This document shows, piece after piece, positions 1 to 64,000 of a DNA stretch of 64,000 bases (the first letter of the stretch is position 1; each line of letters starts with the position of its first letter). Both the position numbers and the translations under genes were made by a program. Under the pieces are notes generated by a model. That model was given only the letters and a program-made list of their open reading frames with translations. It searched no databases and was not told where the DNA came from. Source of the stretch: Argopecten irradians (taxonomy: Eukaryota > Mollusca > Bivalvia > Pectinida > Pectinidae); NCBI RefSeq assembly GCF_041381155.1, contig NC_091143.1, positions 40,254,996-40,318,995 of the forward strand, read 5' to 3'.

Positions 1-113
1 GCATATATAAGGCGTTACAACAAGATTTGGTTCACACATGAAAATAACAACTTCAGCTAGACAATATCGATGTCGTTTAAAGTTATGTAATATGCATTAA
101 CAAATATTTCTAG

Positions 114-3100
114 GTGATACAGAGACGGACAACCGGGGATGTAGATTTTTACCGTGACTGGTCTGAGTACAAGAATGGATTTGGAGTTCTACAGGGAGAG
201 TTTTGGATTGGTAAGTTCAGGCCGTGCAAGTTTTTATGTAGTTGTTTTACAGGTTATCAACATATACCCTACGTAGATAATACATCGGTTTATTTCAAAA
301 TCAGCTCGGCTATAAATAGTGACAGGGAATTTCCTAGATTTTGCCTACATTTATAAAATAAAACGTATATAAATGTTATATCAAACCAAGACATACCGTT
401 AAACATTTACATTTACAATTGCCACTATTTCTGTATCGAAAAAACTAAATTGGAGCAGATCTGTTTATTTCCGAATAACTTGAATTCAGAACGTGACCCG
501 ATTCGGTGCGTATGGATACATGTAAACATTAGCGGACTTCCTTTGACATTCCACAAAATCAATTGTCAATGTTTACAAATAACACATGTATCGGAGACAT
601 ACAATAAAACAAATTTAATGTTTTGAATGTGTTATTGCAATTTGACCGGAATAAAATAACTGAAATATAAGAACTATTTTTGTTCAGTCATAGAAAGAAA
701 GGCGGATGAAGCTGTCAGTAAACACCGCGCTTTTTCTGAATGGCTGTTGTACACGGTTAACATGACGGCAGTAAAATTTTGACGGCGAATAGCACACGGT
801 TAATGATTGGATCTGATGCTCTGGTTGTTTTAACTGTTTAAAGAAAATATTGTAACTTTTTCAGTTTATGAGATAATAAACCCAAATGAGCATGAGGTAA
901 ATTGCGTAAATATAACAACAGAGTTCCTGGTAGTTGCAATATGTCTCTTGTTGCGGTAATTGAAAGGAATTGAAAACTTTTCTACATTTTTATAAAACTG
1001 AATCTGAGTATGTACAGTGGGTTAACTGTCAAAAGATGTTCTTTGTCTTGAACATGATATTATAATAGGATGTACGTATACCCCCCCCCCCCCCGAAAAC
1101 TCTAAATATTCGTCTATAAATGCATTCGACGAAATATAGGATGAAATGAAAGAACCCCAAAAGTCGACATGTAAGGTAGCCTTACTTGGTGAGTTTAATG
1201 CTAAAACCAAAGCTCTACAAGATTTCATAGAACCAGACGATTCTCTAATGAATATGTTAGATTTTGAAGAAAATGAAGATGTTCTTAGTTATGTGTATGA
1301 CTTCGAGAAACTTTCCCAACAGGGTGTACCCTTATTGAGATCAAGTCAATGCAAGTGTAATGTTAACATTTTTGGCTATAAGTTACTGCAATTGTGTAAA
1401 CAAAATAATATGTACATTGCAAATGGAAGAGTCGGAAGTAACAATTTGTTGGAAAAACTACTTGTAATGACACAAGTGTTTTAGACTATTTAGTAGTATC
1501 ATCTAATTTCTTTGAATTAATCACTGATTTTGATGTAATGGATTTTGACCCTTTATTCTCTGATGTACATAGTAGAATTGTATTTCGTTTAAGTAGTAAA
1601 AATAATACTGAAACTTCACCAAGAGGTGGTGATCTGAACTTATTTAAAGATAATGCTTACATTAAATGGAGAGCAGATAAACAACAATCCTTTTATAGTT
1701 ATGTACAAGAAGACTGCTGTGAACAATTAAATATTATAAATGAACAGTTAGAATTCTTAACTGAGAAGGAGAATAACAATATCACATCTAAGGATATCGA
1801 TAATGTTGTAAATAATATCAGTGATCTTTTTAAGACATCTGCTGAAAAGGTATTTGGTAAAAAAAAAATAGTGCAAAGTATATTAGCCAAACCAATAATA
1901 AACCTTGGTTTGGGAATGATTGTCATAAAAGGAGGAAAGAATTTCATGCAGCTAAAAATAAATATAAACATTGTAAAAATTCAGACAATAAATCAACGTT
2001 AAAACATGCGAGCAAATTGTATAGACAAACTTTAAATAAACATTTCATGATGCATAAAGAGAAGAAACAGAACGAAATAAGACATACGGCGAAATGTAAC
2101 CCCAAAGCATTTTGGAGGTTATTAAATGATATTGGAGGTAATTCAAATGAACAAAACGTTGATATTAACACTGAGGAACTATATGATTATTTTAAAAATT
2201 TTAACAAGGGAGATAATACAGACGAACATTTTGACTTCGATGATGTTAATAATGGTTTGTTTGATGATATATTGAATGATGGAATTACTGTGGATGAAAT
2301 AAAGCATGCAGTTAAAAAGCTTAGTAATAATAAGGCAGGTGATATAGACTGTATTATAAATAAATACATAAAAAACACATTGGACCTATTTTTAAATGTC
2401 TATCATAAATTGTTCAATATTGTTTTAAATACGGCATGTATCCCAGAATCGTGGAAAATAGGTGTAATAAAACCTTTGTATAAAAACAAAGGAGATCCGA
2501 AGAACTTAGATAACTATAGAGCGATTAGCCTGGTATCTTGCCTAGGAAAAGTGTTCACATCTGTTTTGAATACCAGACTTAAAAGTTATCTGATGAACTT
2601 CATATCATTAGTGGTGCTCAAGCTGGCTTTAGAAAGCAACATTCTACTGTTGATAATATTTTCGTTTTACATACCCTTATATCTATATATATATCGCTCA
2701 AGAAAAAATTATACTGCTCTTTCATAGATTTCAAAAAAGCTTTCGACTCTGTTTGGAAAATAGGATTATGGAAAATGGTTAAAAAAGTAACATAACCGGA
2801 AAAAATTTAAAAGTCATAATCAACTTATATGCCAACACGAAAGCGTGTGTCAAGAAAGGGAATGAACTGTCAGGATTATTTGATTGTAATATTGGTCTAA
2901 AACAAGGGGAAAATTTGTCAACTTTTTATTTGCAACTTATTTAAATGATTTAGAAGACTTTTTTGATGAAAATGACGTCAGTTGCCTCCAAACTATGAAA
3001 AGCTTGAGTGATGATGTTGGATTGTTTATTAAGATGTTTCTTATCCTTTATGCTGATGACACTGTTATTATTTCCGAATCAGCAGAAGGACTACAGAATT

Positions 3101-6100
3101 TATTGAATATGTTTGAAATATACTGTAATGAGTGGAAACTTACGGTTAATACGCAAAAACTAAAGTTGTTATATTCTCAAAACGGAAGTATCAAACACGT
3201 TTGCGTTTTTTATTTTGCAACGAAGAATTAGAAATATTGGAATCTTTTACATACTTCGGCATTTTATTTAACTATAATGGTACATTTGCTAAAGCAAAAA
3301 GTAAATTAGCGGAACAGGCGAAAAAAGCTTTATTTGCTGTTTACAAAAAATAGAAGTATCTCTCTGCCAGTTGATTTACAACTGCAGATTTTTGACACTC
3401 TGATACAACCTATCCTTTTATATTCTGTTGAAGTATGGGGTTTTGAGAATATTACTATTATTGAAAAAATTCACTTGCAATTCTGTAAACGTATCTTAGG
3501 TTTGACACCTAGTACACCAAACTTTATGGTCTATGGTGAATTGGGTAGATATCCTTTTATATTCTGTTGAATTATGGGGTTTTGAGAATATTACTATTAT
3601 TGAAAACATTCACTTGCAATTCTGTAAACGTATCTTAGGTTTGACACCTAGTACACCAAACTTTATGGTCTATGGTGAATTGGGTAGATATCCTTTTATA
3701 TTCTGTTGAATTATGGGGTTTTGAGAATATTGCTATTATTGAAAAAATTCACTTGCAATTCTGTAAACGTATCTTAGGTTTGAGACATAGTACACCAAAC
3801 TTTATGGTCTATGGAGAATTGGGTAGATATCCGTTCAGTATTGAAGTGAAATGTAGAATGGTCATGTTTTGGTATAATTTAATTTCCACTGATAAATTGT
3901 CAAGCAAAATATATAAACTAATGTACCAATTGGATGTAAATGGAAACATAAGTTTTAAATGGATCGATTTTGTGCGAAATATTTTTTATGACACAGGCTT
4001 AAATTTTGTATGGAATATACAGGAATCTTGTACATTGAACAAAATATATTTAAAATTTACCATTAAACAAATACTTAAGGATCAATTTATTCAAAGGTGG
4101 TTTATTGATATGAATTTGTCATCAAATTGAAACTGAATGAAAAAGATAGAAAAAATATTGTTAAATTTCGTACTTCTAATTTACATTTGCCCATAGAAAC
4201 GGGACGATGGGCTAATATACCACGCAATGAAAGAATTTGTCCCCTTTGTTTCAACGGTATTGGTGACGAATTTCATTACTTATTTAATTGTACTCACATA
4301 TCAGTTCATCAAATTAGGCAAATACATATACCAAAATATTATTTTACGAACCCTAATCTAACAAAAATGAAAGGTCTAATCTCACTGTGTAACGTACGTA
4401 TTCTTTCGCAACTTAGCAGGTTTATTGAGAAATTAGAGAAATTAATTTATAATAATTAGATCAATTAAGTCCATTATATTCTGTATTATACTTATGTTGT
4501 GTTGATTGTATTATACTAATGCTATGTGTTCCGTCATGTCAAGCATGTCTGCAGGTAGGGCGTTAGAATTGTACCTGCTGCCCCTATTGCATGATCGTAA
4601 AAGGCGACTAAATTTAGGATCTTATCTTTTCTATTCTTCCTAACTGACTTTATCCTTCCTAATGCCTCCCTTGGCACCGCCTCATTTTTGGCCTTGAGTT
4701 GAGCGTTCGCCCCTGTGAGGAAGGCTCTGGGTTCTGTCCCCTGGCCGAGACACACCAAAGTCTGTAAAAGTGGTAGTTTCTGCTCCTGCTTAGCGCTCAG
4801 CAAAAAGGGAGTGGGACGACTGGTTCGCCCGTTGTCAGTATAATGTGACCGGGTGGGGTGTGTTGCTTGGTGTCTTCGGCCGCATGCTTCAGTGATATAG
4901 CACTATAAAAAGGGCAACAGTTCCACTATACAAGAAGACACAACATGAATATACCGCAGTCTCCCAAAACACGCACCTCGCACAACATACACGCAACACA
5001 CCGCATACATGGGAGGCCGTCCTTACATGACCATTGTGTTCCGTCATGTCAAAAATTGAATCAAACAAACAAACAAAATCAAAAATTCTTTTTGTAATAC
5101 ACTGATTTGACCTCTTGTTACATACGTAAGTGTGTCAGAGCGTAATAAAGAAATCTGAAACTGAATCTGAAATCTGAATCTGGTATAAAATCCAAAGACT
5201 TTGATTAGTTGTTCAAATACGAATTTATTGAATCACTTTTCTATGAGTCGGAAGGCGATTTCCGCAGTGTCCGAAAATCGACCCGTAGAGACCGAGCTCA
5301 ATATCCTAACTGATTACAAAATATGAGGCATGGAATTAAATGTACAATCGATACAATGGGTGACACCTGGCATGTACATTGTATATGCATGACTCTATTA
5401 TGGCTGGTCGGTACTCGGACAGGTGAGATAATTTGCTTATCTATTGTCTGAGTCGTAAGTGTCATAGTACAAGTAAGACCAGTTTGGATAATTAACTTCA
5501 AAGGGTGGATGAGTTATAAAAACGCAATGAATAAATTACAATTAACCATATGTTATATATAGAGTAATTAACTGAAATAGACGTGAATAGATACATGTAC
5601 ATGTACAAAATGTAGCTTTAAAATATCATGTCACTGATGAAAATAAAGTAACGAAAGTTTGTGGAAATCAAATTAAATAATACTGAATTAAAATTTTAAC
5701 CAACGTTCAAAAAATACATAATGTAGCACTTATATCATACAATTCTTCATGATATAAACACGAAACGTTTGCGTACAATTTACCAACATTGAGTTTATCA
5801 TCTCATTAACTTAAAAAAGTCAACCAAAATTAGAAATGAACTTTAAATAAAATATAGACTACTAATACAAGCCCGCTAGTTCGCAATTATTGTTCTGGAA
5901 AAATGACTTATTATAACTCTACCATCATGAAACATAAAAGTATGCAAAATATTAATGTATTAATCGTGTATTTGTACAAGTGTGAAATGTCAAAGGTTTC
6001 CTGACATGCTGATTGGAATGATAATTAATGCCTTACGCTACAAGTAACCCACATAGACGATAGATATCGCTCACGGTCATGTAACACTACAGACATATGA

Positions 6101-8548
6101 AAAATATGCTGTAGCAAAACCAAGAACAGAGTGGTTAACGCTTAGCATACCGGAAGTGTGACGACTGGTCCGCCCGTTGTCGCCATAATATGACCTGGCG
6201 GGATGAGTTGCTTGGTGTCTTCGTCAGTATGCTTTAGTGATATAGGACTATATAAAGGCCGAGAGTTCCACTATACAAGAAGGCACAACACCAATATACA
6301 ACGCCTTGCCAAACCACGTAACATTCACTTAAACTTGCTTTAAACAGGGAAAACCCAGAAGATAAAGACCATGACCTTATTCATCCAAATCACCAAACTC
6401 ATTTGACCATTAGATGCAATCATCTTACTTGTTACTAAGAAGACCACGAAATTAACGAAAAAGGGGGCCAACGTGTGGTTAAAAAGGGAGGCAAGGTCAA
6501 TTCGATTATCCTCTAGACTTAGTTTACAATTCAAAACTTGAAGTTGTTATTAAACAACAATGTACCGTGTCATAAATATTTTATATTATTTTTACACTGA
6601 ACACTCGGACATTTAAGATAAGCGTGTTTGTTTCATTGAAGAACAATTTCAAACACGAATGTAATTTGTCAGGCATTCACATGAAACAACTTTGTTTCTT
6701 TCATTTTCAAAATAGGCCTAAATATAGGTAGTCCCCCGGTGCCGTACTGAAACAGACGTTCTAGTCAGTCTGTGTAGTGTACGGCCACTTCGTATTTTGT
6801 AATATGATCAGTTTCCAAAATTAAAGTAATTTCGATAGTAGTCTTTCAATAAATATGTCAGCGTTATGTTTGCAAAATACGAAAACCGAGCACGTTTGTA
6901 CTACCACGTATCGTGCCGTAGATGCCTGCTAGCTGGGATTTTCTTGGTTACAGGATATTTTTATCACGGGAAATCCCGCCCGGAAACAAAGAATAGAAGT
7001 TTTGAACAAGCGCATTGCGGTCGTGACCTCACTTCCGCGCACATGTCTGCAAATATCAAAACAGGTTCTCCGGTAGTAAACGGCACTCAGACGACGATTT
7101 GATTTTACTAATAAACGGCGGATTCTTCTGCACGTACGTTATATTTCTATCGCTCTTGAAATTGCTAGTTGCATTTGATGGTCCAATATAACGAACGGCG
7201 ATATCGAGAAATAGACTTGTGGGTTCCTTTTTGTCAATAAATAACTAACGTTACGATAATACGTAAAACACATGTACAGAAGTGAGTTTTATTCACCACA
7301 ACTTGCGATACCTACCTGTAAAACAATAACAAAGGTGTACCCATATTGTTAATTGATTTCACTGTGTACACACGGTCGTCCACGCGGCCATAGTGTGTGT
7401 AGCTGATTACCTGTCAGTCGGCAGTAACGAAAACATGTGTCCCTATCAACAGAATTTGGCGATATTGACGAGGTCATTATAGTGTTATTTTAATCATTTG
7501 TTCCTCAAATGTGATGGCTGATGGCGGTAGGCGGGTTTGGCGATATAACGGGTGTATCTGTATGAAGGGAAATCCGTTCTGAATAAATTCATGGCGATAA
7601 GCGAGTTTGGCGGTAAAACGGGTGGCAATATAACGGGGTTTTACTGTAGGTCAGTAGAGGTATTAGAAGTAAACACTCGTTAGAAATGTATGACAAATTT
7701 TATCATAAATATCTGTCGCCATCAATTCGAAAAGATAAATTGGCATATTATTGTATTATACATATTTAATTGTTTCCAAGGTAACGACAATCTCCACCTG
7801 CTGACTACAACCCCGAGGATCCTCCGAGTAGAACTAGAGGCCTGGGAAGGGGAAACAGGATATTCCCAGTACTCTACATTCCAAGTGGCAGATGAAACTC
7901 AGAATTACGAACTTCTCGTTCAAGGATTCTCTGGAAACGTGTCTTGTAAGTTTTGTTGTGTTTTTACTATTGATTGGCTCGTTATGAGTATGGATGGAAA
8001 GGGTACGTTTAGTTTTGAATGTTGTCAAATAAAGTTATGTTTTTATCACATAACTTGCCTATGTCATACGGCCATGTCATAAATATCTTAAGACACATGT
8101 GTAATAACACTATTATAATGTCACATATAGATTTGATGTGATAATCCATGAGACGAAAACGTCACATTTGGGCCAGATTTCTACTATAAAAGTTATGTGA
8201 AAACTAAAATCTCGAAGCTAATCAAATTATTGAACTTATTTAATGAATGTCAAATTACTTATGCACTCATGGAAAATCATTTTTTTTTTCTCCCATTTTA
8301 AAGATGATGCTATGAGCCCCCACAGCGGCGCTGCCTTTACCACATACGATAGAGACAACGAACAATACAGTGCTGATAACTGTGCCTATCATTGCCATGG
8401 TGCTTGGTGGTACACAGGCTGTTTCGCCAGCAACCTGAATGGAAAACATATCGGACACCAGCCTTGGACGAGGATTGTCTGGTGGTACTTCCCAGTACCT
8501 AATGAACAAGCTAATCCCCTGCGGAAAACCAAGATGATGATTCGATGA
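114..8548 (+). CDS. Fibrinogen-related protein, C-terminal exons (5' part outside window)
   Basis: Three exons join in frame: 114-210, 7781-7945 and 8304-8548, giving 168 residues and a stop. All boundaries have AG/GT sites and the phases match (97, 165 and 245 nt). The first exon reads [16 protein letters not shown] and ends EGFW-like (GEFWIG), the classic start of the fibrinogen C-terminal domain. The second carries [10 protein letters not shown]. The third carries the calcium-loop-like TYDRDNEQ, paired cysteines in [21 protein letters not shown], and the terminal KTKMMIR. Such domains bind sugars or acetylated ligands in secreted ficolin, techylectin and molluscan FREP proteins; a recognition role here is inferred from the family. 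The N-terminal exons, and therefore any signal peptide, coiled coil or Ig domain, lie outside the window. AATAAA overlaps the stop codon (8548-8553), so the 3' UTR could be very short. The 7.6-kb intron holds a LINE and SINEs. Confidence 0.9.
3411..3827 (+). repeat. 139-bp tandem triplication inside the LINE
   Basis: The segment beginning TATCCTTTTATATTCTGTTG occurs three times, starting at 3411, 3550 and 3689, so the unit is exactly 139 bp. It encodes [13 protein letters not shown] through [11 protein letters not shown]. Because 139 is not a multiple of three, each added copy shifts the frame. The first two copies are nearly identical and the third differs slightly more, which suggests a local duplication after insertion. 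Confidence 0.9.
4543..5034 (+). mobile_element. SINE-like element inserted in LINE 3' region
   Basis: A 492-bp insertion is flanked by a perfect 18-bp target-site duplication, TGTGTTCCGTCATGTCAA, at 4525-4542 and 5035-5052. The body contains a central stretch (GACGACTGGTTCGCCCGTTG, then TGCTTGGTGTCTTCGGC) that recurs at 6130-6330. It ends in GTCCTTACATGACC, the tail also seen in the SINE at 58541-58719. The long duplication and the shared tail indicate LINE-machinery insertion. The family resembles widely distributed molluscan V-type SINEs (RUDI-like); that name is a recollection, not a match I could run. Confidence 0.8.
5182..6129. other. AT-rich intron, nothing recognised
   Basis: This stretch of the fibrinogen-related gene's intron is AT-rich, with no convincing exon, repeat array or element boundary. 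Confidence 0.5.
6130..6330 (+). mobile_element. SINE fragment, same family as 4543-5034
   Basis: The segment from GTGTGACGACTGGTCCGCCC through TTGCTTGGTGTCTTCG to ACTATACAAGAAGGCACAAC matches the central and 3' parts of the SINE at 4543-5034 at clearly lower identity. The head and the tail are missing, so this is an older, truncated copy. Confidence 0.75.
6331..7780. other. Intronic stretch with a short diverged duplication
   Basis: No gene is recognised. At about 7510-7650 two diverged copies of a GC-richer motif recur (GGCGGGTTTGGCGATATAAC and a related GCGAGTTTGGCGGTAAAACG), each followed by GGGT and an ATAACGG run. A GC-richer patch at 6870-7100 has no convincing coding pattern. Confidence 0.4.
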
Positions 8549-8639
8549 ATAAACGTTGAGTCAAACGCATAGAATACGGTTAAATGCCTTAAATCAAATG
8601 ATAGAAGAATCAAACGCCAATTTCAACAAATCGTTTGGT

Positions 8640-9080
8640 TAATTCAATGCGATAAAGGAATTTAAGGATCTGATATCTTTAGTGATGTATTCAATGAGAA
8701 TTTTGAAGATAAGATATATTTAGCGATAAATTAGATATATTTAGTGATGTATTCAATGAGAATTTTGAAGATAAGATATATTTAGTGATGTGTCCAATGA
8801 GAAATTTGAAGACAAGATGTATTTAGTGATTACTTAGATATATTTAGTGATGTGTCCAATGTGGAATTCAATATATGCAATATGTTTAGATAATATGTAT
8901 TAAATGAGGGATTTGAACACTCGATATATGCGGTGATGTTTCAATGAGGAATTTGACATTCAATATATTTAGCAATTTTTTCATTAAAAAATTTAAAAAT
9001 TCGATATATATTGCGGGTTTTTTTTTCAAAGAGTAATTGGACCATTCGATATATCAGGCGTTTTTTCAATGATGAATTTG
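8640..9080. repeat. Degenerate tandem repeat downstream of the fibrinogen-related gene
   Basis: Units of roughly 40-60 bp contain GATATATTTAGTGATGT, then TCAATGAGRAATTTGAA. The clearest copies lie at 8680-8860, with progressively worse ones to about 9080 and two more at 9835-9925, beyond the element at 9104-9720. The interruption suggests that element entered an existing array. Confidence 0.6.
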
Positions 9081-9103
9081 AACATATTTATATATTTATC
9101 GAC

Positions 9104-9720
9104 TTTTACCGCAGCGCCAGCATGACCTATTGTCATCATGCATCGTCCGTCGTTGTGTGCCGTCCGGCGTGCGTCATGTACCGTGCACTGTCCACCATGG
9201 GAAAACTTTTCATTCATTTCATTCTTCTCAATAACCGAAAGGCCCAGAGTACTGATATTTGGCCTGTAGCGTGCTAGGATGAAAGTTTGTTCAAATGAAT
9301 GACCTTGACCTGCATTTAAGTTCGCTGGCATCAAATAGGCTAAAATCAGACGTCTTCTCAAACACCGAAATGCCTAGGTACTCATATTGGGCCTGTGACA
9401 TGCTAGGATTAATGGGTACCAGGTTTGTTTAAATGAATAACCTTGAAATTCTTTAAAAAAATCTAAAATCATTAAAAGACGTTTTGTGAATAACTAGGAG
9501 GTCTAGAGACCTGATATTTGGCCTGTGTCATTCTGAAATGAAGGGCTACTAAGTTTCTTCAAATGAACGACCTTAGCCTTCATTCAAGGTCACAGCAATC
9601 AAATAGGCTAAAATCTTTAAACAACTTCTTGTAAATATCTAAGAGGCCTAGAGAATGGATATTGCACTTGCAGCATGGTGGGGATCAAGGAACCTTTTTT
9701 TCTTGGACTAATTCATCAAA
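9104..9720 (+). mobile_element. Tandem-core element, degenerate (pearl/Helitron-like architecture)
   Basis: The left part reads TGACCTATTGTCATCATGC followed by a CGTC-rich run (CATCGTCCGTCGTTGTG), as in the element at 46655-48518. It continues into about four diverged units of roughly 120-135 bp, each with GATATTTGGCCTGT, TTCAAATGAATGACCTTG and AAATAGGCTAAAATC. No terminal hairpin is visible at the right end, so the 3' end is lost or unrecognised. Confidence 0.55.
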
Positions 9721-10123
9721 TATATTCTATTAAAAGAATTATTTTGTATTGCCAAAATTGTTTGATACTTCTATTTTCTTTGGAGTGTTGTATTTTGCCA
9801 ATAATCAGATGATCGTTAAGACCCATGGACCTCTTTTTTAATGAGGAATTTGAACATTCGAAACATTTCACGGTGTTTTCAATGAGTTTGAACATTCGAT
9901 GTTTTAAGTAGTGTACCCAATGAGGAAAGTTTTAAACGGGGAGCCACTGAAAAAGTACCTACTTCCGGTAATTCAAGACGGCCGCAAACACGGTTTTTTC
10001 ATAAAAATCATATATATAGTTTTTATCAGAGACATAACTTACATGCCTTACATATGTAAAATCTATTTATCATTTTATTTCATTTCTGGTATTTTCAAAA
10101 TGGTGACTATATCACAGTTACAA

Positions 10124-10345
10124 TACGGGTGGTGTAGTGGTTAAGCCACTCGCCTTTCACCTAGCCGGCCGGGGTTCGATCCCCGGCACGGACGTGAAAA
10201 GGTTAGGGGTCACCTGCCCGATCACGTGGGTTTTCTCCGGGCACTCCGGTTTCCTCCCACACTAAGATCCCTCGCGCGCTTACATCCGGGCCATCGAGAG
10301 TGATTTGCATAAGTTGTATAACATGTTTCGTAATCGATGTAAAAT
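10124..10345 (+). mobile_element. tRNA-derived SINE
   Basis: The head resembles a tRNA with pol III boxes: A box TGGTGTAGTGGTTAAG and B box GGGTTCGATCCCC. A conserved-looking central domain follows (GGGTTTTCTCCGGGCACTCC, then GGTTTCCTCCCAC), similar to central domains shared by several metazoan SINEs. The end is A-rich (AAAATAAATAAAG). I found no clear target-site duplication. The tRNA-like head continues into the central domain, so it is not a free tRNA gene. Confidence 0.8.
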
Positions 10346-11067
10346 AAATAAAGTTTATATTTATTATATAGTCAAAATATGGATACAAGAAAATGTGTGA
10401 AGTATTGATACGTTTACATTATTTGAATTTTTATTAGCATTTCAAGTAACAAAAGTAAATTACATATAATTGAGAACAAAGAATAAATGAAAAGATAACA
10501 GACGTCCATTTCCGGTCACTTCATAATTGCACGTGGTGGTAATATCAAAAGGTTATAGTAAATTTTAAATGATACATAATGTATTTCATTGAAGAGAATG
10601 GACAGAACTTTAACAACTTTAAAATGAGTATGATGGTTATTAAGCAAACTTTCGTTTTCAATATTCGTTTGCACTAATATGTTACAGAAAACTATTCCGT
10701 CTGTGCGTATCATAGAGCTAGCTCCCTTGCGGGTAGGTATCCATCTGTCTTTAATTTTACGAAACAACAACGCATTTCCGGTTTTGAAATTTACAACATG
10801 AACTACAATAAAGCAAACCTTAGTGGCTTACTGACTTAGCTGAACAAGGTATGACTATGCAAAATTAAAGTATTATGAGACCAAACACATTGCTTTACCA
10901 AATGCATTGTTGTTTTGTAAAATTAAAGGCAGATTGTTATTTTTCTTGATTTTCTTACTTCTATCAGTATCATTTATACATTTAGGTTCGTGACGAATTG
11001 CAAAACAAAAATATTCAAATGTACATGTACATCCCTTAATATGACTTTTAAATGACATACATGTATG
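10346..11067. other. Unassigned AT-rich intergenic sequence
   Basis: I see no gene, array or element here. Confidence 0.4.
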
Positions 11068-11431
11068 TTAAAGATGCTCCACCGCTGACAAATGGTATTT
11101 TTTCACAATCAAAAACAGAAGACGACGATTTCATTTTTTTTCTTCAGTTGCAAAAGTTACCTACTTTACACCATTACCACCATTGAAAAGTTTGAACTTC
11201 TAATTTTACTTCAAGTTAAAAACATGAAAAAGAATTCATTGCATCCCGAAAAAATTCCGTGGCACTATATCCTATATTGAATCAAGTACTGACTGCGCAT
11301 GCACTAAAGAAGAAATAAATAATTTTATATCATTTTTGTGTTAATTAGGCATATATATACACGATTTAACACCAATTATTGTTCAAATGATAAATATCAT
11401 ATATGCTCTGTCGGCGGTGGAGCATCTTTAA
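11068..11431. mobile_element. MITE, family M, copy 1
   Basis: Terminal inverted repeats AGATGCTCCACCGCTGACA (left) and its complement with one mismatch (right) bound about 356 bp, flanked by TTAA on both sides. The interior is non-coding. Related copies lie at 28338-28671, 32732-34519 (interrupted) and 60195-60514; they share internal landmarks such as TGCATCCCGAAAAAATTC and ATTGAAAAGTTTGA. TTAA flanks would fit piggyBac- or Kolobok-type mobilisation, but only this copy shows them cleanly. Confidence 0.85.
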
Positions 11432-12672
11432 CCGGAAATACACTCACAGAATACTTGGTATATGTTTGTCATATACTATGGTTAAAGGTGCAATTAATAC
11501 AATGATGTAATAATTGTATGTGTTGATATTCCCAGAAAATTGATTGTTAGTGTTTATTGTCCTATTAAAGCAGAGCGTCAGTTGCATTAACGTGTGTTTT
11601 GAAAATTTGTGTATTCTCGCGTCCTCGACTTCTACATGTAATACTGAAACACTTGCTACTACTGTATACATATCTTATAGTGATATCTCAGTAGCGAGTC
11701 AAGGAAAACGTATGAAAGAAAAAATGTATTTCCATTGCTATTTATTGATACCAAAGCCATGTCGCGAGTAGAACAAGGGGACATAGAATGTCAGATGTTG
11801 TTTAAAAATAATCCAGTAGAAAGACAGTTGTACTGGTTCGTAAAATGGTCTGTCATCGCTTATAAGTGCAACCAGTAGTAATACAAAATATATGTATATA
11901 TTAACTTTTCCGGTTTTTTTCTGCTATATAACCTTACCAACTGGGCAATCGTTTACACCTGTGTAAATGTAGTGGGTTGTCGCGCAAGAATGATACACCG
12001 GAACACTGACTTCCACAAGAAGTGTTAATGTGCCTTAGATTTGGCCTAAATTGTTTCTGTATCAATATAATGCGCGTCATTTAAAATATCTGTCCAATAA
12101 ATGCAGTTTACACACCAGTAAGCAACAACAACAACAACAACAACAACAACAAAATCTTAAATAACTGCTATGCTACTTCATAGCAGAACATTGGAAACCT
12201 TTGTCATATAAGCAACCGGAAGCCAAAGTTTACAGATTTATATCTATTTTCTGCATAAGCCTGGTGAACAATGCAAGCTTTTCTGGTGTTTGATTTTCAA
12301 AATAGTAAAGGAGCAAATAAAGGTGTTGAAAAAAATGCGATGTAATCGTGAAGTCAACACAGACAAGTTACGATGTTGCCTATTGATTTAAAAAAAATAT
12401 CCATTGAAAATAGAATCATACGTTGAAAAGTTACTTACTTGTTTCACCGAGTATATTGATAAAGTGATTATAAACATTGCTGTCGGTATTTGCTTTAATT
12501 TCATCGAATTGTAAAAAATCTCCATACCTCAATGCAACTAACAACAACTGCGATATTAATTCTTAAATGGTAGCGCAAATGGAATTGCCAGACAAAAGTA
12601 AATGTTGTATAGAAAAGTCTTGATGTTTATAGAAATAGAATTTTGGTTTGCGATGTTTTGTTTCACTACCTA
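11432..12672. other. Unassigned intergenic sequence with a (CAA)n microsatellite
   Basis: Nothing is recognised except a run of about ten CAA units at 12122-12152. Confidence 0.5.
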
Positions 12673-12820
12673 TTAGCAGTCAGAAACATTTAAGGATGTG
12701 AGAGGATTAGGAGGTGGAGGGAAACTGTAGTACTCGGCGAAGAGCCACCGACCTGTAGGCAGAGGCGGAGGAGTTGTTTTACAGTAATACGTCGGAACGT
12801 CTTTAACAGTAGCGATAATA
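12673..12820 (-). CDS. Possible terminal exon, proline-rich (weak)
   Basis: An open stretch on the minus strand ends in a stop at 12673. It encodes VPTYYCKTTPPPLPTGRW, then LFAEYYSFPPPPNPL and a C-terminal SLNVSDC. A plausible acceptor (ACTGTTAAAG) precedes it near 12820. Base composition is less AT-rich than the surroundings. No family is recognised and no partner exon was found upstream, so this may be chance. Confidence 0.2.
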
Positions 12821-12859
12821 GAAACAGTATTCATAAATTTAGCAAAAAAAGACATTTAA

Positions 12860-13941
12860 GAAAAATTGTCTATACGGTTTTTGTGTTGTATAGAATGCAT
12901 ACTAGTGCATTGCTATGTCTCAGCCTATCAAATATATTATACACTTGTCAACCTTTATGACTGATGACTAATTCATAATTGTTGCTTTATGTGCAACCTA
13001 TAGAAAGTGTGTTCACTTCGTGTGACAAATCAATTACAGAAGCAATCCAATGTAAATGAAGGCATCAGGCTTATCTGATCTGCTAAAATTGGATATACAA
13101 TTAGGACACAAAATAATCAATGTTGGTTTTTTATATATCAACAGAGTTTATAATATTTATAATGGTTTTTTTCTTATCTAGAACAGAAGCACGAACACAT
13201 TGTCAGAATTCTGTCTCCCAACTTGTACATCCGGTTAGTGTTATCTATAAGACTTGGTGCAGTTTGGCGCTATCTGGGAGGAGTTGTCCTTAAATGAACT
13301 AAGTACATTGTAAATGAATACCACATAATAACTACACATTTCTAGGTTTATAAATAATTACCCCGTATCTAAAAAGTTATACCCGCAAGGGAAATTAATA
13401 TTGCTGGAGTTCCTTCCTTTTATCTCATTGTACATCCATGTGAGAGAAGTAACGGATATATATTTTTATATTTACCCAACTGAGTGTATGATATGCAATA
13501 TTAAGTTGAACATAATAAAGATGACGGTATTGCGAAGAAGGAGGTAATCAGAAATGCATTGATGCATAAGAGCTCCGAGTACTCTATCGTACTATGATCG
13601 AACTCGTACAGTGTTGGGAACAACCAACTAAATGAAAAAAGACCTTCAAAATGTCCCCTGTGTATACCAGATTGAGTCTAGGTTTGAATTTTGACCCGGC
13701 TGCTGATTGGCTGGCTTATTATGAATTTCAAAAATGAAAATGTTTTCTGACAAGTAACTATTCCTTTTGGAAATTCAGATTGAAATTTAGGTTCAAAAAT
13801 ATATCAATTTAGGTAATGAATACGTACCGAGACCCATTGTTACCAAATTCAGTTCATATCACCAACGGGAAGATGTACGCAAAAATTCTAGGAAACTGAT
13901 TGGGTCGGATATCTACATTAGTGAGCAGTATCCGAAGGAAT
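12860..13941. other. Unassigned intergenic sequence
   Basis: AT-rich with no convincing feature. Confidence 0.4.
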
Positions 13942-16900
13942 TAGGCCATGGGCTAGGAGGGTCCCACATGCATCCCCCCCCCCAAACCTCCGAACCAATA
14001 TTTTTCTGAACCCTTATGACCCACTGATCACAAATCAAAATGTTAACATTGCATAAGTTGGGATGAACTTCCGGTTATGACGTCATCAAGATGGCCGTCA
14101 TCTCGAATTTGACTAAAAATTGAAAAATAGTCATAACATTGACATTTTTCAACCGAAGTAGACAAACGAGGTATCAAAATGACCGTATTTGATCAACAAA
14201 TACATATCAGGACCAAACAATCCAATATATGTAGTGATTTCTACGCAGGAAATGAAAAAATCTGATTTTAACCTCAAAAATGGAGATTTTTCAGCAAATT
14301 TTTCATATTTTGCTTGACGCAGCAAAAATGGTTCCCAACAGCAAACTATTATTTCTAATAAGTTTTTTGGCCACTTATCTATCAGTTTAAGCAACGAAAA
14401 CAACAAAAACCAATGTTAACATCGTATAAAATCCGGTTATGACGTCATCAAAATTGCCACTATCTCGAAATTCACTGAAAAATGAAAAATAGTCATAACA
14501 TTGACATTTTTCGACTGAAGTAGACAAATGAGGTATCAAAATGACCACAATAGAACAACAAAGACATATCAGGACCAAAAAAGCCAATATATGTCGTGAT
14601 TTCTACGCAGGAAATGAAAAAATCTGATTTCAACCTCAAAAATGGAGATTTTTCAGCAATTTTTTTCATATTTAGCTTGACGCAGCAAAAATGTTTCCCA
14701 ACAGCAAACTATTATTTCTAATAAGTTTTTTGACCACTTATCAATCAGTTTAAGCAACAAAAACAACAAAAACCAATGTTAACATCGTATAAATTCCGGT
14801 TATGACGTCATCAAAATGGCCACCATCTCGAATTTCACTGAAAAATGCAAAATAGTTATAACACTGATATTTTTCAACTGAAGTAGACAAATGAGGTATC
14901 AAAATGACCACAATAGAACAACAAATACATATCAGGGCCAAATAATCAATATATGTAGTGATTTGTACGCAAGAAATGAAAAAAAATAATATTTTAAGCT
15001 CAAAAATGGTGATTGTTCAGCAAATTTTTCATACTTGGCTTGACGCAGCAAAAATGTTTCCCAACAACAAATTATTACTCGTAATCAGTTATTTAAACTC
15101 CTATCAATCAGTAAAAACAACAACAACAAAAATATACAGGAATGCAAAAAAGAATTATTGTTATACCCTAAATTGTGTAGATTAGCAGCGCCTCAAAAAT
15201 AATTATTATAGCACAACGCCTAATGATAGCGTAACAAATGTAACCTAAGCTAAGCTTGTTTTTCCGTTAATATCATTAACAGTTTCCAAAACGTTTGTGT
15301 CTTTGAAAATGAGCAGATTCATTGTTTATTTTCTATGCATAGCAAAAGCAAAATGAAGGATGGTTACTACAGTGTCACATATGTCTTTCACTGGTTCTCA
15401 ATGATAACCATTATCATTGCGCGTGCTTTCTTGCCTCACTGCACTATCCACTGAAGTGACTCGGCATATCTGGTAGCTGGCACATGCAGTCCGAATCAGA
15501 GTAATCGAGATATCGGTTTCCAATTCGTTGAAAGTCAGAGCGTCGTCTTAATTGCCAGTGTTGTTCTAGCCTGTCTTCTTTTATGACCCATCCATGGCAA
15601 GAGTTCATATCAGAAACAACAGGTTCAGAGATGTGGGATCTCTTTCAGATTCTAACATATCGTACATATATGCTGTTTCAGACTTCTCCGGCATGATGGG
15701 AATTACACCAGATCCACATTCATTTGTTCTCCTTAGCGCATAGCTCCATAATTCGTATGAAGTACTATTCATCAATCGTGTGGACCCTCGTGCAACCATA
15801 AATGGCACAGGTGATATCATCGAGGTCATTAATGAGGCCATAAATGTTAAATGCTTTTCATTGGTCTGACTTTTCCCACTCCCTTGAAGGTGCTGGTTTT
15901 GTCACATCTGGTGTATGCGTAAAGAGAACATTGAAGACTCTCAAGTAAAAAGTTCTCTACAGTGCTTTCCAGACTTGGCAAAGAGTGAAACTTCACTGCA
16001 GACCTCATCTATGACCTCAAAGAATCCACCTGTGCCACCTATGGTTACTGAGGTTCACAAGAATGGGGAATTGTGCTTCATACGAATTAAGGAGAACCAA
16101 CCCAACCCTCCGCAGAATGTGGACCTGGTGTCTTTTCCATAATGCCGGGGAAGTCTGGAACATCATATACGATATGTGAATCTAGGTGAAACAAGGTAGG
16201 AAAGAGGAAGAGCTCCAACATCCCTGAATCCGATGTTTCTGATGTTATATCATGGACGGTTGACAAGTTAGAACCACGATGGTAACCCGATAATGTAATG
16301 TCACATCAGGTCATCGAGGTCGAAGACGACACTCTGGCGAGAAAGCACGCACAACGAAAATGATTATCATTAAGAACTAGTGAAAGAAATATGTGACACT
16401 GTAGTAACCATCTTATATTTCCTAACGTTATACACAGGAAGTAAATAATGGATGTGCTCATTCTAAAAGACACAACACGTTTCGAAAAGTGTCATGGTAT
16501 TTGCGGAATTTTAATTTGATACCCTATAGCTATTAGTTGGCGTTTTGCTGTAATAATTCAGTTTGAGAGGCTACTAGTCTACAATATTTCGAACATGAAA
16601 ATGAATTATTTTGAAGTCCTACTTAGATATTCAGCCAACTTTAAATTCAAATTTGTTAAGATATAAATCGTTAATAGCCAATGTTATATTCAGGAAATTC
16701 CAAGACACCAGGAAACTGTAGTGTCAGTGGTTTGGAAAAAAATAACAATCATATGCCGCATCCGGTGATGTTTTGTAAACCAAATGATGGTATAACAACA
16801 ATTCTCTTTTGCATTTCTATATATTTTTGTTGTTGTTGTTGTTGTTGTTTTAACTGATTGATAAGAGGTCAAATAATTGATTACGAATAATAATTTGTTG

Positions 16901-17664
16901 TTGGGAAACAATATTGCTGCGTCAAGCCAAATATGAAAAAAAAATGCTGAAAAATTATCATTTTTGAGCTTAAAATCGTATTTTTTCATTTCCTGCGTTC
17001 AAATCACTACATATATTGGATTATTTGGTCCTGACATGTATTTGTTGTTCTATTGTGGTCATTTTGATACCTCATTTGTCTACTTCAGTCGAAAAATGTC
17101 AATGTTATGACTATTTTTCATTTTTCAGTGAATTTCGAGATGGTGGCCATTTTGATGACGTCATAACCGGATTTTATACAATGTTAACATTGGTTTTTGT
17201 TGTTTTCGTTGCTTAAACTGATAGATAAGTGGTCAAAAAACTTATTAGAAATAATAGTTTGCTGTTGGAAAACATTTTTGCTGCGTCAAGCCAAATATGA
17301 AAAATTTGCTGAAAAATCTCCATTTTTGAGGTTAAAATCAGATTTTTTCATTTCCTGCGTAGAAATCACTATATATATTCGATTTTTTGGTCCTGATATG
17401 TATTTGTTGATCAAATATGGTCATTTTGATACCTCATTTGTCTACTTCGGTTGAAAAATGTCAATGTTACGACTATTTTTCAATTTTTAGTCAAATTCGA
17501 GATGACGGCCATCTTGATGACGTCATAACCGGAAGTTCATCCCAACTTATGCAATGTTAACATTTTGATTTGTGATCAGTGGGTCATAAGGGTTCAGAAA
17601 AATATTGGTTCGGAGGTTTGGGGGGGGGGGGGGGTGCATGTGGGACCCTCCTAGCCCATGGCCT
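13942..17664. mobile_element. Large foldback element (3.7-kb inverted repeat)
   Basis: The ends are inverted copies starting TAGGCCATGGGCTAGGAGGG, followed inside by a run of C (left) or G (right). The left arm holds three units of about 365 bp, near 14041, 14412 and 14777; the right arm holds about two and a half. Each full unit contains TTATGACGTCATCAA. Inside the arms the mirror symmetry continues at lower identity: 15355-15430 pairs with 16335-16415, and 15680-15850 pairs with 16000-16160. Only a loop near 15870-15960 looks unpaired. No transposase was recognised. The flanks contain TA, but a longer target duplication is not clear. It lies directly against the LINE at 17668. Confidence 0.85.
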
Positions 17665-17667
17665 ATT

Positions 17668-20512
17668 ATGGCCTATGTGTAAAAAAAGCGCGCGACGAAG
17701 GGAAACGGGCCGTAATAGTGAAGGACAAACTCTATATCGATGGTAACCAGCTGTATACAGCCCCATATAAGCATGCTATGTGAAAAGCCCACAGAAAGGA
17801 CGAGCTGGGAAAAATAGGAACACGCAGAAATTGAAAAAGAGATATTTAAAGATAGTCTCGTGGAACGTTAATGGTAGTCTCAATAATAAATTAGATGAAA
17901 AAGCTTTTACTAATTATATAAGTACATAAGATATTGATTTTTTTTTTACCGAATGTTGGAAAGCAAATGATTTTTCTCTTACCTTTTGCGGATATAATTG
18001 TTTTTGTATCCCACGAAAATTGACAAGATACGCACAGGGGGGAGTTATTATTATTTAGATTAACCAACATCTTAAAAAAGTGTCACAGTTGATAAAATAC
18101 TTTTTTTTATACAATAGCCTGGATAAAATTAAATGAAGTATCACTAGGCAGTGAAAATGATCTATATGTAGCGGGTGTATACATCCCTCCTGCCAATTCC
18201 AATTACATATGTACTATCAGTATTATAATTATGATTTATTTTTTGAACTTGAAAGCTGTATTACTGAATATTCAAGTAAGGGTAATGTTATGGTTTTTGG
18301 TGACTTGAATAGCAGAACACGCATGGATGACGATTTCATTAGATAAGATTATATAAATCAGAATATGTAACAACATTTGCAAAGATTTATTACATATGAT
18401 ACAGATGTTGACATTGACAAAAGAATCAATTCTGACACTGTATTGAATGAATATGGTACAAGACTGTTAAATATATGTAAGGCATCTGGCCTAAGAATAA
18501 TGAACGGAAGAAATAAATTTACTTTTTCCAGTGATTTTACTTTCCATGGTAGAAGCGGTATGAGTGTAATTGATTATCTTATTGTGCATCCCCAGCTAAT
18601 TTCAATTATTGATAATTTTATTGTCTGTAGTTTCACAGAATTTTCAGATCACGCTCCTCTACATATCCAAATTAAATCAGATTTATCTGGTACGTGTGAT
18701 AATGTTAATGGAGATCTGTCAGGTACTAAGAGGTCTGTGTATAAATGGGACGATGGTTTTAAGAATCAATGTGTTACAACAATACGTGATAATATTGATA
18801 GGATTAATGCAAATACAAAATAGCAGAGAGGAAGCGTAAAAACATGTATAGGAAGGTATAGAAGGTGATATATTGGACCTTTTAAGGAAACATAACCCTA
18901 GATATTTTTATAAAAAAAATTCTTCTAGAAAACGAGTGAACCCAACAGCACATGTACATATTTCTGATTTTTATGATCATTTCAAAGAGCTATCTGTTAA
19001 TAATAATGATCAGGTTCACCCTGATAATACGGATGACTCTACTGTGTTTGAGAATAAACCCATTACCACTCAGGAAATTGAAAAGGCTAATAGGGGTTGA
19101 AAAGAGGTAAATCTCACGGCCTGGATGACATTCTTAACGAATATCTTATCGATTGCAGTACATACTTGAATCCTGTTCTTAATAAAATTTTCAATTATGG
19201 TTTGAACTCAGGTTTTTTCCCTGAAGCTTGGTCAACTGCTGTAATTATACCAGTTTATAAGAAAGGAGACCGTAGTGACCCTGCCAATTATAGAGGTATT
19301 AGTCTTCTTAGCTGTATGGCAAAACTTTTTACATCAATTTTAAATAATCGTCTTATACAATGGTCGGAATCAAACAGTGTTGTTACTGATGCCCAATTTG
19401 GGTTTCGCCCTGGATTAAGTACAGTTGATGCTATTTTGTGCTCCATTCTATTATTACTAAATCTCTTAATGACAATAAAAGATTATTTTGCTGTTTTGTG
19501 GATTTAAAAGAGCTTTCGACTCAATAGATAGATGCAAATTGTGGTTTAAATTATCTCAACTTGGAATTAGAGGAAACTTACTCACAACTATTAAATCAAT
19601 GTATAGCCAAGTAAAATCTTGTGTAACTATAAATGGGAGATGTTCAGATTTTTTTGTAAACAATATGGGCCTCGTTCAAGAAGAAATTGTGTCACCGATA
19701 ATGTTTTCGTTGTATGTTTATGACTTTGAAAACTATTTTACAAAACATGGAATAAATGATTACCAATTTGGTGAGTTAAGTCTTTTTCTCATGATGTATG
19801 CTGATGATTTGGTTTTGTTTGCAGAGTCTGCCATGGATTTACAGGACATGCTGGACAACCTACATAAATATTGTGAAACGTGGAATCTTAACTGTAAATG
19901 TAGAAAAGAACAAATATAATGGTTTTTAGAAAAAGTGGCAATTTACGTAAAGAAGATTGTTGGTTTTATGGCGACAAGCAGTTGGAAGTTGTAGACCAAT
20001 TTACGTATTTGGGAGTTCTTTTTAGATTTAATAAGTTTAATGCATTACAAAACAAGTTGTCAGAACAAGGGCAAAAGGCTGTTTTTGCTTTGTTTTCAAA
20101 ATGTAAATCTGTGCAATTGAATTTTGTTACTCTTTTAAATTCATTTTATACATATGTTAACAGTGTATTAAGTTATGCATCGGAAGTCTGGGGTGGCTGT
20201 AAAGCTCCAGATATTATGTTAAAAGATATTACATGTTAAAAAAACAACATGCAATGTAATGGTTTATTATGAACTTGGGCGTTTTCCTCTTTTTTACGAC
20301 AGAAAGTATCGTATGATAAAATACTGGTTGAAAATCATAAATTTTAATAACTGTATTTTAAAAACTGCCTATAATGCTTTATTGAATTTACCAAAATCGA
20401 GCAATGTATTTAATTGGGTAGAATTTGTTAAAGATATATTGTACAGTCATGGTTTTGGTGATGTTTGGATAAACCAGCATCCAGTTGTTCCTTCAAATAT
20501 TTTACCGAAATA
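17668..20512 (+). mobile_element. Decayed jockey/CR1-like LINE, second copy
   Basis: A short upstream frame ends KDKLYIDGNQLYTAP (likely end of ORF1). The APE endonuclease follows (LKIVSWNVNGSLNNKLDE near 17850, VYIPPAN near 18177, VFGDLNSRTR near 18295). The reverse transcriptase carries AWSTAVIIPVYKKGDRSDP and NYRGISLLSCMAKLFTSILN near 19290, QFGFRPGLSTVDAIL near 19400, FKRAFDSIDRC near 19505 and YADDLVLFAE near 19798. Several frameshifts and stops break it. The GVRQGE-type motif is altered to GLVQEEIVSP. The C-terminal knuckle seen in the first LINE is missing, so the 3' end is lost near 20512. Confidence 0.88.
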
Positions 20513-22239
20513 AATGTTATGGGGGTTACATTCGGGTATCGTATTTTAAAAAAAAAACCATGCTAAATAACATTTTTAAGATATTCAAATGTTGGTATCA
20601 TTCAGAAGTGTGTCTTGATTAAAAGGTTTGGTTTACATGATCTTCAAAAAAAAGGGGGGGATGCATGGTTTTCATATTGTGACAAAAAGCGGACCCGGGT
20701 GCGGTATTCCTAAGTATTCCTTGGGAGCGTGCAGGTAGTACCCAGCACCCAGGTCGCAGTTGCTGTCTAACCTTATATTTTGTTATTTTGTATGATCCGT
20801 ACATGTAGGTTACGACTAGATCTACAAGTCTCAACGATTGCTTATCCGGAAATAATCCAGTATAACAAAAGACTCAAGCAAGGACATATATCTCACTTAT
20901 AAATCCTTGACTCAAGCCACTAATAAAAGTTAAAGAATATATAATATAACTGAGAAAGTCACAACAGGTGTTAAATAAGAATTACAATCTCCATCATTCA
21001 AGTAATCTCACGGGGGCTAAGAGCCGTACTCTTGAAACTTATGAGAGTCTTTCCTAAGCTTGTCATAGAGGCTGAGAGCTGCACTGTTGAAACTTATGAG
21101 TTTCATATCCTATAACCAAATGATCCCAAAAATAAATACTTAGACAACTGACAGGGGCTAAGAACCTGTACTCTTAAAACATGAAAGTGTCTGATCCTAA
21201 CTTCAGAGGTAACTAATATCGTATATGGCGCTATTATCCTGCGAGAGCGTCGTGACCGCTAGCTGGTACCGGTGAAACAGAAGCGCCGAGGCATGAAGTG
21301 AAGAGTTTTATGCGTGCCGTCACGCGCTTCAAAGTATATAGAGATAGCATAGAGTGAGGAGTCGTCTGCTATACCCATATATATCAATTGATTTGGAAGA
21401 CGACTCCTAGATCCTAAAAGGTCCTATCGTGGCATCGTCTAGCAGTAACTAGACCTACCCATCATGATCAAGAGCAGGGGAAAGGAAGGAACCTAGCCTA
21501 TCAATTTGGTATATAGATTCTATAATTTTGAAGCCCTTCTAATTTATCTATGTAAAAATATCTAAACTATATCCTGTACCTATCCTCTGGGCCAATGTTA
21601 TCACACCTACTCTTCATCGAAAGACCGCAGAGGGTTTTTTATCGTGCGCCGAGGCATTGTGCTCACCTTTGGACCTCGGGCGAGGTCAGACCGCCCGCTG
21701 CTTGACTGAAAGCCTCGCACCCGATACCTTACGCAACGTTAACGGAAGTTACAATCCCTCCGATACTATAAAAATACACATCGTATATACAGATCTTCAT
21801 AAACAATAAAACGATTTAAGTATATTAACAGACATTCTTTACAATATTCCTACAACGAATACACTCGAAACGCCGATTTCGTCATTTCGACAACAAGTTG
21901 TTAGCGACGAACACATGAATGTCATCAACGACATTTACAGCTAAATAAAGTCGTCTAACAATGAAATCAACGGTATCTCAGCGAGATAACTAACACATAG
22001 GTTTGTACATTCATTGATTTTCATGACGTATTGTTAACGTTATAACGAACCGATTCACACAATAAATCATGTATTGACGGAAAGATCGAGATCGTGACGT
22101 GATGCACTCGTACATTATTTCAATCACTCTTGCATCTTAATCAATTCATACAATGCAATAACTCAATGAATAACAAACAATCCTCAGCATTTTATATTGA
22201 TATGTCCACAGCATAAAACTGCCACGCTACGTCATAGCG
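20513..22239. other. Unassigned sequence with a three-copy degenerate repeat and a short hairpin
   Basis: At about 21008-21200 three diverged units of roughly 70-95 bp recur, built on GGGGCTAAGAGCCGTACTCT and GAAACTTATGAG. At 21357-21409 an inverted repeat of AGGAGTCGTCT forms a hairpin with a loop of about 30 nt. GC-richer sequence at 21230-21730 shows no convincing reading frame. Confidence 0.4.
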
Positions 22240-22440
22240 CTATTTATTGTCAGAATCTTCAAATAATTCCCTACCACAGTATAGTCTTTCATTCCCTTAA
22301 CGTTATCGAACAAAAATAAGTGGTTCCAACACAGATCCTTGTGGTATTCCGCTTAAAAACGGATTTCTCGTGTATTTACATTTTTATCTTAATCTTATAA
22401 CAAACACATTCCACACACTAAATCATGTATTGACGGAAAG
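22240..22440 (-). mobile_element. Short reverse-transcriptase fragment of a LINE
   Basis: On the minus strand 22310-22370 reads RNPFLSGIPQGSVLEPLIF, which matches the SGVPQGSVLGPLLF motif of LINE reverse transcriptases. The flanking frames are degraded. The sequence AAATCATGTATTGACGGAAAG occurs here (about 22420) and again at about 22065, hinting at a local duplication. Boundaries are approximate. Confidence 0.55.
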
Positions 22441-22442
22441 AA

Positions 22443-23033
22443 TTTTGTTTATTGTTCTTTGTCTAGATTTATAAATAATAACAAAACTAATGTTTAAGAC
22501 ATCGTACATGATCGCTTTTTAATTAATAGATATCTCCAACTTCCTAGGCACATTAATTACATCAGCAGTAAATGTTAAATCAACACAGGTCTAACGTTCC
22601 TTTGTACATAGAGATTCACAAATATTTTGTTAATTTTATTCAATAACATTGCTACCCTGTATAGTTATACATATCAAAAATATCCAAATAACATATTTTT
22701 TTCTATTTGTAAACTTTTATTATTAATCTGATAACAGGCTATCAGACACATATCACATTGTTTCTATGCTGTAGGGAAGAGAAAACCAAGCTACTAATGT
22801 CATTTCTTAGATTTGACTGAAAAAGGTCAAATATCCCAAACATTTAATCAATATCATTGATTTCAACACAAGAAATAAGCTATGAACATAACTCAGCATA
22901 TTTTAGTTATTTTTTAGTTTATGTCTCTTTGATAATACAATTTCAAATACAAAAGGCAAGTATTTAAATTACATATCCTTCTGGAGATACTGGTGGTATA
23001 TTAAATTTGAACACTACTGGAAGTCTTTTATTC
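22443..23033. other. Unassigned AT-rich sequence
   Basis: I see no gene or repeat. Confidence 0.4.
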
Positions 23034-23165
23034 CAGAATACTACCCGTCAGCCATCTTGTTGAACGATAAGTTCCAAAAAGCAATATGCACAACTAGGGT
23101 CCTAGGGAAACTTACAAATGAAATTTGAGAAAGATCCCTTCAGTTCTTTCTGAGAAATAGCGTTA
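23034..23165 (-). repeat. Solitary core unit of the 32904-34296 element family
   Basis: The stretch CAGCCATCTTGTTGA ... AATATGCACAACTAGG ... GAAATTTGAGAAAGATCCCT ... TTTCTGAGAAATAGCG matches one core unit of the tandem element at 32904-34296. No second unit or terminal hairpin is present. Confidence 0.75.
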
Positions 23166-23539
23166 ACAAGAATTTTTAAAAGAGAGACCCACCATCTGAT
23201 GATGATGGGATAAAATAAAACAAATATACTAGTTAGAAGCATTAGGTTTCTAAATAGATATGTAAAAATTTCAAACAGCTAAAAATACCTTAACAAAATG
23301 AAATAATATCGTAGATATCAAAGTGGAAAAGTACAGAAATTCTGGTCAATAACAAGTAAAATCTTAATGTAATATAATTTCAAAAAGTTAACAAGTTTAT
23401 CAATACACACATACATCCATTGCATTTGTAACATGTGCCACAACTACATTCATATGTTCAACACATACTGGGAAATTAATTACAAAACAAAAGAATGTAA
23501 CAATTGGACATTGCAAAAACAAAGACACCAACGAAACAT

Positions 23540-23910
23540 GCTTACATTTGTGTTATAATAAAATATATAAAATGAAATATTTTGTTGACAATATCTGCAT
23601 ACAAGTAACCAATAAAATATTTTGTTACTATGAATGGAAATGCAAGTTGCAACACTATGGTAAAATTGATCATTAACCAATGAAACATTTTGATACAACC
23701 ACTACAGATGCAGTAACCAATGAAACATTTTGTTACAAATATGATTTATTTTTTGATTGGTAACTATTAGAACATTTTGGTATAACCACTACAGATGCAG
23801 TAACTAATGAAACATTTTGTTACAACCACTACAGGTTACCAATGAAACGTTGGGTTACAACCACAAATACATGCAGTAACCAATGAATATTTTGTTACAA
23901 CATGCATGTA
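23540..23910. repeat. Degenerate tandem repeat of about 40-65 bp
   Basis: The phrase AACCAATGAAACATTTTGTTA, with ACAACCACTACAGATGCAGT between copies, recurs about seven times with changing spacing. It is probably an old minisatellite. Confidence 0.7.
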
Positions 23911-24617
23911 CATCTTACAACAAAATAAGGGAGCATTCAACATATTAGACACAAGACACAAATTATACTGGTATAAAATGAGTATAAAGTGTATATCGGG
24001 TAAATGCAATGTGTAGCAGGGAAGACTAAATAATATACATATTGAAAATATTTAGAAACCAAAGAGTATTCATTTTATAGTAGTACTGGGGAATACAAAA
24101 CCATCAACACGACTAACAAATATATTTAACAATGTTTACATCTATTAAGTAGCATTTGAATAAAGGAATCCAATTCATAAGTTAAGATATAGATATAAAC
24201 TTCAAAATTAACAACCAATACAACTACTTAAATTTTCAACTTAAATGCCCAATTTAAAATTTATTGTTTACTGATGCAAATTAATAATCTGTTTACAATT
24301 AATGAAAATAAATATCAATGCATTTTTCTTTGAAAGACTTTTGTCTCGATAATAAAAGGCACAAAAAGTATATCGATACTATCTTGTAAGTATTCAATTT
24401 GTTCAGAGTTTATACAATTAACTTAAACTTCAATACAAACAAATGAGTTTTACACCTTGACCCGTTGACCCCAAAAGCATTTTAAAAATAGAATAAGTTT
24501 AAAGACTTGATAAATAGTTTCTTATGTTATATTAAGAATTCTAAAAAGACAATAACAGTGTTATAATATTGTATATATAACTGAAACATATGAAAGAATA
24601 CATGGATATGCATGAAC

Positions 24618-24975
24618 GGTTTCAACTAATCTGATTTGAATACGGATCCATTCTATCACTACATTGGATAAGAGGATCTGACAACATATCCCATTAGAGG
24701 TCATGTCCAAGTGACATTTGGAAATTGCCAATCAAACTGCTGCTGCCAGAATCTTGAATGTGACTGTAAGGTACCAAATTGTTTGAAAAAGCTGTCAGAA
24801 TTATTTTCATGTTGTCAATTGATGTAGCAATGTGTAGAAAATGAATTTGATCTGAAGTACATGTGGTATAAAGGTCATCCGAACATGACCCCTTATGGGA
24901 TGTTGTCAGATCTTCTATTTAACGGAGTGGTTATAAGGAGCGGTTTCTTAAATAGATTGGGTTTCAACTGACACA
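24618..24975. mobile_element. Diverged foldback/MITE-like element
   Basis: The left segment GATCTGACAACATATCCCAT ... GGTCATGTCCAAGTGAC (24674-24717) is mirrored by the complement of 24870-24915 (GATCTGACAACATCCCAT ... GGTCATGTTCGGATGAC). Weaker pairing extends outward toward a GTTTCAACT motif on both sides. The interior is non-coding. Confidence 0.6.
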
Positions 24976-26122
24976 GTATTATACAGGCAATACAAGCCCT
25001 GTCTCGGCAATAAGCCCCTCCTCCACCATTATTCCAAGAAGGACAAAATACATTGTATCAACAAATATCTCTTACCCTAAACTTAACAAATATATTGTAT
25101 TTCTCTCATACCTACATGTGTAATACTGGCTGGTCTAGGGCAATACACTCATGTCGCCTGAGGCTGTATTGCATTGCTACCCATGCAATAAAGCCTCGTG
25201 ACGTCACAGCATCAACAAAATTACTATTTTCTAGGTACAATTATAACATTTTTTTTCCAGAAACTATGTTGGATTTACTTTAAAAGATACAAGCAACAGG
25301 ATTTGCGTTGAAAATATCATGCAATTTTCATGTATGGAGAATTAATTCACAGTCGTGTTTTTCCCCGAATTTATTTCAAAATGGCGGGAATTCATAGTAG
25401 GAAAATTGCAATGAAACGTCGAGGTATGAGAGAAAAATATTCTTTCATACGTGGATATGAAGGATAGGGATATTCTACCCTTGGGATCACAAAATGTTGT
25501 AAAAACCCTCGGCAAGCCTCGGGTTTTAATGACAAATTAATCATGCCAATCATAAAAACAATATCATCTTAACTTAGTATTTTTCATATCAAGTACTTTA
25601 AAAAGTTATCTATTACCCACCCTTAGCCATGCACCAATACAAATATACACCCTACCTACAGAATTTTAATATTATACACAATCTCAATAATTAAGATTTA
25701 TACAATTAATTAACAAGGATAATGAGACTATCAGATTAATTTCAAAATAAAAATTGTGTCAAGTTCTTTAAAACTTTCTTGAGTTGCATGGTCTATTTAC
25801 ATCAAGGTCAATATTGGCTTAACATCATAAGTACAATAAAAAGAAATACTTTATACCAGCCTTAACTCAACTTTTGATTTTTAAACAAAATACTAAAGAG
25901 CAGCAAAAAAGAAGCTGACTAGAAAAGTTTGCAGTAGGAATACCAGTGATAAATTAAAAAAATAATGACTCTTTAGTTAGTTAAAAATCATTCACACACA
26001 AGAACAACAATGTACAAACATTTCAATATTGTAAGTGTATGGGGTAGTGGATACTGGTTCAGGTTCCATAGTTTTACTAGGCCCATATGTAGAAAATCTA
26101 TGTGATTGGATATCACTTTGGT
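24976..26122. other. 3' flank of the arrestin gene, unassigned
   Basis: The part next to 26122 is probably arrestin 3' UTR (minus strand). At 25140-25560 there is a GC-richer patch containing TGACGTCA and a short inverted repeat around GCCTGAGGC/AAAGCCTCG. No gene is recognised. Confidence 0.35.
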
Positions 26123-29100
26123 TCAATTTCCGTAGTTGTAGTAAGCATATTGAGGTGTATATTCCATCATCTTGCGTTCATCACCTTCCCTCTCACTGGT
26201 GACATCAACTTTCCCAAACACAGAGTCACCGTATGATGGTGGGGCTAAAAAAACCAACACAACACATAAAGAGTATTAATAAAAAGGAGGTAGGGTATGT
26301 AAAAATATGACCTTGATGTTGGTCTTTATACACAAGTTGACTTGTGTTTAAATTGGCCATTTGGGATCCTAGACACGTGGTCTTATTAAGCAGATATAGT
26401 GTAATTTCCCGAAACTGAAACTTCTCAAAACAAATCACCCAGAAACCGAACATGAATGTCATGTACGGAATGAATTCCTCTTTATTGATAGTAAATAAAA
26501 CTTCCCAAAACCGATCCCTCCCAATTCCGGACACCAGACTGATTTTGAGATAGGAATAGTCAAATGTAACATAAATACACTTCTGAAAACCGGCCTTACC
26601 AGAGCGACACCGATAGTTTGCATTGAGGTCTGATCACCCGACCATGAAATACACACGTACCTGTAACCATAGTTGTCGAATGCCATATCCTGGGGCATGT
26701 ATACAGGTGTGAAGGCTATAGGTATATGTAAATGGTAATTATACCAGAAATGGTGATGTAATTATTTAATCATGTCTATTGTTAAGATATTTAACGAAAG
26801 TCAACCACGTGCACTGGTGGTTTGTTTACTTTAGGAAAACAAGCAGAGTTAGAAATAAGTTCAATTCAATTCAAATACTTAATATGTAGTTGTCAGATAA
26901 TGTAAATGATCTGTATGAAGAAGCCGAAGCCATTTATTGTTTTGTCATATAATGACCGCCATCGACTGATCATCGTGTAATAAGACCATATTTAATTTGA
27001 TTCTTGACGTAACTGGAAGCCATCGACCGTATGTAGTTATACAGTGTATAGGTTAGTGCAGACCAGAACATCTACAAGAACATTCACGCAACTAACTACG
27101 TTTATAAGCGGAAAAAAGTCAAGATTGTTGTAATCCATTCCTTTTAATTGTATGATTCACTCTTTTGTGATAAAATTTAATTTACATTAACAATTAATAT
27201 TTGTCGGTTATAATAAACACAAAGCAGTACAGTATTGTGTTGAAAACGACTTCCGATTAATTAAACCTGGATCATAATGATCAATATTCCGTTCAATTCT
27301 CCAAACCAAACCCTCTCTAAACCGGCCGAAATTCTATGCACCGACCATGATTGGTTTAGGGAAGTTCCACTATATATAGGTTTACTTGTGTTGAAATTGG
27401 CCATTTCGGATCCTAGACAAGTGGTCTTACTGAGCAGGTGGTCTTTATACACAGGTTGACTTGTGGGATCCTAGACATGAGGTCTTATTAAGCAGATACA
27501 CAGGTTGACTTGTGTTGAAATTGGCCAATTTGGGACTCTAGACCAGTGGTCTGATTAAACAGGTGCACGTGGTCTCTAAGATAGGTTTTACTGTACTTAC
27601 GGACTGAAGGAGTGGCCCCAGGCTGTACTGTGATAGGCTGTCCCTCATTTAACATGATGCCACTGGGATCTACCGGCAGTTCTGGCATTGGTATGAGAGG
27701 AGGTAGATATGTTTGTAGCGGAACTGTTCCAATAATGACATTCAGCGGTATCTCTAGATCAAAAGGAGTGTTGTCCACATCAGCCCTCAACTAAAGACAA
27801 AAGATAGGTCTGTTTTGAGTGAATCCTAGTGCAGTTCACCTTAAGCATCAATGGCTTTCATACAATAATATAAATATTTCAAAACCTACTAAATTAAATT
27901 GGAAATAAAGAAAATATATTCTACCAACATTAACTGCTTTGTCATTTTATTTAGCCATGAATGATTTCTCTCTGTCCACCCCTAGGATATCACAGATTGT
28001 GCCTGCTAATCTTTTATATTGAACCAGTAAAATGATAATTTGATGTTATGACTCTGTATGGTGTAACTGTGATGTGCATTATCTATGCTGTCATCAATAT
28101 TGACATGCAGTCAACAGAACATGTTCATGTTGCAGTGAAGATGTATCTTCTACCTGACAAATGGTGATCATCCTATCTTTCGTTTAGTATATAGGAGAAA
28201 AAGAACCATTCCATATCTAAAGAGTATGACAACGAAACTACAACTTATTGGGGGAGTTCATGAATTTCCATGACATTCATGAATTACCCTTGTAATTTTG
28301 TTGTTATACCCTCTAGGTAGAGAAAATTCAATTAAGTAAGATGCTAAACCGCTGATAATGTTGTTTTTTTCTCTATCAAAAACAGGAGCAGATGTTTAAA
28401 TATTTTTCTTCAGCTTAAAAAGGTTACTTACTTTACACCAATACCACCATTGAAAAGTTTGAGCTTCTAATTTTATTTCAAGATAAAAAAAATTTATAAA
28501 TGCATCCCGAAAAAATTCTGTGGCACTATGTCCTGGCATTATGTTCTATATGAAATGAAGTTCTGTATTGCTCATGCACCCAAAGTAAAGTAAAATATTT
28601 TTATTTTTGCGTTAATTAGACGTATATTTAAGTATCGCTTATGCTTTGTCTGCCGTGGAGGATCTTTAAGAACTTACCTCGACAATATACTCCATGTGTA
28701 TAATGTTACAATTAGCCAGTGGGGATGGAGGGATGGGAGGGATGAGGAGTCTATCGCCACTCCAGACATCCGATCCATGGGGTTCTATTGGACCATGGGT
28801 CACCTTTGCTACGTCCCGTTTTTCAAAGCGGGTATTACCATCAGCATAATATCGCAAATTCTGAAAGAGTGAATGTAAAAAGTGTTCCGTTAACATCTAG
28901 AGATCAACAAGCTTACTTGTATCAGTACATATTTTGTTGACAGAAACAGATAATTGTTACCAAACCTTAACTTTCCAAACTAGATTTTTATAAGATTAAA
29001 GGATTATTCAATAATGGTACCAGAAAATCATGGAGCCCCCTGCAGATTGACATGCCACACACTTACTAAAGAATTTTATAAAATTAAAGGCTTTTTCATT

Positions 29101-32100
29101 GATGGTACCAGTAATTAATGGAGCCCCAAAACTGACATGCCATGCACTCATCTTATTTTGTTTTATTCATTTGTTTCACATATAATGGCTTGACTGAAAA
29201 TAAATGAGAGATGGAACTGAATTCTAGTTGTCATTAGTTTGCATCAGCCATTATTGACCTACCATTATTAGTTTAACCCTAGAAGATGATATGTTCCGAT
29301 CAGAGTTATTCACTATTTCCGCGTTGATGATGATTGCCTCCCCTGGTACGTAACCAGAACGATCTATTCTGAAGTTCGCCGTAACAGGGCCAGTAGCACA
29401 ACACAGACAGCATATCATCTTAGAGTCCTCAAGCTGGGCTGGCATCTAAAACATCAGAAATGTTATTACATTATATACCATAATGGTTCCACAATTGTTT
29501 GAATAATTACATAAATGAATGTAATTGGCATTAATTTAAAATTTCAGTGCATAACAGTGACAATTTTTCAAAGTTATGGAATTAAGTACCTAATTGTTTA
29601 GCATCACCATGTATGTATCAATTCTTAATAAATAGTCATACATGTATTGATGGTATACATAATGTATTATGCTGAGGGCGGACCTGAACCAATGTAGCGG
29701 CCATCCATCCAAGAGCAGGCTAAGTTCATGTTTCTTCATTATGGTAAATAAATACCGACAATTATCCACACAGCCACAAAAACTAGCTATTTTTTAACAC
29801 ATTTAACAATACATGCCGATGCCAGGCCTGAACCAACGCAGCAGCCACCCATCCAAGAGCAGGGCCCAGCACCATAAAAATATTCTCAGACAGATTTTTT
29901 ACTCAAGTATGTGATTTCCCATAGGCTTGAGTAAAAAATTTGTCTGAGATAGTTTTATGGTGCTGGGTCCAGGCTGCACTCGACAGTCAACATTACTGAA
30001 CTACAAAACACACAGAAGTTTGCTTTTGGACTTTGTCACAGAGATGCCCATACCAGTATCCTATGAATCATTACAAATTATTACATCAAACTGCTTACCG
30101 CAGCATTAGGATTCAAGTTCAAATCCACGTGACTAAGTACTGTAAATGGATATTGTACTTTGTAGTCTTTTCCTTCACGGTCCACTTTGGCCTTGACATT
30201 ATACCTGATGTAACCATAGTAACTCTCAAATGAGGACGGCAAGTTTTGTGGCAAAATGAAATTAACCGGATAGCTATTGCTTCCTGGTTGCAGGACATAC
30301 CCTCCACTAACTGAAATGAGAAAGCAAGTTATTATAAAAAGAAGACTGCATGAATGCGATTTCAGACCATTCACTACAGGGTCCTTTTTTCTCTAGGAGC
30401 CAATAATAATTATGGGCCCCATTCCCAATGGAAATAATTTCAAATTTTCGTCAATCTCACAAAAAGAGGTAGTTTAATATGGGGGTTTCGAGATCCGAAA
30501 ACCACGTGTGAAAAGTATAATTTACCGTTGATTAGTCACACCTTCCTGTGATTATGATGTCACAAAACTCACGTCAAATGATGACTGGATGGTGGGACTA
30601 ATTGATGTTGAAATATACTTTACTCACGTCGTTTTGAGATTTTGAAATCCCAGTATTCTATGAAATCTGTTACTTATATTCCGATTTTCTTCCTAATATG
30701 AGGTACCGGTACATAATGTTTAAACTAACTGATCTGCAGTTGTTGAAATATACTTTTCTGTGTCATATTCAGATTGTGAACACATATATATATAATTAAC
30801 GGCTAGGTGATAATAGTGAGGTCCACCATTGTACTATCTGAGCAAAAGGGAAATGCTAGAAGGCAACTGTATCATCATATGTACCTGTACTATACAATTA
30901 AAATCTGCAGTGCTACGTACATGTACACTATTACTCCCCCCGACCACGGTTCTCTCTCCAAGGAAGCCTCAAATATAGCTTCTACTTGGAGTGGTCTAGA
31001 TCCATATGGCCCAGAATATAACAAAAGTCTGCAACCCCGGACTTAATTACTGGTCCACTGTTCTACCATGGCCAACTGGGCAAAAGGGAAATTACCCTTA
31101 CCCCTATAGGGAAAAGCTAAAAGCTAAGAAGGCAACCTTAATATCCACTATGTACATTTGCAGCGCTGTTACAACAAGCGTACGTGTGACGGCCAGTCTA
31201 GTAGGTGGTTCGATCACTTGATTGGTAGCTAGTCAGGTTGCATGGTAGCTAGTCAGTTTGCCAACGACATTCAATAAGCTGTGTAAGCAGGGCTCATTGG
31301 CTGTCGCTTCAATGTAGGGGCGGAGCTAAAACAGTTGGAAATGTCTGTCGTCGATTACTTCATAAAATGATTGGCATCCCGATGTATCAAAACCGTGTTT
31401 GATCGGAATATATTCTGATAAGACATATTCTATTGTCAGCCGTACCTGATTTGTTTTTCCACAACAAACGGACCTTGCAGCAGAAAAGTCAGTCAGAAGG
31501 TAAAACTGTAGCTAGATTCGGCTGTGACATTACATATAGCATTACAATGGATACAATAGATCTAAACCCAACACATTAACAAACACGATGAAAAGTTTGA
31601 TCCAATGGAACGTTGGTAGATACATATCGTCACGCTACAGTATGACAACTCCCCGAAGTCGAGAGAAATGGCCAATAATTTATGAACAAATCATCCTCAA
31701 AACATTCGCTTAAAAAGTGAAACAAAACAGTTACAAATTATTAATACAGTGATTGAATGTATACATTGTAAAAAATTAAATAGCACACAACGTGATCAAA
31801 CACATTGCACAACAGAGTCGGGTATGAACATCAAAGATCCGCTGGCTCCGCTTACTTCTCAATGTTGTCGCGTGATCGGCGATCTTATCAGTCAGGGGGC
31901 AATCAGTCGGGCTGCCGATGCTTCAGCCAATCAGTGCCTTCGTTACATGCCACCTAAAATCTAATCTACTGCATCAGTTACCAGCCTACTAGATCAGCTA
32001 CCAGCCGACGTGTCTATCGAGTGAATGAATGTAAACAGGAACACTTGTTGTAATGGCGCTGTAAACCCTCCTACACCTGCACATATGTACATACATGTAC

Positions 32101-34839
32101 TGTATATGATGATTGTAATGAGGTTCAATTAAATATACTCTTGATGGTCAAACATGTACATGTAATTTATACAGGGAAACGATCATTTTGTAATGAATAT
32201 AAATACATTTAAACACATACTGATCCACTGTTCATGTTCAAAGTACTTCTCCTTGGCATCATATTCCCTTTCCTCCTCTCCACTGCCTTCTTTCCATTCA
32301 ACTTTGGCCTTTCCTTTGTATTTGATTTTGATACCTGTAATGTGATTTTGAATTTAAGAACTTCTGTAAAACTGTGATATCAGCAGTATCTTCAATAATT
32401 ATCAATAATTATATATATAATTATAACTGATCATATAAAATAGATATTTTTTTTCCAAAAACATTTTCGTGATATACTATACTGGAACCCAACCAGTAGT
32501 CATGAAGGAACAGTAGTTGTGATTTAGGGAAAAAAATTGTTTGCTTCTCACGAAACACAATACTTCCACATAAACAAATTTAAAACAATACCATTATGTT
32601 ATATTCATCAACAGCTCCGGATATCGATCCATACATTCAGAAATCTAGACACACAAGAAAAATATGCAAACAATGATGACTACTGTTCCGTCACGACTAC
32701 TGGTTTGGTCCCAGTATGTAATTCATCGAAATTAAAAGATGGCTGCACCACCAATGAATGATAGCTTATTTTTTTTCTATTAAAAACAGGTGCAGACGAA
32801 TTAGCGTTTTTTTTTTCTGAAGCAAAAATTCATAATCAACTAACTTTACACTATATTACCATCATTGAAAAGTTTGAGCTTCTTATTTTACTTTAGAATA
32901 AGAAACAAGAGATCCCAGAGGGATCTTGGTGCCCACCAAGGAATGATCTATGTCTGACAATGAAAGAAGGATCTTTTCTCTACTTTTTAACCTTTTTCAA
33001 ACATACTGCACATAAAATTTGAGAGAGATCGCTTCAGTACCTTTTGAGAAATAGCAGTAACAAACTTCAACTATCAAAATCCAAAATGGCTCCTTGGCAG
33101 ACATCTTGTCGATCAATCGGCCCCAAATCGCAATTTGCACAACTAGGGCCCTAGGGGAACCTACATGTGAAATTTGAGAATGATCCATTCAATACTTTCT
33201 GAGAAATAGCGATATCAAACTTTTAACTATCAAAATCCAAGATGGCTCCTTGGCGGACATCTTGTTGATCAATCGGTCCCAAATCATACTATTCACAACT
33301 ATGGCCCTAGGGGAACCCACCTGTGAAATTTGAGAGAATTTTTGAGAAACAGCGATAACAAACTTTGAATATCAAAATCCAAGATGGCTGCCTGGCCGCC
33401 ATCTTGTTGACCCAAAATGGCTCCTTGGCAGCCATCTTGTCGATCAATTGGCCCCAAATCGCAATTTGCACAACTAGGGCCCTAGGGGAACCTACATGTG
33501 AAATTTGAGAATGATCCATTCAATACTTTCTGAGAAATAGCGATATCAAACTTTTAACTATCAAAATCCAAGATGGCTCCTTGGCGGACATCTTGTTGAT
33601 CAATCGGTCCCAAATCATACTATTCACAACTATGGCCCTAGGGGAACCCACCTGTGAAATTTGAGAGAATTTTTGAGAAACAGCGATAACAAACTTTGAA
33701 TATCAAAATCCAAGATGGCTGCCTGGCCGCAATCTTGTTGACCGATCGGTCCCAAAATGCAATATGCACAACTAAGTCCCTAGGGGAACCTACATATGAA
33801 TTTGAGACAGATCCCTTCAGAACTATCTGAGAAATAGCGATAACAAACTTAACTATCAAAATCCAAGATGGCGGCCTGGCGGTCATCTTGTTCACCGATT
33901 GGTCCAAAAATGCAATATGCACAACTAGGGCCCTAGGGGAACCTACATATTAAATTTGAGAAAGATCCCTTAAGCACTTTCTGAGAAATAGTGGTAACAA
34001 ACCTTAACTATCAAAATCCAAGATGGCCGCCTGGCGGCCACCTTGTTTTTCCGATCAGCCTTAAAATCTATATGGCACAACTAGGGACCAATGGAATCCT
34101 CCATGTGTGGCCATTTTGTTTTTCTGATCAGCCACAAATCCTGTATGGCACAACTATGGACCAAGGGGACCCTCCATGTGACATTTGAACAAAATCCCTG
34201 CAGTAGTTTTTAAGAAATAGTGATAACAAGCATTGTTTACGGACGGACGCCGGACCACGGACGCAGGGCGATTGGAATTCGAATAGCCCACCTTCTGATA
34301 TTAAAAATAATTCATTGCATCCCGAAAAAATCCTTGGCACTAGATACTGATTGCACAGTTAACTCTGTAATAGTCTATGCAAAGACGGAATAGATTTACA
34401 TGAATGATAAACATAAATCTGCTACAGTAGCGGATTCAATTATTGTCCAGAGATAAATAAGCCTATACATATATATGTATTTGTTTATGCTCCGTCGGCG
34501 GTGCATGCGGAATATCTTTCAAAAAAACGACAAAAGTAAGAGTTTTTAAATGACTGAACATAACATCCATATATAATAAATTAAGTTATAAAAGTACGTT
34601 ACGGCTAGGCTATGTATACATAAGATGTATCGCCATCTATTTTGGGGTCTTCACCAGACCACACCCCTTGAAATTTTGGGGTGTTTTTTTGTATTAATGT
34701 AGAATTAAAGATGATATCACAAAGTTTAACCTTTGATTGGTTCTTCATGTTCTGCATGAACGTGTACCACAGCCTCTACCACCTGGCCAGCGTAAAACAC
34801 GCCGTTCACACTATTGACGAGCTGCAGATCTAATTTCAT
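26123..34839 (-). CDS. Alpha-arrestin (arrestin domain-containing protein, ARRDC2/3-like)
   Basis: Seven exons on the minus strand join in frame: 34731-34839, 32221-32334, 30099-30310, 29263-29445, 28678-28860, 27601-27790 and 26123-26244. They total 1113 nt, 370 residues plus stop, and every junction has AG/GT and matching phase. Residues 1-145 are the arrestin N domain (GVFYAGQVVEA, then LPQNLPSSFESYYGYIRY). Residues 146-305 are the C domain, opening with the family hallmark SKMICCLCC (153-161) and RSGYVPGEAI, then EKRDVAKVTHGPI and PPIPPSPLANCNII. The tail holds PPPSYGDSVFG (331-341), whose PPSY is a PPxY site for WW domains of NEDD4-type ubiquitin ligases. Family proteins are endosomal adaptors that help ubiquitinate and sort receptors and transporters. 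Its length (370) is close to mammalian ARRDCs. A second copy of exon 1 lies upstream at 36360-36468. Confidence 0.93.
26285..27600. repeat. Diverged dispersed and tandem repeats in the last arrestin intron
   Basis: A unit with GGTTGACTTGTGTTGAAATTGG and ATTTGGGATCCTAGACA recurs at about 26320-26400 and three times at 27370-27570 (spacing near 75-90 bp). Neighbouring AAACTTCCCAAAACCGATCC (26500) and CTCTCTAAACCGGCCGAA (27310) tracts look like further pieces of one family. The last copies end about 10 bp from the splice donor of exon 27601-27790. Confidence 0.55.
28338..28671. mobile_element. MITE, family M, copy 2
   Basis: It shares the internal landmarks of copy 1 (AGGAGCAGATG, CACCATTGAAAAGTTTGAGC, TGCATCCCGAAAAAATTC) and diverged terminal inverted repeats (AAGATGCTAAACCGCTGA against TCTGCCGTGGAGGATCTT). 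It lies in an arrestin intron, ending within 10 bp of the donor of exon 28678-28860. Confidence 0.8.
29862..29973. repeat. Short hairpin element
   Basis: The two arms, each about 48-50 nt, pair almost fully: GGGCCCAGCACCATAAAAAT and TTTTTTACTCAAG on the left, their complements on the right, with a loop of about 10 nt. It lies in an arrestin intron. A directly repeated segment (CCTGAACCAAYGYAGCRGCC, then ATCCAAGAGCAGG) occurs at about 29683-29720 and 29826-29862, next to it. Confidence 0.85.
32732..34519. mobile_element. MITE, family M, copy 3, interrupted by another element
   Basis: The left half (32732-32903) and right half (34297-34519) align with copies 1, 2 and 4, with TAAAAGATGGCTGCACCA at one end and GTCGGCGGTGCATGC at the other. 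Between them sits the element at 32904-34296. The right-hand 120 bp are included in the duplication that recurs at 36023. Confidence 0.8.
32904..34296 (-). mobile_element. Tandem-core element with hairpin-CTTGTT 3' end (Helitron-like)
   Basis: Read on the minus strand, a left end GGTGGGCTATTCGAATTCC leads into a CGTCC-rich run (34235-34265). About eight core units of roughly 150 bp follow, each with ATCCAAGATGGC, GCAATTTGCACAACTAGGGC or similar, GGGGAACCTAC and TTTGAGAAATAGCG. It finishes with the hairpin AGATCCC-TCT-GGGATCT followed by CTTGTT. Two units at 33030-33330 and 33450-33660 are nearly identical, showing a block duplication. It carries no coding capacity. It sits inside MITE copy 3. 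Confidence 0.75.
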
Positions 34840-35325
34840 TTTCAGTTTAGAAGTTTGAAATGAGAATGGAAAACTCACGATATGTTCCGAGAATGCAGTT
34901 CCGGCTTCCGGGTAACTACTTCGGTATTAATCGGACTTATACCTAAGAAAAGGTATAATAAACAAGATAGTTACTTGCACGTAAGTAGGAAATTGACGAT
35001 TTCAACGTAAACTTACGACCTTAGCTAGGATCATTTTACTGAAATAGCATTAACCAATTGTATAATCCGTATTTGTATATCGTAATTTGGAAGTTTCCAG
35101 CTATGTCCCAGGACTTGAACTGTTGAATCGAATCTATATAACGTTATCTTGGTTGTAACACAGGCGTCTGCATTTGGTTTTGGAAAAATAAAATGAACAT
35201 AGCTTAAGGGTAGGTTATTATATTTTTATCAAACCAGAAGCAGACGCCTGTGGTTGTAACTCAGAAGATCGAGAGTGCTTGCAGATCTAGACCTATTCAT
35301 TTTGTAGCTACTGTGCAGACCATAC
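34397..35325. repeat. Duplicated segment, copy 1 (carries arrestin exon 1)
   Basis: These 929 bp recur at 36023-36950 with only a few differences (a 4-bp gap in CTTAGCTAGGATC, single substitutions, T-run lengths). The segment holds the right end of MITE copy 3, the arrestin first coding exon, its upstream sequence, a short hairpin (35162-35252) and the start of a LINE fragment. High identity implies a recent event. Confidence 0.92.
35162..35252. repeat. Short hairpin element, also present in the duplicate
   Basis: ACAGGCGTCTGCATTTGGTTTT pairs with its complement around AAACCAGAAGCAGACGCCTGT. The spacer is about 45 nt. The second copy lies at about 36786-36878. Confidence 0.75.
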
Positions 35326-35465
35326 ATACAGTTGCCTTCTCCAATAGAGTCGTCAACCACTGGAATGCATTACCAAACGAGGTAGTCAACGCCAAGTCAA
35401 TCAACAGCTTTAAGACTCAGCTAAAACAAATATTGGAAGACCAACAACAAGTTTGTCCTAAGTGA
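35250..35465 (+). mobile_element. LINE C-terminal fragment
   Basis: The open frame ends at 35465 and reads FSNRVVNHWNALPNEVV, then KSINSFKTQLKQIL. This is the usual C-terminus of CR1/L2-like reverse transcriptases and is related to NLWNALPDEI in the LINE at 62700-64000. It is 5'-truncated. The duplication breakpoint (35325) falls inside it, so only its first 70 bp recur at 36880-36950. Confidence 0.75.
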
Positions 35466-36022
35466 ACATCCTTAGTGAGGCCGGTAGTGTAACTTTAAAA
35501 TAGATTTGGTCTAAGGAAACTGCAAAAGAGACTCTATTAAACACATATGCAGCCTATAGACCAATTCTGATCGCCAGTCTACTCAAGTTTATATACTCAT
35601 TTACCATTAAGTAGTACAAGTTGTTTGGGGATTGCCCCGCCACTTGTATCAGTGTTCCCCATTTATATATCATTGTATCAATCTACCCTATAGATAGATC
35701 ATAATTTTATGAAACTAAATCTATTAACTAGTACGTATACACATAGGGTACCCTCAATTCATTTGACACCAATATTTTAAAATGATACATATTTTCAGTC
35801 CCTATGACTGGAATTTATAGATATTTTATTTTTTTGTTAATAGTGATACTTTTAAATTTTGTAAATAACTCTATAATATCTGTGCGTGCGTAGCCGGAAC
35901 TCAAAAGTCGGTGTAGGAGGGGGAAAAACCCCTATCTCCACCAAGATCTATAATAACATCAATGCCTCTCTACAAGTGTGTACACTTTCAACGAGGCCGC
36001 CATCAGCGAAGTATCAGCGAAG
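35466..36022. other. Unique spacer between the two duplicated segments
   Basis: Probably LINE 3' untranslated remains followed by unassigned sequence. GCGAAGTATCAGCGAAGTACATGAA marks the junction into the second copy (a short GTATCAGCGAA/ATCAGCGAA repeat is at the breakpoint). Confidence 0.4.
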
Positions 36023-36950
36023 TACATGAATGATAAACATAAATCTGCTACAGTAGTGGATTCAATTATTGTCCAGAGATAAATAAGCCTATACATATAT
36101 ATGTATTTGTTTATGCTCCGTCGGCGGTGCATGCGGAATATCTTTCAAAAAAACGACAAAAGTAAGAGTTTTTAAATGACTGAACATAACATCCATATAT
36201 AATAAATTAAGTTATAAAAGTACGTTACGGCTAGGCTATGTATACATAAGATGTATCGCCATCTATTTTGGGGTCTTCACCAGACCCACACCCCTTGAAA
36301 TTTTGGGGTGTTTTTTTTTGTATTAATGTAGAATTAAAGATGATATCACAAAGTTTAACCTTTGATTGGTTCTTCATGTTCTGCATGAACGTGTACCACA
36401 GCCTCTACCACCTGGCCAGCGTAAAACACGCCGTTCACACTATTGACGAGCTGCAGATCTAATTTCATTTTCAGTTTAGAAGTTTGAAATGAGAATGGAA
36501 AACTCACGATATGTTCCGAGAATGCAGTTCCGGCTTCCGGGTAACTACTTCGGTATTAATCGGACTTATACCTAAGAAAAGGTATAATAAACAAGATAGT
36601 TACTTGCACGTAAGTAGGAAATTGACGATTTCAACGTAAACTTACGACCTTAGGATCATTTTACTGAAATAGCATTAACCAATTGTATAAACCGTATTTG
36701 TATATCGTAATTTGGAAGTTTCCAGCTATGTCCCAGGACTTGAACTGTTGAATCGAATCTATATAACGTTATCTTGGTTGTAACACAGGCGTCTGCATTT
36801 GGTTTTGGAAAAATAAAATGAACATAGCTTAAGGGTAGGTTATTATATTTTTATCAAACCAGAAGCAGACGCCTGTGGTTGTAACTCAGAAGATCGAGAG
36901 TGCTTGCAGATCTAGACCTATTCATTTTGTAGCTACTGTGCAGACCATAC
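36023..36950. repeat. Duplicated segment, copy 2
   Basis: A near-identical copy of 34397-35325, offset by about 1625 bp. It ends abruptly at CAGACCATAC inside the LINE fragment. Confidence 0.92.
36360..36468 (-). CDS. Second copy of arrestin first coding exon
   Basis: This exon is identical to 34731-34839 in coding sequence: ATG, then KLDLQLVNSVNGVFYAGQ and EEPIKG, with the same GTTAAAC donor. Its upstream sequence is duplicated as well, so it could act as an alternative start spliced to the exon at 32221-32334, or be an unused copy. A collapsed-haplotype or assembly artefact is also possible. Confidence 0.7.
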
Positions 36951-37255
36951 TTTTCAGTTTTCACAGTGTATTTTAAAGATTGTTCTTTTTGGAATAATAC
37001 ATATTATGACGAACATTCATGTAAATTGTATTTTCAATAATTCGATTTATCGAAACACATTGTACTGTAGACTGCTGCATTGTACCTGTACATTTTTTTG
37101 TAAGTCAAATTAGTCAATTCATAACATCATGTATTATTATAAATGTGAAATGAAGAATGGCATTATCGCTAAATACAATAATGAGGCTTTAGTGATTAAT
37201 ATTCTTCATACATATATGGTACTCTGTAAAGGACATACATTGTATATACACTTAA
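36951..37255. other. Intergenic sequence between divergent arrestin and C1orf43-like genes
   Basis: AT-rich; no element recognised. It lies between the arrestin gene (minus) and the C1orf43-like gene (plus), which are arranged head to head, so it may hold part of a shared promoter region. Confidence 0.35.
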
Positions 37256-37450
37256 ATGTGAAAATAAATTAGGGGCATAATTAATATGACCGATTCATTG
37301 CCTATTATTATTAGGCTTTTTTTATTTTTTTTTTTTTTTTTTTTTTTTGCCTAATATATAGTCTATATATTAGGCAAAAAAAAAAAAAAAAAAAAAGCCT
37401 AATAATATGTGAAAATAAATTAGGGGCATAATTAATATGACCGATTCATT
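37256..37450. repeat. Palindrome flanked by perfect 44-bp direct repeats
   Basis: Identical 44-bp copies (ATGTGAAAATAAATTAGGGG through CCGATTCATT) lie at 37256-37299 and 37407-37450. The 107 bp between them form a long inverted repeat: TTAGGC, a T tract, GCCTAATATATAG, its complement, an A tract and GCCTAA. The second direct repeat ends 24 bp before the start codon of the C1orf43-like gene. Confidence 0.9.
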
Positions 37451-37474
37451 CACAGTTGAGGACTTTAAGCAAAG

Positions 37475-40400
37475 ATGAGTGTCGACAATAAGCCGCCTAT
37501 GTCCACAGTTGGTTTGGTGCTTTTTATAGCAGCAGGATTTCTGGTAAGACAACATTATGAAGCGTAATTGGATGGCTAGATCTGATCATTGCATACAATG
37601 ATATGCTCATGCTCATGATCAATTGGTTCAGCATTGCATACAAAAGCATGTCAATAAAGTGTTTGAATTAAGACCCAAGCTAGCTTCAATCTCATGATGA
37701 GGATGATGAAGCTGATCAGATTTTATAAGATTGAATGATAATCGTGGTGAGAATGCTGACGAAAGATGAAAAAGAGGATTGATTGATTAGAAAGATTGAA
37801 AATGATATATATATAACCCTTGAATTAAACCACTTACACATGCAATCCAAGGTCAACTCCATATATATACTGTACATGTATATATATGCTACATAGTTTC
37901 ACTTTACATATATACAATGATGTATCAAGTAGATCACAATAAATATTGATAATCTACTTTAATGCATTAAAATTGTTCAAATGGCAACTGATGATAATAT
38001 TGATATGTATTTATATTTGGACATGTATTTATAATTTGCATGTAAAAAAAAAAAATTCTATCGTCTTCAGGTATTTGTGTTGGTGGCGCTGTTGGCTAAA
38101 CGTCAAATTATGCGATTCAGTCTGAGGTCATCAAGACGACCTCACATATCTATTGGATCTGATGCTCCAAAGGTACATCACAAATATATAGCCCTGAAAA
38201 TTCACAATGAACTGTTCCATCATTTGAATTGGAAGATTTCAAATGAGTCTTCGAATTCAGGGGTGAATGAGTAAAATATATGACTTCACTAATACCAGAA
38301 TGCATCTATGCATCCAAGCACAGTCAACAATTCACATATGTATACCTATAAAATAAAAGTGTAGATAAAATCATATCTTGATTGATAATAATATAATGTA
38401 ACCATGGTTCAAGTCTGATTTTAGAATGATGAGATAAGTTTGTAGTTTGGAGGATCATCGTTCTAAACAGCCAGGGCCATTTAAGGATGTGTAATGTTTA
38501 AATGTTGGAGGGAAGTCAGAGTATCCAGAGATTAAAACACTAACCAGTGATCAGTACCATGCAACTGCCCCACATGAGATTCAAACAAAAGATCCTAAGG
38601 TGGAAAGATTGCGGTATTAATATATATTTTGGGACACCCTAACCATGGGACCCCCACAGCCCCAGTTCAAACTGATAGTTCAAACTTTTAAATCCAAGTT
38701 GAAATCTATGTACTGACGTTTATATATGAATAAGTAATGGTATGTTTATTTTGTATGTCAGTGTATTCTTTATGATATATATAAAATGTTTTAATATTTT
38801 AGAAAATGAGGAAAAGTATACTAGAATGTCTAGATCGGGTGTGTAAGATCAGACATGAGCCGGTACTACTGAATGCTAAGGTACTCCAGACAGCCACAGC
38901 AGGTAACTACACCATTCCCCACATATGTCAGTTATAATAGAACACCTTAGCCCAGGTTCATCTACATAACTGAACTTCAGTCGTCAATAGGAAACTTAGT
39001 CATGAGCATTACTACGTATGATGACGGTATCTGTAACAGAAGCGAAGGAAAGGTCCCAAGTTAAGAGAACTTTCTTTATAATTGTTTCCTTAACTTCAAT
39101 TTTCTATAGCAAAGCATGACAAAATTTAAGGAAAGATCATTTTCTTAAAAAAATCCTTTACTTTGTCAGACTTTCTTATCAAGAATTTTAAATTAAAGAA
39201 TGCCTTAATGTTGTTCTCTACTAAAAAAAATAATTTCTGTCTCATAAATAAATCCCTTAAAGGCCCATTACCTTTCCGGAGCAAAATATAAAGGTTTCTA
39301 AAAAAACATTAATAACATCAGAAAATGCATACCGATGACCTAAAATAAGGTTATGACACCAAACATATGCAAGATTTCCTGCGTAATATATGAAAACAGT
39401 GGAGAGTCAATTCGCTGTTTTGCCGTCTGGCGCAGTGATAGTCAACTACCGCGCGGTATTTAAGAGGACGGCGTGAAACATAATACGACCCGCGTTATGA
39501 AAATAAACATTTTATTTATTTTAATCAAATAGTTCAGAAGGTGATGATAAATGCAGTATTAACGGTAAGTTAATAATTTTTAAGACTCTACAAAATTATC
39601 GATCTTGTTTTACATTCCCATTTTAAAGATTAAAAGCCGTTTCGGAAAGGTAGTGGGCCTTTAACCATTCAGGTGATGAGATAATATGAGGTTTAATATT
39701 TATTATACTTGAATCAAATTCATGTACATATGATGACATGCATTACATTATAATTTGGCTATTTATAATTGACCTAAAGATAAGGAAATGCTTGTTTACA
39801 TTTCAAGCATATTAAAGATGTACCAAAAGATGATACTTTTGTTCTGTAACTTTTAATCTGTTCCTAGAAAATACCAAGAAATATAACAAAAAAAGATAAA
39901 TTTATGTTCAAATGTTACTATATAACAGTATTATTTTACTGTACTTGCAATTTTTCATATTTCATATTGTAACATTTGTTAACAAATGTGGAAGTTTATC
40001 AGTAATGCATGTTTATTTCAAAATTGTCTTGAGTAAACATATCATATCTATACAGGTATAGGGTATCCATGTGAATTTTGATCTTATATTTTCAGTTCCT
40101 AATTCCTACTACTACAGAATGAAAGCATTGGATTCATTTTCAAAGTTTGGTATGCAAATTTATTTCATTTTTAGTGTGAGAGTACAATATATTTTAAATT
40201 AATGAAAACATAAAGTTATCATTTTATATACATTGCTAATATTTGCAAGACACCATTTCGATGAGACTTTGAAGAAAAAATATTAGTAATTCTGTTGTTA
40301 TTCATATATGCTATAGAAAAATATATTGTACATTGTATTGGTAATTAAAAAAATTAAATTAAAAATATAAACTATATTACAAGAAAGTACTTCATAATTA

Positions 40401-43400
40401 CTTTGTTTTTTTTCCCCATTTTCATCGAAATTTTGTTCTCTTAAGAGCTGTTGTTTTTCCAACCACAACTCATTCTCCCCTGAAATTTCAAAATGGACTG
40501 TTCTATTCTTTGATTTAGGAGAGTCTAAATGTGTCTTCAGGGGTGAATGACTGATTATACCTCATGCTTATCATTTTTTTAAATGCCCATTGGTAATGAT
40601 AATAAAACTGTTTAATCTGATTAAGACCAAATTTTTGTTTAAGATGAAGCCTTAAAGTCTGAAGAGCCTGAACTAGAAGGCAGACACCCCAATAAGACAG
40701 TAAGACACTATCTACTGGGTCTGTACCCCGACTTTCTGGGATCATCTTCGACAGATCTCATCCATCAGTTTGCTGATGCTTATGAACACGCAAGACATGA
40801 TCCCACTGTAAGTTCTTTAAATTAGTGCCTTCATTTTTAAATCAATTCCATTGAAGTCCAACTTTGGGTTGTTAATCTATTATGAAGATCTCCACACTAT
40901 AGGAATCTCCTAGGTAGTTTGAATACTCTCAGTAGCTGTAATATTTTGCAAAGCCTGACAGATCTGAGACGAGTAGATTAAATGGAATGCACATGTACTG
41001 ATTTCGAAATAGTTTTAACACTGCTTCGAATAGACTCCTTATCTGGATTACTTATTAATTTTGAATATTTTTTTTTTTAAATGAATGCCTTTCACCAAGT
41101 TCATAAAAAACTGTATAGTCTAAATAAAAATTATTGACTTTGCATCATATAATGTCTATACTTTAAAATTTGCTCCCAAATTGAATAGGAGCATGTGTAT
41201 GTGCCAGTGTTACATATTGCCTATGTCTTGTACATGATTTGATCTTTGGCAGGAGTTTGGAGAAGCTCAGTACAAGCACTACCAAGGACTCCTTGAAGAA
41301 CTGATAACATGGTATGTACTCTGAGATTTCCATGTAGGAAACAGCATTGATTTCAAATGGAAATAATTTAATAAAATATTCTTTATCCTGTCAATCGTCA
41401 TATGATTGAATCAGCCCAATTCATTAAACTAGAGTATTTCAGCACTCCATTCTTATTCATAACAGTTCCTTCTTTGAGATTTATTCATTTGCCTTTATGA
41501 CAATAGGTGTTACACAAAATACTTTTCAATATTTTCAATTACTAGAATGAAATTGAATAAAAGTTATGACAAATGTGTTCAATTGATGGACAGACTAAAT
41601 ATTTTTTCTCGATGGTTTTAATGAATTTGACTTTGAAGTTTATAATTTTCTAGTGAACCATATTTTTAGGTCACCTGAAACGAAGTCTCAAGTGACCTAT
41701 TCTAACCGCCTTTTGTCTGTCGTCGTCTGTTGTCCGTCGTAAGTCCTGAAACAATTTACTTTTTCGACTTCTTCTCAAAAACCGCTGAAGCAAATTCAAT
41801 GAAATTTTGCACAAACCTTCTGAGGCATAAGGCCAATCAAAATTGTGAATCATATGGTCCCCACCCCCCTGGGGGCTGTGGGAGGGGCCAAAAGGGGTAA
41901 AATTGACTATGATTTCAAAAATCTTCTTCTTCACTCACAGATGTGATGGAATCAAATACTCTTCATAGATAGAAAGGTCTAAAGGTCCTTTACAAAAAAT
42001 GTGAATTATGTGACCCTGGGGTCTCAGGTTTCCCCTTGGGGAGGGGGTTAAGTTTACTATAGTTTATATAGGGAAAACACATTTTTGAGCATTATTTGGT
42101 CATTTGTAAAAGGAAATAAGTCAAATGTCGTCAGAATTATCCATATGAAATGACCATTGAATCATATTAACAAATTTTCCATGACTGACTCCCAGGGGCC
42201 TTAAGGGTTGGGCTAGAACGAATATACGTACCCTGCCTACTATGATACCTTTCGGCCGGGTACGAATTGGTCCCTATGTGTTGTAGTGGAGCACTGCCTC
42301 CGAAAATCATTCGGGCATAGTTTTCTATACTTTTTTGTAGGTTTCCGATTATTTTATGCGTATTATTACATATTATTTTTGTCCAAAACAAACATAACTA
42401 CCATTCTTAATATCTACCGTACCGCTCACAAGACGTCAAATTCACAATTTGTGAACTTGCCGTATAAATTCCCTTCAGAACGACCTTCTTATGTATTATG
42501 TAAAAAAATAATGCCTCGATGAGAATTTTTTATTTTATGTGGTTCAGTTTTATTGCCTAGTAGGTAAGTGATATCAAAACAAAGTTGCATAATGGTTTGC
42601 ATAGTCATTACTTTGCTCCATTAGCAGTAATAGGCACCAATTGTAGCTCTAAAGACGACACCATTTTCTGTCTAAAAGTCTTTTGAGCTACAATATTGCA
42701 ACTAGGGTTGGGCCAAAAGGGGTCAAATAAGCTAAAACTTCAAAAATCTTCTTCTGAAATTCTGGAACTGGTAGAATCAAATACTCAACATAGATGGAAA
42801 GGTCTTAAGGTCCTTTACAAAAACTGTGAATTATATGACCCTGGGGTCTCATGTTTACCCCTGGGGAGGGGGTCAAGTTTACTATAGTTTATATAGGAAA
42901 AACACATTTATGAATGTTATTTGCTGATTTTTCATAGCAAAATAATCCAACTGGGTTAGAATTATTAGTCTGAGATAGCATTTTATTGTCATATCCATAT
43001 TGGTCCTGGCCGACCCCCAGGGGCCTTAGGGGCGGGGCCAAAAAGGGTCAAATAGGCTAAAACTTCAAAAATCTTCTTCTGTATTCACAGATTTGATGGA
43101 ACCAAATACTCTTCATAGATTGGAAGGTCTTAAGGTCCTTTACAAAAATTGTGAATTTCATGGCCCTGAGATCTCAGATTTTCCCCTGGGGAGGGGGTCA
43201 AATTTACTATAGTCTATATAGGAAAAACACATTTATGAACATTATTTGCTGAAATAGCATTTTAACACCATATCCATATTGGTCCTGGCTGACCCCCAGG
43301 GACCAGAGGGGCGGGGTCAAAATGGCTAAAATTTCAAAAATCTTCTTCTGAATTCACAGGTTTGATGGAACCAAATAATCTCCATAGATTAAAAAGTGAA

Positions 43401-44052
43401 ATTTATAAAATCACTGACACTGACTGACTTCTAGTTTGGTTTTGTTGTTTAACGTTAGCAAAGCAAATTGGAATTTTAAGCATAAGGTTTGGTAACATAA
43501 TACACTAACTATCAAAATGAAAAACAAAAAATAAAAATTCTAATACAAAAGTTCAACTTTATAGTTTATTTTAATTCATAAATAATTTTTATAGATTTGA
43601 ACCAACTTTACAATGCTTTCGGTAGCAGCACTCAGGTGACCGTCAAGGCCTCTTGGGCCTCTTGTTAAATTAATGGTGTATCATTTTACATGTGTAAATT
43701 TGCTTGTTGTGTCAGTTTAAGGAACACAGCAGCCAAACGCCCAGGAGTGGTATTCACTAAGACAATAGGAATGGACACACAAGTTATTTACAAACCCGAC
43801 AAAGGCGACACACAGACCAAGACTATGCCACATAGTCCAGACCCAAAGGACTCGAGTCCTGACAAGGATATTTGTGGCAAGTTAGATATGAGGCATCGGA
43901 CACGAGCGGGCAGTAGTGCCCAATCTAGCTTTATGGACAGTGGTCATTCTAGTCACCAGAGTACAACAAGTGCCGAAAGTTTTATTCCCCATACAGAGAG
44001 TCCAGAACGAATTGTGTTGCTTGACTTTGATAAGAAGAGTCACTATGTGTGA
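37475..44052 (+). CDS. C1orf43: C1orf43 / NICE-3 family membrane protein
   Basis: Seven exons join in frame: 37475-37543, 38071-38172, 38803-38902, 40096-40149, 40644-40807, 41253-41311 and 43716-44052. They total 885 nt, 294 residues plus stop, all with AG/GT sites. An N-terminal membrane segment (about residues 12-32) is followed by KRQIMRF (33-39) and RRPHISIG...APK, which mark the NICE-3 family (human C1orf43 has KRQIMRFAMKSRRGPH). Later come YYYRMKALDSF, then GRHPNKTVRHYLLGLYPDF and AQYKHYQGLLEEL, in the same order as in the human protein. The tail of about 110 residues is polar and serine-rich and looks specific to this lineage. Human C1orf43 has 253 residues, sits at Golgi and mitochondrial membranes, and has been linked to phagocytosis; its biochemical role is unsettled. 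The last intron holds a 2-kb tandem-core element. Confidence 0.92.
41667..43666 (+). mobile_element. Tandem-core element with hairpin-CTTGTT 3' end (Helitron-like)
   Basis: The left end is a small hairpin (TAGGTCACCTGA ... TCAAGTGACCTA) followed by a CTGTCGTCGTCTG-type run. The core has about four units of roughly 260-300 bp with AAACTTCAAAAATCTTCTTC, GGTCTTAAGGTCCTTTACAA, GACCCTGGGGTCTCA and GACCCCCAGGGGCC. The right end has CTCAGGTGACCGTCAAGGCC, a hairpin and CTTGTT. No coding capacity is seen. A 490-bp unrelated insertion lies at 42214-42703. The element ends 49 bp before the last exon of the C1orf43-like gene. Confidence 0.75.
42214..42703. mobile_element. Unclassified 490-bp insertion with 10-bp target duplication
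   Basis: AGGGTTGGGC stands on both sides, at 42204-42213 and 42704-42713, and the host core unit reads through once the insert is ignored. The insert ends with an imperfect hairpin (TGTAGCTCTAAAGAC ... GTCTTTTGAGCTACA, 42643-42694). The ends are not evident inverted repeats. A 10-bp duplication could fit a Mutator-like or other DNA element. Confidence 0.7.
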
Positions 44053-44434
44053 AACTGTATGGAACTGAGTTAAAAATTTCACTGGAGGGATTATGTGCAA
44101 TTACAAGAGAAAGAAGGTACATAATGGTATTATGAATGAAGTATGAAAGATCATTTCATATTTATAATTAATGATATCTGTCTTTGAAAAATGTGTTTAT
44201 TTAAATGTAAAAGAATCTCACTGTTTTGTTGATATCTTAATAACAGTTATATGAAACATGATGATTTGCATTCAATTTTATGCATTTTGTTATTTTCATT
44301 TTGTTTTTTGCATTAAAATTAGAATTCATTTTTTTACTTTGCTTACTATTTATGAAAAGAAACACTGATAAATTTTTATCTTTGGGTTATTTTCAGAAAA
44401 ATCTTGGTTGTTGGGAGGAATGTGTATTATTTAG

Positions 44435-44607
44435 GCATTAAACTATCTTCCTATGGCATCTATATATGGTCTATGTAGATGCCAGAGCTTTGCAGACAAT
44501 ACATAATGCGCTAGTACATAATGCGCACTAGCGCATTATGAGATGATTGTCTGCAAAGCTCTGGCATCTACATAGACCATTGACGCCATAGGAAGATAGT
44601 TTAATGC
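44435..44607. repeat. Short hairpin element
   Basis: Arms of about 75-80 nt pair along their length: GCATTAAACTATCTTCCTAT, TCTATGTAGATGCCAGAGCT and TTGCAGACAAT on the left, complements on the right. The loop contains repeated CATAATGCGC. It lies about 380 bp downstream of the C1orf43-like stop. Confidence 0.9.
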
Positions 44608-45529
44608 TTACATTTACATTATCAACTTATTTTAGGATCTCTGCATTAATATTGTTTACGCTAGACCAGGAAAACTGTATATTAACGACGATTTAATCCA
44701 CAAGATGGAACAGCCATTTTGACGGTGATCAGCCCGTGTAAATTTTATGTAACCCTCATATATATAACCTCAACAAAATAAATATCTATTCCTATATTTA
44801 CAGTTTTTCAAGTAAATGAATATCATTTTTCCGGCGCAGTTGCATATTTTTTATTAAAATACACATATTTTCTTCTCTCCCGTCATCGTCAACGAATTTG
44901 ATTGAACAGCTAATTGGAATCGAGTCATTCATATGTTCCCGCCAAAATAGGGGTCATGACCCCACGTTGCTACGCCATCGACTATATTCACGTAAAAATA
45001 GAATTGCCGCGTGTGTTGTGCTAACATTATACACTGATAATGATAATACTAGAAAGCATGATTATTGAGTCCATGTCAGTGCAAACTGTAAATATACCGT
45101 CATATTCTTCACTTTGCCTTGGTTAGTGTATATAGTAGAAGTGACAAGTAGGAGATAGGAGGATTCATACAGTGGAGTAGGAATATAATTTCGAATAGGA
45201 AAAAACAAAGTGCCACAATAGATTCATTACCTAGCATTTTTATACAAACAAATGGTCATATATTTCATCAGTGGAATGAGCGCTTGCTAGAATTACTTAA
45301 ACATGACGGCTTTACATTTGATGAACGGCACTTGAGACTTTTGAAAAAAAAAATTCATTAAACCTCTGAAAGATAGTTTTGGCATCCCAGTATGTGTTTA
45401 CATCAGTCAAATGTAAAACAGTTCTCTAATTATTTTTACTTATTCAATATAGCATTTGACAACATAGGTAACACAACCTATATGCTGAACAACTTTGCTT
45501 AATCTAAAGTAACTTGACAAGTGTATGTC
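44608..45529. other. Unassigned intergenic sequence
   Basis: No gene or repeat recognised. Confidence 0.4.
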
Positions 45530-45690
45530 AAAATTGATGTCTCAAAATGGAGTATATTCGACAAAGGACCAAGGGTAATTTGAATCTACATATGAAAATA
45601 ATATATGAAATGTGAAAATAGATCGATCCCTTCAGTATTTCATAAAAATAAATGTAACAAACTTCATTTTTCAAAATCCTTGTAAGATGA
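45530..45690 (-). repeat. Degenerate core unit of the 32904-34296 family
   Basis: GATCCCTTCAGTATTTCAT, AACAAACTTCA and TCAAAATCC follow the order of the core unit at 32904-34296 at low identity. The beginning (GACAAAGGACCAAGGGTAA) may also match. Confidence 0.45.
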
Positions 45691-46654
45691 CAAACAGTTT
45701 GTGATAAGGATCTTCTCTCAGACGTGTGATCATGACCAACTTTTTTTTCTAAAACAGATTTTTGGAAATAGGAATTCACACCAAAGTTAAAATTGGAACA
45801 AGAATAATATGGTGGTGTGCTGGGTTTTTTTAATTTGAAATTTTTCAACATTTACTGCTAAAAAGAATAACTTGATCTTCATTAAAATGTAAGAATCAAA
45901 AACCAATAGGTTATAATTCAACGTTTAATGCTTATCATTTTTATCTTGGTTAACATAAAAAAAGATTTACAGCAAAAATGAAATTAAAATAACTAAAAAT
46001 CTTGTTCGACTGGTGAGTTTAGTAAAATATTGAAGTAAAAACAGGTGAAATTCTACCTTTCTACAAAAAGTAAAAATAAATGCATTTTTTCAAAATGGCT
46101 GCCAATTTGATCATTTCTTTAAATCAATGGATAAAAAAATCTACGAGCAATAGAAGTATATTTTTTACATAATTTCTATATGGCAACTTAATATATTTTG
46201 AAACAATTAGTTTTTGAAAAAAAACTGATTAATGTTGCAACGAGATTTAAACAGAACTGAAACCTCACTAGAGCTTGAGAAATGGCGTCAACATTATCAA
46301 AGTTGACCATCTGGAAGTGTTTTGTCATGGAGCAGAAACAAAACAAGAGGTTTTGTTTTAGCTATCATATTGATCAAATTTAATTGTATCTAAGAGATAA
46401 AAACGAATTGTAGATAACGTACGCTGTCAACAAACAGGAAAGAAAAGTTACAAAACTGAAGAAAAAAAACCGCGTGCATAGATTGTTTATAAAATATGTA
46501 CTATATATGTTATAGAAAGGCAATAATTACAAGATATACTTCAAAGATGTTAAATTAAAAAAAAATACAAACGATTATTATAGAATATGATATATCATAT
46601 TTGGTCTTTCTATCAATTATTCCACTACACCTGCCTATTTTAAAAGGCTTTTTA
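45691..46654. other. Unassigned AT-rich sequence
   Basis: Nothing recognised. Confidence 0.4.
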
Positions 46655-48518
46655 TTATTTGACCCTATAGTCATCATGTTTCGTCCGTCGTCGTGCGCCG
46701 TCCGCCGTGCGCCGTCCGCGTTAACTTTTCACATTTTGAACTTCTTCTCAAGTTTGACCAGTGGGATTGAGCTGAAACTTACCTGAAATGATCCTGAGAT
46801 GGTCCCGACAAAGTGTTGTTATTTTTCGGGTCGATCCGAAATCCAAGATGGCCGCCACAGCCGCCATCTTGAAAACACATTTTGAACTTCTTCTCAAGTT
46901 CTACCGGTGCGATTTGGCTGAAACTTGCATGAAATGATCCTGACATGGTCCCGACAAAGTGTTGTTATTTTTCGGGTCGATCCGAAATCCAAGATGGCCG
47001 CCACAGCCGCCATCTTGAAAACACATTTTAAACTTCTTCTCAAGTTCTACCGGTGCGATTTGGCTGAAACTTGCATGAAATGATCCTGACATGGTCCCGA
47101 CAAAGTGTTGTTATTTTTCGGGTCGATCCGAAATCCAAGATGGCCGCCACAGGCGCCATCTTGAAAACACATTTTGAACTTCTTCTCAAGTTCTACCGGT
47201 GCGATTTGGCTGAAACTTGCATGAAATGATCCTGACATGGTCCCGACAAAGTGTTGTTATTTTTCGGATCGAACAGAAATCCAAGATGGCCACCACAGCC
47301 GCCATCTTGAAAACACATTTTGAACTTCTTCTCAAGTTCTACCAGTGGGATTTGGCTGAAACTTGCATGAAATGATCCTGACATGGTCCCGACAAAGTGT
47401 TGTTATTTTTCGGGTCGATCCGAAATCCAAGATGGCCGCCACAGCCGCCATCTTGAAAACACATTTTGAACTTCTTCTCAAGTTTGACCAGTGGGATTGA
47501 GCTGAAACTTACCTGAAATGATCCTGACATGGTCCCGACAAAGTGTTGTTATTTTTCGGGTCGATCCGAAATCCAAGATGGCCGCCACAGCCGCCATCTT
47601 GAAAACACATTTTGAACTTCTTCTCAAGTTCTACCAGTGCGATTTGGCTGAAACTTGCATGAAATGATCCTGACATGGTCCCGACAAAATGTTGTTATTT
47701 TTCGGGTCGATCCGAAATCCAAGATGGCCGCCACAGCCGCCATCTTGAAAACACATTTTGAACTTCTTCTCAAGTTCTACCGGTGCGATTTGGCTGAAAC
47801 TTGCATGAAATGATCCTGACATGGTCCCGACAAAGTGTTGTTATTTTTCGGATCGAACAGAAATCCAAGATGGCCACCACAGCCGCCATCTTGAAAACAC
47901 ATTTTGAACTTCTTCTCTCAAGTTCTACCAGTGGGATTTGGCTGAAACTTGCATGAAATGATCCTGACATGGTCCCGACAAAGTGTTGTTATTTTTCGGG
48001 TCGATCCGAAATCAAAGATGGCCGCCACAGCCGCCATCTTGAAAACACATTTTGAACTTCTTCTCAAGTTCTACCAGTGGGATTTGGCTGAAACTTGCAT
48101 GAAATGATCCTGACATGGTCCCGACAAAGTGTTGTTATTTTTCGGGTCGATCTGAAATCCAAGATGGCAGCCACAGTCTCCATCTTGAAAACACATTTTG
48201 AACTTCTTCTCAAGTTCTACCGGTGCAATTTCGCTGAAACTTGCATGAAATGATCCTGACATGGTCCAGACAAAGTGTTGTTATTTTTCGGGTCAATCCG
48301 AAATCCAAGATGGCCGTCACAGCCGCCATCTTGAAAACACATTTTGAACTTATTCTCAAGTTCTACCGAAGGGATTTGGCTGAAACTTGCATGAAATGAT
48401 CCTGACATGGTCCAGACAAAGTATTGTTACATCTCTGGTTGATCCCAAATCGAAGATGACTACCATGACACTATGTCTAATTAATTTCCTATATTTAAAG
48501 GCCCTTGGGCCTCTTGTT
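46655..48518 (+). mobile_element. Tandem-core element with 146-bp units and hairpin-CTTGTT 3' end
   Basis: The left end (GACCCTATAGTCATCATG) leads into a CGTCCGTCGTCGTGCGCC-type run at 46680-46725. About twelve units with a 146-bp period follow, each with AACTTCTTCTCAAGTT, GAAATGATCCTGACATGGTC, GTGTTGTTATTTTTCGG and CAAGATGGCCGCC...GCCGCCATCTTG. The right end is AAGGCCC-TT-GGGCCT followed by CTTGTT (48498-48518). The last unit is degenerate. No transposase is encoded. The architecture resembles the bivalve pearl elements and Helitron-associated tandem repeats known from oysters. Confidence 0.85.
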
Positions 48519-48648
48519 TGAAATAAAATTTGTTGAAAGAAATTGAAAATGATCCCGACATGATCCTGACAAAGTGACACCATATATGATTAATTTTACT
48601 ATTGTCAAGGTAGTCAGATGACCGTTAAGGCCCTTTGGGCCTCTTTTT
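48519..48648 (+). mobile_element. Second 3' terminus of the same element family
   Basis: A short piece with core-like words (GATCCTGACAAAGTG), then CAGATGACCGTTAAGGCCC, a hairpin (GGCCC-TTT-GGGCC) and TCTTTTT. It directly follows the 3' end of the preceding element, so two family termini stand head to tail. Confidence 0.7.
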
Positions 48649-50149
48649 ATTATTTTTTTCCTAATGTAAATGGAAAAAAAACCTAGTAATATATGCAAGT
48701 TTAGCGGACTACTTATTAATGTGATTGAACACACCATACTAGTGAGTTTCTACTCGAACAATGGAAAATTTGTGCCTCGCACTCTGTCACCAGTATAGCA
48801 ACTTTAAAGCAAATGGTATGATACATGATTGATTGTGTAGCAATTATCAAATGAAAATGAAAGTAATACAAGAAAAATCCGTATAGGACAAGCAATAATT
48901 ATTCTGTGGAAATAACCTATGTTCAAATCTTTTAATCCTTTCTTTTCCCCAAGACTGAAAATTTAGACTTCTACGTATACGGGGATCACGGTGAATCATT
49001 TCTACAACATATCTCTCTATAGAAGAAGTCTTTAATCCAAAAATATAAATATACTGTAAACCAACTTTTTTTACGTGCTGTTTATCTCCGCGAATTGATT
49101 TCTTAGAAAATTCCTACACAATTAAATTCAAAGATAAATCCATTCAATTTTAAATCCGCAAAAACTTAATCTTCGCGAAAATATTTATATTTCAAAATGA
49201 AAATCGTGAAATTTTGTAACCGCGAAAGAAACTTGGTTTACAGTATATAGTACTTCGTATGTTATAATTTAAAACTATTGATTGGAAATAAAATAGTGGT
49301 AAAGGTTCGTTATCGATATCCCTCCCACACTTAAGTTTGATACAGCTGTAAACGAGAATCGAGAAGAATGAATCGTCTCATTAAACCATAGAAAATTCTG
49401 TAATCGGTCTAATGAAAGATGGATATTAAGCTAGGTTAATTTATGTCATGAACTTTGAGAGCCTGCAGTGTTTATTGAAAAATAGCCGTAATAAGATTTA
49501 TTTGCCAAGATAACGACAAGCTGTCAATGTTTTAAGCGATTTAAAACTATTGAGAAATGGAAGAAATAATGCTTCCTTACTTCGGAAGTGCACAAAAGAC
49601 ACGAAAGAATCCTGCATTAACTGAATATTAATCTGAGAGTGTTAATGGTTGGTTCTCAATGGTTTCTAGGAGCCGGGAGTAATGTATTTATATACATTAA
49701 AGCATGTTGATAAGAGAAAACTTAATCAATATCCATTAACTTTGGAGAATTTACCTAATCACACACACGGGAAACCCTGCAGAAAATACCCCTGTGATGG
49801 TTTCCATTGGAAAACTGATGAGATGTCCCAGTTATTTATAATAAGGAAGGAACATTGAATTGGTCATGACGAAATGGACAGATTCCTAACATCGTTGAGG
49901 AGTTATTGGGGAGTACAGTTTTAAGCTGTATAATCACAATGATGATTAACGTTTAACATTTTTTTCTTACTTATTTTGAGACGTTTCAATCACTGTAAAG
50001 TACAGTAAGAATAATACAATAAATAAAAATCTTTTCGTTTGTATCTTTAACTTATCACTTAAAATTATAGATTGAACTGAAGGGTTATCGATTTAATGTT
50101 CCATTACATTTATTGTTTATTACACGTATAAGCTTATGAATACATGGAA
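48649..50149. other. Unassigned intergenic sequence
   Basis: AT-rich. At 49040-49250 the segments TACTGTAAACCAACTTTTTT and AAACTTGGTTTACAGTATAT are inverted copies flanking GCGAAA/TTCGCG words, suggesting an old foldback of about 210 bp. No gene is recognised. Confidence 0.4.
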
Positions 50150-50673
50150 TAACATGGCGCATAGAAGAACGTTTCTCTTCATCTATCAACATTTTCTCAT
50201 ACATGCCATGCATGTGATTCTCCTCTAACAGCGGAACATATTTTAGTGCACTGTACTGATTTTAAACACGTTCTAGATAACTATTACGATGTCTCTGACC
50301 CGTACACATTGTTCCATGTCGTGGGACATAATCGTATTTTTCAACTATCTCAAAGAGATCGGCATTTTTAGCAAAATTTGAACGTTTTCTCATTTTATCA
50401 TCATATTAACGCAACACTCATCGTTTCATCATCATCGTGCATGAGTTTTCACATGTGTTTAAGCCAACACTAGTTTATCCTATGCAACTCTTTTTATTAA
50501 ATCAACATTTACAATTTTGTTTTAGTTTTACTTGCCCTTTTTCTTATCCTGATCTATAGATACAGTCCTTGTTTATATCCTTAAACAAATGCCTGCCTTG
50601 TGGTTTGGCACTAAATGACCTTAGTTGTCGATGGGTCGTAAAACTCAAACAAACAAACAAACAAACAAACAAT
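50150..50673 (+). mobile_element. LINE 3'-end fragment with (CAAA)n tail
   Basis: Frame 50168-50371 reads SLHLSTFSHTCHACDSP, then LTAEHILVHCTDF and LFHVVGHNRIF. This is the CxxC...H...C knuckle and C-terminus typical of I/jockey-like LINEs. A 3' UTR follows, ending GACCTTAGTTGTCGATGGG, GTAAAACTCAAAC and a (CAAA)n run at 50645-50672, the usual tail of such elements in molluscs. It is strongly 5'-truncated, as expected from incomplete reverse transcription. Confidence 0.75.
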
Positions 50674-52968
50674 TTTTGTTTATTCGAAAATTTAGCAAAA
50701 CTCATATAGTCCGCGTTGTTTTCATTTTATCATGTTGTGATATAAGCTCTAGATCTAATCAGATGAAATGTCAATGAAGGCTTATGTAAAAAGATATATA
50801 TATAGAACGACAGAATATAGCGGACTATATAATATATGCAAATGTGTGATACAAGAGATCACAAAATGTGTATTCATATCCACACACCAGAAAAAGTTTG
50901 TTTCAGTTTCACATGTCTTAACAGTTACTTTCCTTGAATTAGCTGAAAGGAAATAACTGAAGTTAAACATGTGTCAGAGAAAACTGACTTTTGATTGAAA
51001 CATGTTTTTTACATTCAATGATTTTGTTTTAACACATTTTAATGACATTTTAAAACAAAATGTTTTCCTTCCTTTTATACAGGTCTATTATACATGAAAA
51101 ATGTAATTATTTTTGCTATATATGATACACATGTAGTTATACAGATCTATATAAATGGAAAAATAAAATAATAGATAGATAGATCTGGAATAGCATATTG
51201 AATTGTACCAATAAGGTACCCATGAATTCTACATTATTGTATTATCAAGTTTTATATTGATTATTATATTGTATACATACTTGCGATCCATAAGGCTTAA
51301 GTTGAATCCACATCACACTACAATACAAGAGTATATACAAACGGGTGCATATGTGTGTATAACTAACAATAAGTGAAGTTCCGCATGACTGACTTCAAAC
51401 CAAAATATCAATGGATCAGCATTCCCAACAGAGTTATAGGCCTTGGGAAATAATGGCAATGCCGGGGTACCAGCACCTGTACATTCATGTAGTTTGTGCG
51501 TCTGGGATTCCTTCTTCACTACTATATTAAATATAACTTTGTGACGTGAAGTATTGCCTTATCGACTGTTCTCAGGAAACACACATATCCAAATGGAATG
51601 ACATATTATACACAGAGGTAAGGTCAATGTCAGAGTTCCCGAGTTGTGCTATTTGTATAATGATTAGGATCGACATGACTATACGTTTGTAAGTAACCTA
51701 CGTTACTGCTTTAAACACCTCATTTGTAATATATGTTAGACTTTGGTGCATTAGGTGTGAACATTATCCGTACATATGGTATCATGTGTCTGTTAAAGTA
51801 ACTTGATGATTAAGAGGATTTTTTAGAAGCCCATATATAACTTCCTTGTAGTTTGGAATTTCCAATAATATCAAGTACACATGTATCGATTAATGTTATC
51901 CAACTTGAGATTTCGTTAAACTCACGGTACAGTAATTATATATAATGTTTCACATTAATATGGACACAGTACTAGTTGTTCAATAGGTAATTGCCTTAAC
52001 CACATGATTAGTGAAGTTTTCGTTTCTCATCTGTTGCAATATTTGTGATTATGTTTTCTTTAAAATGGGCCTATATATAGTTAAAGGTTGGGCTACTTCA
52101 GAATTTTATAAAATGTCAAGTCTTGATTTGAAAATTGTCGTTAAACTGTAATGAGCTTAATCACCTTTCGTACAACTGGACCCATATATATAGTATTTTA
52201 TTATTACATCATTATTGTTAATTTTAAACTGATTATTTATTTACAATTGTCTTAGGCCTATTTACATACAGTCCGCATATGGTTGCAAAGTGTACAATTT
52301 ATTTGACCCAGAATTTAAAAAAGTACCTTAATTATGTCAAGGTGCATTGCAAGGAAAAATATCTTGGCCTTATCGATCAGGTATTCAGGTTTTTATCAAT
52401 TCTTTATTTCTGGGTCTCAGGAGCTTGATTTCCATAACTAGCCGCAGCCGTTTAACTTCTGATGAAATACCTTCTGGTAAAGCTTTATTTCTTTACGCAA
52501 AAAAGCCATATATTCTTTTTGTTATTTAATTCAAGGATAGAAATAACGATGTAAAGCCACAATGAACTTTTATTGTATTCGCCAAGTCACACCATACTGT
52601 TTTTTTAATGTTAAATTTTATATGGTTTCGGTGGATCAGGCAATATATTTGTTTGACCCATGGAATACGCAGTTTAGAAAAACATAATTATCCTTATTTC
52701 GGAAAGGATATACACATTCATAAAACTTTGTTCAAATCGGATGAACTATACAAGCAGTTAACGAAACATTACGCTCAACTAAATTCTAATTCATCTTGAT
52801 TTTAATCACAAATAAAATGCCAATGCTGTTCTCTGCATAAAGCTTTCCTAAAATTCATTTTTTTTGCATTTTTCCCCAGTGCGTTCAATAAGTAAATAGC
52901 ATCATTCAATTCAAGTCATGATAACAAAATATTACTGCGTCATTACTATTTTTTCTTTTTTTTTTCAG
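50674..52968. other. Unassigned sequence upstream of the ankyrin-cGLR coding region
   Basis: No 5' exon could be placed. A short frame at 52608-52799 is open but unrecognised. A splice acceptor (T-rich tract, then CAG at 52966-52968) stands 14 bp before the start codon at 52983, so at least one untranslated exon and the promoter lie in this stretch or further left. Confidence 0.5.
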
Positions 52969-52982
52969 ATTTCAAAAGTACA

Positions 52983-55883
52983 ATGGCTGGGAATAATCAA
53001 TTTCAGGGACTATTCAAACTTCTTCACCAAAACACACCAGAAAGCATAGCCTGTGCTACCAGTGATCTCCACAAAGCCGCTACAACTGGTGACCTCAGTT
53101 TGCTGCAAGCGTGTCTGGAGAAGGATGACGTTAACATCAACCTCGAAGATGAGAGAGGGAATACTCCATTGTTCATGGCGACACTTAAAGGTCACAGGAC
53201 TGCGGTGGACATGTTATTACAGAAAGGTGCTGCAGTGAATGATACCAGCTGCAGTCCGATACATTATGCCAGAGATATTCATATTGCTAAGGCATTAGTT
53301 GAGGCTGGTGTCAGAATTGGGGACAGAAATTTCCAAGGAGACTCGCCATTGCACAGAGCAGTCGCAAGAGAGGACAATGAGGTTGTGTTCTTTTTCATTG
53401 AGCAAAGAGCAGACACGAGTGCCAAGAACGCAGAAGGTGCAACTCCCCTGCACAGCAGTTGCCAACATAAGATCGATGGTCCCATATGCGAGGTGATCAG
53501 GAAGTTGATTGCTGCAGGTGCAGATGTAAATGTTAAAGATAAAGCTGGAAAAACACCCCTACATCATGCATGTGAATGCTTGTCAATGTTTGATTCCATC
53601 GCTATCCTATTAAAGCACGGGGCTGACTTAAGGATGCATGACATGAAAGGATATTGCCCAATACATTATCTGATTAGCACTTTTCTTTCTTCAAATACAG
53701 ACAATGAGCATGATTTTATCAACAAGCTTGATATGATGTTGACCAACCAAGAAACCATCAATCTCAAAACTCTCACTGGACTAAATGCTCTCCATATTGC
53801 AGCGTCGTTTGGACTCTGCATAGTTATCAAGCATTTAGTACAAAAAGGATGCGACATCCTGTGCCAGGATGGTCGAGGCAAAAGTGTTCTACATCTCGTA
53901 TCGTCAGTTAAAGAGGAAAGAAACGTTATAGAAACAATACAAACATTAATTTCGTGTGGAAGTAACGTTAACTGTTGCGACTTTTGGGGTTATACTCCAC
54001 TACATGAAGCCATTGCAAACGGCAAGCGTGATGTAATAGAAATTCTACTAAGTAATGGTGCGGACATACAGCTTCCTGATAACAATGGAACAACTGCCTT
54101 ACATTTAGCTGCAGCAAGTTGTCATGAAGCGTTGCCTCTGCTGCTCTCCAGGGGCGCAACGGTGAATGCAACAAACAAGTACCTGTCAACACCTTTGCAT
54201 TTTTCTGCATGGGCTGGTTCAATGCTTGCCGTAGAAACGCTGATTAAAAGCGGTGCCAATCAAAAAATGAAAGATTTGTCAGAATATACACCCCATGACA
54301 CTGCAGTTTTCACATGCTCCGAAGTTGCTGAGATCCTTGAAAGCGAGAAAACATCACATCCAGTAAAAGCATTTTCAAATTATGCGAATAAATATATGAG
54401 TAAGAATGATTTCGAAAATCTGGTTTGTACGGATGAGAACGTGGTAAGGGTTCATTCTGATTTCGCCCATTTCTGCAACATCGTTTTTCAAACTCCTCGA
54501 GTAGGCCACGTTGTTTTTCGTGACGAAGCTCAAGAGATACAGTCTGCTGTAGAAAGTGTTGCCGAAAATATTGCAAAACAGGTAGCAGAGTTGGATCCAA
54601 TCTTCAAATCAACGGTTCTTCGAGCAGGGAGTTCCTCTGAGAATACAAAAACAAAATTTCCAAACGAGTTCGATTTTATGTTTTGTTTAGAGGAATTCAG
54701 CAATAATACTTATCCAGAACTCCAGGAAAGAGATGAGGCTCGAGTGTTAGGTTCCGAGCCTTTTTCTAAAAGGACATCAGCTGGAGGTCGTATTGGAGAT
54801 TTAGTGAATGATTTGGAACTAATTGAGGAACACGTTACCGTTTCTGACTACACCAAAATATATGTGAAAGATACGGTTGATGCAGAGCCTTTATTGGATC
54901 TTAGTGAGCGGGACTCAAGGTTGGTTCCTTGTTATATGATGTTTCACCGATTTAGTCAGCTTTTGACAAGAGTTCTTCTGGGCGAAAATTTCCCCAAACA
55001 CCCAAATCTCTTAATACAAGAGGTTACCCTTGAGCCTGCACTGTTATTGCAGTGGCGGGGCAGTGTGTACAAGGTGCTTGACATTAATGTGGATCTTGTT
55101 CCCGCCATCCGACTTCCATGCTGGCCAGAGAAAATCCGACGGGATTACAAACTCCTTACTTCGGATATTCTTAGCATCCCGGGAATGGCTGTGTCCAAAA
55201 TGGCAGGTGAATCATTTGAAGACCTGTGGCGTTGTTCTATGTCACTACAAGAAACTGCAATATTCCGAAAGCTACGACCACATATCCGCAACAGCTACAC
55301 AACTGCGAAAGCATTTCTCAATTCCAATATGATATGTCCGGTCGCGATAGAAGAAGAAACAGAAGAAACTGCTTTCATAAGACAATTTGCTAGTATGCCA
55401 TCGATGGATGACTCCGACGATGCTGTGTTTATTACATCTGCAGAAAGTGCTATTCCTTCATACTTTCTGAAAATGATGTTCTTGTTTTCTCTCGAAGACA
55501 AAGTAGAGAAGGAAGGACTGGAAAGTGTGTATGCTATTGATTCGCAAATGTCAAGCAGTTCCAACGCTGAAGAATGTGTAACAGTAATATACGAAAGGAA
55601 AAGCAATACCGACCATGGTTCATGCAGTCCGCCTTCAAAACGCAAAAGGCCATCATATTCGTACGGACCAGCTGAGGTGCGGAACATGCAACAGGACTCT
55701 ACAGACATTGATATAAATCTTGTCCGAGAAATCTATCGTAGGTGTGAAGTATGTCTCTCGGAGAGAAAAGTTCCTTCATTTTTCAATCCAAATCAAAACG
55801 TTCTTGGATCAAGGGCAGAAGAACTGAGATTAGAAATCGCACTCAATTATGTGAAGTTCATCAATAAACTGATTAAGGACTGA
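52983..55883 (+). CDS. Ankyrin-repeat cGAS-like receptor (Mab-21 domain nucleotidyltransferase)
   Basis: A single open exon of 966 residues. Residues 24-455 hold about twelve ankyrin repeats (GNTPLFMATLKGH at 59, GDSPLHRAVARE at 119, GKTPLHHACE at 189, GYTPLHEAIANGK at 336, GTTALHLAAASC at 369, STPLHFSAWAGS at 402). Residues 480-840 form a cGAS/Mab-21 domain. GSS (549-551) is the nucleotidyltransferase loop, NEFDFMF (561-567) carries catalytic E562 and D564 as in NEFDVMF of human cGAS, and INVDLVPA (701-708) supplies the third acid, D704. WRCSMSLQETAIFRKL (749-764) and SYFLKMMFLF (826-835) are the helical-lobe signatures. The cGAS zinc-thumb cysteines are absent. A basic SKRKRP (885-890) could be a nuclear signal. 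By family, it should make a cyclic dinucleotide upon ligand binding and signal through STING; the activity here is inferred. A splice acceptor ends 14 bp before the ATG. Confidence 0.9.
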   Translation: MAGNNQFQGLFKLLHQNTPESIACATSDLHKAATTGDLSLLQACLEKDDVNINLEDERGNTPLFMATLKGHRTAVDMLLQKGAAVNDTSCSPIHYARDIHIAKALVEAGVRIGDRNFQGDSPLHRAVAREDNEVVFFFIEQRADTSAKNAEGATPLHSSCQHKIDGPICEVIRKLIAAGADVNVKDKAGKTPLHHACECLSMFDSIAILLKHGADLRMHDMKGYCPIHYLISTFLSSNTDNEHDFINKLDMMLTNQETINLKTLTGLNALHIAASFGLCIVIKHLVQKGCDILCQDGRGKSVLHLVSSVKEERNVIETIQTLISCGSNVNCCDFWGYTPLHEAIANGKRDVIEILLSNGADIQLPDNNGTTALHLAAASCHEALPLLLSRGATVNATNKYLSTPLHFSAWAGSMLAVETLIKSGANQKMKDLSEYTPHDTAVFTCSEVAEILESEKTSHPVKAFSNYANKYMSKNDFENLVCTDENVVRVHSDFAHFCNIVFQTPRVGHVVFRDEAQEIQSAVESVAENIAKQVAELDPIFKSTVLRAGSSSENTKTKFPNEFDFMFCLEEFSNNTYPELQERDEARVLGSEPFSKRTSAGGRIGDLVNDLELIEEHVTVSDYTKIYVKDTVDAEPLLDLSERDSRLVPCYMMFHRFSQLLTRVLLGENFPKHPNLLIQEVTLEPALLLQWRGSVYKVLDINVDLVPAIRLPCWPEKIRRDYKLLTSDILSIPGMAVSKMAGESFEDLWRCSMSLQETAIFRKLRPHIRNSYTTAKAFLNSNMICPVAIEEETEETAFIRQFASMPSMDDSDDAVFITSAESAIPSYFLKMMFLFSLEDKVEKEGLESVYAIDSQMSSSSNAEECVTVIYERKSNTDHGSCSPPSKRKRPSYSYGPAEVRNMQQDSTDIDINLVREIYRRCEVCLSERKVPSFFNPNQNVLGSRAEELRLEIALNYVKFINKLIKD

Positions 55884-56350
55884 AAATATACCACATCGCT
55901 TATAGCTTTTTCATTTATTAGTATATCACGTGCCAAAATATTGGATTCTGATTGACTAAACACATAGATACTATTTGCAATAGCAAGCGGGCACTATTGA
56001 AGTGGCGCAAAATTTAACATGAATGTATTGTGACGTCACCATTACATGACATCATTATAACGTTTCGCTTCGACCAAGACGTCAAGATGGCGGACAGGCT
56101 GTTGTGTGCGGGGATGAAAACAAAAAATGTTGCATTTCTACAGAAGACAGTTCGCTCATTGATCTACTTTTAATCTTCATGAAGCTGAATCCCGTTTTAT
56201 AGAAACGGATTTCTGCGATAATCCATATGTTGTACTTTTAATGTAACATTGTGGCGTGGAAATGAAGATAGCGTTGCGAAGTGTCGCTTGACGTGCTTCC
56301 GATACGATGACTTTAGAATTGGTCTCATGTGAGGGTGATGTACTAAACCC
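55884..56350. other. 3' flank of the ankyrin-cGLR gene
   Basis: Presumed 3' UTR, then sequence containing TGTGACGTCACC (56029) and CAAGATGGCGGAC (56083). No further gene is recognised. Confidence 0.4.
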
Positions 56351-56489
56351 ATTATGGCCTGGTTGAGAGGGCACTATTGCCTCATAGTATTGTCTCTTGA
56401 TGAGATAGTGTCCTCGCCTTCGGCTCGGACACTATTCCATCCCTCGACAATACTATGAGGCAAAAGTGCCCTCTCAACCAGACCATAAT
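56351..56489. repeat. Short hairpin element
   Basis: Arms of 63 nt (56351-56413 and 56427-56489) are near-perfect complements, with ATTATGGCCTGGTTGAGAGG at the outer end and CTCATAGTATTGTC inside. The loop is TCGCCTTCGGCTC. Confidence 0.92.
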
Positions 56490-56641
56490 AGATAAATATA
56501 TTTATTTTATTTATTTGTTTTAAATTCGACAGACCAGAATTTTGTTAAAGTATGTAATACATTTAAACTAACACCACGATAAGCCACAGGCTGTATAGAT
56601 TAACATGACCGCTGAATAGGCCCCCAATTATTGTAAAATTT

Positions 56642-56926
56642 CTAACCTTCTGATGATAATGTTACATAGCATATTTCCTGGCCCACTTGGCTCTCCTTTC
56701 CGCCATCTTCCTCTCTCAGTTTCGTTTTGCATGTTCCGCCAATGCCACCGATCACAACAATGAAAGCAACACCCCATATCTCTTTCTTGTTTCGATCCCT
56801 TCTGCTTTTTAATTGTATAAGGATAGTTTGTTCTGTTTTTCGTCGAGTATTTGAACTTTCGGAGTTCAAAGATGTCCCGCTGTTATCTTGTACTACTTGA
56901 ATATTGATGGCCACGACATGGAACAT
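56642..56926 (-). CDS. Possible receptor exon with membrane segment and ITIM-like motif (weak)
   Basis: An open frame of 94 codons on the minus strand. A polar region is followed by basic KSRRDRNKKE, a short hydrophobic stretch IWGVAFIVVIGGIGG, and a charged tail ending GQEICYVTLSSEG. ICYVTL fits the (I/V/L/S)xYxx(I/V/L) inhibitory tyrosine motif. GTTAG after CAGAAG could be a splice donor, in which case the frame continues elsewhere. The order resembles the juxtamembrane part of a type I receptor. No extracellular domain or partner exon was found, so a chance frame cannot be excluded. Confidence 0.3.
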   Translation of the reverse strand: MFHVVAINIQVVQDNSGTSLNSESSNTRRKTEQTILIQLKSRRDRNKKEIWGVAFIVVIGGIGGTCKTKLREEDGGKESQVGQEICYVTLSSEG

Positions 56927-57310
56927 GATATAAAATGCATATTAATTAGGATTAGTTTCACTAAAATGCTGACCAGAAGCATTCGGCTAGTATTACTTAC
57001 ATGCATGTATTAAATTATTCTAGTTGAATAGAATTATTTTCAAAGAAAATAATAGGGTAGTGTTCGGATGTTCCGGATTCGAATCCTGATCTAACAGCTA
57101 CATTTTTTCTCCTCTCCCGTTACAGACGATTACGGATAAACATTTTTACAAAATTGCTCGTGTATACAGATATTATCATGTTCTGTTTTTACATTATGAC
57201 GTCACAATTGGGATGATTTGACGACGTAGTTTGGAGTATTTGATATCACGCGAAGTACGTATCGTCAGAAACACGAAAAAATTAAGATAAAAACATAGCA
57301 ATCATGACTT

Positions 57311-57429
57311 AGACTGGATTGCCTGCCGTAGTTTTTCTACTCTCTGCTAGGCTTCGCTCCGAAAATACAGATAGTATTTTGAGAGCAGCCTAACGGAGAG
57401 AATTTGTACTAAGGTAGGTAATCCAGTCT
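57311..57429. repeat. Short hairpin element
   Basis: Arms of about 57 nt: AGACTGGATTGCCTGCCGTA at the left end pairs with the complement of TAGGTAATCCAGTCT at the right end. The inner arms CGAAAATAC/GTATTTTGAG close on a loop of five bases. Confidence 0.85.
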
Positions 57430-57804
57430 ATCAATGACTAGGCAAGATATCAATAAAGCCTATGTCATTATGTAGTTCTGACAGTCTCCGAATGAAAAAG
57501 ATGTTTATCATTTTACTAAAAGCTGAACTGTTTTTATGGCATTATCTTGTCATTTTCAATTTTGTCAAGATGTTAAATTATTCCTAAAACAAGGGACATA
57601 TAGTGTATATTTTGTATATAAGGTATAGAACTGGATGTGCTCAATATTTCATTAGTTCAAGTTTTTGAGTTTTGCGCAAATATGATTATGATTCTGTACA
57701 GACTATAGATTTAGGTGGTCAAGAGGCTTTGCTTAAAATAGACCGAAATCTGGTATATATCTGGTATATATCTTTATCGTAAAACTCATCTCAGCCATTC
57801 TAAA

Positions 57805-57975
57805 TCGTAATTTTTTCCCGGGGGAGACCCCCGGACCCCCCTAACACCAAAATCTCGCGCTTTCGGGCGATCGCAAAATCATCAAGATACATAAAACTCA
57901 TCCCGGAGGTCACCCTCAGACCCTTATAAAACACCAAAATCTCGCGCCTTCGACGCTCACACGCTAATTTGGCCA
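57805..57975. repeat. Two-copy diverged tandem repeat
   Basis: Two units of roughly 90 bp share CATCCCGGAGGTCACCCTCAGACC-like and ACACCAAAATCTCGCGC words, each followed by a TTCGGGC/TTCGACGC segment. Confidence 0.55.
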
Positions 57976-58335
57976 ATTTGCGTATTCGTTAATTTCCTTT
58001 TACCGACCCCTCTCAGCCTCTGTCTATAAATGTGTACAAGGATTAAATTTAGTGATATATGAAAAATGTACATAAAGCATGTATTATATTGTTGGGAGTT
58101 GAATTAATCTCCTCCTGTAGTAGGTGTGGCGGGGGGTTGGGTTTACAAAATATTGAGGACCTTTGCCCCCTCCCCCCCCATAAAGATGCCAAGAAGCGAC
58201 AGCTTACAGAGGGCTATGCGAGAACAACTCAAAATCGGAGTTCCCTCCCTTGTCTAACAAACCCGGAAATGCTAACTAGTGTACATGTGTCACACATGTC
58301 GGTGTGTAAACAACATAGTACTTAAGCTGAGCGAT

Positions 58336-58426
58336 ATGGATGCTGATCTGGCTAGTCGTGTACGGGAGGGGGACGTCGTGATGTTGGACGGAGGGGACGG
58401 GACGTCAGTAGTCGTACATTTACACG
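58336..58426 (+). CDS. Possible first coding exon, homocysteine methyltransferase-like N-terminus
   Basis: ATG at 58336 opens MDADLASRVREGDVVMLDGG, then DGTSVVVHLH, up to a GTGAGA donor at 58427 (phase 1). R-V-x-x-G-D-V-V-M-x-DGG resembles the start of betaine- and S-methylmethionine-homocysteine methyltransferases (human BHMT: RLNAGEIVIGDGG). Those enzymes move a methyl group to homocysteine with a zinc ion bound by three cysteines further along. I could not find the following exons in the remaining 5.5 kb; they may lie beyond the window, or the exon may be orphaned. Confidence 0.4.
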
Positions 58427-58540
58427 GTGAGAATTAATTGGAATATACATCTAAACAGCTAAATGGACAAATTGTATTTAGTGCAATACTGATCATATAA
58501 ACAGCTGATAAATTGATGTACAAATTAAGAATACACGTAG

Positions 58541-58719
58541 AGGAACCGCGGTGGCCGAGTGGTTAAAATGTCTCGACATACATGTACCTCTACCTCTGGG
58601 TCGATACCGCTGGTCGGTGTTTTTTCTCCAGGTACCCCGGCTGTCCTCCACCAACAAACCTAGCACGTCCTTACATGACCCTGGCTGTTAATAGAAAGTT
58701 CGTTCAACTAATAAAACCC
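58541..58719 (+). mobile_element. tRNA-derived SINE with 10-bp target duplication
   Basis: ATACACGTAG occurs at 58531-58540 and 58720-58729. The 179-bp body has an A box TGGCCGAGTGGTTAAA and a B box-like GGGTCGATACC, then TTTTTTCTCCAGGTACCCCG. The 3' tail is GTCCTTACATGACCCTGGCT, GTTAATAG and an A-rich end. The tail matches the SINE at 4543-5034. The structure fits V-type SINEs reported in molluscs (RUDI-like, by memory). Confidence 0.88.
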
Positions 58720-58729
58720 ATACACGTAG

Positions 58730-60194
58730 TATTACATGCACATGTTCATATTGTTAGTATATATATCATATATGTTACATGTTATCATTGAAGGGCAAAT
58801 TACCACTACATATCAAGTACCTGATGCAGCGATTAATGCACATCGTCAGCTGACCTAATTTTATGTCAAAATCGATAGTGTATACCATACATTTGTGTAT
58901 AAGATATTCTACATAAATGTATATTAAATTAATATACAATGTTGGAAAGTCATCAAGTACGTATCAATACATTTTACAGTCTGTAAAGCAATTCATTCTA
59001 TCCAATCATTGACTTGAGATTTTGTGAAAACATTTCATTACTTCGATTAATTTACCGTGCTGTGCCTCCGGAAGCCGCCAAAACGGCTTACAAAATGGTG
59101 TTTTAATAAATTTACACATCATTACATGATAACTTTATATTATATTTACAGGTTGTAAAACTTATAGCATTCGATTATACTGATCAACGAAAGAAGCTGA
59201 ATGTTGCACAAATTATCCATTACAATGCAGGCACACATAATTATATATATTGCATTGATTTGATGTGTGCTTTAACAATTTGTTTAAAAGTGTCGGCATA
59301 TGTATGCGGAAGCAATTTGCAAGTCCAGTGATATATTTTAGGGACCTTTACCTTTTTACTTGGGAAAAAATTACATGGTATTTTTCTTGAAATATGTATA
59401 TTTTTTAAAGAGTTTTTCTTTATTCGGGAAAATATTTACATAAAATTGGGAAAATACAGCAAAATTTCGCTAGGGTCTGGGGCCTTTATTCGGCCCCAAA
59501 ATGTACATGTACCTAAAAAAATCACTGAGGTCAAGCGCTATACAAACCAGCCAGTTTCATTTTATAAATTGACACATAAGTTGCGTGCTTTTGTACTATA
59601 ATGTCAGTTATAACTTTACTTTAGTCAAATTGCATGTGTATATTCAGGCATACAACTTCTGACTTTACACATTTGAGGCAAAGGATTTTGTATTGCCATG
59701 TAATATAAAGTAAATTGTAAATCAAAAGCTTTTGAAGCGTGTATGTGTATGTATATCAGGTGTATACATTTTAAAGTATCTAAGCTGTTTCATTAAGTAT
59801 CTGTCAATTAAAATGGTTTTAAGTTGTATCAGTTTTCCGGTCACAAATCTAATGGACGCTTTCAAATTACCATATATGTACACACTCCACTGATCAGAGT
59901 GAATTTTAAGTAGATATAAGTTTATTGAAATGCTATCCTAGTTACATGTAGTATTGGTTAATATAAATTGTTTGTCGGTATATCTATATTATATTTCGTA
60001 TTGGTTAATATAAACTGTATGTCTGTGTATATATATCATATAGTAATACAGATATGTATATATTGTATATTATATTATATTTCGGAACGGTAATACCGAT
60101 ATTGTCACAGAGCAGTGATTTTTGGTACATTTGGGACCGAATAAAGGCCCTTCCTCTAGAGACATTTTACTTCTATAATACTTTCCTAATTTAT
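58730..60194. other. Unassigned AT-rich sequence
   Basis: At 59935-60075 short direct repeats recur (GTATTGGTTAATATAAAYTGT twice, TATATTATATTTCG twice). Nothing else is recognised. Confidence 0.4.
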
Positions 60195-60514
60195 TTAAAA
60201 ATGCTCCACCGCTGACAAATAGTATTTTTTCACTATCAAAAACAGGAGCAGACGATTTAGTATTTTTCTTCAGTTACGAAAGTTACTTACTTCAAGTTAA
60301 AGATATGAAAAATAATTAATTGCATCCCGAAAAATTCCATGGCAGTATATCCTATATATATGGAATGAAGTACTGATTGCGCCTGCACCAAAGGCAAAAT
60401 AATCTTTTTTATTTTATTTTTTTGTGTTAATAAGACATATATATACACGATTAAAAACCAATTGTTGTTCAAATGATGAATATCATTTATGCTCTGTCGG
60501 TAGTGGAGCATCTT
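60195..60514. mobile_element. MITE, family M, copy 4
   Basis: Terminal inverted repeats ATGCTCCACCGCTGACA and TGTCGGTAGTGGAGCAT. The interior matches copy 1 (ACAGGAGCAGACGATTTAGT, TGCATCCCGAAAAATTCC, CGATTAAAAACCAATTGTTG) with one internal deletion. No TTAA duplication is seen at its right end. Confidence 0.82.
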
Positions 60515-60623
60515 ATATTTATATCAATTATCAATTATATCAATATTTTCCCAATATAAAGAAAGCCTCTCTAAAATATATATGTTTCATGAAAGATACA
60601 ATGTAGTAGTGTTTTCCCAATTG

Positions 60624-61996
60624 AAAACAGTACAGGCCCTGGAATCAAAAACAGTACAGGCCCTGGAATCAAAAACAGTACAGGCCCTGGAATCAAAAAC
60701 AGTACAGGCCCTGGAATAAAAAACAGTACAGGCCCTGGAATCAAAAACAGTACAGGCCCTGGAATCAAAAAACAGTACAGGCCCTGGAATCAAAAACAGT
60801 ACAGGCCCTGGAATCAAAAACAGTACAGGCCCTGGAATCAAAAACAGTACAGGCCCTGGAATCAAAAAACAGTACAGGCCCTGGAATCAAAAACAGTACA
60901 GGCCCTGGAATCAAAAAACAGTACAGGCCCTGGAATCAAAAACAGTACAGGCCCTGGAATCAAAAACAGTACAGGCCCTGGAATCAAAAACAGTACAGGC
61001 CCTGGAATCAAAAACAGTACAGGCCCTGGAATCAAAAAAACAGTACAGGTCCTGGAATCAAAAAACAGTACAGGTCCTGGAATCAAAAACAGTACAGGTC
61101 CTGGAATCAAAAAACAGTACAGGCCCTGGAATCAAAAACAGCACAGGCCCTGGAATCAAAAACAGTACAGGCCCTGGAATCAAAAACAGTACAGGCCCTG
61201 GAATCAAAAAAACAGTACAGGCCCTGGAATCAAAAAACAGTACAGGCCCTGGAATCAAAAACAGTACAGGCCTGGAATAAAAAACAGTACAGGCCCTGGA
61301 ATCAAAAACAGTACAGGCCCTGGAATCAAAAAACAGTACAGGCCCTGGAATCAAAAAACAGTACAGGCCCTGGAATCAAAAAAACAGTACAGGCCCTGGA
61401 ATCAAAAACAGTACAGGCCCTGGAATCAAAAACAGTACAGGCCCTGGAATCAAAAACAGTACAGGCCCTGGAATCAAAAACAGTACAGGCCCTGGAATCA
61501 AAAACAGTACAGGCCCTGGAATCAAAAACAGTACAGGCCCTCTGGAATCAAAAACAGTACAGGCCTGGAATCAAAAACAGTACAGGCCTGGAATCAAAAA
61601 GTAAGGCCTGGAATCAAAACAGTACAGCCTGGAATCAAAACAGTACAGCCTGGAATCAAAAACAGTACAGGTCTGGAATCAAAAACAGTACAGGCCTGGA
61701 ATCAAAAACAGTACAGGCCCTGGAATCAAAAACAGTACAGGCCCTGGAATCAAAAAACAGTACAGGTCCTGGAATCAAAAACAGTACAGGCCCTGGAATC
61801 AAAAACAGTACAGGCCCTGGAATCAAAAACAGTACAGGCCCTGGAATCAAAAAACAGTACAGGCCCTGGAATCAAAAACAGCACAGGCCCTGGAATCAAA
61901 AACAGTACAGGCCCTGGAATCAAAAACAGTACAGGTCCTGGAATCAAAAAACAATACAGACCCTGGAATCAAAAAACAGTACAGGCCATGGAATCA
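60624..61996. repeat. 24-bp minisatellite, about 57 copies
   Basis: The unit is AACAGTACAGGCCCTGGAATC plus a run of 3-6 A, so 23-26 bp. Variants include GGTCCTGG, a C-lacking GGCCTGG cluster at 61555-61690, GCACAGG and a CCTCTGG. The variants cluster, suggesting slippage and local block duplication. With 24-bp units the minus strand stays open and reads the octad LIPGPVLF, or FDSRACTV in the next frame; this is an arithmetic effect and not a gene. Confidence 0.95.
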
Positions 61997-62517
61997 TATT
62001 GAGTAAGAAAATCACGGCGGATTTTAAATTGGTGTAAAGTTCAAGCTTGTTTTCAGTCTCTGATATTGTTTCTTTTTCACCTCTCATGAATAATGGTAAT
62101 TTGATCTCTCATAACCACTTTCTTATTTTGAATATTATGTAATTTCAAAAAACCAGAAATGAAAATGTTAGATTTAATTATCACAAATCAAGACCTTCAT
62201 ACTGGTGTTACTTATCTTTGTGACTACCTCTGATGCGGTTTATGAATATAATTGATAATCTATATCTATATGTAAGATATCACACTTACGCTGTGAACTT
62301 TTTAGAACTCGATTATGTATGGTATAATGATATGGAAATATTTCAGTTCATTCTTAACAATCTTCTTAATTAAACTAGAACTATTAGGATAAATGACAAA
62401 TTATAGGATGTATGTAAGCTTTTCTTCTTTCGCATTTGATTATGACTAACTTGAGTATTATACATGCAGAAATAATTACGCTGTGTAATATGTTGTCACG
62501 AAATGTTACTACTTTTC

Positions 62518-62541
62518 GTTTTATTATTATTATTATTATTT
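62518..62541. repeat. (TTA)n microsatellite
   Basis: About eight TTA units. Confidence 0.9.
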
Positions 62542-62699
62542 AACTCTATTTTAAGATGTCGAATGATCACCTGTATTCTGTATGTCTGTAATTAGCACTG
62601 GAACTTTACAAACTACACATCTCTTTTCTCTCCACTTACCTAAACTGTACCTCAGCGACAATTTCACTAATCAACATCCTGTCACAGTACAAAATAAAT

Positions 62700-64000
62700 A
62701 AATGTATTGATATTTTGGTCTGCCCTGATTCCATTCCTAGTATAGTTACTTTGATGTTTGCTTCCTTACTCATCTTACTTATACCTTTTCTGTCCTTTTT
62801 CTATTCTCGACCCACCTCTGCCTTGCCAATTATGCCATTGATTCCGTCATATGCTAAACTACCAGTTCTTGCACACAGTCCTGAATCTTGCATTGTCTTC
62901 TTCGGCATTACATAATGCCAGTCAGTCTATCGCTCTATCGTGCTCGAATTGGTAACTTCAACAACTGTGTTCAGTCCTCAAACATTGTCATCTATTTGAG
63001 TATCCTTAAGTCACTTTGTGTTGGGTTATTACTTCTGATTTTATTAATATATTTGTCATTTGTTAGGTCTCTAATCCATTATTTTCATAATAGTTGTCTT
63101 CGTAAGTTTATTAACATCATTTTTTCTACAGTAGATTTTTTCCCCCTTTTTTCTTTCTTTTTCTCGCTTATTCAGTGGCAACTACCTTTGTCCGGTGATA
63201 TTGAAATAAATCCCGGTCCTTCGTCTCTGAATTCATCTTCATCATCACTTTTTTCAAATATAAGTGAACAGCTTGACCTTGAGAATAATTTTTCATTCGT
63301 CCATCTCAACGTTCAAAGTCTAAATAAAAAAGTCGATATACTTTGTACCGAACTTAACAAATGCACTATTTTATCGTTTACCGAGACCTGACTAAAGGTC
63401 ACAGATATCTCTCCAGAACTCAGGCTGTAGGCCTGATCGTACTGGCGGTATATCTGTCTATGTTAAAGATACTATACCTGCAAAGCGTAGGCAAGATCTT
63501 GAATTACCAACCGAACTGATTCGCCCAATTTTTGAATATGGCGATATAATATGGGACAACCTTACCAAAACTCAATCAGATATGTTAGAAGATCTCCAGT
63601 TAGAAGCAGCACGGATAGTTACAGGTGGAACTAGACTTACTAGTAGGGTAAAACTATATCTCGAGACAGGCTGGCTTCCCCTAGAGCAAAGACGTTGACA
63701 TCACAAGATTATCCACTTTCATAAAATAGTTCATGGTCTCCTTCCACAGTATCTTCAAGTTATACGCAGCAACAACAATATTCATTATCATAATACTAGA
63801 TTAGTTAATAACTTCCGTCCACCTTCCTGTCGCACAAGCCTTTTCATGAAATCCTTTCTGCCATCTGTAATAAATCTTTGGAATGCACTTCCTGATGAAA
63901 TCAAAATCAGTCCCTCAATAACAAAACTTAGAACTCATTTAAACGCACAAAAATTCCAAGTCCCACCATATCATCTTATCGGCATTAGATTGGGTCAGAT
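62700..64000 (+). mobile_element. CR1-like LINE with N-terminal 2A motif, internally deleted (runs off window)
   Basis: The frame 62888-63391 opens with a hydrophobic region (about residues 25-50 and 70-85). It continues SGDIEINPGP (63191-63220), a 2A ribosome-skipping motif (D-x-E-x-NPG-P), and then a serine-rich linker into the endonuclease start NFSFVHLNVQSLNKKVDIL and SFTET. After a short break, 63426-63695 is one frame that passes from endonuclease GGISVYVKDTIPAKRRQDLE straight into the reverse transcriptase thumb region LIRPIFEYGDIIWDN, losing the rest of the endonuclease and the palm domain. The C-terminus continues (NLWNALPDEI) to the window edge after a single TGA. 2A motifs are documented in CR1-type LINEs of molluscs, sea urchin and amphioxus. 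Confidence 0.85.

Follow-up and report, generated by a model that had tools for sequence, protein, structure and literature searches.

The window, a stretch of 64,000 nucleotides of Argopecten irradians DNA, encodes a 966-residue protein in which an ankyrin-repeat array precedes a Mab-21/cGAS-like nucleotidyltransferase domain that keeps the GS loop and all three catalytic acids. Three further loci of the same genome carry both parts, and together the four form one group among the Mab-21 proteins compared. The reading that we prefer, and whose chances we put at about even, is an ankyrin-scaffolded cGAS-like enzyme whose nucleotide product would act on STING and which would respond to a protein, or to some other ligand that is not a nucleic acid, at the ankyrins. 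Li et al. (2023 preprint, PMC9980059) name unknown ligands as a key limitation of their screen for cGAS-like receptors (cGLRs), and the ankyrin group bears on the question of what activates cGLRs that are insensitive to nucleic acid.

Two domain types in one reading frame

The open reading frame at 52983-55883 on the + strand is a real gene. It spans 966 aa counted from the ATG, or 995 aa from stop to stop, and is the longest in the window, in which the runners-up are frames of 469-470 aa within a 24-bp satellite. Given the base composition of the window, a run of 966 codons without a stop would arise by chance with a probability of about 4e-32. The features of the gene are as follows.

52950..52968, + strand: putative 3' splice site made up of a polypyrimidine tract and CAG, 14 nt before the ATG; from the sequence
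52983..55883, + strand: coding frame, 966 aa, ankyrin-Mab-21 fusion; ORF list and Pfam
53067..54338, + strand: ankyrin-repeat array, about aa 29-452, some 12-13 repeats; Pfam Ank_2 and helix pairs of the model
54339..54500, + strand: linker, aa 453-506, mostly of low confidence; pLDDT <50 at 455-491 and 496-511
54501..55292, + strand: spine helix and nucleotidyltransferase core (the Mab-21 domain), roughly aa 507-770; Pfam, model and PDB profiles
54627..54674, + strand: GS loop and first two catalytic acids (G549-S550, E562, D564); sequence and PDB profile alignments
54693..54851, + strand: insertion, aa 571-623, longer than in the three paralogues; alignment, pLDDT <50 in both models
55092..55094, + strand: third catalytic acid, D704, within VDLVPAI; sequence and PDB profile alignments
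55293..55880, + strand: C-terminal helical lobe (Mab-21_C-like), about aa 771-966; sub-cut-off Pfam match and four-row profile
55626..55652, + strand: basic SPPSKRKRP stretch in a low-confidence insertion of the C-terminal lobe; NLS-like by inspection only

The preliminary description of this DNA spoke of one unbroken exon, which is true of the part visible in the window, but an upstream exon is likely. The tract ending at 52968 has pyrimidines at 15 of 15 positions, equalled by 0 of 5,000 random 160-nt stretches of the window, and no stop lies between the site and the ATG in the same frame. A splice site so rich in pyrimidines, with an open frame up to the ATG, makes the upstream exon likely and possibly coding. 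We take the site to mark where an upstream intron ends, most simply one within the 5' UTR; an exon upstream of 52968 could also be coding. The best acceptor sites of the three paralogues scored 12, 11 and 9 of 15, which is unremarkable against background (7.6%, 19% and 59%), and hence they give no support to a common 5' gene structure.

Within this single frame, Pfam Ank_2 matches at E 6e-54 (181 bits against a cut-off of 27.3), which identifies the repeats as ankyrins, and the full-length structure model places 13 helix pairs at residues 19-452 in a solenoid-like arrangement, mostly with pLDDT 80-96 (secondary structure read by eye). The count of about twelve repeats given earlier agrees with these values, and the frame and the Pfam matches likewise bear out that the array and a cGAS-like nucleotidyltransferase share one frame. 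The full-length model has a pTM of 0.49, which does not fix the orientation of the ankyrins relative to the enzyme.

In the enzyme half, PF03281 (Mab-21) matches at residues 553-762 (E 6.1e-6, 26.9 bits, above the cut-off of 24.1) and Mab-21_C at 16.2 bits, below its cut-off of 24.1. The full-length model builds the core from helix 507-537 and strands 541-548, 562-569 and 699-711; E562 and D564 lie on the second of these strands and D704 on the third, behind the helix. The C-terminal lobe carries the motifs SYFLK (aa 826-830) and PSFFNP, and a four-row profile of the ankyrin-type domains aligns through the same lobe of cGAS chain 7ftn. Its helices are modelled, the last two at pLDDT <50 in the full-length model but mostly at 50-83 in a model of the enzyme alone. 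The enzyme-only model has a mean pLDDT of 54.7, with low confidence outside the core, and its top PDB folds in Foldseek are human cGAS (E 3e-8) and Cv-cGLR1 of Crassostrea virginica (E 4.8e-8). Structural homology to cGLRs and CD-NTases is predicted from these matches, with moderate TM-scores (TMq 0.38-0.43 and TMt 0.50-0.59 among the best 50) and a model that is weak outside the core.

By sequence, the best solved relative of the enzyme half is Cv-cGLR1 (PDB 8gjw, E 2.8e-4), which ranks second by fold. When the four ankyrin-type domains are combined into a profile, the E-values are 6.8e-16 for 8gjw, 8.8e-16 for 4jlx and 1e-13 for 4kb6, both of them porcine cGAS, and between 4.8e-12 and 5.9e-10 for further cGAS chains; the porcine origin is taken from the titles of 4jlz and 4kb6, 4jlx being identical in sequence to 4jlz. 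In the alignments to 8gjw and to the cGAS chains, the first two acids are matched by E562 and D564 and the third by D704. The catalytic acids, which the preliminary description had numbered correctly together with the GS at 549-550, are in register with those of cGAS and Cv-cGLR1. At the first two aligned positions 4jlx has E and D, whereas its near-twin 4kb6, which is porcine cGAS with DNA, ATP and GTP, has Q and N. Replacement of an acid by Q or N is the usual inactivating change, and the difference fits these positions being the catalytic acids.

In having the GS loop and three acids in register with known enzymes, the protein shows one of the features by which Li et al. (2023) define a cGLR. 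Their literal motif, h[QT]GS[X8-20][DE]h[DE]h[X50-90]h[DE]h, does not match the window protein, which has A before GS and 137 residues, not 50-90, before the third acid. Cv-cGLR1, whose activity was assayed by Li et al. (PMC9980059), departs from the motif too, with S before GS and 97 residues (manual count), and the literal motif is therefore narrower than the enzymes. Since the literal motif fails, we file the protein as a Mab-21/cGAS-like nucleotidyltransferase and call it cGLR-like. It was earlier called apparently active, an activity that is inferred from the conserved residues. The zinc thumb that marks cGAS proper is missing: H-x4-6-CC-x4-8-C has no match in the window protein, and the profile stretch aligned to the cysteine run of 7ftn is without those cysteines.

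Related loci in the genome

The genome comprises 846 Mb in 1,508 contigs. A PF03281 search gives at least 77 Mab-21 matches, a lower bound because the window gene itself is missing from them. Twenty regions were fetched, namely the window gene, two loci from a search with the enzyme half and 17 of the 77 PF03281 matches. Three more loci with ankyrins and a Mab-21 domain lie on other contigs.

C6 (L013): 891 aa, one frame; Mab-21 29.3, above cut-off, and Mab-21_C below
C9 (L016): 877 aa, one frame; Mab-21 29.7, above cut-off, and Mab-21_C below
C1 (L012): two frames; Mab-21 22.6, just below cut-off, and Mab-21_C 24.2, just above

Given that wide regions were covered for 17 of the 77 matches, four ankyrin types are a minimum. 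Recurrence of the fusion holds in full for C6 and C9, in each of which a single frame has the ankyrins ahead of the enzyme, but only in part for C1, in which the order is kept across two frames. The ankyrin frame and the enzyme frame of C1 overlap by 29 nt, which indicates a copy interrupted in the assembly. Searches of the genome with the four enzyme domains matched no loci beyond these four ankyrin types; two of the searches recover all four loci and the others three (one without C9, one without the window gene).

The enzyme domains of the three paralogues are 23-26% identical to that of the window, and 29 columns are invariant across all four, including G549, S550, E562, D564 and D704. In a tree of 15 proteins, the four ankyrin types form one group against 11 other Mab-21 proteins with support of 100/99, and dropping C9, C1 or C6 in turn leaves the remaining ankyrin types together (100/99, 100/99 and 97/95, respectively). 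The tree has long branches. One old ankyrin-Mab-21 fusion would be the simplest account of this pattern. Full-length identity is 22-25%, a value that does not settle whether the ankyrin arrays are co-orthologous, because repeats mimic each other. Five other large Mab-21 proteins were scanned: three have sub-cut-off TPR matches and the other two nothing else of note. In L004, Mab-21 domains alone were seen.

Comparison with known systems

The fusion is not novel as an architecture: ankyrin-fused cGLRs, for example from the coral Stylophora pistillata, are reported by Li et al. (PMC9980059). Those proteins hold the same two domain types in one chain as the window gene, a likeness drawn from their description and not from sequence comparison. 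The same authors propose ankyrins as an interaction module in cGLR fusions; we met no functional data on the ankyrin type in the available passages of that preprint. Cv-cGLR1 and the window enzyme share the triad context, including VDLVPAIR..CWP. They differ in the gap before the third acid (97 residues against 137, manual count) and in the ankyrin array, ankyrins not being seen in the solved Cv-cGLR1 chain of 355 residues. Vertebrate cGAS has the nucleotidyltransferase core and the triad in register with the window enzyme, whereas the window protein is without a zinc thumb, has an acidic enzyme region and carries the ankyrin array. Among molluscs, the DED-TRADD-N proteins of C. gigas likewise fuse a Mab-21/cGAS domain to protein-interaction modules, including TPRs, but these are HEPN, immunoglobulin, DED, TRADD-N and TPR domains instead of ankyrins (PMC8195603).

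An ankyrin-cGLR fusion was not found in the available text of PMC6321704, PMC9334734 and PMC10732462, and PMC13319465 names cGLRs and ankyrins only in its reference list. PMC10299181 was rejected as a source on Mab-21, the mAb21 of its available text being an antibody. In the accessible portions of the open-licence literature we met no description of ankyrin types as a group that is mostly acidic and retains its catalytic residues. A scan of viral contigs with profile A1 gave 78 pattern matches and no relative at E 1e-3. The 65 pattern matches in genome contigs left a single locus (L043), a bacterial, apparently epimerase-like ORF that we took as a chance match. The scanned collections hold viruses, bacteria and archaea, and hence teach nothing about other animals.

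In bacterial CBASS, CD-NTases are gated by HORMA proteins that are separate from the enzyme, and ankyrins are not known from these HORMA-gated systems. A common logic is possible, in which recognition of a protein leads to synthesis of a second messenger.

Charge, ligand and competing explanations

The enzyme region of the window protein has a pI of 5.05 and a net charge of -18.5, and those of the paralogues have pI values of 4.77 (C1), 4.81 (C6) and 8.1 (C9). When low-confidence stretches are removed, a 253-residue core of pI 5.33 and charge -6 remains, so the acidity is not confined to loops. The values of 5.05 and 5.33 speak against a basic DNA-binding surface, although they are whole-sequence values and not a surface map. 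All five sampled non-ankyrin proteins of this genome with GS or GG...EFD are basic, at pI 8.57-9.53 (L020, L023, L024, L025 and L029, which are all such proteins among the fetched regions). Outside this count are L028 (pI 9.46), L004 (8.05 as a whole, 6.56 over the first 420 residues) and L026, which has two frames of pI 8.59 (GS...EID) and 8.2. Eight proteins without the EFD motif range from pI 5.93 to 8.95 over their first ~420 residues, with L014 as the lone low value; Mab-21 proteins without GS/GG...EFD are thus mostly neutral to basic, L014 being the acidic exception.

According to Li et al., cGLRs that sense dsDNA or dsRNA have pI values >8.5, and active cGLRs that are acidic, down to pI 5.0, are proposed to answer to a non-nucleic-acid ligand (PMC9980059). 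The auto-active Pd-cGLR (pI about 5.0) of that study resembles the window protein in being an acidic enzyme for which such a ligand is proposed. The preliminary description had argued against DNA sensing from the lack of a zinc thumb. The thumb is indeed missing, but the argument is weak, given that the non-human proteins aligned in a shrimp study, including Drosophila cGLR1 and cGLR2, are also without it (PMC12928593), and a protein that lacks it may still have any of several ligands. The acidity of the enzyme domain is the stronger argument against a nucleic-acid ligand, and suggests that the window enzyme senses something other than DNA or RNA.

In the mechanism that we prefer, the N-terminal half would serve as an ankyrin solenoid and the C-terminal half as a Mab-21-type nucleotidyltransferase working through the kept triad. 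The enzyme would make a cyclic dinucleotide or related nucleotide, and this product would signal through STING. At a further remove, the ankyrin array may capture or position a protein or other non-nucleic-acid ligand and so turn the enzyme on, in which case dsDNA or dsRNA would not be the switch. Most likely, the array supplies the specificity of a second-messenger enzyme, and it is plausible that it binds a pathogen or host protein. Counting against the preferred mechanism are the C9 pI of 8.1, which means that the acidity is not group-wide, the sub-cut-off Mab-21_C matches in the window protein, L013 and L016 and the sub-cut-off Mab-21 match in L012, the failure of the literal Li motif and the weak enzyme-only model.

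The main competitors concern what the Mab-21 fold does. It could be a non-enzymatic signalling scaffold that, together with the ankyrins, binds partners such as a TBK1/IKK-epsilon-type kinase. Shrimp LvMab21-1/2/3 set a precedent, in that they bind neither dsDNA nor dsRNA, make no cGAMP and activate IKK-epsilon directly (PMC12928593), and an acidic surface with ankyrins would suit protein binding. We nevertheless think a scaffold rather unlikely, because the catalytic residues are kept in four of four ankyrin-type domains despite 23-26% identity to the window domain, which would be unexpected were catalysis dispensable. An ordinary nucleic-acid-sensing cGLR, in which the ankyrins merely localize or oligomerize the enzyme, would agree with Cv-cGLR1 and cGAS being the closest solved relatives, with the activation of a C. 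virginica cGLR by dsDNA (Li et al., PMC9980059) and with the basic C9 paralogue. A pI of 5.05, or 5.33 for the core, against >8.5 in known sensors (PMC9980059) and 8.57-9.53 in the five sampled proteins of the same genome makes this account unlikely.

The domain may also be an enzyme that makes a different nucleotide or acts outside immunity, similar to MB21D2 or Mab21L1, for which the ankyrins choose the site of action. Sequence alone does not reveal the product, the profiles match both of these proteins, and a ten-row profile (A2), which includes the best PF03281 match of the genome (L030), scores Mab21L1 best, at 2e-80. The profile of the four ankyrin types, however, favors cGLR1 and cGAS (6.8e-16 to 5.9e-10) over Mab21L1 (3e-5) and MB21D2 (0.0084), and we regard such a role as improbable. 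That two neighboring genes or a pseudogene were read as one frame is hardly credible: family members can be broken, as the two overlapping frames of C1 illustrate, but the window frame is uninterrupted and the same parts recur in the same order in one frame at C6 and C9 and in two at C1.

A bolder form of the preferred mechanism, possible though doubtful, is a clade of protein-sensing cGLRs in which the ankyrin solenoid, on capturing a protein of a pathogen or of the host, gates the acidic cGAS-like enzyme directly. If true, the group would be a one-chain animal counterpart of those bacterial CD-NTases that are gated by proteins, and its members would form a class of cyclic-dinucleotide receptors without a nucleic-acid trigger. 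With a built-in protein-binding array, kept catalytic acids and, in three of four members, an acidic enzyme, this small group offers a concrete candidate for a cGLR that senses protein, and its array could serve as bait for the ligand.

A STING gene, which the preliminary description had proposed to look for, has ligand-binding-domain matches in the same genome. Three STING_LBD matches above cut-off lie on contig C14 within about 37 kb. Since two of the three span the same part of the model, two copies or more must be present; the matched stretch of one of them contains a stop.

Other Mab-21 proteins and a basic stretch in the window enzyme

Mab-21 proteins encoded in a single frame are numerous in the A. 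irradians genome (contig C11 and elsewhere), often with a length of about 680–740 aa, and a run of six Mab-21 matches spans 56 kb at C11:1580590-1636488. Some of these single-frame proteins may be inactive, given that L004, a Mab-21 locus comparable to them in size, appears by eye to be without an EFD-type stretch. The split of the ankyrin-Mab-21 paralogue on contig C1 could be either an assembly error or a decaying gene. In the window enzyme, a basic stretch of the C-terminal helical lobe (C-lobe) resembles a nuclear localisation signal by inspection.

L012 (C1 locus) 5553-8694: ankyrin-Mab-21 paralogue, two overlapping frames
Window 55626-55652: SPPSKRKRP, inside a low-confidence C-lobe insertion

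Probable exons and repeats in the window

Judged by their Pfam domain matches, the fibrinogen-type frames are probably exons of a fibrinogen-related gene and the arrestin-type frame is probably an exon. Close downstream of the ankyrin-Mab-21 gene lies an inverted repeat, possibly a small transposon.

7684-8545 (+): two frames, fibrinogen C-terminal domain match
30084-30392 (-): arrestin N-terminal domain match
46730-48458: 146-bp tandem repeat, ~12 copies
56351-56489: 68-nt inverted repeat, 85% complementary, arms 3 nt apart
60624-61996: 24-bp satellite, 57 copies

Retroelement-like sequences

1140-4456 and 18371-20510 (+): LINE endonuclease/reverse transcriptase-like fragments, by eye
62885-63998 (+): retrotransposon-like frames

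The LINE-like fragments are, by eye, interrupted by stops, and the two tested (1861-2724 and 18371-18820) had no Pfam match at E 0.01; the same search at 62885-63388 also returned none. The frames at 62885-63998 are presumed to be retrotransposon-like, and the first contains a 2A-like motif, GDIEINPGP.
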